DNA of 64,000 nucleotides from Neckera pumila (taxonomy: Eukaryota > Streptophyta > Bryopsida > Hypnales > Neckeraceae), in assembly GCA_963969595.1 (NCBI GenBank), contig OZ018418.1, positions 2,361,001-2,425,000 of the forward strand, given 5' to 3'. This document shows, piece by piece, positions 1 through 64,000 of the stretch. Position 1 is the first letter of the stretch. Each line of letters opens with the position of its first letter. The notes beneath the pieces are model-generated. The model was given only the letters and a program-made list of their open reading frames with translations, searched no databases and was not told the DNA's origin. A program made the position numbers and the translations under genes.

Positions 1-875
1 AGTAGAGTCCAAAATTAATGCTATAGTGAGAAATTGTCATTTTAATCCCAAATGATTAACTTTTGTCCATCCTACATTTCTATAGTCTCAAGAATTTCTA
101 AATAAAGAAGACTGCCTTTTTGAGTAAAGAAGACCAAATTTCAAGAAAGTAATCTCTTTTTTTCAAACAAGGGTTCAAATGTTTGCACTATTTACTTAAA
201 AATCTCTAATAATTTTTACAGTTAGGCATATATTATACTAAATAATTAAAGTGAACCTAGAACTTCACTAATGCATAAATGAAAGAGTGAATGCGATACT
301 TAAATAGAATGTTAGGATAAGCATATAGAAATTAATTATCCTTCATTATACATGGCAAACTTGTAGTAAAAAACTATTGAATAATATTTTGGAAGAATAA
401 CTAGAACTTCACTGACGCATAATTTAGAGTTACTTAAATGACGCATTCTCTAATAACATTGAATTGTCTTGGACATCACTTTCCTCCCTCTATTCATTCT
501 AGAACTCTTCAGTGCCTTTGGAGATGAAAAGTACAAAGAACTATGCCTCTTCTTCTTCTTCTTCTTTCTATACCGCAGAATAGAAATCGCCGCTCCGATC
601 TTTCCTACAAGTATGAGTTGAGAATGCAGTACATGAAACCTATTGCTCTCAACCATAGAAGGTGTTTGCACTTGAAGGAATAACAAGAGCCATGTACTAC
701 ACTAGTATGTTAGGTTTTTGAATCGGCGCCGCCTCTGACAAAGCCGCATGTTCGCATTAATTGCTTATCTAAAGGATGGTGCTCATGAAGAAGTAAATGG
801 CAGTTCTCCAACTAATTCTATCACCCCCTTTCAATGTTCAGCGGCCAAGTTTAGTCGTGTAAATGTCCTGCATTA
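1..875. other. AT-rich spacer, no gene seen
   Basis: AT-rich DNA without a convincing coding pattern on either strand. The short open stretch at 450-686 (-) is mostly a lysine run made by a TTC/TTCTTC microsatellite near 548-568. I see no transposon end here. Confidence 0.5.
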
Positions 876-2206
876 TTGACGGTGACTCTGCTTCATATGC
901 TTCAAAAGGTTAGTTCTCCATCTTCCCAAACATTCTATTGTTTGCACTCTTTTGTAATATTGCGTATGCATATTACCAATATGGCTTGTGGTAGAGTTGA
1001 TTGTCACAAGGTGCCCCTTGTTTTTCCGATTCAAGAAGGAAGTATTGCTAGTAGAGTGTTAAGTCACCTCCTACATGTCCCCTTTAAGTTTGTAGAATCA
1101 TCTATTTATGTTGAAGAGGAGAAGAAGCTTGAATGTGATGAGTTACAGTAATCCATTCCTATAGTCAAGTCCATCAAAGAGGAAGGGCATTATTGGTACC
1201 TTCCTTTGAAAAACTATAGAGCGTATGGACTTCCTTTGTCCATGCTAGATGCATCCATAGAGATAGTGAGCCGGCAATCAGATAATTCTACAATGGATAT
1301 GCCATACATGTGTCAAGCAGTTTCACCCAGTCCACCTTGCAAAGTGCTTACAATGCTATCTAGCAGTACAATTCTCCGAAAAGTGAAACTTGAGAAGTTA
1401 GATTCCATCATAGAGTTTTCTAGTGAATCGGAAAGAGATTAACCAAATTTGAAACTTGTGAAAAAACCTTGCGCAATTGCAACCAGGTCAAATGAGATTG
1501 CAATTGAGAAGTCATTGTTACAAACTCCACGTAATAGTCCTTCATTGTTGCATCCACCTTTGCACCCTACTTTCGTTGACTGTATGAGCATAATGGAGTG
1601 CCTAAGGAGACTAGCTACCATTCAATATTCTTGCAAGAAGTTGTCAACAATGGATTTGGATGCCGTGAAGTACCATCGTGGAGTATCTGCCTACTATTTT
1701 CAATGGAGATGTTGTCTTTGAGCTGCCTTCGTAGTACAAGGAAGTTATGACTATTGCGACATGCAAGATGCAATCCAAAGATACGGAGATTTGAGTGAAG
1801 TTTTGGAGATGCTTGAATGATGTGATGTCATGGAAAGGTGTGGATGACCCAAACTTTAAGGGGTTCATGGCCGATAGAGCTATGGCTAATTGGAATGTAG
1901 TGCAAATTGTCTATGGCACCGGGTCAATTGTTGACAAGATGGAGAATTGTGAGAGGCCCTGTTTGTTGCATTGGACTACCTCTCTTCAGAGACATACAAA
2001 AAAGCACATCAAAAAAGCATTTCAGCGTCAATACATTACAATGTGCAAGCTACACAAAGATTCGGAGACTACTGATTTGGCAAAGACATGTTATCTTGCA
2101 ATTTTATTGTGGTGGTTGTCATCAGGGGCTACAAGTGAAGAAGCACTTCATCACTTGGACCATTGACTGGCATTTTGGCACATTAGAAGAGATTCAAGGG
2201 GACTAA

Positions 2207-3016
2207 AGGTCCATTTTAGGCTTGCTCCCCCAACTTTATTCCCCTTGCAGATCAAAAACGTCCGGTGTCAGATTTTTTTTTTTTTGAAAAATCTAAAATG
2301 AAAAAATAAGCAAAATTTATTTATTTATTTATTTGTTTTTGGTGACATGGCAATCATTTTGCCACGTCACGCAACTGCTGCGGATTGTTGCAAGGTTGTT
2401 CCCTCAACCCTGGCAGCCCAGGGAACTCACAACCCTTCAAAGGTGCTGAAAAACATCTAATGTTTTTGTTATTGGTAGTAGGCTGGCTTCATGCAAATGG
2501 TAAGTATTCTTGAATTCTAAAATAATATAGTTGTTTTAAAAATTGATAAATGTGCTTTGTCAAATTAAGAAATTGAGTTTTGGATTGCATGATTGCATTT
2601 TGCATTTGATGTGGAGAAATTATTCTACACCAGATTTTTTGGTTCAATTTCATAAAAAATCTGATAAATTTTGTGAAGGATATTAAAAAGAGGAGGTCAA
2701 GCTGGTACCACTTAGACATTACATTAGTCGGATTTGACTAAAGGTTTTGTGGTACCAGCTTAACCTCCTCTTTTTGGTACCTTGAAGCAATACTTTTTTT
2801 GTAGAAATGGCAATGCAAGTGGTTGAGTATTTGTAAAAGAAATAGTGTAAATTTTTGGTAGAGAGCGCTTGTGAAGGAGTTGCACATTTTCATTAATATA
2901 GTGGTGAATGTCTTTCATATTTTTTTTATTTTACCGGTGTCCTAGCATTCATGAATGTTCAGGATTAGTGGTTTAGACGTAAAGAATTTCACATGGTAAT
3001 TGATGTTATCTTTTGA
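2207..3016. other. Intron or insertion inside the MULE-like gene
   Basis: AT-rich, non-coding stretch between two coding-like parts of the transposase remnant. It ends with a plausible splice acceptor (ATTTTACAAG) just before coding resumes, so it may be a decayed intron. It contains a poly-T run near 2,270 and a perfect-looking hairpin at 2,685-2,775. Confidence 0.3.
2685..2775. repeat. Hairpin, 27-bp arms
   Basis: Inverted repeat. The left arm begins AAAAAGAGGAGGTCAAGC and continues to GGTACCAC; the right arm is its reverse complement with one mismatch. The loop is about 37 bp. It may be a small foldback MITE or a transcribed hairpin. Flanking target duplications were not recognised. Confidence 0.75.
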
Positions 3017-4397
3017 TTGATTTTACAAGGTTTCAATTTAGAGAAGATGGCTAACATGCCTTCGTGCAACTTGTTAGAAACAATTCATAACAAGTGGCTT
3101 CAAATGTCCGGGAACCGGGGAAATAATTTGTTTGATGCTACTTGCAATGATAGTATTCGGGCATGGATACAAATGACAAATTATTGTGCAAACTTGAGAG
3201 GGAATTCGTCTGGATCCGGTCCATCAAAGCAGGAATTGAGGTTGAGAGTGGCTAGGCGAAATGGAGATCCCAAGAAAATTGTAGAAGCGTGAAATACACT
3301 TTTTAGATCAGAGGTTGTGGGAACTTGAGTACCACATCTAGAAGGTGAGGAGATTTTTGGAAGCACAAAAAGAAAGTTGGATGTGCCCATTGGCGATGCA
3401 AGAGACTCACATTGACCAGACAAGCTGAATTTCTCTCAACCGCGTGTTTGAATAAGGTCAAATTTTGCTTTTGTTGGGTCTTTGGAGGGTACAAGTCAAT
3501 AGCCTGCACCCAACACTTCTCAGCATGTCAGCATTGCCTTTGAAAGTGATTGAGACATGTCAAAGTGGCACATTACAAGACTCAGCCACAAATCAAGCGC
3601 AAGATGTCAAGCTCAGCAATGGGGTCAAACATGAAGTGCACTACAAAAATATCAAAGGGACGGAATGGAATCCTAGCTTCCACCTATTGCGGGAGAAAAG
3701 AAGATTACGGGAGTAAGTAGGAGGTAGTGGTGGACTTCTGGTTCTGTTGGGATGACATTGAATGATGTACAAAGGCACAAAACGCAAGTGGGTCATTGAT
3801 TGGAATGAGGTTCCGGAGATTTGGATTGTCCTGACGGGGGCTAATTTCACAAGGGATGAAACTTTGCTACTACAGCATGCTAGATTCCATCTTCAAGAAA
3901 GACCTGCATTGTCACCATGTCGTCTCTTTAGCATGTCAAAAGTATTCAAGATTGTTTTATATGATAAACCGCCACCTTTAAATGCGACTTAGTATCCAAC
4001 AATTTGAAACAATAGAACCATATGTCGATTTGCAAATGCTCCAACACCGGAATAGAGGAACAAGTGAGAGAGCGTAAACAACGCTGAGGACAAATTGTGG
4101 AAGTGATGCTACTTCCCTTTCCGGGCCTAGGTGCAATAGTGTCATTAGAGACAAAGGCAAACACCAATAAAAATTGTGTATCATATAACAATGGATATGT
4201 ATCCCAAATGCACATGTCCAGATTTTGTGGACATGGTTGTTTACGCAATCGGAGGTCGTCAGCAATACGTGAATTGCAAGCATTTGTACTATTTGTTTAG
4301 ATACTTTTGCAAGATGGATATGCATGATGACGTATGCATTCATGCACCAAGTTACAACTTTGATGAGTTGATGTTACTTCTAGTCAAGCAGGGATAA

Positions 4398-4740
4398 TCA
4401 ATTTCTTGGAATAAAAAAAGCCACATGTCTTTGCGTACTTTATTCGTAATGTATTCATTTACATTTTTCTAAGATTGGAAAGATTTTGTAACTTTGTAAT
4501 GGAAATTGTTTATATACTTGTGTATTCATTTTTTTTATTTTTTTTATTTTTTTTATTTTTTTCTGAGTAGTAGATGCTGAATATTACCTACCATTCTTTT
4601 GGTAAGTAGTGTTAGATAAAGTCTTTGTAATTGTTGTATTATAAAAAACTAAAATTGCATGAAGTGGACTTATAGTGCTAGACAAAAGTGATTAACTATG
4701 CACAAAAGGTCCAACATATAAGGTAGGAGGTTCTAAAAGT
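4398..4740. other. AT-rich spacer
   Basis: Downstream flank of the MULE-like remnant, with a (TTTTTTTTA)n-like tract near 4,530-4,562. No gene or element end seen. Confidence 0.4.
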
Positions 4741-4866
4741 GCATAGGGCTCTAAAATCGGCCACCTCTTGAAGTGTACACTATCTGTATATGTTGCTTTT
4801 ATAGAGCCTTCAGCAATGTATAAGTAGTGTACATTTTAGGAGGTGGCTGATTTTAGAGCCCTATGC
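4741..4866. repeat. Foldback MITE-like element, 126 bp
   Basis: Both ends carry GCATAGGGCTCTAAAATC in inverted orientation. The arms extend to about 45 bp with few mismatches (through GCCACCTC and TGTACACTA), around a short loop. Near-total self-complementarity is typical of small foldback MITEs. No clear target duplication flanks it. Confidence 0.65.
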
Positions 4867-5040
4867 CATTTCAACTTCAAAATTGAGTACTTCATTCTAC
4901 AAAAGTTCCAAAAAAATATGAAATGGCTTGAGTTAGATGCCAATTCTACTTCTCTTTCTAGGAAAATTTCTTGAATTTAATTTCATGACATTTCACCTCC
5001 CCGAAATTCAGTTCTAGCTCTTAAATGAGCGATTTATGAA
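4867..5040 (+). repeat. Dispersed repeat, inverted copy at 33,995-34,175
   Basis: This segment (landmarks TTAGATGCCAATTCTACT and CATTTCACCTCC, then AGCTCTTAAATGAG) matches the reverse complement of 33,995-34,175 with scattered mismatches over about 150 bp. It is probably part of an unrecognised transposon. Confidence 0.5.
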
Positions 5041-6944
5041 CATTCCAGCTTAGAACTATTGGAAAATGGAAATCAGCAAACTTCAACAAAAATATAGCTA
5101 AATCTACGGTCATAGGGATAGTAGTCATAGGTACCCAAAAATTACTATAAATAGCAATTTTTTTCCTTTTAAAAATTTTTTTTTTTTGAGATATTTTTTT
5201 TTGGGATGGATGGGTGGTTGCTCCAAGCTCACAAGCTCCACGCTTGTAGCTCACAAGGTCACCGCTCCAAGCTTGCACGCTAGCATTGTTGATAACTTGG
5301 CTGACAACTTGGCAACACAATGTGACACTTTTCTAGAATGACAAACCAAGCTTTGAAATAGCTTGATTAGTCACTCTAGAGCAGCTCTTCGAAGGATTGA
5401 AATTTTCTGTATTGTATGTATATAGGGATGAAAGGGCTTTGTTTTGTGGCATTTGAACATAGATAGCGAATTTTTTAAATTTAATTCAATTTTAAGATTT
5501 ATAAAAAATTAAAAACTTTGAAATTCAATAACTTTCACACCATAAGTCCAAACCCACAAAACAAAATCCATGCACCTTTCTTTGCATAGAGCTTTCAAGT
5601 GGCATCAAGAGCATTGCCGAATACCTCATGGTTTGTTAGATCTCAATGTATTGAATAAAAGAAATAAAACAAAACTAATCAAAATAGACAAAATAAAACA
5701 AACACCCTCGTTTAAGGGTATAGATTGTAGGTCCTTGTATGGAAGTCTTTCCTATCAGTGTCTGTAAATTAATGGAAGAAATCAGGATTGGGATGAATAA
5801 AGTGCTATTTGTTACAAAGATTTAAATGCATTTCCAAGTATAAAAAATTTCTCTAATCAATTAGTGTTTGCATTATATTAAGAGATTTCTAGCCAGTCAA
5901 CTATCGCAATTCTTCATAAAAGTGACAACATGATCACCATTAAAATTGCAGCAACTATAATTGGGGCATTCATTCCACATTGCTGAATAAAACTAAACTT
6001 GGGAGAAATTTAAAAAGATACGCCAAGACATTGAAAAATGCTCTAGCAACTCTCAAACAGACAACCTAATCTTGAGTACTAAAAAGTACAATGGATTTTC
6101 GAAGTACCTGGTGTCAAGCCGTTCATGGTTTAGAGGCGATCAAGCAGATGCGGACAAATAGAGGTGGCGAGAGGTGGCGAGGCATGGATAGAGAGGCGGA
6201 GAAAAAAGGGAGGAGGCAAAGAGAAAGAGAAGAAGCGTACCAAAAGGGAGGAGGTGGCAGAGACAAAGGTGAGGCGAGGGCAGGGAGGCAAAAAGAAGGA
6301 CAACGAGGTGGGATGAATCCTAAACTCTAAATGCAAACTATTGAAATTTAGAGTGAATATAGTAAAAGTATCCTAAATACTAGTAGTAACATAATACTAA
6401 ATGACATTATTAGTGCAGTGTAAAGATGTAAACTTGATAATTTTGAGCAAATTGACTTTTAGACCTTTATCTCTTTTTACATTGTGTTTGGCATTTCAAT
6501 TCAGTTTTTAAAAGGCAACTTGCTAGTGAATGCATGTGAATAGACAAAGTACTTCAAGTAGATTTGGAAAGGGCCATTTGATAGGATTAGAAAGGTTGGC
6601 AATTAGCACAGTGTCTATTAGGATCCAATATCGGTCAAGTGGCCATGTGTTCTTGGACTATATAGGAAGGGCAAATTTTCTTTTTATTTCTCAGTTCATA
6701 GTAAAGAAACATTATATGTTTATGAGTCATTGGCAATGTGTGTATTAGTGTATTCCTTAAATCAATTCTAATTTCAATTTGAATAATCGTAAATGAGCAA
6801 ATAGTCAGGTTGCAATTTGCCTTATGTAAAGATTGAATTCTATTTTCTTGCACCTTGTAAATCTGTAGATTCCTTTGTTTAAGTTTGTAAATCGTCAATT
6901 ATATTCTTGTGCCGCTTGACTGAGAGAGTTGGTGAGCGTTACTG
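5041..6944. other. Spacer with low-complexity blocks
   Basis: No supported gene. It holds poly-T/poly-A runs near 5,158-5,210, a short CAAGCTC-rich repeat at about 5,220-5,280 and a purine-rich stretch at 6,140-6,310. The rest is AT-rich, and the open stretches look like chance. Confidence 0.4.
6140..6310 (+). repeat. Purine-rich (GAGG/GGCAGAGA) low-complexity tract
   Basis: Strongly strand-asymmetric GA-rich sequence with imperfect GAGGTGGCGA and GAGGCAAAGAGA units. The arginine-rich reading frame across it is a by-product of composition. Confidence 0.6.
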
Positions 6945-8394
6945 GTGTTGGCTAATTGCAATCTTTCATAGCACAAGAAAGCACAAATCCTACCTTTAGG
7001 TGCTTAAAATGGTAAAACACCCAAAATGACTTGTGCATTGTTCCCAAAGGATTTTAACTTGTAGGTTCTTCAAAATTACCGGATCAATGCAGAACAACAA
7101 TCCCAAGACCAAAAGAATCTGGAATTGATAATCTGGATACTATACTTCCTTGTTCCTCTTCTCAGAAACAATACTTCTCACTCTTTCTCTCTTACTTTAT
7201 ACAGATCAACTTACGCCATCCGGACCTAGAAGAGTGTCATGATCCTGTACCTTTCTTGGATCCGGATCCGGTCACCGAGGTGACCAATTTCTAGTTTAAC
7301 CTCTATATCAGAGGGATCCGCTCTTGGGTTTAAAGAAAGGAACGTATACCCTACCCTTCAACTGATTATAGTGTCTAAAGACTTCACTTAAGAGAATACA
7401 ACAAAAGACAGAAAAGATAGGATGTAAGTTCTTCCTCACAACTACCCAAAAACTAATTTACACTAGCAGGTCACTCAAAAAAACCCTATAATCCCCACAT
7501 TACTACAACGGCAGACACTATCCACATGCAATTTTCATGGCAGAATTTGGTAACTAGATAACTAGGTGACCCCGACCACTTGCAGATCCCTCACTTTAGT
7601 TACGGCAGGACCTCATCAACACTTTAATTAGCATGCACCTGCCTTACTACAGAACACACCCAATCTAGGAGCAGCTATCCTACACGGAAGCTAACAGGTG
7701 ACCACACTCAGTCGGACTTCAATCCTAGTAGTCTCAGCTTTACAACCAACTCACTTCAATTCTTGGAATTGGATCTAGACAGGATCCAAGGGTTACTTCT
7801 CTGTCCAACACTTGCAAAAGCAGCTACCCATACTAATAATGGTTGAAACACTGATGGCATACCATTACAAAGCCAAGACTTTTCAGACTAGTTCTTGTAA
7901 ATTGGAAATCTAGAAAACAATTTACAAAGTAAATCAAAACAAAAGTAAGAACAATCGGGGCATCAAACCAAAGTCAGCCCCTAAATACTAACACCAAAGA
8001 ACCCTAAAAGGCCCCAGGGAACAAAATTAGAGGACAAGAGAATGACAGCTATCATTCCTTATCCTCCCCAGATATCTTCCTATTCTACTAGCCAATCTAC
8101 AAAATGTGGATCTCAGATCCTAAAATCCTAGAAAGTACAGTCCAGGTTCATGCAGCTGAAAAGCATTGTCAAGTAGCTTCCAAACACTCAAAAACTTGGA
8201 TTTTCACCTATTGATCTAGGCCTACCCTAAGCAACTTCCAAACTACTTCTTAGTCCACTTGGAAGAAGGTTCCTCATGCTTGGAGGCTCCCTTCTTAGGT
8301 GGCTGTTTCCTACTGGTAGACATCTTAGTTGTCTTCTTTTCCTTGGCTAAAGTCTTCTCCTTGAAGCTTGATGGAGAATAGTGGCCAAATCCTC

Positions 8395-9037
8395 TTACTC
8401 TTTTTCTTCCAAGTCCGATTGAGACTCAAATTTGGTTCTAGATCCGGATCCGCTGTCTTCCTTTGCTAATTGGTTGGGCGATTTGTTTTCCCCCAAATGG
8501 TAATTCCCTGAAGATTCTTCCCAAGCTTGTTTAGCAGTAACCTTTGCCTTTGTCGTGCTTAGCTTCTGCGGAGAAGGTTTAGAGCTTTTTCTCTGTGACG
8601 TCCAAAACTCAGGTTCTGTCTTCCAGATCTTGATCTTGGATCCGGATCCATGTACAGATCCTTCTCCTCCTTCTAACTTATGCTTGGAAGGGTCTTTTGT
8701 GGGTGTCTTCTCCTCCTCTTTGTCCTTCAACTTCACAGATGTGGGAGGTTTCCCAAAATCTAGAAGTTGACCCGCTTGTTGGAGAGCATTCCGGATCTCA
8801 TACATCAGCTCTTCAATAGTATTTGAGTACTCAACCAAAACCATGACGGTCTTTATTGCTGATTCCGGTCTGGCCTTGTGGATTTCCACATCAAAACACT
8901 TGGTCTTGTTCAGTACATCTTTGAAATGCCCTATAAAACTCTGGACCCTCCAAAGAGTCTCTTCTGACTCAGAGGAAAGTTTCCACACTTTCTTCCCTCC
9001 ATACTCTTTTCTAACTTCCGATGGAGTTTTTGGTTTT
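8395..9037 (-). pseudogene. C-terminal part of the element E ORF
   Basis: Continuous minus-strand coding from about 9,037 to the stop at 8,395. A segment with VQSFIGHFKDVLNK..CFD..I..A and EYSNTIEELMYEI matches the coiled-coil part of the element D protein (IRDFIKHPREVVNKANLF..EQV..E and YHKKMESTLEQL). A low-complexity Lys/Glu/Ser tail follows, with two GSGS motifs encoded by GGATCCGGATCC. The upstream part of the same protein lies beyond element D at 12,432. Function is unknown. I infer a coiled-coil, probably nucleic-acid-associated protein from charge and the family NLS, not from a recognised domain. Confidence 0.55.
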
Positions 9038-9042
9038 CATTG

Positions 9043-12000
9043 TGTTGTAGTACAGAAAGCACAAAATCCTTCTCTAAGGTCTAAATTGGCCCTAAAAAGA
9101 CTCGTGTATTGTTCTACAGAGATTTGGGTTGTAGTTCTCCTAATTGACCGGAATGTTACTAATCGGTATACAAAACAAAACCCCAAGTACTAGTCTAGAC
9201 CGGATCCAATTCCAATAACCCGGAACCGGAAAACACTTTCCTAATTATACTACCGATCTAAGGCAATTACTATATATATTTAAACTCGAGTTTAACCTCT
9301 GGACCAAGAGGGATCCGCAACTTTGGGATTAAGGAAGGAAGCTTAACTCCTACCCTCCGATTTTAATGTGTCAAGAGTTTCCACAGAATAAACTTGAAAA
9401 AGAAAACTTTGAAAAGAACATTGAGAACAAGACCTTCCTTACAACTAGACCGGAAGGGCTACGCAGGCTAGCAGGTCATGCAAGACGGTCTGAGTTCTCC
9501 TACCAAAGGCTACAACGACGAACTACCGGATAATCCACGATCTAGGTAGAGAAGGAGAGTCAGGAATAGTGGGAGAGCAATGAGTGCTTCTTGACAAAAG
9601 CCCGCTCTAATCTTCATAGGAAATCCTACTGTATTATGTTTGCTATTCAATCTCTCTAGGGACCGGATACTTCCTGCATCCGGGCTCACTCCCTCCTGAC
9701 CCAAGTCTGCAATCACACTGCTCAAACAAAAACACGGACAAGTGCAAAAGCGTGTAGCACACAATTGTGAATTAGAAAATACCAATGGGTTTTGCAAATA
9801 TTCTATTGAGAAAACAAAGTATGGAAATGAACCTGGATTACAACTAAAACCCGAGCTTAAATACTAAACTACCAATCTAACTCAAAAAGTGCCTATGTCT
9901 AATTTCAGCCAAGGGAATGACACGTTTCATTCCTTCCCGGACTGCTAGAGTAGTTGACTTAACTACAGTCCAAAAAGGTGTCCACCAAAAGTGGATCTTA
10001 GATCCTATAATTTCGGAATTAACCCGAGTCCTAACTCCTACTTGCCTAAAATTTTCCTACTGCCAAAATTAGGCCTGCAGCCCTACTCTCTATGCTACAG
10101 TCCTTTACCTACTTCCTATTCTTCTTTGCTGGTGAATCGCTCGTCCTGGCTGGTCACTTCCGGGCCACCGGCTTCTTTCCGGTCTGAAGCCTAGCAGCTC
10201 GTTGGGCCCGGAGTTGGGTCTTCTCTCTGGTTGCCTTGGCCTTCATCGCTCGAGTGTCTGCCAATGCCAGGTCTAGATCAAAGTAAGGATCAGACTCTTG
10301 CTCCGACCCGGACTCTTCTTCCTCCTCATCCGATGTGTCATCTTCTTCTTCCTCCTCCGGAATCCGGGCCGCTTTCTTCTTGGCCGATGGAGGTTCCGAA
10401 GCCTTCCTCTTGTGCACCATCGGGACAGGTTTCACCGCCTTGATTTGAGGTGTTGCTTCACCTTCAGTTGCCTTTCGGATTACTCCCTTCCCGTGCGATC
10501 CTGATGACTGCTCGCGACCGGCTTCCAATTTGGTCTTGACAACGGATTGGATGAGGCTAGTCATCCCTCCTTCTTCTCCAAATTGCACCTTCTTTCCAGG
10601 AGTCTTAGGAGAAGACTTAGAAGGTGAGAGGGTACTGAGTTGTTTGGTCTTGGCGCTCTCCCCTGGGACTGACCCGCCTGGACCGGTTGCTGGTTCCGGT
10701 CCCTATAACTTCGCCGGATCCAGCGCAGTCATTCCCGTTATCTCCACCGTATTGGGTTCCGGTTCGGTGACCTTGGTGATCTCCACCTCGGTCTCCTCCG
10801 GCTGGTTGGTCTTGGCCTCTTTGTGCTCCTCCGAAATAGATGGGTTAGGTAATACCTGAGGAATCTTTCCTTCCATCTTGTCTTCATTGGCTGGCTGCGA
10901 AGCTGGCTTGATTTTCGGTTTTGGTCTCAGTACAGGATCATCTTGTGGTCTGATTTCGCGCATTACTTCTCGCAGCTGCTCCAACGTAGATTCCATCTTC
11001 TTGTGGTAAGTTACCATTGCCAAAACCAACTTTGGGGCCAACTGCTTACGCTCCTCCATCACTTGTTCGTTGAAGAGGTTGGCCTTGTTCACCACTTCCC
11101 TTGGATGTTTGATGAAGTCCCGGATTTGGGATAGGGTATCCCGGGTCTGGGTGGAGAATTTCTTCTCCCTCTCCACTTCTTCATCCTTCTTCCGTAGCTC
11201 TTGCCTTAGTGCTGCCAGTTGGCTGGCTTGCTTGGCCAGCTCCACCTTTCCTTTCTGACTCTCCTTTTCCCGAATGAGCCGGCTTACTCGAGTTAAGGCT
11301 TGGCTAGGGTGAGTGACCCCTACAGTGGTGCAGATGGTCTGCATCACTCTCCTTTCCTTCATGTACCGGTCCTTGAAGTCACTCAGCTCTCGTGAAATCC
11401 TCTCGAGGGGCTCATCTCTCCAGACCGAATCACTTTCCTTGGTCTGTTCCTCTTCCACTCGATCTTGTCCTCTCGTATCCTTTCCCTCATTGTCGCCTTC
11501 CCTTTTTGACTCACTCAGATCATCCTTACCCTCTTCCTCTTCATCTTCCTCATCTGAGGACTCGTCCTCCATCACTTGTTCGTCGAAGAGGTTGGCCTAC
11601 TTGCCTGACAGTTCCCTCACCATGTCCTTGTTCTTGAAGCTCCATGGTTGGGTCAGGAATCCGGCACATCCCATCTGCTGCAGGTCTGCCCGTAACTCCT
11701 CTTTCTCACGCTCATCCTTTGGCAATGGAGGCGTCACAAATCGCAAAGCAACCGCGGATCCTTCTCCTTGGGTCGAGGCCATCTCTAACCGTGGCTGGAT
11801 GCTGCCGGTCTAGAACTTACAACCCAGAATAGGAGTATGCTCTCTCTCTCTCTGAGCTGTACAAAATTTACCACAAAACCTCTCTGCTTGCAGATCCTCC
11901 CTTCGCACTAAAGCTCTCCACAAACTCTCTCTCTGTACTTGCGCTCTCCTGCGTCAATACTAACTGGAGACCGGAAACAGGAAGCCTATACTCTCTCCAA

Positions 12001-12426
12001 GTTTACAATATGGGCAGGGAAATTTGGATGGCTAATATTTGAATAGCTGATCCATTAAGAGGGCCAACCATATTCCTTCCTAATGATTCCCTTAATTCAG
12101 GGTTTGCTTGTTAACCCAGCCCGTTAATTATTACCGTTTGTCCATGATTAGAACGTCCCCCTAGGGTTAGGTAGGTCACTGTTGGGATTTCAGTTCCCGA
12201 TTCCAATTTCCTGATCCTGTATAGGCTAATCCGGGTTCCAGTTCGGATTTTCGGTACCAATGATTAGCTGTTATATCTATTCTTGATCAGCCAACTTCTA
12301 GTTTCCGGTCCTAATCACTGTACGGTCTATAATCACTTTTCAAAACAAAAAAAATTACTGCAAAGAGGAATATTATCCTTCTATCTATAATTATATTTAC
12401 TAAGATAGGGATTCCAGGTTCCCACA
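9043..12426 (-). mobile_element. Element D: 3.4-kb ORF-bearing LTR-like unit
   Basis: Borders are exact. On the plus strand the unit starts TGTTGTAGTACAG and ends TTCCCACA, flanked by the 5-bp duplication CATTG at 9,038-9,042 and 12,427-12,431. TG..CA ends with a 5-bp duplication are the mark of LTR-retrotransposon integration. Reading the minus strand, the 5' end TGTGGGAACC resembles the TGTCGCAACC of A and B, and the 3' end TACTACAACA resembles their GCTGCGACA. There is no internal LTR pair, gag or pol. One ORF (11,782-10,154) fills about half of it. The element sits inside the ORF of element E. A CT-microsatellite lies just upstream of its ATG (about 11,840-11,857). Confidence 0.85.
10154..11782 (-). 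pseudogene. Element D acidic coiled-coil ORF, 543 codons with two TAGs
   Basis: One frame runs from ATG at 11,782 to the stop at 10,154, interrupted only by TAG at 11,597-11,599 and 10,703-10,705. The first ~60 residues match the start of the A and B proteins (PKDEREKEELRADLQQMGC, then QPWSFKNKDMVREL). The middle module seen in A and B (REVYNF, KDGYAVADC) is absent; the frame passes instead into an acidic run (DEEDEEEEGKDD), a long predicted coiled coil (LAALRQELRKKDEEVEREKK) and Pro/Lys-rich sequence. A second acidic run and a Lys/Arg/Ala-rich end follow. A motif close to ANLFDEQVME occurs twice, right after the first TAG and near residue 235. Both TAGs could derive from CAG (Gln). Function unknown; readthrough or simple decay are both possible. 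Confidence 0.6.
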
Positions 12427-12431
12427 CATTG

Positions 12432-13458
12432 GCCAGTTCTTTGAACTGGGTTTCCCACTTTTGGATATCCTTTTGCGAGATCAAACTTTCTATCATTTTT
12501 ACAAGCTCGGACACTTTGATCCCGCCAAGTAGCCCACAGACCTTTCTAACTGCGCATCTCTCCTTGTCTAAATCCTCTCAAATCTTCTCCAGGTCCTTAA
12601 TAATCTTCTCTAGAGGATCCTCTCGTTGGACTTCCGGTTCCGGAGAACCCTTCTGCTCACTCTGGGACCCTTTCTTCTTTTCAAAGGATGGGATCCTCTC
12701 CAAAGACTCTTGTCTTTTAGCTGACGATCCTCTCCCAGACTCCTCCTATCCTTTCTTCCTATCCTCATTGTCTCTTTCTCAAGGTGGAGTAATATTTAGT
12801 TTCAAAATAGTTGTAGCTGCTTTTAAAACTACCCTCTCCGGACCTCAAGCATTCCTAAATATTTGTACAGGTGGAAGAAGAATGGTCCAATAGAGGTTGC
12901 CTTGGTACCTCCCAAGGTGGCGACCATCTTCTGAACTAAGTCCCTCACAATACCTGCCCAAAAAACCTTCCTTTCTCCACTCAGTGCTTCGAATATTGTA
13001 CTAGCCTACGTTACTATTATCCGGTTTGGTCTCTCAGGGTATAGAATAGGAACCAGAAACTCTAACACTCTCTTATTCCTTGTGGACTTGCAGTCTGCTA
13101 TTGCATAGCCATCCTTTATATGAGGAGGATTGGAAAACTTACCCTCTGCGCATTTATCCGTCCGAGTGGCCAATCCTTCTCCAGTGCGCGGAAAGTTGTA
13201 AATTTTCTTCCATGTCTTGATGCTCCATTTGCCGGGAAGAGCCCGGGAGGTTTTGACCCACTCGTTTGACTACTCCTTCAACAGCTCCTGGATCATCTCC
13301 TTGTCCTTCAAACTCCAGGGTCAATACAGAAATCTGGCGATTCCAATCTGGACCAAATCCTCTTCCAACTGCCTCCGCTCTATCTTATCCTTTGGAATAG
13401 CCGGGTAGATGGTCTTGATTTTGAGCTGCACCGCCTCGTTACCTTCAACCTTCACCAT
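12432..13458 (-). pseudogene. N-terminal part of the element E ORF
   Basis: It begins at ATG 13,458 (MVKVEGNEAVQL). It matches the A/B protein along its length: AIPKDKIERRQLEEDLVQIG, then PWSLKDKEMIQELL, then KIYNF, KDGYAIADCKSTRN and LEFLVPILYPERPNRI. These are the counterparts of PWGF..RMVRE, REVYNF, KDGYAVADC and LLQFLVP in A. The frame has a TGA at 13,321-13,323, a TAG at 13,270-13,272 and later frameshifts. The 12,514-12,432 end (KDIQKWETQFKELAN) is coiled-coil-like and continues in frame across element D into ENQKLHRKLEKS at 9,037. That continuity confirms D landed in this ORF. Not functional as it stands. Confidence 0.6.
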
Positions 13459-14172
13459 TGCTCTCCAAGGGGCTGAAACTCCACTTGATCAATTCCTCAT
13501 TCAGTAGTCTACAAAAGAGAAACTCTGGAAAACTTCCTGCCTAGCACCAACCTTCTTCCGCTTTGTTGACTTCGGGAACGGAACTCTCTCTCTTCTATCC
13601 TAACTCAATTGCATGTTACCAACTCCACTATTGGCGCTACAGAGATAATCCTAATTCAAAGGCAAGAATGAAGATGGGAGTTCTGATCCCTAGAACTTCT
13701 CTCCAAAATTGAGCCTGCTGGGTTAGGGTAGCCTTTTTCCTCCTTCGTGCGAAAGATTCTAACCGATGAACGGTCATCCCTAATCTCCGATTAATATGGC
13801 CGTTGGATTTGACAAGCTCCCGACTAGCTTTCGGTAGGTGTTCCGGTACCCTTTGGTAGGTTTTGGTATCCGGCCTCGGTATATAGAGCAATCCCGGATC
13901 CAATCCGGTTTCAATTTTTGGTAAGAACAGGAAACATTAGCTCCTCCTCTTAACCTAATTATCTATTTACCACTACTCTCCTCGCTACTCTCCTAGCAAA
14001 GGAACATTAATTTTGGTAAGACTTTTAGTTTACTCTTGGATAAAACAAAATTTTTTACCAATACTAACTCCTTTGTCTACTTTCATATTTACTAGACTTA
14101 GTATAGTTTCCGGGCCACCACATCACTCCATTTTCAAATGTGAGTGTCTCTACAAATATTGAAGTAATGGTC

Positions 14173-15014
14173 TTAAATTTGACCTAGATTAGTCACATCC
14201 GGATCTGAATCTGATTCAGAGAATGCTTCTAGGTTGTAATGCTTGATCCTGGACCCATTGGTCCGGGTGCCAAGCCATTTCCCCTGAAGATCTTCAAGTT
14301 GGAGAGAACCATTTGGAAAGATCTGGCTTATCCAATATGGCACCATCCATCTTGTGTGTAGTTTCTCCAAAAACTCTTCATGACGGTTGTTGTATATTAA
14401 CACCAGTCCTCCTTCTAATACTCTATGATCTTTTGGCAATCTTGCATCAAAGTCCTTCTTTCTTTTGTGTTGAATAGCTATTGTATGCTCAAGAGTGTCA
14501 CTGCAAGCTTCCTCCAGATCCTCAATCACCAGTAACAGGAACTTTGAATCCATAACCTGATCTCCCCTTCTAGAGGGCATAATTCACAGGGTTTCAATCT
14601 CCATTTCTATCTTGTGCAATGCTATTTGTCCAAAAACAAGAAAGAAGGGACTATTCCCAATGGTAGTCTTATCTAAAGTATTGTAAGCACGGTCCCAATC
14701 CGTCTTGTGTGCGGAAACCGTCTTGTTCAAACTCTTCCCAATGATCCTATTTGCTCTCTCAGTAAGCCCATTTGCTTTTGGGTTGGAAGGAGTCGTCTTT
14801 GGTTGTTTGATCAGATATGTCCTTGTGATATTTCCAATAACATCAATGAGGAAATGGGTTTCTCTATCACTAGTCAGCTCCAAGGGATGTCCAAACCGCA
14901 TCATTATCTCATCAAACAGAAATGAGGATGCTATATTACTATTGTTCTTCCTAGTTGCCTTTGCCTCTACCCATTTGGTAGCGTAATCCATGACCAAAAT
15001 GATGTATGGGTGCA
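14173..15014 (-). pseudogene. Ty3/gypsy integrase core and C-terminal domain
   Basis: One frame of about 280 codons with a single TGA (14,584-14,586). The catalytic triad is visible: Asp in LVMDYATKWVEA, Asp in ELTSDRETHF, and Glu in NGLTERANRIIG about 35 residues later (DDE). The domain integrates retrotransposon cDNA in the nucleus. The C-terminal part has LPKDHRVLEGGLVLIYN, the KLHTRW..PY module and a final acidic tail. The N-terminal zinc domain lies at 15,442-15,710, cut off by a MITE. The core looks better preserved than the RT of the same element. Confidence 0.85.
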
Positions 15015-15441
15015 AATGAGCTAATAGGAGCCACTAAAGCTATATGCTTGTTCCTTTTGGAGGGTCCTATTGAAATTTTGATGAAATATTTTACTTAAAA
15101 ACGTCATCAATTTCATCAAGATTAGTTCTAAAAATTATTCAAAGTTGTCAGCAATGACAAAATCTATTCAAAACATCATCATTTTCATTAGAAAAGTTTC
15201 TAAATATCCTAGTTTGAAATTCAACAAAGGAGTGAAAAGCACTAGTTACATGTGCTTTTTTGTACTTGATTAAGATAACATGATGACATAATAAACTATA
15301 CAATGTTTCAACATGACACTATAACATTTATAATCTATGAAATGTATTTATTTTGGACAAATCTAAGAAAATGTGAGTTCTATAATCAATAATAGTTCCC
15401 AAAAGGAGTGGTTACAAAAAAATGGCTCCTATTACCTCATT
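15015..15441. mobile_element. MITE, 427 bp, inside the gypsy integrase
   Basis: The ends are inverted repeats: AATGAGCTAATAGGAGCCA at the left and its reverse complement with one mismatch at the right (TGGCTCCTATTACCTCATT). The interior is AT-rich and non-coding. It separates the integrase zinc domain from the catalytic core, which are contiguous in intact elements. A target duplication could not be settled, so the superfamily is open. Confidence 0.7.
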
Positions 15442-15710
15442 CTGACCCGTATCTCTTCTTTCAGGAACTGGCTGGATTGATTGGCCCTATGAAATCAATT
15501 CCCCACTTCTCAAATAGAGCAAGGGGAATTATGGGGGTAAGGGGCCAATGGATTCTGAATGAAGGTGCCCTCGTCCTCTGGCACTGATCACAACTGCCTA
15601 CAAAAGTCTTAACAACCCAGATCATGGAAGGCCACCAGTATCCAGATGTTTGGATCGGATTTACAATCGTAATGGTTGCAAAATGTCCACCTGAAGATCC
15701 GAAATGGAGT
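15442..15710 (-). pseudogene. Ty3/gypsy integrase zinc-binding (HHCC) domain
   Basis: The minus strand reads LHFGSSGGHFA, then GYWWPSMIW, then SCDQCQRTRAPS and GIDFIGPINPASS. This is the HHCC zinc domain and the link to the catalytic core of plant gypsy integrases. The domain is split by element A between Leu and His/Phe of its first motif; the missing upstream residues (ERKQVMSAL) are found at 19,029-19,060 on the far side of A. In-frame stops occur near 15,461. Confidence 0.85.
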
Positions 15711-15984
15711 TGTCGCAACCAGAATTTTTGGTTTTCCTCTGATTGTCTGAATAACGGAACGGAAACCGGTAATTAGGATCCATATCCGGTTAGAAGGGCA
15801 AAAGGAAACTACGGACAGGCAACGATAATCCAGTAAGGAGAAAACTGTATCTATTCCAATCAGAATGTTAGTATTCAGGAGCGGAATCATATCCGGATTT
15901 CACCTCCAAACGGATTAGGGTTGGACTGGATCGATATGGACCGGACCGGAAAAGGTCATGATGACGTGCCAGGGGTCCTGAGAG

Positions 15985-15991
15985 TATATAA
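15985..15991 (+). promoter_or_regulatory. TATA box upstream of the element A ORF
   Basis: TATATAA about 275 bp before the ATG. Element B has TACATAAA and element C (minus strand, 63,044-63,051) has TATATAAA at the matching place, each followed by a similar AAGGSTGRTC block. Conservation supports a promoter for the ORF. Confidence 0.6.
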
Positions 15992-16265
15992 GGGCTGGTC
16001 GTCCTCATTTTCACTCCTTTACTCCCCTTGAGCTCTAGAGCTGACCTTGAGCACTTTTTCGCCTCCGTCAGCGCCAGAGCCATTGATGTAAGTGCGCTTC
16101 TGGCTGGATGTGTCTGAGAGTGTAGGAAGAGTAAAGAACGTATGGGTTGCAAGTTTTGTGAGTGCTTTCCGGTTGAGATCGGACGAGAGGAAGTGAAGAA
16201 CGGGACGTGCGGCTAGGAGAGAGTGAAGTAGCGATCGGTAAGGGTCCAGCGGTCGTCTAGTGTCC

Positions 16266-17918
16266 ATGCCTCAGCTGCGTAAGACCAGACTGGGAGCTCC
16301 CAGTTCCTCCTCCGACGTCAAGCTCCGGAAGATAGTTCCGGTCATTCCTATGGAGGAACCGGCCCGGACTGAGCTGATGGAGGATCTCAATGCTATGGGG
16401 TGCCTCGTCCTGATGGATAAACCCTGGGGGTTTCATGAGGAGCGGATGGTGAGGGAGATCAAGTGCAAGGTGTCGAACGAGTTCGACAACACTCTCCGGG
16501 GCTGCCCGACCGAATGGGAAGAAGAATGGTGGAGGGAAGTTTACAACTTCCGGATGGGAGGTTCCCGTATGGCCGGGCGGAAGGACGAGTTCATCCATGA
16601 CAAGTTTCATGGGGAACCGAGTAATAAGGACGGGTACGCGGTTGCAGACTGTAAGAATGATCGGCATCGTAACCTCCTTCAGTTCCTGGTTCCGATCGTC
16701 CACCCGGAGAAGCCAACGAGGGTGACGATGATCCTCGGCAACACCATTTTCGGTTCCCTGAGCGGGGAACGGAAGGTGAACTGGGCCCGGATCTTTTCCG
16801 ATCTGGTGTCCCAGCTGGTGACGAGGATCGGAAAGAGTAGGGCCACTCCTTTGAGTCCCTACCTTTTCCACCTCTACCAGCGGAACCAACTTCTCACTCC
16901 TATTGAGGAGAAGACGTACGGTGTTCAGGAATTGATCTTGAAGTATGGAGAGTTGGGTTCGGATGACGAGGTGGAGGAGCAGACTGGATCCGAACCCGAG
17001 ACGGAAGAAGAAGAAGAGGAGGAGCCATCCCGACAAAGGAAGCGTCAGAAGACGACGCCTCCTCATAAGAGAAGACCCCCGTCAAACCCCCAGTCTACAC
17101 CAGAACAGGGACCGGATGTTGAGATGCCGGATCTCGAGAATCTGACCAACCCGTTCAACCAGTTAACGGTTGTCCTGGCCAGAATACGGGCAGACTGGGA
17201 GGTCAAGCGGAGGACTTTGAGCACTATCTCTGAACTGGTGGGTGCACCAGTCGATAGCGATTTGCCGAGTAAGGTGGGACAATTCCTGGCCGATCCGGAA
17301 GAGAACCGGAAACAGGAGACGGAGATCCATTGACTTCAGGAGGAGGTCGATACTCTGAGGGCGGACATGGTCACCCTCAAGGAAGACAAGGCAGCAGTCC
17401 GGGAGATGGCAGAGGCAACCCAAAAGGTGGCTGAGTCGGTGAAGGGCACTCTCGAAGAGTCCGGATCCACCGCAGTCAAGGCGGCCTTATTTGACCAAGG
17501 GGTGCACGAGGAGAAGAAGGTATCCGATTCTCGGATAGTTCGGATCCTCAACGACTTCACCGATCGGGTGGAAGCATCCTTAGTGGCAGCACGAGAGGCG
17601 ACCGAACGGATGGACATCAGCAGTCAGAAGCTGAACGGGTCCTTATTTTCCCAGGAAATCCACCTCTCGGACATTTTGATGCCGGATTCGTTTCCAGCAG
17701 GAGGATCGAGTCCGGGTGAGCGCAAGGATCATACACCCGAGTCACGGAAGAGTCACAGGAGACCTGGAATGGGGCAGCCAATTCAAATAGATTCGTCGCA
17801 CGGGTCAGATCTTCTGGATCTAGCTGCCGGTGAACGGAGCCGGAACTTGGCGGACATCTTCAATCAACTGCCCGAGGAACCTAAGAGTCCTACGCTGGGC
17901 GGGGGAATTGGAGAGTAG
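16266..17918 (+). pseudogene. Element A acidic NLS/coiled-coil ORF, about 550 codons
   Basis: ATG at 16,266 (MPQLRKTRLGAPSSSS) is preferred because B and C start at the same point. Visible parts: an N-terminal module with EEPARTELMEDLNAMGC and DKPWGF (residues ~30-60), a W/Y-rich stretch WEEEWWREVYNF (~80-95), KDGYAVADC (~125) and LLQFLVPIVHPEKPTRV. A Glu run (~240-255) leads into an NLS-like RKRQKTTPPHKRRPP (~260-275), then two predicted coiled coils (~300-480) and a short tail ending SPTLGGGIGE. One TGA (17,331-17,333) replaces the CGG (Arg) codon of copy B; otherwise the frame is open. No known domain was recognised. Charge pattern and NLS suggest a nuclear chromatin- or RNA-associated protein (inference). 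GC content is higher than in its surroundings. Confidence 0.65.
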
Positions 17919-18058
17919 GATAGGTAGTTAGTAGGAATGTAAAATATTTGTAAGTTAGTTAGGACCGGATCGGATGATTATCCGGTCTGGCTTGTTAGGA
18001 TCGGATCCGGATTTTCAACGCGGATTTCGAGGTCCCTTTTTGCTTTGTAATCAAGTTG

Positions 18059-18064
18059 TATATA
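18059..18064 (+). promoter_or_regulatory. Second TATA box in element A
   Basis: TATATA about 140 bp after the ORF stop, followed by a GC-rich block (CAGCCCCCGCTTGGGAGC). Element B has TATATAAG at 26,093-26,100 followed by AAGCCCCTGCTTGGGAGC. The conserved pair suggests this is the promoter that starts the retrotransposon transcript. Confidence 0.5.
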
Positions 18065-19028
18065 CGTCAGCCCCCGCTTGGGAGCTGGGAGTTCTTTCAC
18101 CTCATTTTTGCGTACGTCTTCTCTTGGCTTCTTGTTGTGTGTCTCTCCCGTGTGCGGCAGGGTCGTGAGGCGAGGAGTTAGGAAGGCACGTGCTAGTGTG
18201 GGTGTGATTTCTCCCTTTGGCGTGTTTGTTTTGGTCTTATGTGCAGGTGAGCCGGTTGCGAAAGCGTTGGGAGGGGATTCCAGTTCCTCAGTAGCTCTAG
18301 AGTTTAGAATTCTGGGCGAGACAACTGTTGTTAGGCTAGGCGGATAGGGAGGGATTCCTTAGTCGTGCTAGAACTCCTGGGTGTGAAATCCGGTTGAGTG
18401 TCCGATCTCCTGAGAGATCTCGCCGCCTCATTGGGCAAACGGAAGAACTTTAGTAGAGGTTGGAACGGACGGGTTCTCTTGCAGCCGCCTGGCTTTGCAC
18501 AGACGGAACGGGGCGCTAAGGTCGTTGTAGTATGGAAGGGCCGTACGGGGGGTCTTTGTGTGACCAATGATCCGGAGAGTTTTCTGGGTGGCTGTGAAGG
18601 ATCAAACCGGGTCCGGGTTAGTGTAGAGAATTGAAGAAAGAAGAAGTGGGTCTTTAGCCACTATAATTAACGGAAGAAGCGGCGGGCCTGCCACTCTCAA
18701 AAACAAGGGGCGATCCCTCTAATGGTGAAACAGAGGTAAAACTAAACCGGGTAGTAGTATGAGCGGATGAGAGTTGATCAGACCCAATCGGAATGTGGAC
18801 CGGATCGGAGAAATAAGAAAGGGTCTGATTGTAGTTCTGGGTGTTGTTGTGTTTCCGGTTGTGTGTTTGAACCGGAAGAGGAAATATAGGTACTGACTTA
18901 GCTTAGAGACCAAATACGGCTATCTACTTCACAGAATCTCGCGAGTTCGATCTTTAGAGTCACTTTGTTATACTATAAAGTGGTTTTTGGTAGTATAACT
19001 GGGAAATTGCTTGCCCTGTGCTGCGACA

Positions 19029-19847
19029 GGAGTGCACTCATCACTTGCTTTCTCTCCCTCTTCTCTAAATACCTTCTCAGCTGATTACCTGCCTCGATTT
19101 TGAACAATCCCCATGGATCAAGGAATAAGGTGCCACCTTGTGATGAAACAAGATCTTTTCCTCCATTGAGTATCCATCAGGTAGTCAATAGTATCTTGAA
19201 ACTCCAAAGTCGCACCCCCTCAAATGTGGTACACCACCGCCTCTGGTACAAATGCAATTTCAGATTCCAACCCCTCCAGTTCCTTTTCTGGGACCTCATC
19301 CGGAAATTTTTCTGAAATTCCCACTACTGCTTCCGGTCCTCTCTATCTGGAAAGGAAATTAGCATTGGCTTTTGCTTTGCCAGATTCACCACTACCTGGT
19401 AGTTGAATTCTTGTAGCAGCAGTATCCATCTAGCTATCTTTTTGGATAGATCCGATTTATTTACTAGATACTTAGGTGATTCATAATCCATATGGAAAAT
19501 GATCTTGTATCTTAGTAGATAATGCCAGAACTTCTTACAAGCATAAACCACAGCAAGGGCTTTCCTTACAGCTGTGGTATACTTCCTCTCAGTTAGACTC
19601 ATTTGCCTACTAGCATAATAGATAGGACACTCCTTCTTTGCCTCACACTGCCAAAGATTTACTCCTAGGCACCATCCGAATGCATCTATGGTTACATGGA
19701 ATTCCCAGATTCAATCCAGTGGAGACAGGATAAGAGCCTTTACCAATTTACTCTTCAAATCCTCAAAGGCTTTCAGTCTACTTTCTTTTTCAAGAGTTTA
19801 GTCAAAGGGCTAGCTAGTTTGGCATAACTTCAATGAACCTCCTATAG
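19029..19847 (-). pseudogene. Ty3/gypsy RNase H and connection domain
   Basis: Reading down from 19,847, the first residues YRRFIEV continue the RT thumb. FHVTIDAFGWCLG (RNase H start), CPIYYASRQMSLTERKYT, AVVYACKKFWHYLLRYK, and DYESPKYLVNKSDLSKKIARW with LLLQEFNYQVVV follow, the usual plant gypsy RNase H order. The domain cleaves the RNA strand of the RNA/DNA hybrid during reverse transcription. The frame has several stops. The region ends with ERKQVMSAL, interrupted by element A. The upstream side is interrupted by solo LTR S1. Confidence 0.8.
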
Positions 19848-21807
19848 TTTTGTACGCGCAGTCTAGGCGTAAGTATCCTTAACACAAAACAATGAGGTAA
19901 GATTGTCCCAAGGAATTCCAGATGTTATCGCAAGCTAAGGATATCCAGATCTCTTCTCAAATACCCAAGCAAACCTATCTCAACGATTCACTCTCTTTTG
20001 GTTACTAATACTTTTTGGAATCCAATCCAAAATCTGTCTTCAATTGTATTTCGGTTCCGTCTCTTCCAACTTACTGGTTTTATATACCCTTGTTTTACCC
20101 TTAGGGGGGCCGCTATTGATCTCTTAGAAGGGTAGGGACTTCACCACTCGTAATTTTCACTCTCTCCACTAATACTTTAAGCAAATACACAAACAAACAA
20201 TCTGAACAGAGTTTGTAATAAATTAGGAGAATGTAAAAAATTTACAAAATTTTTTGGATGGCCTATTTAGAAAGTAGGTCATTTAGAACCATGTTCTATT
20301 TCCTTTACTTCAACGACAGATCAAAAATTTTGAAACCGGTAGAGGCGCGTGTTTCTAGAATCTAGACTAATCCTGTAGTTAGCAGACCTTCCAAGGGTGG
20401 GGACTCTAGTGGCTGCTTATCTCTGCATGAAACCCTCCCTGGATTCTAGACTTGCATCCACTCCACTTTTATCGGATTACCGTTCCAGTAGTTTAAAAGC
20501 ATAATGCACTAATCCTCTTTCACAAATCCAAAACTTCTACACAAATGCACCCTAATGATCAGACTCAATCACCCAAGATCCGGATTCCTCTTCAACCCTT
20601 GCACACTTGCACTTACACCAACACATAAGTGACCATAGACGCGATACGCAAGAGAGTGATTCTATGGTGATCTCTTGAATGCTCAGATTGAATGACAAGG
20701 AAAGGGAAATGAGAGGCTAGCAAGTTAACCCACCCTTAAATACAAAACAAGGCGGCCTAAAAGTCACCAAAAAAACAAGGCAATGATCAAACTAACCATT
20801 TTGAGAACCCCGGAAAGCCATTCAAATTCTAAAAGTACGGAACTCGGCTAATTCCTAAAATTCTGGAAATCCTTTAAATAACGCAAATTCCTAAAATCCC
20901 AGAAATTCCTAAAATCTCGGAACTTCCTAAAATTTTGGAATCTAATTCGTAGATCCCTATAATTCAAAATCTTCCAGATTCCAACTGGCGTTTATGTCTG
21001 GTTCCAATAACCTAATTATGGGTTTAATCTGTCTAGAAAACACTTAATCTATGATCCTAAACTTTTGTTCCTAAGTGGATGAAAGCACACTACACCCACC
21101 TAAAAAGCACGTCATAATAGTACTTTTTGGTCAATTTGGGGGAACTACTGAAGTTTGATTATTTTTTAAGATTAAAAAAATCATTTTTTCTTAATTGTAT
21201 TTTGATTTAATGGGTGAGTAATCTTGTCAACTTTGGCTTTTGGTGGCCATTGAATTGAAAGAATGTTTTTCCTAAGTTGTAAAAAATACTTTAGAAAAAT
21301 AAAAAGTACTGTACAAATGTTAAAAAAATTGAAAAGTACTTTGTGGAGGAAAATCAGACTATGAACTTTGAGTAATTCTATAATACTTTGTTAGAATATT
21401 TGGTATGTGAAACATTCTTTCTAACAAATAAAACATACTTGCATTTATTGCTCCAATTAAGGAGCTTATGTGGCATTTTTTTTTGTAGCCAAAAATAGAT
21501 AGGAACAAAAAAAATTTTGCTAGTCTTTTGGTGATGGAAGCAACATACATCTAGACTTTAGGATGGCTAACAATCAAACCCCCCCAAAAATATATATTGA
21601 AGAACATACAATACAAAATACAAAAATATGTACAAAAAATGTATAAAAAATAACAAAAAAAGTACTAAATTTTCTTGCCAAAATCGTACCTAGTGTAGTG
21701 TGTTTTCACCCAATTCCCTGTTTCTATGCAAAAAGCAAAAAAAAGTTATACCGCTTTAATCCTATTCTATTCTACTTTCTCTAATTTGAGTTTTGCCTAT
21801 TTTGATA
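19848..21807 (+). mobile_element. Solo LTR S1 (with inserted MITE)
   Basis: Flanked by TATAG at 19,843-19,847 and 21,808-21,812. It shares the full layout of S2 and S3: start block with CGCAGTCTAGGCGTAAGTAT, a TTTTATATACCC TATA at about 20,080, CAGAGTTTGTAAT, TTCCTAAAAT-rich short repeats at 20,870-20,945, and CTGGCGTTTA. Termini are decayed (TTTTGTAC for TGTCGTAC; GATA for GACA), mostly by C-to-T changes. It is longer than S2 and S3 because a 637-bp MITE sits at 21,076-21,712. It splits the gypsy RT. Confidence 0.85.
21076..21712. mobile_element. MITE, 637 bp, inside solo LTR S1
   Basis: Terminal inverted repeats of about 21 bp: TGGATGAAAGCACACTACAC at the left, and TGGGTGAAAACACACTACAC when the right end is read in reverse complement. 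Both are followed inwards by an AGTACTTTTT block. S2 and S3 lack this segment at the same place, so it is an insertion. The interior is AT-rich with no supported coding. The target duplication is unclear (possibly AA or TA). Confidence 0.75.
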
Positions 21808-22653
21808 TATAGTAACCAACACATTCTAGAAATCCGCAGATTTCTCTTATACAAGTAGGAGCTACCAAGACTAGAACAGCCTTGACTTTATCCACATCAA
21901 CTTCCAATTCTTGTTTGCTAACATGTTCTAGCAAAATCCCAGATTGCATTCCCATGAAGCACTTACCCGGATGTAATTTTAATCTAGTTTCCTTGCATCT
22001 GATGAAGGTCTTCTCCAATAACTCCAAGTATTGGTCTTGTTTGCTAAACACAGCAAAATTGTCAATGAACACCTCCAAGAAATGACTAAGGAAGTTGCGG
22101 AAGATATCTATCAATTAAATGAAACCCTGGCAGACCCAGATCTTCACCTTCCCACTATCTCCACCTTCTTGGAAACAACCACAATAGTTGAAACCCATTC
22201 TGTATTGTTAACCAGATAGATAAAACCGGCTTTCAACAATTTGTCAATTTCTTTCTATACCATGAGTGACTACTTCGGATTCAATCTATACTGACGCTGT
22301 CTAATCGGAACAACTCCATTAACTTGATCAATCCTATGTTCTCTTAGATCCGGTGGAATTCTGCTAAGATCTAATGGAGTCCAAGCAAATACATTTATGT
22401 ATTTCTTTAGCAGTCTAACATAGCTTCTTTTCTCATTTCTGCTCAGGGATTTCCCCAAGAAAATGGACTTCCCTGTTTCTATCTCCACCTTCTCATAGTC
22501 CGAGGGATTCACTATATTCTTGATTTGATCCGTTTCTGTTTCCTTTGACTGGACATGGAACTCATTCCATGGAACATTGGTCTTTCCCCTAGTCAAATTC
22601 ACAGTAGGTAAATTGCCTTCACAAATCTGTTTTCTCATCCAGTCAACTGACAA
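21808..22653 (-). pseudogene. Ty3/gypsy reverse transcriptase, internally deleted
   Basis: The upstream part has INVFAWTPLDLSRIPPDL and PIRQRQYRLNPK, then EIDKLLKAGFIY and NNTEWVSTIVVVSKK, the usual RT entry. It jumps from near 22,130 to IDIFRNFLSHFLEVFIDN, so about 80-90 residues are missing, including the segment with the first catalytic Asp. The active-site box reads FIDN where the family has FIDD or YVDD, a G-to-A change. After LKLHPGKCF and ICGFLECVGYY the frame meets S1. RT copies the element's RNA into DNA; this copy is inactive by two independent lesions. Confidence 0.85.
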
Positions 22654-23300
22654 TGGAACACTGGCTTTTCTAAGTGATCAGTCTTCCGTTTGACCTACTA
22701 TGGATCTTAAAATTGTATCAAGGACTTCTCCTTCCTTTGGTTCTCCTAGTTCCACTATGGATTTTGGAAATTCAAAATCTGCCTCAATCATCTCATCAAA
22801 TTCTTTAACAAAGTTCAAAAATATAGCATAAGAATCTTCTGGATCCGACCAATCCGTGGTGTATCCATCTGATTCACTTGTCTCTCCCTTATATTCCTCA
22901 TTTTTTCAAGGAATCCGGATATTGGATTTTCCAATAACAAATTCCTTGTGTTTGCAATCCACAATCACTCTTGCAGAATACAACCAAAGTCTTCCATGTA
23001 ACATAGGAAATGGTCTTCCTTTGTCTACTAGGATAATAGCAAAGTTAAGAAGATAGGTTACCTTTCCAATCTGGGTTGGTACTTGAGAGAGTCTTTCCAT
23101 CAGAAAACTCAGGATTAATTTGCAAATCTTAGAAATTGGTTCGTGGCTTTGAACATGGTAAATCCCAAGTCAAAAGTTGTATCCTCCAACATCAAATTTA
23201 CCCCGCATCTGCCATCTACCAAAACTTTAGGAATGGAACATCCTTCTATCTCCATGACAAGCTCTGGTGGTCTGTAGTCTTCAACTTGGACAAAGTTAAC
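22654..23300 (-). pseudogene. Ty3/gypsy aspartic protease region
   Basis: The minus strand reads PPELVMEIEGCSIPKVLVDGRCGVNLM at about 23,265-23,185 (quoted around the active-site VDG), followed by DTTFDLGF. At 23,000-22,910 it has GRPFPMLHGRLWLYSARVI and VDCKHKEFVIGK. This is the plant gypsy protease layout, with VDG in place of the common DTG/DSG, as in many Tat/Athila-type elements. The enzyme cuts the gag-pol polyprotein. The frame is broken between these blocks. Confidence 0.7.
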
Positions 23301-23754
23301 TACTACTGTTAGAAGCTTGAATCTTTGTTTCCTTCTCTTGGTCTAGGCATCCCAGATCAGCTTTTGATAGTTGGCATTATTATGTAGAAGTTACCCGTTA
23401 GTAACATTGGCCTTTTGATTCTTGATGTCCTATAAAATGTCATAATCGATTTCTCTCTTCCCTAGTTCAATGAAAATTGGGATGTCATTAAACCTAACAC
23501 TACTCCATGAATTGAAGGGTTAGATGGAGTAGGACAATATTCTCCCACCACTTCTTCATGTCTAGAAAGTCTATGAATTTGGATATGGGAATATTTACTC
23601 CATTTATCCCAGAATGTCTTGTAGATTGTACTGCGAACCCCAAGACCCGTCCATAGTTCCAATTAGCAATTGCCATGACGGATATGTGGCATTAGAGGGT
23701 GAAGAACCCCAACCCCAAGATTCAGGGTTGTCACATCAGGCGTCCCAAGGTTAC
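23301..23754 (-). pseudogene. Ty3/gypsy gag-to-protease linker
   Basis: Open minus-strand stretch (IYKTFWDKWSKYSHIQIH, HEEVVGEYCPTPSN) between the protease and the gag end. No domain recognised. Across element B the frame continues at 27,065-27,150 with a Cys-rich piece (RCPDCPSVRP), perhaps the decayed gag zinc knuckle. Confidence 0.45.
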
Positions 23755-24308
23755 TGTCGCAACCAGACTTTTTGGTTTTCCCTTGCTTATCTAAAAGTTG
23801 GAACGGAAACGAGTAATTAGAATTTGGATCTTGCTAGGAGGCAAAAGAAGAGTGAAGATAGACAAAGCTAATGCAATTAGGGGTAAATTGGATCTGATCC
23901 GGTCAGAGTATTAGTACTTAGGAGCGGAATCACATCCGGGATTTATCTCGAATCGGATAAGGATTCAACCGGATTGCTATGGACCGGACCGGAAAAAGTC
24001 ATGATGACTAGTCAGGGGTCTTGGGACTACATAAAGGTTGGTCATCCCCATTTCCGCTCCTTTACTTCCCTCAAGTTTTGGAGCTGACCTTGAGCACTTT
24101 AACGCTTTTGTCTGCGCCAGAGCCGTTATGTGCGTAGAAACTTAAGTGCAAGTGCATCTGAGTGCAAGAGAGGTCGAGATTTTGTGGGCTACAAGTTTTG
24201 TGTTGACTTTCGGTTGAGATCGGACAAGAGAAAGTGAGGAATGGGACGTGTGGCTAAGAGAGAGTGAGGTAACGACCGGAAAGGATCTAGCTAGCCAAGT
24301 CTGTGTCC

Positions 24309-25963
24309 ATGCCTCAGCTTTGCAAGAGTAGACCGGGAGCGCCCAGTTCCTCTTCAAAGATTAAGCTCCGGAAAGTAGTTCCAGTCATACCTTCCGAGGA
24401 ACCGGCAAGAACCGAGCTCATGAACAACCTCAACGCAATGGGCTGTTTGGGGTTGATGGACAAACCTTGGGGGTTTAGAGAGGAGCGGATGGTGAGAGAG
24501 CTGAAGGGCAAAATGTCAAATCAGTTTGACAATACTGTTTGGAGGCGCCCAACCGAGTGGGAAGAAGAGAAGTGGAGAGAGGTCTACAACTTATGGTTAG
24601 GGAGTTCAAGCATGGCGGCATGGAGGGTTGAGTTCATCCATGATAAGTTTCATGGAGAGCCGAGCAACAAGGACGGCTACGCGGTTGCAGATTGCATAGA
24701 CGACTGACACCTCCGCCTTCTTCAGTTCCTGATTCCGATCATCCACCCGGAGAAGCTAATGAGGGTGACGATGACCATTGGCAACACTATTTTGGGGCCT
24801 TGAGCGCAGAACGGAAGGTAAATTGGGCCTGGATCTTTTGCAATTTGGTGTTTCAGCTTGTGACAAGAGTTGAAAAGAGTAGGGCCACTCCTTTGAGTCC
24901 CTATCTCTTTCACCTCTACCAGCACAACCAACTCCTCACCAACACGGAGGAGAAGACATGGAATATTCAGGAATCCATCTTGAAGTATGGGGAGTCGGGT
25001 TTGGATGACAAACCGGAGGAACTATCCGGATCCGAATCTGAGACAGAAGAAGAAGATGAGGAGGAGCACCTTAGGACAAGGAAGCGAATGAAGATGACGC
25101 CTCCTCATAAGAGAGGAACCCCTCCTACCAACCGGTTGACTCTTGAACAGGGACCGGAAGTGGAGATGCCGGATTTCAAAGACCCGATTGATCTGTTCAA
25201 TCAATTGCCCACTATCTTTTGCAAAATACGAGCGGATTGGGAGATCAAGAGAAGGATCATCTCCAGTATCGAAGAGCTCGTGGGTGCGCCGGAAGATAGC
25301 AGGCTACCGGCTAAGGTAGCACAACACATCACCAATCCGAACAAGCACCGGAAGCAAGAGGCAAAGATTTGTCGGCTTCAGGAGGAAATCGACACTTTGA
25401 AGGCAGAGATGGTTGCCTTCAAAGAAGATAAGACTGCCGTCCGAGGGATGGCGGACGCAACACGGAAGGTGGCGGAGACAGTGAAGGCCACTCTCGGAGC
25501 TTCCGGATCCGCCACTGTCAAGGTGGAGTTATTTAACAAGGGACTTCACAAAGAGAAGAAAGTATCCGATTCCCGGATATCTCGGATCTTGACCAATTTC
25601 ACCAATCGGGTGGAAGCGACAATGGTGGCGGCAAAGGAGGTAGCCAACTGGATGGACGTCAGTAGCCAGAAGCCGAACGAATTCATATACTCCAGGGAGA
25701 TCCAAATTTTGGACCTCTCGCTGTCGGAATCGTTTACCGCAGGAGGATCGAATCCGAGGGAGCTCAAGGATCGGACTCTCGAATCAAAGAAGAGTCAACA
25801 AAGGCCTGGGCTTGGACAAGCGATCCAGCTAGACTTATCACCAGGATCAGATCTTCCGGATCCTGCTATCGGGGAGTGGAGCAGGAATCTGACAGAAGTC
25901 TTCAACCAACTACCGCGGAACCCAAGAGTCCTACACTGGGTGGGGGAGTTGCAGGGTAGGTAG
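24309..25963 (+). pseudogene. Element B acidic NLS/coiled-coil ORF
   Basis: Copy of the A protein. MPQLCKSRPGAPSSSS start, EEPARTELMNNLNAMGC, DKPWGFREERMVREL, WREVYNL, KDGYAVADC, a Glu/Asp run, KRMKMTPPHKR basic patch, QEEIDTLKAEMVAFKEDK coiled coil, and a tail ending at 25,963. It has one TGA (24,706) and one missing base in a T-run near 24,790 (TATTTTGGGG against TATTTTCGGT in A), which shifts the frame; after that it stays open for about 390 codons. That long open stretch, despite clear divergence from A, hints that the protein was under selection until recently. Function unknown. Confidence 0.65.
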
Positions 25964-26092
25964 GTAGGAATGTATTTTTTGTGTAAGATAGTTAGAACCG
26001 GATCGGATGTTGATTTGGTCTGGCTGGTTAGGATTGGATCCGGAAGTTCCGCGCAAATTTCCGGGGGCCTTTTTGCCTTTGTAAATCAGTTT

Positions 26093-26100
26093 TATATAAG
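26093..26100 (+). promoter_or_regulatory. Second TATA box in element B
   Basis: TATATAAG at the place matching 18,059 in element A, about 130 bp after the ORF stop and before the shared GC-rich block. Confidence 0.5.
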
Positions 26101-27149
26101 CAAGCCCCTGCTTGGGAGCTACAAGTCTTTTCGCCCAAATTTTGCTTGTACCTTCTATTGGCTTCTTGTTGTGTGTCTCTCCCGTATATGGCAAGCGCTG
26201 TATGGTGAGGAGTTAGGAAGGCGCACGTCCATTTGGGGGTGATTTCTCCCTATAGTTTTCTTGTTTTGATCTTATGTGCAAGTGAGCGGGTAGTAAAAGA
26301 GTTGGGAGTGGATTTCAGTTCCTCAACATTTCTAAGGTTTAGGTTTCTGGGCGAGACAGCCGTTGTTAGGCTAGGCGGATAGGGAGGGATTCCTTAGTTG
26401 TGCTAGAACTCCTGAGTGAGAAATCCGGTTAAGTGTTCGATTTCCTGAGAGATCTCACTGCCTTAGTTGGTAAACAAAAGAGCTTTAGTTGATGTTGGAA
26501 CGGACAGGTATACTTGTAACCACCTAACGATGTACAGACGGATCTTGGCGCTAAGGTCGTTGTAGTATGAGAGGATCGTACGGGGGGTCTTTGTGTGACC
26601 TATGATCCGGAGAGTTCTCTGGATTGCTATGAGGGATCAAATCGGATCCGGATTAGTATAGGAAATTGCAGAATAGAAAAATGGATCTTCAACCACTATA
26701 AGTCACGGAAGGAGTGGCAGGCTTGCCACTTTCAAAAGCAAGCGGCAAACCTTCTGATGGTGAAACAGAGGTAAGACTAAACCGGATGAGGATAAGAGCG
26801 GATATGAGTTGATCAAGCCGGATCGAATAGTTGGACGGATTGAGAAAGGAGAAAAGGGTCTGACTGTAGTTTTCGGTGTTGTTGTGTTTCCGGTTGTGGT
26901 GTTAGAACCGGAAGGAGAAAGATGGATACGAACTGAGCTTAGAGACTAAATAAGGCTAGATACTTCACAGAATCTTGCGGGTTTGATCTTTAGAGTCATT
27001 TTGTTATGCTTTAGAGTAGTTTTTGGGAGTATAACTGGGAATTTGCTTGCCCTGTGCTGCGACAATTACCAAACATCCCAAGCAGATGGGTGAACAGGAT
27101 CGGACGAACGGATGGACAATCTGGACATCTTGGGCACCGAATTTTTTCC

Positions 27150-27780
27150 AATTAAAAAAAATTTAAAATAATTTACCTTCACTACGTGACGTGTCAATCC
27201 ATGCTGGAACCAAGGCGCGGACGCTAGAGGTGGTGATATATGGTGCAGGTAGTAATGTCATTGCTTGGGTGCGAACTGATATCGGCGGAAACTTGACAGT
27301 GTCAAGTGGGGTCGTATGGGTTAGGGCAGAGACGTTTTGTTCTAGGCGCGAACGTAATCAGGTGGGAATTCATAGTGTCCAAGCGCAAACTCCTGAGAGG
27401 GAGCAAGGACGTAATTTGCCGAGCACGGACTCAGATGGGCGGTAACTTAGAGTCGCTGTGCGCGGACGTATGGGTCCGGGCAGAGACGTTATCATATGGG
27501 CACAAATTTAGACGTGCGGTAACTTATAATGTCTAGGCGCAAACTCTGTTGGGGCAGGGAGTTATAAAAAGTGGGTGCGAACTCAATTGGGCACGGGCGT
27601 TTCCTTTCTAGGCGGTGATGCATGTGTGCCGGCGAATACCTTACTATTCTAGGCGTGGACACAGTCTATTGCGAACGCAGCTTGTCTAGGCACGGACGTA
27701 GTTGAGCGGCAATCTATTTTGACAGGGGCGTGGACGCTATAGCCTGCAGGTTGATGTCCTGTCTTATTTGAAGTGCTTAC
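27150..27780 (+). repeat. GC-rich irregular minisatellite (GCGCGGACG type)
   Basis: Diverged short units containing GCGCGGACG, GGGCAGAGACGTT, GCGCGAAC and GTGTCTAGGCGC recur every 25-45 bp. Much richer in GC and CpG than its flanks. The same unit style occurs at 42,640-42,880 (+) and 45,110-45,430 (-). Reading frames across it are artefacts. Confidence 0.6.
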
Positions 27781-28470
27781 TTCCATTTGGGGGGGTTCTA
27801 AGAAATTGTTCTAAATGGAATAGAAATTCAAGATTTTGGTAAGTTGTTTCAATTTTTAGTAGAACGATAAGTGTATAATTTCAAATTAGGTTATTCAAAT
27901 AACCTCATGATGAATTGGAACCATACAAATTCAAATTAGAGAGGTTAGAGATCTCCTCGGAAAATGAAACACAACAATATCATTCATAGAGTGAAAGGTT
28001 ATATGTTTGACCATGAAGGTGAAAAAAACCTAAAAAAATTTCAATCTTCTTTACACAAGTCAAATTGAAAGAGTTGGTGACCAAAAAAAATAATAGGTTA
28101 AAGGGCCTAAGCTGTATAACTCCATTCAATTTATGGCTTCTTAAAATCCAATCTACAGTTTTTTTTGTATGAATTTTGAATGTGATTTTTTCTTCAAGAT
28201 CTACTATATTTGAGGCTCATTTCTAAGAGCTCTTGACACTAGGGGAAGTCAAGATTGCAATGGATATCCTTGTACAAAAACTTGAATAGAAAAATCAATA
28301 TCATTTATTTCAAGATCAGATTTTTGGTGCTAAATTAGACTTGAAGAAGAACTTTAAAAAAATACTAAGTACTAAATAAGCAGCTTAATTAGGTCTTATT
28401 TAACTTCAAAGTTTGGCAAATACCAGATTTGGGTGTCTTGGACATTTAGGTGTTAAAATATTATTGTCTT
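27781..28470 (+). repeat. Partial copy of the AT-rich TIR element at 61,415
   Basis: Shares with 61,415-62,046 an ordered set of blocks: TTAGAGATCTC, ATCAATATC/ATCATTCA, TTTACACAAGTCAAAT, GTTGGTGACC, TTATGGCTTC, CCTTGTACAAAAAC and GGACATTTAGG at the end. The left terminal repeat is not recognisable here. Confidence 0.65.
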
Positions 28471-28599
28471 CCGGTTCTGCAAAAATCAACATTATTGCAT
28501 CCAGCAACTTCTAATGCCACTTGCATTGGATGCTTACATCATGAATAAGGAGTCTTTGGAAAAGGATTTGTGGATCACTGGATCCTATATTCATACGCT
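28471..28599. other. Short spacer
   Basis: Nothing recognised. Confidence 0.3.
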
Positions 28600-28911
28600 T
28601 TAGCAATGACTTCAAACGATTGGTCGGACGGGGTCAAACGGAGGATCGGACTAAGGTAGGAATGATTCAGACGCGGCATTGGACAGGGGGTCGGATAGGG
28701 GGTCGGACGGGGCATCGGATAGCAAACCTGAAGTGGCCGCCATCGTCTGACAAGCAACAATCCACCCTAATCTACTTCAGGTTGGGACGGCCAGATTCGG
28801 CAATAGGACGGATTGGTCTAGCAATTGGACGGCGTGCTATCAGTCCGTTTGCCGGGCCTCAGGTCCAATACCGCTTAGCAACGTCTAGTGCAAGTTCAGT
28901 ACCGGACCTAA
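28600..28911 (+). repeat. GC-rich minisatellite (GGTCGGACGGG type)
   Basis: Irregular units around GGTCGGACGGGG, GGATCGGAC and TTGGACGG. It continues after solo LTR S2 at 30,310-30,365 (GTCGTCCGACAG, GATCGGACGGGC). An inverted block of the same unit lies at 34,480-34,870. Confidence 0.6.
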
Positions 28912-30309
28912 TGTCATATGCGCAATCTAGGCGTAAGTATCCTTAACACAAAAATGTGCTAAGATAACATGAAATATTGTCCCAGGGAATTCTAGGTGTT
29001 ATTGCAAACTAAAGATATCCAGATCTCTTCCAAAACACACCCAAGCAATCCGTCTCAATGATTCACTCTCTTCCGGTTGCTACTACTTTCCAAAGTCTAA
29101 TCCAATATCTTTCCTTACAACCTTTCAGAATCCAATCCGAAATCCTTCCTCACTACTTTCTAGAATCTATCCTTACTACTTTCCGGAATCTAGTCCAGAA
29201 TCCGTCCTTGTCCGGATTCTGGGTTTTGTCTAGTCACACTCTGATTTTATATATCCCTGTTTCACCCTTAGGGGGTCCGCTGTTGATCTTTTAGAGGGGT
29301 AGGGACTTCACCACTCATAATCTTCACTCTCTCCACTAATATTTTAAGCAAACACATACAATCCAAACAGAGTTTGTAATAGAGAAAGAGAGGGTAGCAA
29401 TTCTCACAACTTTCTGGATGGCCAATCTGGAAAGTAGGTCACTTGGAACCACGTCCTGTTTCCTTCACTACAACAACAGATCAAGACTTCCGGAATCGAC
29501 AAAGAGGTGTATGTTCTAGAATCTAGACTGATCCGGTAGTTGGTAGGCCTTCCGGATGGTGGGGATATTCCGCTGGCGGTTGCTATCTCCGCACAAAATC
29601 CTCCCTAGGTTCCGGACTCGCATCCACTCCACTCTTTCCGGATTACTATTCCAGCAGTTTAAAGGCACAGTGCACTAATCCTCTTTCACAAATTTAGAAC
29701 TTTCACACAAACGCTCACTATCAATCAGACCCAGTCACTTAAGATCCAGATTCCTCCTCACCCCTACACACTCGCACTTACACACCAACACGCAAGTGAC
29801 TATAGATGCGATACCCAAGAGAATGATCCTAAGGTGATCTCTTGAGTACTTAGATTGAATGACAAGGGAAGGGAAATGAGAGGCCAGCAAGCCAGCCCGC
29901 CCTTAAATATAAAGCAAGGCGACCTAAAAGTCACCAAAAAATCAGGGCAACAGCCCAATTAACTATTCCACGAAAGCTATTGAGATCCTAAAAGTCCGAA
30001 ACTTGGCTACTCTCGAAAATTCCGGAATTTCCTAAAATTTTGAAAATCCCCAAAAAATTGGGACTTCCTAAATTTCCAAAATCTGGTCCATAAGTCCCTT
30101 CAATCTGGAATTCTCCGGATTCCGACTGGCGTTTACGTCTGGTTCCGGAAACTTATTTACAGTTTTAGTGTGTCTAGAAATTGCTTAATCTATAATCCTA
30201 AACTTTTGTTTCTACTTCCCTATTCCTATGCATAAAGTCAAAAAAAGTTATACTACTTTAACACTATTCTATTCTACTTTCCCTATTTTGAGTTTTGCAT
30301 ACCCTAACA
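28912..30309 (+). mobile_element. Solo LTR S2
   Basis: Begins TGTCATATGCGCAATC and ends GCATACCCTAACA; the flanks CCTAA/CCTGG are an imperfect 5-bp duplication. It aligns with S1 and S3, with a TATATAT box at about 29,248, about four copies of a 35-bp TTTCCGGAATCC-type repeat (29,085-29,215), and short TTCCTAAAATT repeats near 30,030-30,070. No coding region or second LTR is present. It interrupts a GC-rich minisatellite. Confidence 0.8.
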
Positions 30310-30569
30310 CCTGGCTTAGGTCTGTCGTCCGACAGCTATAAGATCGGACGGGCTGCTCATTTTCCTCAATTCTTCTCTCCTTCAGAGGTATTAGAACCAT
30401 GTCGAATGTTCTATTGTTGCTTCACAAGCCAGCTGCTCCTACATGGTGGAGAATTGGGGTCAATCATTTTTCATAACGACATGCACTCTTTTTTCGATTG
30501 AAATACACGTGTTTCAAGGGGCTCACTTATAGTCATTTTTGAAGTGGTTTTAAACTCAAAGCTACAGTC

Positions 30570-32770
30570 ATGAGTAGTGCAGGTGTTGCGGGTATTAATG
30601 AGATGACTTCAGGGGCGAAAGGTAGTAAGAAGACAAAACGGAATGGGGCCACCCATGGGCTCTACCTTGAGATTTTAGACAATCCTAACATCTAAGTGGA
30701 AGTAGACTGGGAGAAGGAGGCAACGGAATATTAGAACTCCAAGATGTGCAAGAAGTATGTAAAAATGTACCACATCGACAAGTTGTGGCCGCGGGAGTCC
30801 CATGCTGCTCACACTCACGATTTTAGTTGCAAGCCATGGAATTGCAATGATCAGCATTTTTCCATCAATTGTTGGAGGTGTAGAAGGCACTCTTCAGGGA
30901 CAAAGCAATGAGTAAGGGGTATATAAACTATAGCTTGGCCTCTATGGTGTACGCAGAACTCCAATCAGCCCAGAAGGTGGATTGGAGCACGTTTCCAACA
31001 ACAGCCAAGGTTCCACTGCATCTCTGGAGCACATAAAGATATTCCGGATTTGTACAATCCACAAGCAAGGCCAAGTGAGACACCAAAACTAAGAAGAGTA
31101 TTAAAAAATACTCCAATTCCTTATGACAACCATTTGTGAGGGCACAAGTGATGCATTACCATTGGCTTCCACGCAGACCTCAATAAAATTGAGCCGTGCT
31201 TCCTTGGGAGATGTGGAGGGAGAGGTGTTCCTTACTCCACCAGCAGCTTTGATGTGCACACCGAACGTAGAAACTATGGTTCCAAAAGATATGGTTCCGA
31301 ATGAGTAGAACGTTCTAAACAAATGTGGGGCATATTTTCCGCTACAAGAACGTCAGCAGGATCCTCACTGCAAGAGAAATGGGTGTTTTAAGTGAGTTTT
31401 TAAGTATAGTCCTAGACATAAGATTTTATGAAATGACCTTTAAGGAGATTTCCAACAAAATTTTATTTAAAAAGCATGGATTTAAGTAAAATACTGCTGA
31501 AAATCTCCTTAAAGGTCATTACTTAAAATCTTATGTCTAGGACTATACTTAAAAACTTACTTAAAACATCCATTTCTCTTGTAGTGCCTAAACTGTAATA
31601 AGTTGCAAGGGCCAGTGCTACAATTGATAATCTTTTAGAGAGCAATGCTCTAGATAGCTTGACACATGTATCTTTCAGTAAAGACTTGATTAGGTCAACG
31701 AGCCTAGTATCGAGCCTTTTAGTTCAAGTGCATTGGTTAGCAAGAAATAAAGAACCAGCCGATGACGTGACAAGGGATTTCACCATTCATGGCAAAGACA
31801 TTGGAAGCAAGTATCCGGGAGTGTCAGCTATTCCTCAAAACAATTGGAGATTCTCCGTCACATGCCCAGTCTGAAGGAATTGGAAGAATTGGTGCGATGC
31901 TTCGCTCAATGGAAGGAACTTGAAATAGGACTAAGACCATCTGTATTTGATGGCAATCCTGTCAGCTTTATTCCTTTTCCAAAACCCAATATAGATTGGG
32001 GCGCATTTGCCAGAACCACAATCTCATTGACCACAGCAGTGGGATTTGTAAAAGAAGTTTTCCAAAGGTTACGGAATTTGTTGAGGAATTGGCCAAAATA
32101 TTGCCTGAATTCATCATTGGTGTCGTGGCTTTCATGAAGTACACAAAGGCTATATTACCATTCTTTGATGACAAGTATGACAAAATGAAAGACATGGTTG
32201 AGTTAGCAGAAGAAAATCAGAAGCTAAGGACCTTGAACAATTTTAATGACAAATAGAAGGCACACTGTGATGAATTGAAAAAGAAGTTGGAAAGACTACA
32301 AAGGATCCATGAGCGCAAATTTGGACTCCGGAATAAGGATGTTGTATAGTTGGGGCCCATAACATTAGAGGTGCAAGACATTCAAAACAGCAATCAACTC
32401 TCTCTTTCTTTTGAAAAAGCCGCAACTGTGGTTGGTGTGGAGGGCCATAAAAGCATGGAAGTAAACCCTCAAACTGCCATCTGTAATCCTATCCTAGCAT
32501 TGCAAGATTCTTCTATGCAAACAGAAAGGAATGAAGTCAAAGAGTTGAAGCAAAAATTGAATGAGGCAACCAAAGAGAATGTCCGTGCTCAGTCTGAGTT
32601 GGAACGATTGAAATAAATAGTGCAATTGGATAAATGCAAGCCATGAGGGAAGGGTGGTTGGCATGGGTACAGAAGCTTGAAGACAAAACATCCGTAGTAT
32701 CTTGAGCAACAAAAAGGCTCCTCAAATTAGCAATGAAGTCGGATGAAGACTGCAATGTCGTGGAGAGCTC
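30570..32770 (+). pseudogene. Broken gene of unknown function, coiled-coil C-terminus
   Basis: ATG at 30,570 (MSSAGVAGINEMTSGAKG) opens a frame with TAA and TAG stops, then coding-like stretches in shifting frames: KGYINYSLASMVYAEL near 30,915-30,965, PSLKELEELVRCFAQW near 31,870, KVTEFVEELAKILPEFI near 32,065, and FFDDKYDKMKDMVELAEENQ. The C-terminal ~90 residues (NEVKELKQKLNEATKE) are strongly coiled-coil. A CACTA-type MITE (31,366-31,586) is inserted. A TATAAGAT sequence at about 30,338 lies upstream. I recognise no family. GC-rich minisatellites of the same unit lie on both sides in opposite orientation, so this may be cargo of a transposon. Confidence 0.35.
31366..31586. mobile_element. 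CACTA-type foldback MITE, 221 bp
   Basis: Starts CACTGCAAGAGAAATGG and ends with the inverted CCATTTCTCTTGTAGTG. The arms are about 85 bp and nearly identical, so the element folds into one long hairpin. It is flanked by the 3-bp duplication CCT (31,363-31,365 and 31,587-31,589). CACTACAAGA ends and a 3-bp duplication are the signature of the CACTA (En/Spm) superfamily. The close match between the arms suggests a fairly recent insertion or continued arm homogenisation. Confidence 0.9.
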
Positions 32771-33994
32771 TCTCTAGTGGATGAAGTAGATGTTCGAGCT
32801 GCATCCGAGGGGGTCCCCCGACATTACATTTTGAGGAGACATGGATGCAATGTTTGAGCGCTTGAACCATGCAAAGAACAAACAACATCTCCACATGAAT
32901 TGGACCTTGGAAGCAGAGGAAGGATGGGTCCTTTACAACACGCTTTCAGCATACATCCTCAAGGGGTGTAGTAAATGTTAGAAGTAGCAAACTACGTGTG
33001 AACAAATGATAGGGTGCCAAAAAAACTTTGGAGCTAAAAATTATAAACTGGTTGATTATACTATAGCGTATGTAAAATGTCATTGGATATACTGTAAATA
33101 CTATATGGTGTGGAATAATGGGATGCATTAGGAAAAATTTAGACTTAAAATACCCCCTTTTTTATTAGTTTAGTGGGTCAAAAGTCTTAATTATGAATTT
33201 AGAGCTGGCATTTCATTCTACATTTATACTACATTGTCTTTTTATTTTAGATTCCTTAAGCTATGATGATCTATTATATTTTACCTACCACTTGTAGTGT
33301 CAAAGTTAAATGAGGGTATCATCCTACCATATGCAAGTTGTGGTTATAACTCCATGTGAAGAATAAATTATGAACACATAAGTTATGGGAGTGCATTCAA
33401 AAATGCATTTATCCAAAAGCAATATCATCAAAAATTCAGAATGGAATGGTTTACTAAGCTTACAACCTAGATAGCCTAATGTCTTTTCTCTTTCCTAGTC
33501 TTACTTGGTCTAGTCATATACGTCTTGTTTCTCTTCTAGGCAGGCCACCTATAAAGCCTGGGTGAACTGCCCCCCCACTTGTTCCTAAAGGAAAATGTCG
33601 ATTTTTAAAATTTGCAATGCGTGATATATTTTGCAAATTTTGAATTTATATTTGCAATCAAAAGCTCCAAAATTAGCGAGGAGAGTTGTACAAAATAAAT
33701 TAATCAAGTACAAAGTAGGAGGCTTTTTTCGTACATGCACCCCTAGAATGACTTGGGGGAACAAGCGATGGAGGCAATTCACCTTGGCCACTTGTGGCTA
33801 GCCGATTTATAAGTTTCTTTTTACCAATGAAAATATATTTCATTTGTTTCAAAAATAAAATAAAATCTAGATAATGACAAAGCCTACAATTGGATTATGA
33901 TTTTTGAAGCTGCAAATATCTGCGCTTTACATGAATATCAATTCTACTACAAAAAATCTATCAATGAGAAATTGATTACAAATTGAGCTTAAAA
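32771..33994. other. AT-rich spacer
   Basis: No supported gene. A short stretch at about 32,790-32,960 may be the far end of the upstream pseudogene. Confidence 0.4.
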
Positions 33995-34175
33995 GGAAAG
34001 AGGTCCATAAATTGCCCATTTAAGAGCTGAAATTGAATTTAGAGGAGGTGAAACTTCTTAAAATATTTTTTAGGAAATTCTCCTTGAAAGATGAGTAGAA
34101 CTGGCATCTAATCCAAGTTGTTTCATAACTTTGGAGCTTTGTAGAATTAGATATGAATTTTTGGACTTCAAAGCA
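33995..34175 (-). repeat. Dispersed repeat, inverted copy of 4,867-5,040
   Basis: Reverse complement carries TTAGATGCCAGTTCTACT, TTTCACCTCC and CAGCTCTTA in the same order as 4,867-5,040. Confidence 0.5.
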
Positions 34176-34479
34176 CTAAATGGTTAAGAAGCCCCCTAAT
34201 TGTGAATCCTAAATGCTACACCAAATTTGGTAATTGCAAGTAGTGCAAAAAAACTGAACCAATATAGCATATGAAATATTCATGTCAAGTAGGAATTATA
34301 ATTAATGTATGCCTCCTTCTTAATGGTTCGAATTAGAAAATTATCTAATGATAGACCTCAGAATAATCAATGAACAAAAAGTAATATCCCCCATTTAAAT
34401 ACCTAGTGTTTGCACCTATATCCTTATTTTTTTCAAGGAGTGCACCTCGAGCATACATCAAGAAGAATGAGAAGGAAGT
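34176..34479. other. AT-rich spacer
   Basis: Nothing recognised. Confidence 0.3.
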
Positions 34480-34870
34480 AGTGCACGCTTGTGATCCTTC
34501 CATCGGTATCTTGAGGGGCAGGTGTAGCATTTGTCTAGGACATATTGGTCCGGAAGGAGCCCTAACCATAGGCCGACCAATTGACCTATCCAGCACCGAC
34601 CAACTGACCGTCCAATGATCGGACAGAGGTCCCGTTTGACTTAGCAAGCGCCAGCCGACTGACTAAAGTCCGAACTTATCCGACTACCATCTGACTGATT
34701 GTTTGTCTCCACCTTCAACCAATTAAGCCCGTCTGATCTTCAACAAGCAGACCAACTATCCGAGCTCGTTCGGCCCCGTCTGACCCCGCCCTGAACTGAC
34801 CAAGCGTCTGGCCCTGTTTGACCATACATCCGACCCAATACCAATCTTTTTCCGACCCTTTGTTTGATTG
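34480..34870 (-). repeat. GC-rich minisatellite, inverted GGTCGGACGGG type
   Basis: The plus strand shows CCGACCAACTGACC, CCGTCTGACCCCG and CATCCGACCC; the reverse complement has GGTCGGAT, GGTCAAAC and GGGGTCAGACGGGG, the unit of 28,600-28,911. It forms an inverted pair with that block around the 30.6-32.8 kb pseudogene. Confidence 0.55.
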
Positions 34871-35183
34871 AGAGACTAGGTGATCAGTGGGACCGAGATA
34901 GTGTTCTTTATTTCTTATTAAATGGTCACTAGCAACCTCAGAACTATAAGTTTCAGAAATTTGGCATTTGCAAGCACTCCTGAGAAACTGAAAGCTTTGA
35001 TTTCCAAGGGCTAGGTGCTACAATTTTTGTGTCCCTTGCTTGGTAATGTATAGTTCAGTGAACAGGAGGGCCTGGGTTATCATGGGTTTGTGCACACACT
35101 GTTTCTCATATTTTTGACAAAATTTATCAAATTATTACTGCGTGACATTTTCAGTAAAATTTTAGTATAAAGAATCCAAATTT

Positions 35184-36130
35184 GTGACTATAAGCACGGA
35201 TTGGTCTTATTGGTATGGTGCCCCGTCAGTTGGTAAAGTGGAATGCAAAGCTTGCAAATTGGTGTTTGCCAGGAAAATAAGCTATTTGTTCAGCCATCTA
35301 GGATATAAAGGCACATTAGGTTTGAAAGATAAAGGAATAAGCCTTTGTCCGCAATTGAAATCTCAAGTTCAAAATCTATTTCTTCTTTGCAATGGGGCTA
35401 TTCCACAAAGATCTACAAGAGACAATGTGGATGGCTATGGCACGCCTGTAGTAAAAAGCGATGTTTCAAATGGGAGATACACGCCTTGTTCTACACAAGA
35501 TGACTCATGCACAACACAGGAAGAATTCTTTTGTGTGGCCTCTTATAAAAATCCAAATACACAAACATCAAGCAAACGTGAAACTGCTCGGGGATCAAGC
35601 AGTAGGCCTTAGAGGCAGAGCAAGCTAGCAGATGGATTTGACAAGGCCAATAAACAGAATTTAAATGCAATTTGGGCCAAGTTCTTTTATGCGGCCAACA
35701 TATTATTTATTGTAGCTCAAATCCAACGTTCAAAAAAGTAGTGAAGAGGATGGCAGAGTTACATTGGCCCTACCCCTTGCCATTATACCACAATCTACGC
35801 TATAAATTGCTTGACAAAACAAAGGCGGAGTTGCAGTCAAATCTATAGAAGAGGACTGAAGACAGCATTAGGAAGTTTGGTGCAACGTTGTCTATTGATG
35901 GATGGAGCCTTTGCTCTGGACAGATCTTTCCACAACTTGTAGGGGGACAAAGGGTTACTACTCTTCCTGCTCTTAGATTGATCTAGAGCTCGATGGATGA
36001 AAAGGAGTCCCTTTGTGAACAAACTAGAACTCATTTTCATCCAACTCGCTGCGGGTCGGAAGGTGTTTGTCAAAACGGACTTCTTTGGCAGTTTCTTTCA
36101 ACGTACTCTGCAAGTCTGAGAATTGAGGAG
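35184..36130 (+). pseudogene. Broken hAT-family transposase
   Basis: The N-terminus reads like a BED zinc finger: SYWYGAPSVGKVECKACK (C-x2-C) followed by ISYLFSHLGY (His of the finger), the DNA-binding domain of hAT transposases. A TAG at 35,610 is followed in the same frame by LNAIWAKFFYAANILF, a hAT signature just upstream of the catalytic core. After a frameshift, LHWPYPLPLYHNLRYKLL and KFGATLSIDGWS appear; the Asp of DGW matches the first catalytic Asp of hAT proteins. The C-terminal half with the dimerisation region was not found, so the copy is truncated as well as broken. Terminal repeats and 8-bp duplications were not located. Confidence 0.65.
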
Positions 36131-36569
36131 AATCCTAAGAGGAGTGAAGATGCATGCTATTGTGTGAGCTAGACTCAGGTGACAAGACCTCTCCCGGGGT
36201 AATGATTGGAGGAAGGCCTGTTTTTGCTCCTCCTATGGCACTACCAAAGCCGGCAAGGTCTTCTGGATGTCTTCTATGTCAGAGACCATAACTTTTACAA
36301 AGAGAGAACTTTGGAAATCATTGGCTTTAGAACTATTTAGCACATCTTGGCCAATAAACCTAGCATCCTGCGTAGTTTAAGCTGGTGGTAGGTGGATGAC
36401 TCCTTGTGCTGTTTGCATTGCTGCAGGCGGGTTCTGAGTCTAACGGTTGTTAGAGTGATTATAGTACAGGTTAGGTGGACCGGTCGCATCTTAGAGCGCA
36501 TTGAACCGGACACCTCTTTGGTTATCTTGAGCCTACTTACTGAATCAAACTTTCAGTAAGTAGGCTAAA
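36131..36569. other. Spacer with a perfect hairpin
   Basis: No gene seen. Contains the hairpin at 36,530-36,566. Confidence 0.3.
36530..36566. repeat. Perfect 15-bp-stem hairpin
   Basis: AGCCTACTTACTGAA and its exact reverse complement are separated by 7 bp. The short loop resembles a terminator-like or cruciform structure; no transcript is known here. It lies next to the 3' side of repeat H3. Confidence 0.7.
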
Positions 36570-37655
36570 TTAGGCTAATTAGGTTAGATACTCCCATCCC
36601 CTAATTCGACTTCAAAAACGCAATAATTCTTAGCATTAACTGAACACTAAAAAGGTATAAAAATCCAATCTTTGGAATTTGACTTTTTTGAGAAAAGTAA
36701 CTAGCCTAAGTTTTTTAGAAGGTCTAAGGAAGTAAGAAAAGACCAACTTCGACCCCATTCCAATTCCGGGACGCCGGTCAACTCCACCAGATTCTTCAAA
36801 TTTGGCAATTGTTGGAAAATCTTGTCAATTGGGGCACTTTTGACTATCAGAATGTCTTGAAACTTGTTGAAGCATCTTATTAGCATAAAACAAGCTAGTC
36901 TAATTTTTAGTGAGATTTTATCGCAATCTAGGTAATTTACCAAAATTTTCCATCCAAAGTTTTGGCGGTTGACCATTTGGAAAGGCATTTTCTGTAAGTC
37001 AGAAAATTCCAAATCTTTTTATAGAATCTCTCATATAATTCCACAAAACATGTGCAATCTCATTTTCTTACTTTACACAAAGGTCATAGAAGAATCAAAT
37101 CTTGTCTTCTCCTTGTGAAATCAATAATCAGAGAATCATTTGTATAGGGGGGGAATCTTAGCAAAACAATTTGCCGTTGGTTTCCAAACATGACTTCTAT
37201 CCAAGAACAACATACTGCATCCCTAGATTCTTTCCAAGTGTTCGTCTTGCGATTATAACTCCTACAGGCCTAATAATTAGGATTTTTGCTATTTCTTTGA
37301 TAGAATGGGGAAAGTGAAACCTAGCGTCGAAAATAAACATATGACCTCAATGGTATTCCCTCAAACCAATTCTAGACCTAAGATGTCACTTACACCATAG
37401 GTTTGGCAATTCTAGCCCTATTTACTATAAACCCATCTAATCACGTGAAATCCCAGTTTACACCTATTTAAAATGGGAATTAGGTTTAGTTGAGGGCAAC
37501 TTAATGATAAGGGACCAAATGCTATGTTGGCATGTAACATACCTATTTTGGTCTTACACTCTTTTGGGGGCTTTTTGTAACTAAAAGTACACTCACCCTT
37601 ATAAGAAATGAAAAAAAAAAATATTGAGTTCCGGATGACGAATCGGGACCTCACA
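36570..37655 (-). mobile_element. LTR-like repeat H3, minus strand, partial
   Basis: The reverse complement starts TGTGAGGTCCCGATTCGTCA at 37,655 and aligns with H1 (47,535 onward) and H2. Shared landmarks are the poly-T stretch, ACATAGCATTTGGTC-like block, GGTCAACCG, GGTAAAATCTCAC-like block, TTTTATGCTAATAA and a TTTTTATACYT box. It stops before the TATA box region of H1/H2, so it is truncated. Open frames inside it are conserved only as sequence, not as protein. Confidence 0.6.
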
Positions 37656-39010
37656 GATTGCACTGAACAATTAGATAAAGAAAGGACCATGAGATATCAC
37701 GGTGTACACCTTGCATGACCTTCTCATGCAGACATCACTGACTGTCGCAATACAAACATCGTGAGATTTCACGGTGTTGCCATAGATACCTTTGTTTTCA
37801 TATATTCACGCAACGTTCTCAACAAATCATTGTGATATATTACAATGGCCGTATTGGATCTACATGTGCCACCGTAAATCCCCTAAAATACGTACCACTT
37901 CCGTCTATGCATATTATACTGAATTGCGCCAACCTATTCAAACGTTTGACTTCAGCCACTAAACTCCAAAGACTTCATACGCTATTGACTATAAAACCCA
38001 CCTGGCCCGGCCTCCAATAGAAAGATGAACCCAGGTACGAGCCACTCATAGCTGTGGAATACCTGACTGCATAAACGCTTTCATAGGCAAAAGTCCATTG
38101 TTTTCTTCAAATTTGCAAATCATGATAGACTAATGTCTCTGGTTCTTAATTCACAAGGTGAAACACATGCACAATACGACTTGTTGAATCACAAAAAGTC
38201 TATAAACTTCATTTGGGCTGCAAATTCTCAATTTCAATTGCGTCAGAGTAGACTCCATCAGCCGACAATAGCCATTGCATTTTCAGATTCCTTAGTGGCA
38301 TTCAAACACAATATACAACTTTGGAAAAATGACTAATGGAAACTCAAACTTCATCACTGACATGCAATGCAAAGTGCAAAGATCGTACCCAGAATGAAGC
38401 GATGGACACTGAACATCTTATGAATCCACCTCAAAGCGCTTAGAACATTGGAATGCTTTGACTCAATACTCTACAGCATTCACAACGTCTTTACGTGTGC
38501 AAAAAAGTAAGCTCTACCGAGTTCTAGGATTATGACAGATATTTGTTGGAATCTTGGAGCTCTGGTTTCCTGCCACGAATTTCAGAGGGATGTGCAGTCT
38601 TGGCTTTTGAGTTTCCGGCGCATTCTTCAAGCGTGCGCTTCTTTGACCACCAGAAGGATCTAAAGATGCGGTCTTTCAGTCATAATTTGCACTGCATTCT
38701 ATAAGATCAACTAGCACTGACAACTGGGATTCACACTGGGAGGTAATGCGTGCAATACTAAAATTCAAAATGTTGACTAAATTCTAGAAATCAGTGCAGT
38801 ATTGCGGAGCTGAAGGGGGTGCATGCAATAATTTAGTTAAAATCTTCTTGGGATTTTGGAAATTCGTTGCATTAAGTTAGTGCGTCGTTGCACCGGTACC
38901 TGCCACCCATTTAATGGTTTGTCGGGATTGGAATATGCACTTAACGTTGTGCTCTAGCGGAGTTTTCAACTATGCATTTTCAATGTTCATATCTTCTAAT
39001 TAATCTTGCT
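37656..39010. other. Unannotated spacer
   Basis: Mixed-composition DNA with no supported gene or element end. Two near-identical short blocks (GAGATATCACGGTGTACACC near 37,690 and GAGATTTCACGGTGTTGCC near 37,762) hint at a degenerate 70-bp tandem pair. Confidence 0.35.
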
Positions 39011-39216
39011 TACAATACTGTACTACTGTACTACAATACTGTACTACTGTACTACAATACTGTACTACTGTACTACAATACTGTACTACTGTACTACAAT
39101 ACTGTACTACTGTACTACAATACTGTACTACTGTACTACAATACTGTACTACTGTACTACAATACTGTACTACTGTACTACAATACTATACTACTGTACT
39201 ACAATACTGTACTACC
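39011..39216 (+). repeat. 21-bp minisatellite, about ten units
   Basis: Nearly perfect tandem array of a 21-bp unit beginning TACAATACTGTACTAC; only the last two units carry changes. Because 21 is a multiple of 3, all forward frames stay open across it and encode a 7-residue repeat (NTVLLYY in one frame). No start, signal or flanking coding context supports a real protein. Confidence 0.9.
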
Positions 39217-39999
39217 GATTTACAATTCAAAGGTTGGAAAATAATTAAATTTCTATATACGGTTGGCCATTCCCGACAGTATCTATCGGATCAAGGTTCT
39301 TGATTACCAATGCTTTGGATTTTTAGGGTTCAAGGTTAGGGCTGAGGGTTTAGGCTTTATAGTGACAGTGTTCAAAGTTGACAAGAATAGATATACAACT
39401 GAAGGTTTTGAGAAACAAGGTTTTTGTTTCAAGGATTATTTTTTCTGGGTTCTAGGGTTTAGGTTTTCTGGTATTAGGGTAAAAATGCTTAAATTGTTAC
39501 AATTTAAGGTTTAGGGTCCAGACATTTGGATACAACTACTTAGGGTTCTAGGGTTTAAGGTTTAGGCTTCACGATATCAAGCTAAGAACGCTTAGATTTT
39601 CAGTGTTCAGGCTTTCGGGTCAAGACATTAGGATAAAACTACTTAGAGTATTAGGATTTAGGATTTTTAGGATTTAGGGTTTAGGGTTCACGGTAATAGG
39701 GTCCTAGTTTATGGTTTTAATCAAAGTAATAATCGATGGAAGTACTTAATCTGGTACGCAAATTCATTAGCAAAGTTGTCAGCGACTAATATACGCAAAT
39801 AGAGGCAATTGAGTAATTCTGATACGAAAGATAAATACATAGTTGAGCTCACTATTTTAATCATGAATAAAAGACTAAAACAAACATTGATCCCTACTAG
39901 TTAGTGTATAGCACATCTTATATATTTGAGGAATCCAAACTTTTGAAGATCCTTCCAACTATTTTTCAGAAAAAGGTACTATTTGTCCCTAGAGTTTAG
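39217..39999 (+). repeat. Degenerate telomere-like (TTTAGGG) sequence
   Basis: From about 39,320 to 39,710 the strand is full of GGGTTTAGG, TAGGGTTCAAGG and TTAGGGTTTAGGGTTCACGG-like pieces, close to the plant telomere unit TTTAGGG but never in a clean array. Could be a decayed interstitial telomeric tract or an unrelated G/T-rich repeat. Confidence 0.4.
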
Positions 40000-42620
40000 A
40001 GATCCCTCCAAATTTTTGTGAAATTTTTTTTTCTTTGTCCCAAAAGCTTGTAGATCCCTCAAAACTTTAGTCAAAAAAATGGGCTATTCGTCCCAAAAGT
40101 TTGTAGATCCCTCCAAACTTTTGTCAAAAAATGGCTATTTGTTCCCAAAAGTGTAGAGATCCTTCTAAACTTTTGTCCCCAAAATGGGCTATTCGTCCCA
40201 AAAGTTTAGAGATCCCTCCAAACTTTTGTCCCCAAAATGGGCTATTTGTCCAAAAATTTGGAGATCCTACTTTATAAAAAATGTGTGCAAAAAAGAATGG
40301 ACTTTTTATATTAACCAACGTGTCTCAATGTCCTAGTCAAAATAATAAGGTGTAAAATATATATATATATATAACATAAACCAAAGAGACATACCCAAGA
40401 AAAAAGGCTGTGAAAAAAGAAATAAAAATGTTACTTGAACCAAAGAGACGTACCCCAGAGAATAGGGTATGGAAAAAAAATTATTTCTATTAACCAAAGT
40501 GTCTTATCCATTAAAATAGGGTGTCAAAAAAGAAATAAAAATCTCTCCTAAATTGAAGAGCCGTATTCCAAAAAATAAGGTGCATAGAGGGAAATAACAA
40601 ATTCACCTAAACCAACAAAAAATTACCCCCCAAAATAGGGTGTAAACAATAAGAATAATCTTTTTATCCACTAGAGTCCCTCAACCCTCCAAAATAGGAT
40701 AAGGAAAAAACAAAAAATGGCACCTAAATCATAGGTACCTACTTTATAAAAAAAAGTGTGTGAAAAAGAATGGATTTATAATATTAACCAACGTGTCATA
40801 ATGTCTTAATAAAAAAAATAAGGTGTAAAAAAAGAATATCACCTGAACCAAAGAGACTTATCCTCGAAATAGGGTGTGAAAAAGGAAATAAATATGTCAT
40901 TTGAACCAAAGAGACGTACCCCAAACAATAGGGCATGGAAAAAAGAAAAATTATTTATATTAACCAAAGTGTCTTTTCCATTAAAAAAGGGTGTGAAAAA
41001 AGAAAAAAAATCTCACCTAAATCGAAGATCCATATTCCAAAAAATAGGGTGCAAAGAGGGAAATAAGAAATTCACCTAAATCAACAAGAAATTACCTCCA
41101 AAAATAGGGTGCAAACAATAAGAATAATCTTTTTTCCACTAGAGTCCCTCAACCCCCAAAAATAGGATACAGGAAAAACAAAAAAATGGCACCTAAATCA
41201 AGGATACCTACTTTAAAAGAAAATGTGTGAAAAAGAATGGATTTTTTATATTAACCAATGTGTCTTAATGTCTTAATCAAAATAATAAGGTTTAAAAAAA
41301 GAAATAAAAAATGTCACCTATACCAAAGAGGTTTCTCTTAGAAAATAAGATATGAAAAAAGAAATAAAAATTTCATCTAAACCAAAGAGACATACCTCAA
41401 AAAATAGGATATGAAAAAAAAATTATTTATATTAACCAAAGTGTCTTATCCATTAAAATAGGGTGTGAGAAACAAAATAAAAATCACACATAAATCAAAG
41501 AGACATACCCAAGAAAATAGGGTGGGTAAAAAGAAATAGAAATATCACTTGAACCAAGGAGACGTATCCCAGAAAATAGGGTACAGAAAAATGAAAAACT
41601 ATTTATATTAAACAAAATGTCTTATCCATTAAAATAGGGTGTGAAAAAAGAAATAAAAATCTCACCTAAACCAAAGAGCCGTATTTCAAAAAATAGGGTG
41701 CAAAGAGGGAAATAAGAGATTTATCTAAACCAACAATAATTTACACCCAAAAATAGGGTGTGAACAATAAGAATAATTTTTCCACTAGAGTTCCTAAATC
41801 CTTCCAAATAGGATAAGGCAAAAATAAAAAAAATGGCACCTAAATCAAAGATACCTACTTTAAAAAAAAAGTGTATGAAAAAGAATGGATATTTTGTATT
41901 AACCAACGTGTCTTAATGTCTTAATGAAAAGAATAAGGTTTACAGAAAGAAATAAAAATGTCACCTATACCGAAGAGATTTATCTTAGAAAATGAGGAGT
42001 AAAAAAAAGAAAAAAAATTTCATCTAAACCAAAGAGCTATACTCCAGAAAATAGGATATGAAAAATAATTATTTATATTAATCAAAGTGTCTTATCCATT
42101 AAAATAGGGTGTGAAATAAGAAATAAAAATCTTACCTAAATAAAAAGAGCGGTATTCCCAAAAATAGGATGCAAGAAGAGAAATGGAAAATTGAACTAAA
42201 CAAACAAGAATCACACCTGAAAATAGGGCGTGAACAATAATTTTTTTTTAAATTTTCCACTAGAGTCCCTAAATTGAACAAAATAGGATATTTAAAGAAG
42301 AAAAATGTCACCTGAACCAAAGAGACCTACTTAAAGAAAGAAATTGGGTGTGAAACAAAATGAATTTGTTATATTAACCAACGTGTCTTAATGTCTTCAT
42401 CAAGAGAACAAGGTATCAAAATAAAAATAAAAATCATACATAAACCAAAGAGACATACCCAAGAGAATAGGGTGTGTAAGAGAAATAAAAAATTGACTTG
42501 AATTAAGGAATTGTATCCAAAAATATAGGGTGTGAAAAGGGAACTTAAAATTTCATCTAAACCAACAAGAATTATCCCTTGAATTCAACAAAATAGGATA
42601 CGAAAAAATAAAAATGGCAA
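40000..42620 (+). repeat. Satellite-like array with ~470-bp higher-order unit
   Basis: First part (40,000-40,270): 55-60-bp units with CCCAAAAGTTTRGAGATCCC and CCAAACTTTTGTC. Then units of about 50-60 bp carrying AACCAAAGAGACGTACCCCA, AAAATAGGGTGTGAAAAAAG and AATAAAAATCTCACCTAA. The marker TATTAACCAACGTGTCTTAATG recurs near 40,311, 40,784, 41,249, 41,897 and 42,372 (steps about 473, 465, 648 and 475), showing a higher-order repeat. No coding. Confidence 0.75.
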
Positions 42621-42639
42621 TTTCATTGACCGGATTGAA

Positions 42640-42880
42640 TGGACAGGGCAGGGATGCCATCGATCCTAGATTTAATCCAACGGGTGCGGACTTAAATCAG
42701 ACAGGCAGAGATTCAAAAATGGACAGACAGGGACATAATCAACTAGGACGCAACGCAGTTGAAGGGGCGGGCACGCTATCCGGATAGGCGGGAACGCAAG
42801 CTTTGCGTATGTGGATGTTGGGCGGAAACGCTGGGGACAAGGCGGGAACATAGCCGGGCACATACGGGTTCAAGAGCGGG
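42640..42880 (+). repeat. GC-rich minisatellite upstream of the kinase-like pseudogene
   Basis: Irregular units such as GGGTGCGGACTTAAATCAGACAGG, GGACAGACAGGGAC, GGGGCGGGCACGC and GGCGGGAACGC (each split by variation). Same style as 27,150-27,780 and, inverted, 45,110-45,430. Confidence 0.55.
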
Positions 42881-42883
42881 GAC

Positions 42884-42890
42884 TATATAA
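42884..42890 (+). promoter_or_regulatory. TATA box candidate for the kinase-like gene
   Basis: TATATAA right after the GC-rich array and about 200 bp before the first ATG (43,089) of the kinase-like frame. Position and spacing fit a plant core promoter. Confidence 0.4.
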
Positions 42891-43088
42891 TCCCATCCCT
42901 ACTCCACTTATCTCTTGTCTAGCCTTCTCTGGATGCCTCCCACGTTAGCTCACTTAGTGGTCTAGTAAGGGAGATGGGTAGAGCTTGGGGCTTGGCTCTA
43001 ATAGCATACCCGGTTTTTTTGTCGTTTTTTTTCAATGAAAATCACTTCGGATTACTCACCAATCATATAAAAAGAATACGATTTCAAT

Positions 43089-44466
43089 ATGCAAGCAGAA
43101 GGAAGTGGTTTGTCTGGGAAGCGTCCGCTGCTCGTGGACATAGAGCAGATTGATGAAGAAAGACTTCCACCAATACACAAGTCAATGGCGTCAGCTTCAT
43201 CTTAGCCTTCATCATCATCAAGGAAGAAGAGGGCAAAGAAACTGCAGAATCCGAATTGGCCTCTACTAGAGTACTTAAATGAAGCTAGGCTAATACTGGT
43301 GGAGTTCTACAAAGTGCAAAGCATTGGATCGTTGGAGAGAAACTATGTGAACAGGAATGTCGACGGTTACGATGCGTTGCTAGAGCATTTTTAGAAAGAG
43401 CTTGACGAGAAGTTTGCTGCATCTGAGCAATTCAACAATTGCTCAGATTATTGGTCATACTCGGACTTCTTGGATAATATGATGGTTTAGATGACTATCA
43501 ATGTTGTAGACAATTGGCATTATTGTATGAAGAAGAAAGAGGACAAGAGCAATTGGAATGAAGTAGATGTAGAATTTGTTATGAAATTACACATAGTTGA
43601 GACATGGTGTTGGGACTTTAGCATAAGTCACCATAAGACAAAACAACCGTGGGAAAAAATACAGGAAGATAAAATTTCAATTGAATGTGTGAGTGGATCG
43701 ATGTATTGGCTATCACCATTAGTAAAAGTGGTAACAATGCCAAGATGAGAGGCAGAAGGTGCGTACAAGCATGTGAGGAAGATGCGGCTTATGAAACTTT
43801 CCAACATCCTCACCTGGCTTGAGTCTGCGGGGAAGCTCTTGAAGACCAAAAATCAAAAGGAAAAACGTTGCAAGATGTTGGTTGAGGCTACAAGATGTCC
43901 GATGAAGCATCCCGGCATCATTAGACTAACATACATGCATCCAAAAATGGTGGAATGGGGGGTCTTTAGTTACTTTCCTAAGTAAATACGATTCCAAAGT
44001 TCTCGAATCAACGGAAGTGGATGACATTGTAAAGATGACAGATACCTAGTTGACACTTGAGGAATTGCAATGGGTTGCCACATTTTGCAAAAATCGAGTG
44101 AACTTGGCACTGTCATTGCTTGTTATTGTGGGAAAATGCCACAAGGTAGACTACATATACAACGACATATCTACATCCAATGTTTTGCTCCATTTTGCTC
44201 CATGAAAAAAAAGTACAGTATATTTGGGGATTTTTGATTGGGAACTCTCAAGCCAAGTCCTAGGAAACGTGCCATCAAAATTTGGTTACCGAAACCAAAA
44301 GGCACTCGATAAGAAGAAAGCAGCTCAAAGGTTTGCTGCTTCAAAATTGTTCTATTTGTACGGAGAGCAAGGCTCAGTTAAATTGCTTGAGGTCATGGAC
44401 AAAAAACATGTATACTCTAAAGCTGCTGATGCATATGCCACAGGATGGATAGCAGCTCAAATCTGA
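43089..44466 (+). pseudogene. Broken protein-kinase-like gene
   Basis: ATG at 43,089 (MQAEGSGLSGKRPLL) opens one frame to about 43,983, with TAGs at 43,203, 43,392 and 43,488 and a TGA at 43,746. One frameshift near 43,975 leads into a second frame that runs to the TGA at 44,464, with a TAG (44,047) and a TGA (44,203, probably from TGG). The C-terminal part resembles a divergent kinase fold: YNDISTSNVLLHF fits the catalytic loop (Asp and Asn of HRDxxxxN kept, His/Arg lost), GIFDWEL sits where DFG is expected, AASKLFYLYG fits the APE region and KAADAYATG the F-helix Asp. If so, it is a kinase or pseudokinase remnant. N-terminal ~290 residues unrecognised. Inverted GC-rich minisatellites lie on both sides. 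Confidence 0.45.
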
Positions 44467-45109
44467 AAACAAGACTAGGATCCAGCTTATTTTTGCAAAG
44501 ACCAGTTGTAGAAATATACAAATCTACAAATGAAATTGAAAAGCCTTCAAAAAGAAGATCTGCAAGAAAGGGCGTCCATCCTGGATGTTCTTGATAAATT
44601 GAGGATGATACCGTACTACTGGAGTATGTTTGAGTGTTGTTACCAAAGATCGTAATTTCTTTTTTTCACTCTAGAAAGTTCTACAGATGATAGTTATGTT
44701 GAAGGCAAAGGTTAACGTTGTTAACCTATTATCCTCAAAGACGATCATGTACATTTGCCTCAACCAAACACTGTTTCATATATAAAACTACAAATATATT
44801 AAAAACACTATTGTTTCCAATTACTATTTTTATTTCTTTTGGCATGAAGTAGAAATTGATGACCTATACATGTCCAAAGTCTTGAATGATGCAATTATAA
44901 TCCTAACCCAAACATTTGGTGCAGATAGAAGATACAAAATAATAAACAAATGTCTATTGTATAAATGTGTATATATCTACCAAGTTTTAATCCAAAAATG
45001 CCTGGCTATAAAATGAAGGTCATCTATCATCTTCAAAAACGCAAGGATGTAACAATGTAGCACTTCCAAAGGGAAAGATGAGTACAGCATCCGCGTCCCA
45101 ACCAAAAAC
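44467..45109. other. AT-rich spacer
   Basis: Possibly the 3' end of the kinase-like gene up to about 44,650; otherwise nothing recognised. Confidence 0.3.
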
Positions 45110-45430
45110 TGTTGGCGCTTGTGTTAAAGTCCGCGCCCAATCCGACTTCAGTCCGCGAATCGACATGAGTCCGCGTCCTTGGCGTCTTCTGTCCGCGCCG
45201 TGACATGAGTCCAAGCCCTTCGTGTCTTCTGTCCATGCCCTGACATAAGTCCATGCCCAGATCCAATTTCTATCCGCGCCCCTTCCGTCTTCTGTCTGCA
45301 CCCTGACATGAGTCTACGCCCTGTCCAACTTAGATCTGAGCCCCGCCATAAGTCTGCGCCCCGTTCTATTTAAGTCCATGCCCTGTCCGACTTAAGTGTG
45401 TGCCCGGAGTCTATATTGACAGTTAGGTAA
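45110..45430 (-). repeat. GC-rich minisatellite, inverted partner of 42,640-42,880
   Basis: Plus-strand units TGACATGAGTCCGCGCCC, GTCTTCTGTCCGCGCC and GTCCGACTTAAGT recur every 25-35 bp about ten times; the reverse complement gives GGGCRYGGACTTAAAT..GACAGG as at 42,690. A further GC block (GGCGGGCAGGCGGGCG) lies at 45,485-45,545. Confidence 0.65.
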
Positions 45431-46659
45431 TTTCTTGTCAACATTTTTTTTATTTTTAAAAATGTCAACAACATGTTGACTACATTGGTTGGGCGGAGTC
45501 TCAATCGGACGGGCAAACCGAGCGGGCGGGCAGGCGGGCGACTTGTCCAATATGACAACCTTGGTCCAAAAGGATACAGTAGTGTGTGTCTTTATAATCC
45601 TAATGGCCCAGATTGATGTAATCAAGGAAAGTTTATCTTCATTCCCTTTAGATTGAAGATGTACAAGGTACTCTAGAGATACTTTGTAGTGTTGAAGCTT
45701 CCGTTTTATAGTTTTTATTTGATGTTGTATACCCTGGTTTTGCATTAGCATAACGTAGATGATTTTATATGATTTTATGCCACGTGCTGTATAGTATGTG
45801 GTACAGAGTAGAGCATCCTGATTAAGTTCTTTGCTTAGTAAGAGAACTAATACATAATAGTTAATGTATTTATTATTACCATATCTACTTATCTGTATGT
45901 AAATTGACATTATTTTCATTATTCATTCACTTTCTAAATTTTTTTAAAAATAAAATACGAGTACAAAAGCTTGGTAGTGGGGAATATCACTTTTATTTTG
46001 TTTACACATGTAGCACTTGTCACAGTTCGGAGGATGGGGCTGGTTGGTTGTTACCACTTTCCTGCCTGCAGAGCTCACCAAGTCATGTGTATCTCATAGC
46101 CGCTCATACGGATTCAATGGGAATCAAACCCAGACCTCCTAAATGGGATAAATAGCCTCTTAAAACCAACCATTCAGCTCATGACTTATCATTCAACAAG
46201 GGACACAATATGCATTTATATAGAAAATTGATATTATCATTGTCAGCCATAATTTGTAAGAGACGCCGTGATTACTTTAAACTCTCATTTTAATGGAATT
46301 TGCAGCTTACAACTAAAAAGATGAATTCCCGTCAACTTAAATATATTTAACCTCAACTTCAAATCTTGGTCCTAAAAATGAATAATATTGTTTTGGAAGG
46401 TTCATTTTAATGAATATGATGTTAAATTGGCAGAATTCCACAAACGTCATTGTTCAGAGTACGCTATCTAAACCATAAATCTATACTAATCCTTGTTTTG
46501 CAGATGCATGTCACAATTTTGGGACCCTAGAATTAGTCCAACTTAATGAATTGACAATGAATGAAATTGACAATGAATGAGCTTGGTGAGCCCCTAGAGA
46601 GAGTTATTCAGATCTGTGGGGTTTAGGGCTTTAACCAAATCCTTGGACTCATTGTGCAG
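45431..46659. other. Spacer
   Basis: Apart from the GC block at 45,485-45,545, AT-rich DNA with no supported gene. Confidence 0.35.
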
Positions 46660-47231
46660 GTTCCCAGAGGTAGGAGAGCTGAAAGAGGTGTGTTGATACA
46701 AAGCCAAAGGCAAAACCAAATGCACCTACACCCTCTCCTACAGCATCCTGTTTCGCATGCTCCGCAAGTGGAGTTCCAGACCAGTGACATTCACCATGTG
46801 CAAGAACGATGGTGAAGTGATGGAGCGCCAATGCTTCTTAGACCCTAGAGTCCATCAGAAGCATGAGTCTTGCCTTTGCTTGCCCATCGTCCGAGTGATA
46901 GAGTATGGGTGGCAGGAATTCAATGTAGGGGAATTTGAGGTTGTGGAAGGGGAGGAGATGCATTGCTCGCTGAAATTTGCCATGACCACCAGGTTATCTT
47001 TCCTTAGAAAATTACCTTGTAATTTGGCCAATTACGAGACCTAATCAACTTTTGAGATCTATGAACTAGGTAAATACTTGGACTCTGCAACCGCAAAAAG
47101 AATCTATTATTGTTGTTTGCGCCATGCTGGGACTTACACAAGGTCAATAATTCCTAGTTTTGCAGGTCAGATGCTTGGAAGCATTGGAGTTTGTCCTATT
47201 CAAATCTTTTTTGCGCCTTTGTCAGGCTATT
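46660..47231 (+). pseudogene. Coding-like fragment, unknown protein
   Basis: One frame of about 190 codons with only a TGA near 46,693 and a TAA at 47,042. It reads YKAKGKTKCTYTLSYSILF, then MLRKWSSRPVTFTMCKND, then EVVEGEEMHCSLKF and, after the TAA, YELGKYLDSATAKRIYYCC. The length and lack of low complexity suggest former coding sequence. I recognise no family. It lies just upstream of repeat H1. Confidence 0.3.
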
Positions 47232-47534
47232 GATGCTATTATATTTTATATTTTTGGTCATTGGAATATTTTAAACATACAAATCTGAAAGTATTGTAGT
47301 CATTTCAATTTAGTTTGAGAATATCCTTTTAGACTGGTCACAATTTAACTTATGGTTGGCACTTTGCTCCCTAGTATGGCTACTTGCCTTAGAGCAGTTT
47401 CTGAATAGAGCGACACGTCAGACAGACCTTCATAGGTTGGGTAAACTTTGTTGTGCATGCTTTCTGGACATCCTCATTCAACATTCTTCAAGTTTGTGAT
47501 CTTTCTTCTTATTGTAAGATTGAAAGTAGTTAGG
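47232..47534. other. AT-rich spacer
   Basis: Nothing recognised. Confidence 0.3.
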
Positions 47535-49745
47535 TGTGAGTTTCCAAATTCGTCACTTGAGACTCATAGTTTTCTTTTTTTTGTTATTGTGCAATTTAAG
47601 TCATAAAAAGATACAAAAAGACCAAAAAAGAGTGAAAGACCAAACTAGAGTTGTTACATACCCATACAACATTTGGTCAATAATAGGTTTTTTCCCCTAA
47701 TAGATCCCTAAATCCTGCTTGTAAATAGGTTAGAATCCAAGAAGTAGCGGAAATACAAAGGTTTGAGGGTTTTTACTTGAAATAGCCTAAAATATTGTGC
47801 ATGTGACTCTACCTAGCTAAAAGTAGTCCGAAGGAAGTCTAAATGAGTCTTAGGATAGATTCCCTTGGAGGGGTTTTAGTTTCCCCATTCCACCGTTGAA
47901 ATAATGGAAACCTCAAATGTTAGCCTACAGGAGTTATTTTCTCAAGATGGGCCAACAGAGGAATTTGCAGCCGCTGGATTGTGCTCTTGGTTTGGAAACA
48001 TGCCAGGAGGTCAAAAGCGGGATCCATTTGCCAAAATTCCCTCGCATGTGAAAGATTCTTTGACTGCCGGTTATTTTAAAAGAGATGGAATTTCCTTCCA
48101 GATCATCGTGTGCGGGGTGAAGAATTATGAACTTGCACATCTCTTGGGAAACTCCATGCAAGGTTCCCCAAGAAGTTTCGGAATTTTCCAACTTAGAGAA
48201 ACACCCCTTTCGGACGGTCAACCGCTTAAACTAACAACGGGAAATTCATGAAAATTCCCCAGGTTGCAGTAAAATCTCACAAAAAAGTAGCATAGTCTCT
48301 TTTATGTTAATATTGCACTCCGACAAGTTTCATGGCGTTCCGATAGCGGGAGGTGGCCCAATCAGCGACATCCCTCCAAATTAATCACGTGGCGGGATTT
48401 GCGTGAAGTTGACTGGCGTCTCGGGCGCATACAAAGTTGAAATCAAGTCAATAAGGGGTCTTTTCTTATTCCCTCAGACATTCCTGACAATCCTAGCTAG
48501 TTACTTTAGTCAAAAAAGGCCAACTCCAAAATCTAGATTTTTATACTTCTATTGGCCTCAGTTAGTACTAACCGAGGAGAGGTTTCAGATGTTGGAATAG
48601 GGGGTAGGGAGACCCTTGGACTAAAAATGACCTTCTAAAGCCATTGGCGCAATCCGTTTGAAGTTCCAAGGTAAACTCCAAAAGATACAACGTTGAACCA
48701 GCGTAAAACCCAAATGTCGTGAAAATCTTAGAGATAAGGATGAAAATCTAAGCTGATAAGGTTACCACGGTAACTTGAGAGAGGTGAGCCCCTTGGAAAA
48801 CCTATAAAAGAGGGCCCATTTTGATCTCAAACCACCCCCATTCTTATCTTGGGTTCGTAGGTCCAACTTATGTTGGATTTTTTGGCATTTTAGCCAAGAG
48901 CACTTCCACGGTGTTTTTTGAGCACTTTGTGCTCTATTGTTGCTTTATTTTCAGCTTTTGAAGGTCTTGGGGGTCCTTCTTTTTTGTGTTTATAAGCTCT
49001 TGTGGTATCTTGAGTGTTGTTTGGCTTAATTTTGGGTCGTTTAGTTACTAACTTGTTATTGGGAGTTCTTGGCTTGAAATACTAACTTTGATTGAGAGTT
49101 CCTTTGAGTTTGTACTAATCCTAAAGCTACCCCCCTCTGTGCCTTGGCGTTGCCGCCTTGGAGGGCCTTTAGTGTTTTAATTTGTTTATTTACTAACCCT
49201 CGTGTCTCGTACATACATCTAAGTACCAGAATTGGGGACCCTTTGAGCTTTCTTTGAGAGTCTTTTTAGTGTGTGTCTTCTCCCCTGGGACGGCAGAGCT
49301 TTGAACCCCCCCGGAGTGGTTGTTTCTTTAAGTTCTAACTTCCCTTTTGTAACTTGCCCTTTGGTGTGTGGTCCCCCCTCCGATAAGGCGGAGCTTTGGA
49401 CCCCCCAGGGTTGTCATGGTCTAACAGTTAAAGTTCCCTCTTTGAAGTTGTTAGTAGATATGTGACTCCCCCCTTTAGACGGCAGAGCTTTGACTTTTAG
49501 TTTTCTTTAGTCCTAGAGTGTGTGTTAAAAACCCGCCATACAGCAAAGCTTTGGACCTACGGATATGGGAAATCCTAAAGTTGGTGTTAAACCCAACTTG
49601 ACGGCAAAGCCTTGACCCCCTCTGGTTAATTCTTTCCAAAGTTTAGTTTCCAAGATATCCTTGGAAACCTTCAAAGTTTAACATCCAAGAATTTAGGGGT
49701 CACGGTAGACAAAAGCTCGAGTAGGATTAGGATTGGTTAGACATT
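47535..49745 (+). mobile_element. LTR-like repeat H1
   Basis: Starts TGTGAGTTTCCAAATTCGTCA and aligns with H2 (49,934 onward) for about 2.1 kb and with H3 (minus strand, 37,655 downward) for about 1.1 kb. A TATA box (TATAAAAG, 48,803-48,810) lies about 1.27 kb in, followed by TGGGTCCGTAGGTCC-like sequence shared with H2, as expected for U3 then R/U5 of a long LTR. After the TATA, a motif near GACGGCAGAGCTTTGGACC recurs at about 49,289, 49,385, 49,478, 49,541 and 49,600. The 3' border is approximate and no target duplication was found. Confidence 0.6.
48803..48810 (+). promoter_or_regulatory. TATA box of repeat H1
   Basis: TATAAAAG, matched by TATAAAAG at 51,211-51,218 in H2 at the same offset from the repeat start. 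Confidence 0.5.
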
Positions 49746-49819
49746 AGGTTTCTCCTTTTGGCAAGGGCCCCCCATGCCAGTTTAGTCAGCACACGTCAAA
49801 ATTTCCCTCAACCAAAAAC

Positions 49820-49933
49820 AAACAAACACCAGGCCGCCCGAGCCCAAGCAGCCCGAGCCCAGCAGCCCAAGCTCCAAGCAACCCGAACTCCAGCCCGGCA
49901 ATCCAGAGCTCGGCACCTAAGGCCGCCCGAGCC
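49820..49933 (+). repeat. GC-rich short repeat (GCCCGAGCCCAGCA)
   Basis: Units of about 12-16 bp (CCCGAGCCCAAGCAG, CAGCCCAAGCTCC) separate H1 from H2. A similar block lies at 53,925-54,040. Confidence 0.6.
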
Positions 49934-52080
49934 TTTGAGCTCCCAAATTGTCATTTAAAACTCTAAATTTCTTTTTTTTGAAATTTGCAATTTAGAGTAG
50001 GTAAAATTATACAAAAAGCCATAAAAAGATTGTAGAACCAAAATAGGGTTGTACCATACTCATTATAATACTTGGTTTAGTTTTAATTTTATACATTAAA
50101 AATCTTGCTTAGAAATAGAGTCTAAACCACAAGATAGCGGATTTTAGAGGATTGTAGTCTCATAGCTCCAACAGGGCTAAATCCCACTGAAAGGTGGCGA
50201 TGCATGTCTAAACTGGTCCTAGAAGATCATAGCAAGCCACATGTCTGGTCCTAGGTTAGATTTCAAATTCCCCATTAGATCAAAGAATTCCCGGACCCCC
50301 CAGTTGTTAGCATGCAGGAGCCACTAAACTCAAGACGGGGCCGTGGAGGAATCTACAGCCCAAGGATGGTGTTCTAGGGTGAATCCTATGCCAAAAGTCC
50401 AACGGCAAAATCCATTTGCCAAGATTCTCTCATTTGATAAAGATTCCCGCGCCATCGACAATTCAAGGAGACGACCGATTTAGGTCTCCACTGACCAATT
50501 GTGCCAAGTACAGAAACGCACCTCCACATCTTTTGCAAGGCTCCCTAAGAGGTCCCACAAAAATTCCCGGCATCTTCCAACTTGCAGAAGAACTTTTTCC
50601 GGACAATCAACCGTTCTAATCTCTAGCGGAAATTTCTTGTAAATTATCCAAGTTGCGGTAAAATCTCACTAAAAATTAGGATAGCTTGTTTTATGCTAAT
50701 AATGCATTCCGATAAGTTTTGCGGCATTCCAATAGCAAAAGATACTCAAACCGGCAAGATTCCTCGGGCATTAATCATGTCATGACATCCCCGCAACGTT
50801 GACCGGCATTCCGGGGGCACACAACGGCGAAACAACGTCAACAAGGAGTCTTTTCTACTCCCTTTCACCTTCCGGAGAGCCCAGACTAGTTACTTATATC
50901 AAAATAGGAAACCCCTAAGAGTTGGAAATTTATCGCGGTTGGGTTTTTACTCTAGGCTAGTCTATGTTGGTTTTTTGATCTTGGTGCGGAGGTTAGGGGG
51001 ATCCTAGACTAAAAATGGCATTCTGGATCCAATAGTGCAGTTTGTTTGACATTTGGAGTTAATCTCCAAAAGTTAGGAGGTTGGTCCAGCATATGTAGTA
51101 GAAAGTGAAACTCTAGGATTAGGATGAAAATCTTTGAGGATGAGGATGAAAATCCAAGTTGATAAGGTTACTAGTAGAAACTTAGGGGGGGGAGTGAGCC
51201 CTTGGAAATCTATAAAAGGGCTTTACTTCCCTCTCTAAAATCACCCTCATACTTGTTTTTGGATCCGTGGGTCCAAATCATTTTGGATATTTTGGTGTTT
51301 GAAGCCAAAAACCTCTACGGTGTTTTTGGAGCACTTTTGGTTCCTTTTGTTGCTATTTTTTAAGCTTTGAAGGTCCTTGGGGGTCCTTCTTTCTTGTCTT
51401 GTATACATTTGTATGTATTGGTGTGTACTTTTGTTGTTATTTTAGGATCTTCCTACCCTTGATGGGTCCTCATGAACTAACCGTGCGTTTTGAGAGTTTT
51501 TGAGTTTTGTACTAACCTTTGAGTAACCTCCCTCCATACATTGGCGTATGCCGCTTTGTGGGGCCTCTAGCGTGTGAAGTTGTCAGTCATTTTTGTGTCC
51601 TAACATGTTGTTCCCTTATTTACGTTTTCTCACCTTTGTCTAACATCCCTCTTGTTGTGTGGACCCCCTCCGTTGACAGCAAAGCTTTGGCTTCGTCACG
51701 TGCATTCTCTACTTGTGTCTTTTCCTTTGTCTAACCCTTGCTTGGCCACGTGTACCCCCCTCGGGAACAACAAAGCTTTGATTGTAGAATCTAGAAAAGT
51801 TTGGCATTTTTTATAGTTACCCACGAAACGGCCAAGCTTTGATTATAGGATCTAGGAAAGTTTGGCATTTTTTTGTAGTTACACTCAGGACGGCAAAGTT
51901 TCGATTATAGGGTCTAGAAAAGTTTGGCATTTTTTACAAAATCCCAACCATCTTTCTACCTTAATGTCCAAATATCCACGTGGGGATATTATTGTTAGTG
52001 TCCAAATATCCAAGAGTTTTGGAAATAGTTGAATCAGTATAACCGTCTATTGGTGAGAGTACTAGAACCCCGTAATACCA
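49934..52080 (+). mobile_element. LTR-like repeat H2
   Basis: Second direct copy after H1. Start TTTGAGCTCCCAAATTGTCAT, then the shared poly-T, CATTTGCCAAGATTC, GGTAAAATCTCACTAAAAA, TTTTATGCTAATAATGCA, a TATA box (51,211-51,218) and the CAAAGCTTTG motif at about 51,675, 51,766, 51,826 and 51,890. No internal coding region lies between H1 and H2, so they are two separate LTR-like copies or a recombined tandem, not an intact element. Confidence 0.6.
51211..51218 (+). promoter_or_regulatory. TATA box of repeat H2
   Basis: TATAAAAG at the position matching 48,803 in H1. Confidence 0.5.
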
Positions 52081-52953
52081 CCTTAGCTAATTGTAAAGTT
52101 TTTTTTTTTTTTTTTTTTTTTTTTCCTTTAGCCCAAACTACCCCAATTCAAATCCTTTTAGTTCCAACAAAAGAAAAAAAGATCAAAAAATGAGACAAAC
52201 CAGCAAGGCTAGATCAGAAGATGAGACGACCAAAAGGCAAGATCAGAAGGCGAGATGACCAGCAAGGCTGGTCAAGGGGGTCAGGGAGCTTGGGCTAGTT
52301 AAGGGGCTTCGGGGAACTCGGGGTCCAGGGACTCGGGGGGGGGGGGGGGGGGGAGGGGGCTGATTACAAAGCAAAAAAATCAAATTCTAAAAAAAAGACT
52401 ACTGAAGTCCATAGTTTGGATGGGGAGTCGGGCTTGTTTTTAAAACAAAAAATTGACAAGGAACTACTGAAAGAAGGAAAGAGTAGAACTTGTGTAAGAA
52501 AAGAAAAGAAGAGAAAATGGGGTCCAATCTTGGCTAAAGCTCCATGTAGGATAATCGTCCGTCCAACACCTGCAAAACCATTCAACGATAGAAGGAGAAG
52601 GAAAGGAGAGGAGGGCTATATGGGCAACTTAGGGGAGAAAGACGATAAATAGTGAGCTAGCAAGTAGACTAGGAAGAATAGGAAAAAACCTAAAATGAAG
52701 CCTTGGCAGCCGTTAGAGGAGGATGGGGGTATGACGACATAAAAAGTTTGTAAGAGGCAAGTTGGCACATTTATGCCTATTAGTTGTCAAAGTTGGTGGT
52801 GTAAGGCCTCCATGAAAACATTTGGTGGAATAGTTCCAACAAAGGAAAAGAAAGGGAGGCCAAAGGTGGAAAGAAGAAAATTAGCTTTAAATCGATTGTA
52901 AGTTTCTAATCTTTAAGCCGTAGGCATTATTAAAAAAAAAGTAAAGAATTACA
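52081..52953. other. Low-complexity spacer (poly-T, poly-G, purine-rich)
   Basis: A T-run at about 52,100-52,124, imperfect 35-bp repeats with AAGATCAGAAGRYGAGAYGACC (52,170-52,280), and a G-run at about 52,337-52,354. Purine-rich DNA follows. No gene. Confidence 0.5.
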
Positions 52954-53016
52954 ATGGAAAACGAGGATGTGAACATGGATGTGGACGAGGTCATCTCTAA
53001 CACCGGCAGTGTTGAG
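52954..53016 (+). CDS. Possible 21-codon first exon
   Basis: ATG at 52,954 opens an acidic peptide (MENEDVNMDVDEV...) that ends at GAG followed by GTAAGC, a good plant splice donor. A second acidic piece (EEGNLDHLIQDLQYDV) lies at about 54,794-54,841 after an AG acceptor. Whether the two belong together cannot be told, and no family is recognised. Confidence 0.2.
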
Positions 53017-56010
53017 GTAAGCCATTCAGACTAATCCTTGTTACCCTTTCCTAATTCCCTCTTGATTTTCTTGATTAATTCTTAAATCTCAATTAATAAG
53101 TAGAAATTAGCAACAATTAGAAGTTTAGGTTCAGAAGTAGAAATTAGGGAAACATTAGGAAGTAAAAAGTCCAGTTAGGGCAAACTTGAAGGAAATTAAA
53201 TTAGGAATTAAACTTTAGACTTAGAGTTAGCAGGTGAATTTGGAGGATTAATTTAGAAGGAAAAATTAAACATGAATTAGGACGTAAAATGTGGAAGTTT
53301 AGTTTAGAGGTTAAATCTTTGAATTAGATTAGGAAGTAAAAACCTAAAAAAAATTTAGAGGCTAAACGCTTAGAGCAAGAATTTTGGAGTAAAAATTTAG
53401 AAGTAATTTTTGAAGGGTAAGTAAAAATTTGGGTTAAAATAGAAGGGTAGGAGATTAAAGTTAAAAGTCAAAAGCTAGACATAAAATTAAAGTAGAAGTA
53501 AAAGACCTAACATCAAAGTAGAATAGTAGAACAATTCAAAGGATAAAACATAGAAGTTCATGTAGAAGGTTAAAAATCATCAACCAATTGGGACAGTCAA
53601 CAAGTGGGGAATCACAAGGGAAAGCAACATAGAAGGGACACAGGATAGAAGAAGTGTCCAAATAGGCTATTTTTGTCTTTTATTTATCCAGGCTGTCTTC
53701 TTGGGTTAGCAACTAGTTAGTGGATACTTGCACATTAATCATAGCTACAACTACTGCCATCCACAAAACTAGGAAACTTAGCAAAGCTCCATTGCTTGGA
53801 AGGCACTATGGACCGTGCTTGCAAAAACACCCGTACATCTTAACATAGTGGATAAAAGGCTAGAATCGGGATGGTGTCCGCATTATTACCAAAGGTGGGT
53901 AATAAAGCGCCTATAGAGCCCGGCAGCCTAGGCCGGCCCCTAGCTCGGCAGCCCAAACCGCCTAGAGCCCGGTAGCTCCAGTCCGCCCGAGCTCGCAGCT
54001 CCAAGCCACACCGAGCTTGTAGCACAAGCCTAGGCCCCGTTTTTTGGAGTTTTTTTTTGTCTTTGTGTTAAAATCTGCCCACCCCAAAATAAAAATAAAA
54101 GCTTACAAGTTAGACTAACTAAAAAGGGGGGGGGGTAGAAAAGATACATTTAGGAGTAGAATTAGAGTAGGAAAAGTAGGGTAGTTAAAGGACAAATGAA
54201 AGTAGAAGTAGAAAGTAGAGGTAGGACATTAGCAAAGTAGAAGTAGGAAATTATCCAAGTGGAGTTAGAGGTAGGACATTGTAACGTGGTAGAAGGGGAA
54301 GGCTAAGTTGGGAGAGGACTTTGTGATGAAGCCCAAAAGTAACCTGCAAACTTACACAATCACTCCACGTACAACTCACCCAAGCTCTCCACACACTACA
54401 AACTAGAAACTTGGCATTGCAACCAAAGAGGAAGATGAAATAGGAGAGAAGATCAATAGTAGATAGATTAGAAGAAATCTCAACTAACAATTTGGGCCAT
54501 CGAGAGAGTAAGTGTAAGAGTAAAAAAGAGCGTGCCCTTGGGGTGTAAGAACAAAGTCAAGGTATAAGAAAGATAAGAGCAAGGCCGTGGTGTAAGAGGA
54601 GTAAGAACAAAGTCAAGATGTAAGAACTTTGGGAAGCAAAGTTGTTTTGTGTAAGGAATAGTGTGGAAAGAAGGAGAAAGAGGAAGGGAAAGAAGAAAGA
54701 GATCTCGTTGCATCTACCAATCCTTTCTAAAATCTTCCCCAAATCAAGAATCACTCAAGGAGCCGCAAAAATCAAGAGGAGGGGACATAGCTGAGGAAGG
54801 AAATCTTGACCACCTTATTCAAGATCTCCAATATGACGTAGGCCACTAAAAACCCCACTCTACCTTGTTAAAATTTGTCCTAATTGGCGTGATTAGAATG
54901 GGGCCGAGAGCTAGAGTAGCATAGACGACAAGTCAGGCCAGATTTAGGTTAGAAAGTAGAAACTAGAGGTCTAGGGGTTTCCAGAAAGATAAAGTACGTC
55001 CAATTCCGAGTTAAAACAAGAAAGTTACATGCGAATGAAGTTTGGTCCACGAACCGGCTAAAATCCACCCAAAAATCATCCAAGAAATAGAAAACTCACA
55101 TCCAAGAGGAAAATTTAATCTAGAAGGGAAGAAATAAAAGTAGAAGTTCATTTAGAAAATTAGGTTAGCAATAAATAGTAGATGAAGTTCCAAATCCAAG
55201 TTACCAAACACCTTTAATCCATCAAAAAATAATAAAATAGTTCAATAAAAGTCAATTCCAAAGTAAAATAATAAATTAGGAAGGATAAAAGTAACTCGTA
55301 AAAGCAAGAGTGTAAAAACCAAGAAAAACCAGTAAAAATCCAACGAACATTTATCGAAGGGATAAATTAGATTTAATCAGATAAATTAGGTTAACTTTTT
55401 TTGATCAAAACTTAGAGCCACATCTAGTTAGGGTATCTCAAATCAGACCTTGGATAAAAGTATCAAGTGAAATTAAAAGCAGAAAACCATAGAGAACCTG
55501 GATGAAGTTTGATGAACCAAGTAGCGATCAAACTTCATCTACACGTAATTTTTGCTAGGAACATTTGATTTCAGTGAACTTTGGGTTTCTGGAAATGGCG
55601 TGAAATCTTCTATCACCTAAAAATATTAAAATTAGACAATAGGAAACACTAGGACCCTCGTGGCTCGATTAGCTAGGACACCTTAGTCGTAGGTAGTCAT
55701 ATGCTAGAATGTTTGAAGCCTTTTTTGCTAGGGGAGTAGATGTTTAGCAGTTAGAAAAGTTCCATTGCTTGGAAGGCAAAGTGGACCAACGTTTAGACAC
55801 CCACTTAGAATTAGAACCTGGTTGTGTACAATTATTTATCAAGGGTAGGTAAATAAGTGCCCACAGGATGGTGCGTCTGTCAGGTGATTTAGGATAGATC
55901 TTTGGGTCTTCCAACCATTCCACTATTAGGCCTTAGCATAGTATTCCTTTGGCCGCATTGTCAAAATTCAAAACCATTGGAGTAGAGGTCTAACCGGCGA
56001 TGTGTAAATC
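53017..56010. other. Purine-rich spacer with degenerate repeats
   Basis: Much is AGTAGAAGTAGAAA/TTAGG-type low complexity. A block near 53,780-53,910 (TCCATTGCTTGGAAGGCA, then a TTATTACCAAAGGTGGGTAATAA-like end) is repeated at 55,765-55,865, so about 2 kb separates two direct copies of an unknown repeat. A GC-rich CCCGGCAGC block lies at 53,925-54,040. No supported gene. Confidence 0.4.
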
Positions 56011-56311
56011 TTGAGAGAACTTAGTAGAAGTCAGACTCAGGAAAGGACCGCTGCAACCTACCTGGGTACAAAGGCATGGAAGGCCACTCCGCAGGAGGTG
56101 TCCTTTAAGCGATACCAAGATGATGGGGCTGGCCAGAGCAATGACAAAGGTAACAAGGTCCTTCCCTTGCGAAACTTATTACATGGGCCCAAATACTTGA
56201 AGGCCTGCTTTGAGTATTGGTCCCACCTGCCTCGGGAGTACTTGATCTACCCTAACCAACACACCCCAGAGATCGCCCACGCAATTGCCACCAATGCCTC
56301 TGGAGTACCGT
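56011..56311 (+). pseudogene. Upstream part of an unknown ORF split by solo LTR S3
   Basis: Open frame of about 100 codons with ordinary amino-acid usage (TAATYLGTKAWKATPQEV, NLLHGPKYLKACFEYW, LPREYLIYP, EIAHAIATNASGVP). The start is unknown because upstream sequence has stops. At 56,311 the frame meets S3. With S3 and one ACCGT removed, the codons GGA GTA CCG TGC CGC follow, so the frame continues exactly. Family not recognised. Confidence 0.4.
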
Positions 56312-57855
56312 TGTCGTACACGCAGTCCAGGCATAAGTATTCTTAACACAAAGATGTGCTAAGATAACACAAAATATCGTCCCAAGGAATTCCAGATGTT
56401 ATTGCAAACTAAGGATATCCGGATCTCTTCCAAAACACAACCAAGCAATCCGTCTCAATGATTCACTCTCTTCCAGTTGCTACTGCTTTCTAGAATCTAA
56501 TCTGGAATCCTTCCTTACTACTTTTTGGAATCCAATCCGGAATCTATCCTCACTATTTTTCGGAATCCAATCCGGAATCTGTCCTCACTACTTTCCAAAA
56601 TCCAATCCGGAATCCGTCCTTACTATTTTCTGGAATCTAATCCAAATCTGTCCTCACTACTTTCCTGAATCCAATCCGGAATCTTTCCCTACAACTTTTT
56701 GGAATCCAATCCGGAATCCGTCCTTGTCCGGACTTGGATTTCTCTAGTCACACTCTAGTTTTTTGTACCCTTGTTTTACCGTCAAGGGGTCCACTGTTAG
56801 TCTTTTAGAGGGGTAGGGACTCACCACCCGTAGTTCAAACACTCTCTCCACTAATATTTTAAACAAACACACACAATCCAAACAGAGTTTGTAATAGAGA
56901 AAGAGCGGGTAGCAATTCTCACAACTTATTGGATGGCCAATCCAGAAAGTAGGTCACTCACAACCACGTCCTATTTCCTTCACTACAACAACAGATCAAG
57001 ACTTCCGGAATCAACAGAGATGCATATGTTCTAGAATCTAGACTGATCCAGTAGTTGGCAGGCCTTCTGGGAGAGCGGCGACTTCCTTTTGGCGGGCACT
57101 TACCTCCGCACGGGTTGACAGCCAGACTCGCTTCCACTCCAATCTTTCTGGATTATTGTTCCAGCAGTTTAAAGGCACAGTGCACTAATCCTCTTTCATA
57201 AATCCAGAACTTTCACACAAATGCTCACTATCAATCAGATCCAGTCGCCTAAGATCCGGATTCCTCCTCACCCCTGCACACTCGCACTTACACACCAAGA
57301 TACAAGTGACCATAGAGGCGATACGCAAGAGAATGATCCTAAGGTGATCTCCTAAATGCTCAAATTGAATGACAAGGGAAGGAGAATTAGAGGCCAGCAA
57401 GCCAGCCCGCCTTTAAATACAAAGCAAGGCGACCTTAAAGTCACCAGAAAACCAGGGCAACGACCCAATTATCCGTTCCAAGAAAGCCGTTCAGATCCTA
57501 GAAGTCCGGAACTCGGCTGCTCTCTAAAATTCCAGAAATTCCTAAAATTTTGGAAATTCCTAAAATTCCGGAAATCCCTAAAATTCTGGGAATCCCCAAA
57601 AAACCGGAACTTCCTAAATTTTCGGAATCCGGTCCATAAATCCCTTTAATCCAGAATTCTTCGGATTCCGACTGGCGTTTACATTTGGTTTCGAAAACTT
57701 AGTTATGGTTTTAGCCTATCTAGAAATTGCTTAATCTATAATCCTAAACTTTTGTTTCTACTTCCCTATTCTTATGCGTAAAGTCAAAAAAAGTTATATT
57801 ATATTAATACTATTCTATTCTACTTTCTCTATTTTGAGTTTTGCATACCCCGACA
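56312..57855 (+). mobile_element. Solo LTR S3, 1,544 bp
   Basis: Best-preserved member: starts TGTCGTACACGCAG and ends GCATACCCCGACA, with perfect 5-bp duplications ACCGT at 56,307-56,311 and 57,856-57,860. About seven copies of a 35-bp repeat (TTTCCGGAATCCAATCCGGA type) occupy 56,485-56,740. Short TTCCTAAAATTCCGGAAA-type repeats lie at 57,530-57,625. No coding and no second LTR, so it formed by recombination between two LTRs. Confidence 0.92.
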
Positions 57856-58560
57856 ACCGTGCCGCAAAATTAACAAGTGCTTGTTGTTTTATTGGGAATT
57901 GGTTGTGGTAGCCTGGAACTTTGAAGACATCTACGTCAAAGAATGCTTTGACTCCCAGTGCCCAGCCCATACCACAAACAAAGTATTCTTGGAGCTACCA
58001 CATATCGAGATCCGGTACAACGCTCCAATGCCGCTGTTCAACAGGGAGTTCTATCGATTCGACGCTACTAACGTCAAGAAGCTCCAGACTCCCAAGAACC
58101 CTTATACGTAGCGCCATCTCTTTCAATCGTGGCATACTGGATCCATCCACCTGACCATAAATTGTTGCAAGGGTGTTTTGACGCAGTATATCTCTGCCTG
58201 CCTCTCCACTCCTGAGCAGTTGTAGTACATCACCGAGTACCAGGAGGCCTGCAAACAATGCCAGGACACTGCAGATTATCAAGCCTCGCTATTCACTGCA
58301 ATGGACCGTTGCCACTTGCATCAGCCTAGGTTCTATCCGTTGTTTTATCCCTACCCAAGCCAGTAGAAACGGAGCCGAGATGGGCGCCTCAAAAATACCA
58401 CGTTCTTCACCAACAAGGATACTTGGGAGCGCCACGCCCCTAACCACGAGCATATTGAGGCAACGCAAAAGCCCTATTTCTTTGAATATCTTCTCGACGC
58501 CACGGAGATTCTCAGTACTTTGATCTGTGGGGATCATGTTATAGCCCCTGTTAGTGGTAT
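57856..58560 (+). pseudogene. Downstream part of the ORF split by S3
   Basis: The frame resumes with RKINKCLLFYWELVVVAWNF, then YVKECFDSQCPAHTTNKVF, LPHIEIRYNAPMPLFNREF, and later CHLHQPRFYPLFYPYPSQ. It is interrupted by exactly three in-frame stops, all TAG (58,109, 58,223 and 58,364). Cys, His and aromatic residues are frequent, and nothing resembles a known transposase. It may continue after a spacer to 59,390. Family and function unknown. Confidence 0.4.
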
Positions 58561-58760
58561 TTAGTTAGAGTCGTTAGCTCTAAGACCTCCCTATGACTTG
58601 TGTAGCATTGGATTTTTCTATATATACATGTGTGATTTGGAGTTGTGTGACCTCTAATTGACCTAAATTGTGTCTTACCAACATCTCCATCCTCCTTACA
58701 TTTGGGTCTTGATCGGAGACCTAGGTGATCTTACCCACTGCCTACAGAAAAGTTAGTCCT
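58561..58760. other. Possible intron or spacer
   Basis: The frame degrades here, bounded by a GTTAGTGG donor-like site near 58,549 and a TGCCTACAG acceptor-like site near 58,747. The coding-like sequence on both sides is in the same frame. Confidence 0.25.
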
Positions 58761-59390
58761 TCTCCAACGCTGAAGTACTCCGACTATTGACAACGCAGAA
58801 CGGCATCAGAATGCCGGGGTTAATCGACAATCCTCCTGGGGATATTTAGACCCCAGCCAATAGCCCCCAATCGACATATGACTCGGAGTCCTCAGACAAC
58901 CTAGAGGTGGTGGTCTTAGGGAACATCGCCTTTTTCCCCATCTTCCCACTAAGGCTTATTTGGCCGGGGAGTCCAACGGCTAGACAGTCCTCGTGCCCGT
59001 TGTGCCACACTCCCTATGAGTACCAACCGAGCCAGTCTAGACCATTTTCGCCTATCATAGAGGGTCAAGAACCCACTAATGAGGATATTTCTGTCATGCT
59101 AACTATGGGTGTGCAGCATGACAGCCGCCGCTACTAAGTAATACATAGCGATTGGACCCGCACAAGGCTTGGCCCAGCTCCAAACTCCATCGCCATCTTA
59201 CCAGCGATAAGCCCTCTTCCGCAAGCCAAGGACGATGCAACACTGCCAGCCGCGACACTGCTAAAGGATGTGACCCTATCTTCCGAGGTCCTTCCCTATG
59301 GGATGCATAATGCGCCAGAAGCATGGCCACAAAAGACCCCGGTTCCGGCACCGGTAAAGAGAACGAAGAACAGACCTTGAAGATGAGCCC
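58761..59390 (+). pseudogene. Third part of the same broken ORF (tentative)
   Basis: Coding-like in the same frame: EVLRLLTTQNGIRMPGLIDN, PANSPQSTYDSESSDNLEVV, CPLCHTPYEYQPSQSRPF, IAILPAISPLPQAKDD and PAPVKRTKNRP near the end. Interrupted by TAG at about 58,847 and TAA near 59,136. The CPLC motif alone does not identify a domain. Low-complexity Pro/Ser composition suggests a C-terminal tail. Confidence 0.3.
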
Positions 59391-59829
59391 AGCACCAACC
59401 GGTAATCGATTAGGTACTCACCATCTCCCTCAGTATTGTCTTGTCCTTGTTTCAATTGCTCTAACTTCGTAGGACAAAAAGGAATGTCTTCCTAATTCAA
59501 ATAGGGTTATCTTCCCTATTCCAGTCAATTAGGGTTATCTTTCCTAATTGAAATCCTCTTTGAGAGTGATCATAGTCCTCTTTGAAGCTTATTTCCTAAA
59601 ATTATTCTAGCAAATTAGGACAATGTAAAAGCTATATGCCTCCCAACCCCGCCAGTTTTACCCTATTAGCACTTCATTTTTGAATGTTAAAAAGGACTAA
59701 CTCGGCTATCCCAAAAGCCCCTAAAAAATATAAAATCCTTAAAAAACAACTGAAAATTTAAAAATTTAAAAAGCCTAAATATTCATGCCTTGTCACGATG
59801 TTATTTTCCCTCTTGATTGTTAAATTCTT
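59391..59829. other. Spacer
   Basis: Contains two direct copies of a ~35-bp AATTAGGGTTATCTTYCCTA-type block at about 59,500-59,550. No gene. Confidence 0.35.
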
Positions 59830-60260
59830 ACTGCTAGAACTAATGTAAAACTGGCCGACAAGGCTTCCAAGAATCATGAGAGGCACTGGGGTTTCTTATT
59901 GGCTGTTAATGGTAGATTGTCTACGAAAGACAAGTTAAGTTAACGTAAAACAAAAGGCCACCGACCAGCCAGACCTTAGTGTAGGATGTCACGTTATTTG
60001 GCGGTTAAAGTTTTTTGGTTGCCAGTCTCTTTAAGAGGAAGGGCTGATGAAAAACTAGCCGGCAAGGCCTGCCAAAAAACATTAATTTCTTCCTTTTACC
60101 TTTTCATTCCTTTGGGATCCTAAAATGAATCAACCAGAGCCACTTGGTTGTTAGATCTTAGGTATCCTTGGAGTATCAAGACTGCTAATGGGAATTTACA
60201 TCTAACATAAAAAGAAAGGCCACAAGGTTAGCCAACAGTCTGTTTAGATTTTTTTTCAGC
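59830..60260 (+). repeat. Degenerate ~200-bp direct repeat pair
   Basis: Blocks AAAACTGGCCGACAAGGC and AAAACTAGCCGGCAAGGC, then CTGYTAATGG, and AAAGGCCACCGACCAGCC/AAAGGCCACAAGGTTAGCC plus AGGATGTCA, occur twice in the same order. Heavily decayed. Confidence 0.45.
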
Positions 60261-60499
60261 TATACTTCTTAGGATGTCAGGATGGATTGATTTTGGTACG
60301 CCCCCATGTGGACGGCCTCACCCACTTGTCAAAAGATAGCTTCTAGGAGAAGCCCAATCCGGCTCTCCACTAAGGTCCCTTGACGCTAGACTGTTGTCAT
60401 ATATGCCTAGATGCCTGGATACCAAAGTGCCTGGATGCCTAGGATGCCAGTTTTTGTTGAAAAGACAGCTAAGTACAAGGGATCACTAGACCGTCAAAA

Positions 60500-60880
60500 T
60501 TTAAGCAATAGGGATGAAAGGATGTCTGATTTGAGAAAATTCACCCGCATTGTAATATAAGCCAGTAGAGCTGAAAGGACAGCTAGTTTGGGTACTAATT
60601 AAATCACCAAACTGAGCATAATATACACCTTAGAGTTGAAAAGGCAATTGGTTTGAGAGGGCCGGTTCTTGCCAGACTGGGCGTAATATAAACTTTTGAG
60701 TTGAAAAAACAGCTGGTTTAAGGAAAAATGTTAAAGTCTCTGCTAGATCGAGCGTAATATATGCCAAAGTTGCTGAAAGACGGCTAGTCGGGGGCCTCCT
60801 TTTTTATTGCTAGACCGGGCGTAATATATGCCTACGTGCTAAAAAGACGGCTACCCTAAACCTTCTTGGGCCGCTATGTG
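60500..60880 (+). repeat. Tandem repeat, ~68-bp unit, about five copies
   Basis: GCTAGACCGGGCGTAATATA and GTTGAAAAGACGGCTAG recur at steps of about 65-70 bp (GTAATAT/ATAATAT near 60,552, 60,618, 60,682, 60,752 and 60,820). Unit sequence is variable. Confidence 0.6.
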
Positions 60881-60999
60881 CTAGACTGTTACACTCTTGA
60901 ATCTTCTTCACCATGAGTTGCCAGAGGTACGGCAAGACACAGGGTTGTCAGGGTGTCCAAAGTCCGGGGACACTAGCCTCTAGATGTCTCTGGGCATTG

Positions 61000-61380
61000 G
61001 GACGGACCCCAACCTCCCGTCTAGTGGATAGTCGAACGGGGGATTGGGAGGTCGGACGTGCCTTTGGAAGGGCAATTTAGGGTCAAACGAGCCATCAGAC
61101 TGGCGGTCAAAGGTCAGATGGGCCTTTGGACGCTACGTCGAAGGTTGGACGGGCCTTGGGACGAGATGTTTGAGGTCAGACGGGCCTTCGGATTGGCGGT
61201 TGGAGGTCGGACGGGCCTTTGGACGGGACATCTAAGGTTGGACGGGTAAGTGGGAGGTTAGACGGACCTTTGGATGGGATGTCTAAGGTCGGACGGGAAT
61301 TTGGACGCTTTGTCGGAGGGTGGACGGGTGGAAGGGAAGTCGGACGGGAGGGAGGGTTGGACCGGCAAGAGGGAGGTCGG
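61000..61380 (+). repeat. GC-rich minisatellite (GGTCGGACGGGCCTTTGGACGG)
   Basis: About nine units of 30-40 bp built from GAGGTCGGACGGGCC and TTTGGACGGGA, each slightly different. Same unit family as 28,600-28,911. The Arg/Gly-rich frames across it are compositional. Confidence 0.7.
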
Positions 61381-61414
61381 AGAGTTGTTCAGATTTTGTG
61401 GATATTTTGGTTTA

Positions 61415-62046
61415 ACCCCTAAATGTCCAAGGCTTGTTTTGGGCTTCCTAGAATTTGCTCTATATTAAACAGAATGCCAACATTTTAATAAGTTGTATCA
61501 ATTTTTTTGAATTGTAATCGTACAAATTCAAAATGGACATATTAGAGATCTCATAGGAAAAGAAAATACAATAATATCAATTATGGAGTGAAAGATTATA
61601 ATGTTTGCCCATGAGGGTGTTTAAATTGCAAAAAACTTTCAATCTTCTTTACACAAGTCAAATCTAAAAAGTTGGTGACCAAAAGAATATGTGGTTAAAA
61701 GGCCTAACTTGTGTAATCCCAATTTTATGGCTTCATAAAATCTACTCTATAATTTTCTTAAATAAATTTGAATGTGATTTTTCCTCCAAGATCTAATGCA
61801 TATGAGGCCCATTTCCAAGAGCTCTCAACACTACGGAAGTCAAGATTGCAATGAGTACCCTTGTACAAAAACCTGAATAGAAAAATCACTATCATTCATT
61901 TTCAAGATTGGATTTTTGTTGCTAAAATTAGACTTTAAGAAGTACTTTCTAAAATTATAAACTACTAAAAATAGCAATTGATGAAGCTTTATTTAACTTC
62001 AAAGTTTTGCTAACACCAGATTTTGGTGCCTTGGGCATTTAGGGGT
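61415..62046. mobile_element. AT-rich TIR element (MITE-like), ~630 bp
   Basis: Ends are inverted repeats: ACCCCTAAATGTCCAAGGC at the left and GCCTTGGGCATTTAGGGGT at the right (one mismatch). If the ends are CCCC..GGGG, flanks TAA/TAG would be a 3-bp near-duplication, as in PIF/Harbinger MITEs; this is tentative. A partial copy lies at 27,781-28,470. Non-coding. Confidence 0.65.
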
Positions 62047-62207
62047 AGCCTCTAAAGGATCGTTTGTCTCCTCGACAGATAATTTGGGTTCAAGCAGGTT
62101 CTTACTATTTTAATTTCTTGTGATATTTTATGGAATTTTTTGAGGTTGTGAATTTTTGCGAGAGCTTTTTGAATATATAATTTTCATTTGAAATGATGAC
62201 CGGGAGC
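62047..62207. other. Short spacer
   Basis: Nothing recognised. Confidence 0.3.
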
Positions 62208-62781
62208 AAAATTTATGGCTCAATATAAGCTAGGACACCAAATCAGAAAAGATCCGGGCCAGTCTACTTTCTGGTCCCCGCTCAAGGCTCCAAAAATAGT
62301 AATGCCGATGGTCATTGTCACCCTCGTTGGCTTCTCCGGGTGGACGATTGGAATCAGGAACTGGAGAAGGCGGCGGTGTCGATCGTCTTTACAATCCTTG
62401 ACCGCGTATCTATCCTTCAGGCTCGCTGTTCCCCGAAACTTCTCACGGACAAATTCATCCTTCTATCCCGCCATTCCTAAACCACCTAACCAGAAGTTAT
62501 AGAACTCTCTCCACCTCTCTTCTGTCCATTTGGTTGGACACCGCCGGACGGTGTTGTTGAATTAATTCCACAATTCTTCTAGTATCACTCTCACCATCCG
62601 CTCCTCTCTAAATCCCCAGGGTTTGTCCATCAACTCTAAACAACCAAATCTTGCTAAGGTCCTCCATAAGCTGGGTTCTTGCCGATTCCTCGGAGGAGAT
62701 GATTGGAACCACCTTTCGGAGCTTAACCTCGGTTGTGGAGGAACTGGGTGCTCCCGGTCTATTCTTGCGAAGGAGAGGCAT
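62208..62781 (-). pseudogene. Element C ORF, N-terminal fragment
   Basis: ATG at 62,781 gives MPLLRKNRPGAPSSS, VKLRKVVPIISSEES and RTQLMEDL, close to A and B, then a frameshift before the counterpart of the MGC..DKPWGF module. Further frameshifts follow; later blocks (LPIVHP-like region near 62,340) are still recognisable at DNA level. Non-functional. Confidence 0.6.
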
Positions 62782-63323
62782 GGACACAGGCTTGACTAGT
62801 CGGATCCTTTCCTACTCTACCTCACCCTCTCCTAGCCGTACGTTCCATTCTTCACTTTCTCTCGTCTGATCTCAATCAGAAAACAAAACAAAACCTGCAG
62901 CACATACATTCTCGACCTCTCACGCACTCACACTTAAATTCTCACGCACACAACGGCTCTGGCACAGACGTAGGCATAAAAGCGCTTAAGGTCAGCTCCA
63001 AAAATCGAGGAAAGTAAAGGAGTGAAAACGGGGAAGATCAGCCTTTATATAGTCCCAGGACCTAGACTGGTCATCATGACCACTTCCAATCCGGTCCTTA
63101 GCAATCCGATTCAACCCTAATCCAATCCAAGATAAGTTTTGGATATAATTCCGCTCTTAAGTGCTAATACTCTGACCAGATCAAATCCAGTTTACCCCTT
63201 TCTGCATTAGCTTTGTTTATCTCCATTTTTCTTTTGCCTCTTAGTCAAATCCAGATTCTAATTACTGGTTTCCGTTCCAACTTCTAGGTAAGCAAGAAAA
63301 AACCAAAAATTTTGGTTGCAACA
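62208..63323 (-). mobile_element. Element C: truncated ORF-bearing LTR-like unit
   Basis: The reverse complement starts TGTTGCAACCAAAATTTTTGG at 63,323 and follows A and B through the TATA box (63,044-63,051) and the ATG. It stops abruptly at about 62,208 inside the ORF (counterpart of WARIFSDLVSQL). The 3' two thirds are missing. Being truncated, it has no paired duplication. Confidence 0.8.
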
Positions 63324-64000
63324 GACTTTCCAATGCTTTCCCTAAGGCTATGGACCGGTTTTATTTTTGTTATCGGACTAGGCTAAAATGCATCTAGGGG
63401 GGTTCTACTCACATTTGTTCTTCCATAGAGAGATTGCAAAAGGTTCTATTACTCTTTTTTTTTTTTTTTTTTGGACTCTTTTACCACTGATTGTCCTGCT
63501 TTTTGGCCTCCTTGAATGATTATCTTTGTTGCATTCAAGGATTGCGGTGTACGGGTCATTGATTTGAAAAGACCTCATGATGGATGGCTAGATTCTTTAG
63601 CAAACATTACAGCCAAAGTCTCGTCCTTGTCACCATCACTACGTGATGAAATGGATAGACTTTGATTGATGGAAGGGTCCAGTTCTTTAGGAATGCTAAA
63701 CGATTGTTTACCAAACGATGAGCCTCCGGAACCATCTAAAGTTGTACCACCAATTGTAAGTAGTGTACGTAGACTTGGTGCAAGACCGGTACGTGGTGGT
63801 AATTGGGGATCTTGCACAAGTGCCTCCTTTCCTTTTCCATTTTGGGTGAGGATTGGACTTTTGGACTTTATAAAACGTTAATCTTCATCTCTTCTACTTC
63901 ACATGGTTTGACATTCTCCATCCTTGGTTTACCACTCTTTGTGCTTGTCGATACCGCTTTCAATTGAATCCTTGTGTTCACTACATTCATTGGGACCTTT
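63324..64000. other. Window-edge region with a coding-like stretch
   Basis: A T-run lies at about 63,450-63,471. From about 63,541 to 63,880 the plus strand is open (RVIDLKRPHDGWLDSLANI, then LPNDEPPEPSKVVPP) apart from one TGA, and the minus strand is also open (GLAPSLRTLLTIGGTTL, then SINQSLSISSRSDGDKD). One of the two may be an exon cut by the window end. No family recognised and the strand is undecided. Confidence 0.25.

Follow-up and report, generated by a model that had tools for sequence, protein, structure and literature searches.

The mouse betaretrovirus MMTV carries a protein gene, sag, inside its LTR, and the product is a membrane superantigen. Solo LTRs are commonly viewed as debris without genes. 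The VANDAL elements of Arabidopsis, which are DNA transposons, encode VANC anti-silencing proteins and have a short motif that is dense in their own DNA (PMC5735166; PMC10398659), and as far as the relevant sections of PMC5735166 go, this motif lies in tandem repeats and the VANC21 sites are mainly noncoding. Among plant LTR retrotransposons Athila, Ogre, Retand and SIRE are described, in the passages that concern them, as carriers of an extra gene (aORF/eORF) without assigned function, possibly DNA-binding in the case of Retand TRP28, and placed in the internal region, mostly between pol and the 3' LTR (PMC7264820; PMC6317226; PMC11963269). The LTR of Cassandra bears a gene-derived unit, the 5S promoter, but this is an RNA-gene sequence in a non-autonomous element, and no LTR protein is described in that part of the source (PMC10853983). 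Phygy and Selgy are non-chromovirus Ty3/gypsy elements with an internal region almost filled by the polyprotein, and for Phygy a preference for NCGN target sites is given in the same section (PMC6317226). A plant protein gene borne by an LTR was not found in the open-licence PMC literature as far as the titles and starts of abstracts listed go; a maize gene was considered as a precedent and rejected, being placed, in what the source presents of it, within an LTR retrotransposon and not within the LTR itself (PMC1560396).

The window, by which the whole stretch of 64,000 nucleotides analysed is meant, holds five related units, A to E, as a preliminary description of it had stated, and protein comparisons place one and the same protein family in all five. 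Their parts are as follows.

15711 to 19028, plus strand: unit A, a solo LTR of 3,318 bp, TGTCGCA...TGCGACA, with a 5-bp duplication and end-to-end genome copies
15985 to 15991, plus strand: TATATAA, the TATA box of the unit A LTR promoter, about 280 nt 5' of the start codon
16266 to 17918, plus strand: the LTR gene of unit A, a frame of 551 codons with one internal stop (17331-17333)
17919 to 19028, plus strand: the 3' noncoding part of the unit A LTR, divergence 0.2005 (A units against B)
18044 to 18051, plus strand: TTTGTAAT, a candidate poly(A) signal region 3' of the unit A gene, in 19 of 35 copies
23755 to 27064, plus strand: unit B, apparently a solo LTR from a sister family, flanked by GTTAC and ATTAC (4 of 5 positions alike)
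24309 to 25960, plus strand: the LTR gene of unit B, its frame shifted near 24790
62228 to 63323, minus strand: unit C, by alignment the initial 1.1 kb of an apparent B-like LTR, including the gene's N-terminal portion
9043 to 12426, minus strand: unit D, solo LTR-like, of a more distant family and nested in E, with a CAATG duplication and related by its protein
12427 to 14122, minus strand: unit E, part one, the probable start of a 3' LTR, with the promoter side and the N-terminal part of the gene
6946 to 9042, minus strand: unit E, part two, the gene's C-terminal portion followed by 3' noncoding DNA

Units A and B have common ends, TGTCGCA at the start and TGCGACA at the end, and align end to end at 76.6% identity. 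The TGT...ACA ends with 5-bp duplications that had been attributed to A, B and D hold exactly for A, flanked by GGAGT on both sides (15706-15710 and 19029-19033), and for D, which starts TGTGGG, ends CAACA and has CAATG at both flanks, whereas for B the two flanks agree at only four positions out of five. Unit E runs on the minus strand from 14,122 to about 6,946, interrupted by D. The claim of one protein of about 540-550 residues per unit likewise stands in part: the family is shared, but none of the units in the window has an intact frame, that of E being disrupted by stops and by the inserted D, and D having mostly lost the N-terminal module. Open copies are present elsewhere in the genome.

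What unit A is can be told from copies elsewhere in that genome. In the window's own assembly (339.5 Mb) the unit is covered from end to end (1-3318) by 39 of 46 match rows, unit A included. Exact 5-bp flanking duplications were read at 26 of 35 distinct full-length copies, two of which (L035 and L036) share flanks and so are one duplicated insertion, and also at eight of the ten protein loci kept, two of these loci repeating copies already among the 35. Single units with exact 5-bp duplications are therefore solo LTRs. A genome search for a gag-pol element with the unit at both ends, as had been proposed, found one complete element, on C2, with a 3,321-bp unit at each end, the LTRs being 98.2% identical (59 of 3,321 positions differ) and the outer duplication being GCACT. 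A primer-binding-like site, TGGCGCCGCTGCCGG, lies 10 nt past its 5' LTR, a purine tract, GATGAGGGGGGGGGGGTAA, which is a G-run, precedes its 3' LTR, and its Pfam matches are Retrotrans_gag and zf-CCHC, then RVT_1, RT_RNaseH and Integrase_H2C2, so that gag is followed by RT, RNase H and integrase in the Ty3/gypsy order. In a second element, on C5, the unit forms the 5' end and recurs at the 3' end beyond a nested copy; its 3' LTR has a decayed end, and a matching outer duplication was not seen. The sequence TATAWAW occurs at LTR positions 200-330 in 33 of the 35 copies. The A family consists of the LTRs of a Ty3/gypsy retrotransposon, and most of the copies read are solo; this LTR anatomy is next to certain, and B to E appear to be LTRs of related families. 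The preliminary description's reading, solo LTRs of about 3.3 kb with a gene inside, is borne out by these copies, and its alternative, a non-autonomous element with terminal motifs only, is unneeded for the A family because gag-pol members exist. Nor is the unit always internal to other LTRs, since it is found singly with duplications or at the ends of gag-pol. Split matches to the RuBisCO small subunit support a green plant as the host of these elements and speak against a rust fungus, which had also been considered.

A relative of the complete element also lies in the window, beside unit E.

14173 to 15033, minus strand: integrase remnant of a gypsy element with E as its probable 3' LTR, matching the internal region of the complete element at 68.8%
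19290 to 19783, minus strand: RNase H remnant (RT_RNaseH, 1.5e-24) of the same gypsy element
22128 to 23431, minus strand: further gag-pol remnants of this element, matching the internal region of the complete element at 68-69%

The integrase frame, which the preliminary description does not mention beside unit E, stops 50 nt before the start of that unit on the same strand and shares 51% of 99 residues with the integrase end of the complete element; its match to the Pfam family rve, at E 0.01, is below the family cut-off. Unit A separates the RNase H remnant from that of the integrase. The arrangement makes unit E most plausibly the 3' LTR of this gypsy relative. A 5' LTR for it was not found within the window by alignment or protein comparison, and a tRNA was also not found within the window.

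The LTR gene is very probably functional as a protein gene. Its start codon is retained in all 35 copies, frame shifts occur in three and the frame is fully open in four; of the scored protein matches, 21 of 78 are stop-free. Among three of the best-kept copies, dN/dS comes to 0.145 for L003 against L039, both of them fully open, and to 0.183 and 0.191 when these are paired with L009, a copy open for 506 codons. Unit B gives 0.185-0.216 against four A copies and 0.308 against unit C. With every pair of the 35 copies taken together the median is 0.247, which is near the values for gag (0.233) and pol (0.216). A lack of codon-position bias had been named as evidence against a gene; such a bias is present, the A and B frames diverging by 0.224, 0.160 and 0.384 at positions 1, 2 and 3, and the third positions diverge more than the 3' noncoding LTR (0.3836 versus 0.2005, A units against B). 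A protein database gave 277 proteins at E <= 1; the 120 listed are all at E <= 1.8e-87, and 42 of these have a length of 540-579 aa.

The protein has the layout earlier proposed for it, with a conserved N-terminal domain, an acidic stretch, an NLS-like patch and a coiled coil. Pfam gave weak matches only for the members tabulated, with no family above cut-off, the comparison with VANC being one by Pfam, and neither an RNA-binding nor a Sag-type family is among the matches listed. The best PDB sequence match was at E 0.18, Foldseek with the protein models returned no match at E <= 0.001 in PDB and BFVD, and relatives were not found in genome_contigs or viral_contigs. No DNA-binding domain was recognised by the sequence or fold searches; the VIA-align rows cover mainly residues 348-470, which are the coiled coil, so the remainder of the protein was barely probed by them. 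Mean pLDDT falls from 71.8 to 56.5 across five full-length models, and the N-terminal domain modelled alone is poor, at 54.7.

As to what the protein might act on, the short motif WCCGGW is abundant in the element. Per kb, the noncoding DNA of A and B has 7.2-10.8 sites and the internal region has 6.8 (gag 10.2, pol 5.5), whereas three stretches elsewhere in the window have 0.3-0.8 and the flanks of copies 0.36; sites also lie within coding parts. Units D and E are poorer in it, at 2.8-5.4 per kb, and the seven sites in the unit A frame are a number that shuffles reached. Retention of the motif CpG was assessed by site in four tests, with p values uncorrected. Going from B to A, all 13 noncoding motif CpGs are retained, compared with 33 of 48 other CpGs (p 0.015); going from A to B, 12 of 15 are, compared with 35 of 80 others (p 0.0098). 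The two tests on coding sites gave p 0.20 and 0.050. Among A-family copies, retention of noncoding CpGs is scarcely higher inside the motif (0.855) than outside it (0.812), and noncoding CCGG that is not part of WCCGGW fares poorly in going from B to A, with 29 of 105 cells retained. In being short and dense in the DNA of the element itself, the motif is of VANC type. It is not exclusive to the element, as about 8 per kb are found in the dispersed repeats at 28,912-30,304 and 56,312-57,850, both without the LTR gene, and TCCGGA ranks first among the 6-mers of 27,065-62,207 as well (27 versus 4.6 expected).

The explanation that best fits the whole, to which our analysis gives a probability of about 0.5, is that the LTR carries a gene for a nuclear, element-encoded regulator of the element's own DNA, with a VANC-like anti-silencing role. 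Each LTR would be a self-contained promoter, gene and terminator cassette, and a complete element would therefore have two copies of the gene and a solo LTR one. The product may enter the nucleus, given its basic patch and acidic stretch, with the coiled coil serving dimerisation, and may bind the WCCGGW sites found throughout the LTR and internal region, both of these steps being less sure. Once bound it would keep the element's promoters open or active against host silencing, much as VANC proteins do for VANDAL transposons, only from within an LTR. That the protein is a nuclear, motif-binding regulator is a tentative assignment a little short of even odds.

Alternatively, and this is unlikely, it is an RNA-binding or particle accessory protein (a Rev-like export, packaging or nuclear-entry factor) acting on the element RNA, with the DNA motif incidental or working at the RNA level. 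In its favour, the position of the TATA box ahead of the frame would make this gene the first cistron of the genomic RNA, a basic patch and coiled coil are present and the motif is as dense in gag and pol as given above. Against it, a palindromic motif core, with a CpG that is preferentially retained in the noncoding LTR between A and B, suits double-stranded DNA, and the Pfam search gave no RNA-binding family. Decidedly improbable is a protein that steers integration by tethering the integrase complex to chromatin, such as that of motif-rich copies already in place: copies nested within copies are seen (L013/L014, L016, L017 and L052) and unit A itself sits within the related gypsy element of the window, yet the duplication sequences are varied and nesting is common in TE-rich regions anyway. 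For a captured host gene or passive passenger frame, with no function for the element, there is very little room, as although Pfam placed the tabulated members in no known family and 31 of the 35 copies lack a fully open frame, decay by stops is to be expected of old solo LTRs, the same protein recurs in units A, B, D and E with many listed relatives of like length, and its dN/dS (0.145-0.216 for the pairs named) is similar to that of gag and pol. The idea that the units are not LTRs, and that a class II or other non-autonomous element merely has TG...CA ends, draws on most copies read being single units without internal genes and on the short inverted ends TGTCGCA/TGCGACA, but it has practically no probability left and class II identity is rejected, as the unit flanks gag-pol on either side in two elements, one of them with matching 5-bp flanks and primer-binding-like and purine-tract sites.

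If the LTR gene does encode a regulator of the element's own DNA, a further step, possible but doubtful, is that the LTR has become an autonomous anti-silencing or activator gene, the solo LTRs acting in trans as a lasting reservoir through which the family stays expressible. Here the solo LTRs bear a conserved gene with its own TATA box, and since the gene is inside them, the recombination that strips gag-pol and leaves a solo LTR would spare one copy of it. Every LTR, even a solo one, could then encode a protein recognising WCCGGW, and unrelated repeats bearing the motif may exploit it. Whether trans-acting regulators are kept alive through dead copies of retroelements, and whether sequence-specific anti-silencing like that of VANDAL occurs in LTR retrotransposons, can now be tested directly.

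Set beside the known systems, the likeness to VANC lies in an element-encoded protein and a short motif dense in the element's DNA, binding here being putative, and whereas the VANDAL motif is that of a DNA transposon, mainly noncoding and in tandem repeats in the sections of PMC5735166 cited, here it belongs to an LTR retrotransposon, is dispersed and is also coding. The polyprotein-filled internal region resembles that of Phygy and Selgy as outlined in PMC6317226, and Pfam (E <= 0.01) reported neither a chromodomain nor a second RNase H in three internal frames scanned, a miss which for the archaeal-type RNase H of the Tat clade/OTA is not proof of absence; unlike the NCGN preference given for Phygy, the duplications are varied 5-mers, with CG in one of the 26 exact ones. 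Cassandra shares a gene-derived unit carried by the LTR, there an RNA-gene sequence and here a protein gene. MMTV sag, compared by description, is alike in being a protein gene within the LTR, but of a vertebrate retrovirus, while the present gene lies downstream of a TATA box in a plant Ty3/gypsy element and has a nuclear-looking product. With the aORF/eORF genes, as far as their accounts extend, the present gene has in common that it is an extra one without assigned function and possibly for a DNA-binding protein, but in contrast to their internal position it lies inside the LTR, in sense orientation, and is present in the solo LTRs also.

The A-type units are LTRs, and the preferred reading of the preliminary description, a solo LTR of about 3.3 kb with a gene inside it, is borne out by genome copies with 5-bp duplications and by gag-pol elements. 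The assembly holding the window (339.5 Mb, 18 contigs) was searched with A, 40 of 818 first-look candidates being scored, and 39 of the 46 match rows, A itself counted, span unit positions 1-3318. The 35 distinct full-length copies sampled (A among them) come from the best matches and so are non-random; 26 have an exact 5-bp duplication immediately at the unit ends. Those 26 include L035 and L036, whose identical flanks mark them as a single insertion duplicated afterwards. Among the nine copies lacking an exact duplication, L009 and L010 are the paired LTRs of one complete element, L013 and L044 are each followed by the same internal start TACAAAAA, L034 and L037 have flanks agreeing at four of five bases, and L016, L024 (left flank tract-like) and L030 are the remaining three. 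L044 (G000:C1:6399-9733) lies close to a contig end; its left flank is purine-rich and the internal start follows on the right side, an arrangement that may be a tandem retrotransposon element. That contig also carries a pair of oppositely oriented RuBisCO small-subunit loci (G000:C1:36440030-36452245), each hit as two pieces, a marker of a green-plant host.

The preliminary description had proposed a genome search for gag-pol elements with the unit at both ends, and one was found on contig C2, plus another on C5. In the C2 element two same-orientation unit copies flank 5.9 kb, GCACT is common to both outer flanks, and the LTRs, 3,321 bp each, have 59 differences (98.2% identity). A primer-binding-like site, TGGCGCCGCTGCCGG, is located 10 bases past the 5' LTR and presumably resembles the primer sites of plant Athila/Tat elements, and GATGAGGGGGGGGGGGTAA precedes the 3' LTR. 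Between these two sites, the gag frame (553 aa) contains Retrotrans_gag and a zinc knuckle, and the pol frame RT, RNase H and an integrase zinc domain. The C5 element, with a unit at its 5' end and another at its 3' end, is 92.9% alike to C2 across 5.4 kb of internal region and contains a nested inverted solo copy with the duplication GTATG; its outer flanks have no visible match between the two sides because the 3' end has decayed.

In the window itself, five related units beginning TGT and ending ACA are confirmed by the A-B alignment (76.6% over the whole unit length) and by the protein family, detected by tblastn in all five, and the three units reported with 5-bp duplications have these flanks:

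15,711-19,028, unit A, flanks GGAGT and GGAGT
23,755-27,064, unit B, flanks GTTAC and ATTAC
inside unit E, unit D, flanks CAATG

Unit C is an opposite-strand copy of the unit's first 1.1 kb. Comparison with the family profile by hhalign also detects the C-terminal half of unit D (E 3.2e-13) and that of unit E (E 8.3e-6). Some short noncoding stretches are 62.6-69% alike between these two units, and one stretch of unit E is similar to the 3' noncoding part of A (E 7e-4). Of the one long frame per unit initially described, the family holds for all five, and an intact frame for no window unit. The C2 internal region also matches four minus-strand window segments at 68-69%, arranged in gypsy gag-pol order, split by A and adjoined by B, and followed by a last frame:

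23,431-22,832, minus strand, gypsy gag-pol remnant segment
22,424-22,128, minus strand, gypsy gag-pol remnant segment
19,783-19,290, minus strand, gypsy gag-pol remnant segment
15,006-14,690, minus strand, gypsy gag-pol remnant segment
14,583 to 14,173, minus strand, the remnant's last frame, 51% identity over 99 residues to the C2 element integrase end

Since 50 nt separate the stop of this frame from the start of E, which shares its strand, E most likely represents the remnant's 3' LTR; no 5' LTR partner of E was found within the 64-kb window. Elsewhere in the window are a degenerate tandem array (40262-42573; overlapping repeats roughly 65-80% alike), an open stretch of 123 aa (1795-2166), which we take to resemble a plant transposon-type protein, and a 148-aa open stretch (35166-35609) with a BED zinc-finger match below threshold (E 0.046).

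The LTR gene is under purifying selection. The dN/dS comparison that had been proposed gives 0.145 for L003 against L039, both fully open, and third positions vary most (divergence 0.095 across the 35 copies, against 0.049 and 0.042 at the other two). L009 (506 codons open) against L003 and L039 gives 0.183 and 0.191. Paired with one set of four A copies, B gives 0.185-0.216 and C 0.113-0.142; B against C gives 0.308, and all pairs among the 35 copies have a median of 0.247. For comparison, between the C2 and C5 elements gag gives 0.233, the main pol frame 0.216 and a short integrase stretch of few codons 0.146. The start codon is present in 35/35 copies, a frame shift in three, and four are fully open. 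A protein search of the assembly (78 scored out of 2,848 candidates) returned 21 stop-free matches among those scored; the 10 loci retained all lie in A/B-like units (L050's incomplete), eight with exact duplications, and L051 and L053 are L039 and L016 again. The protein database gave 277 proteins at E <= 1 among 2,001 candidates, the best 120 of which all have E <= 1.8e-87 and 43-68% identity to the query piece, 42 of these 120 listed relatives being 540-579 aa long.

At the N-terminus of the LTR protein (about 550 aa), some 210 residues form a conserved domain in which many positions are invariant, predicted in the best full-length model with block mean pLDDT of 79-98 and poorly modelled in isolation. 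An acidic stretch, disordered and bearing a KRQK/PPHKR-type patch, comes next; long helices occupy 301-465, and the tail is disordered. Among the Pfam matches listed, no family was above its cut-off, no PDB chain was matched by sequence (best E 0.18), and the fold search gave no match at E <= 0.001.

A TATA box lies around LTR position 275 in 33/35 copies, the frame begins at position 556, and TTTGTAAT, which may be part of a poly(A) signal, lies about 125 nt downstream of the frame in 19/35. Divergence of A units from B is 0.26 and 0.20 in the noncoding parts and 0.38 at third codon positions, and so suggests that both noncoding parts are constrained too. Were transcription to start and end in this way, every LTR would be a complete gene, a solo LTR would retain it, and the genomic RNA would carry the LTR frame ahead of gag.

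In A, B and D the most frequent 6-mer is built around CCGG: ATCCGG in both A and B, CCGGTC in D. The density of WCCGGW in the 5' noncoding part is 10.8 per kb for A and 9.1 for B; the 3' noncoding parts of the two have 7.2, gag has 10.2 and pol 5.5, all several-fold above dinucleotide shuffles; A's frame has 7 against 2.7 in shuffles, which do attain 7. Densities are 2.8-5.4 per kb in D and E, 0.3-0.8 in three other window stretches and 0.36 in the copy flanks (8 in 22,350 bases, one L003 flank being omitted because another unit lies there). Noncoding CpGs within WCCGGW are better retained than others in both directions, at 13/13 against 33/48 for B to A (p 0.015) and 12/15 against 35/80 for A to B (p 0.0098), with in-frame p of 0.20 and 0.050, all nominal over four tests; within the A family noncoding retention is nearly equal (motif 0.855, other 0.812). 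Counted against a private motif are two unrelated-looking repeats (28,912-30,304 and 56,312-57,850) with about 8 per kb, TCCGGA ranking first among 6-mers in 27,065-62,207, and the motif's presence in coding parts too. These repeats and 19852-21799 form a dispersed repeat, 75-82% alike, starting near CGCAGTCTAGGCGTAAGTATCC and ending near TTTTGAGTTTTGCATACC; the 19852-21799 copy has 1.0 per kb, unlike the LTR-like density of the other two.

Being nuclear-looking, without an enzymatic signature, under purifying selection and encoded by motif-filled DNA, the LTR protein is most plausibly a regulator of the element family that encodes it. It would bind the short motif dense in its own element and reverse silencing, in the manner of VANC. 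Alternatively it could be an RNA-export or packaging factor acting on the element's transcript, or an integration-targeting factor. The known case of an LTR-borne protein gene is the MMTV superantigen, and searches of the open-licence literature gave no plant example among the titles and abstract starts listed. Where plant LTR retrotransposons have been described with extra genes, these lie in the internal region (PMC7264820; PMC6317226). For a regulator of its own family the nearest working model is provided by the Arabidopsis VANC proteins, which undo silencing and bind short motifs present at high density in the transposon that encodes them (PMC5735166; PMC10398659); like VANC, the LTR protein is encoded by an element with a dense short motif.
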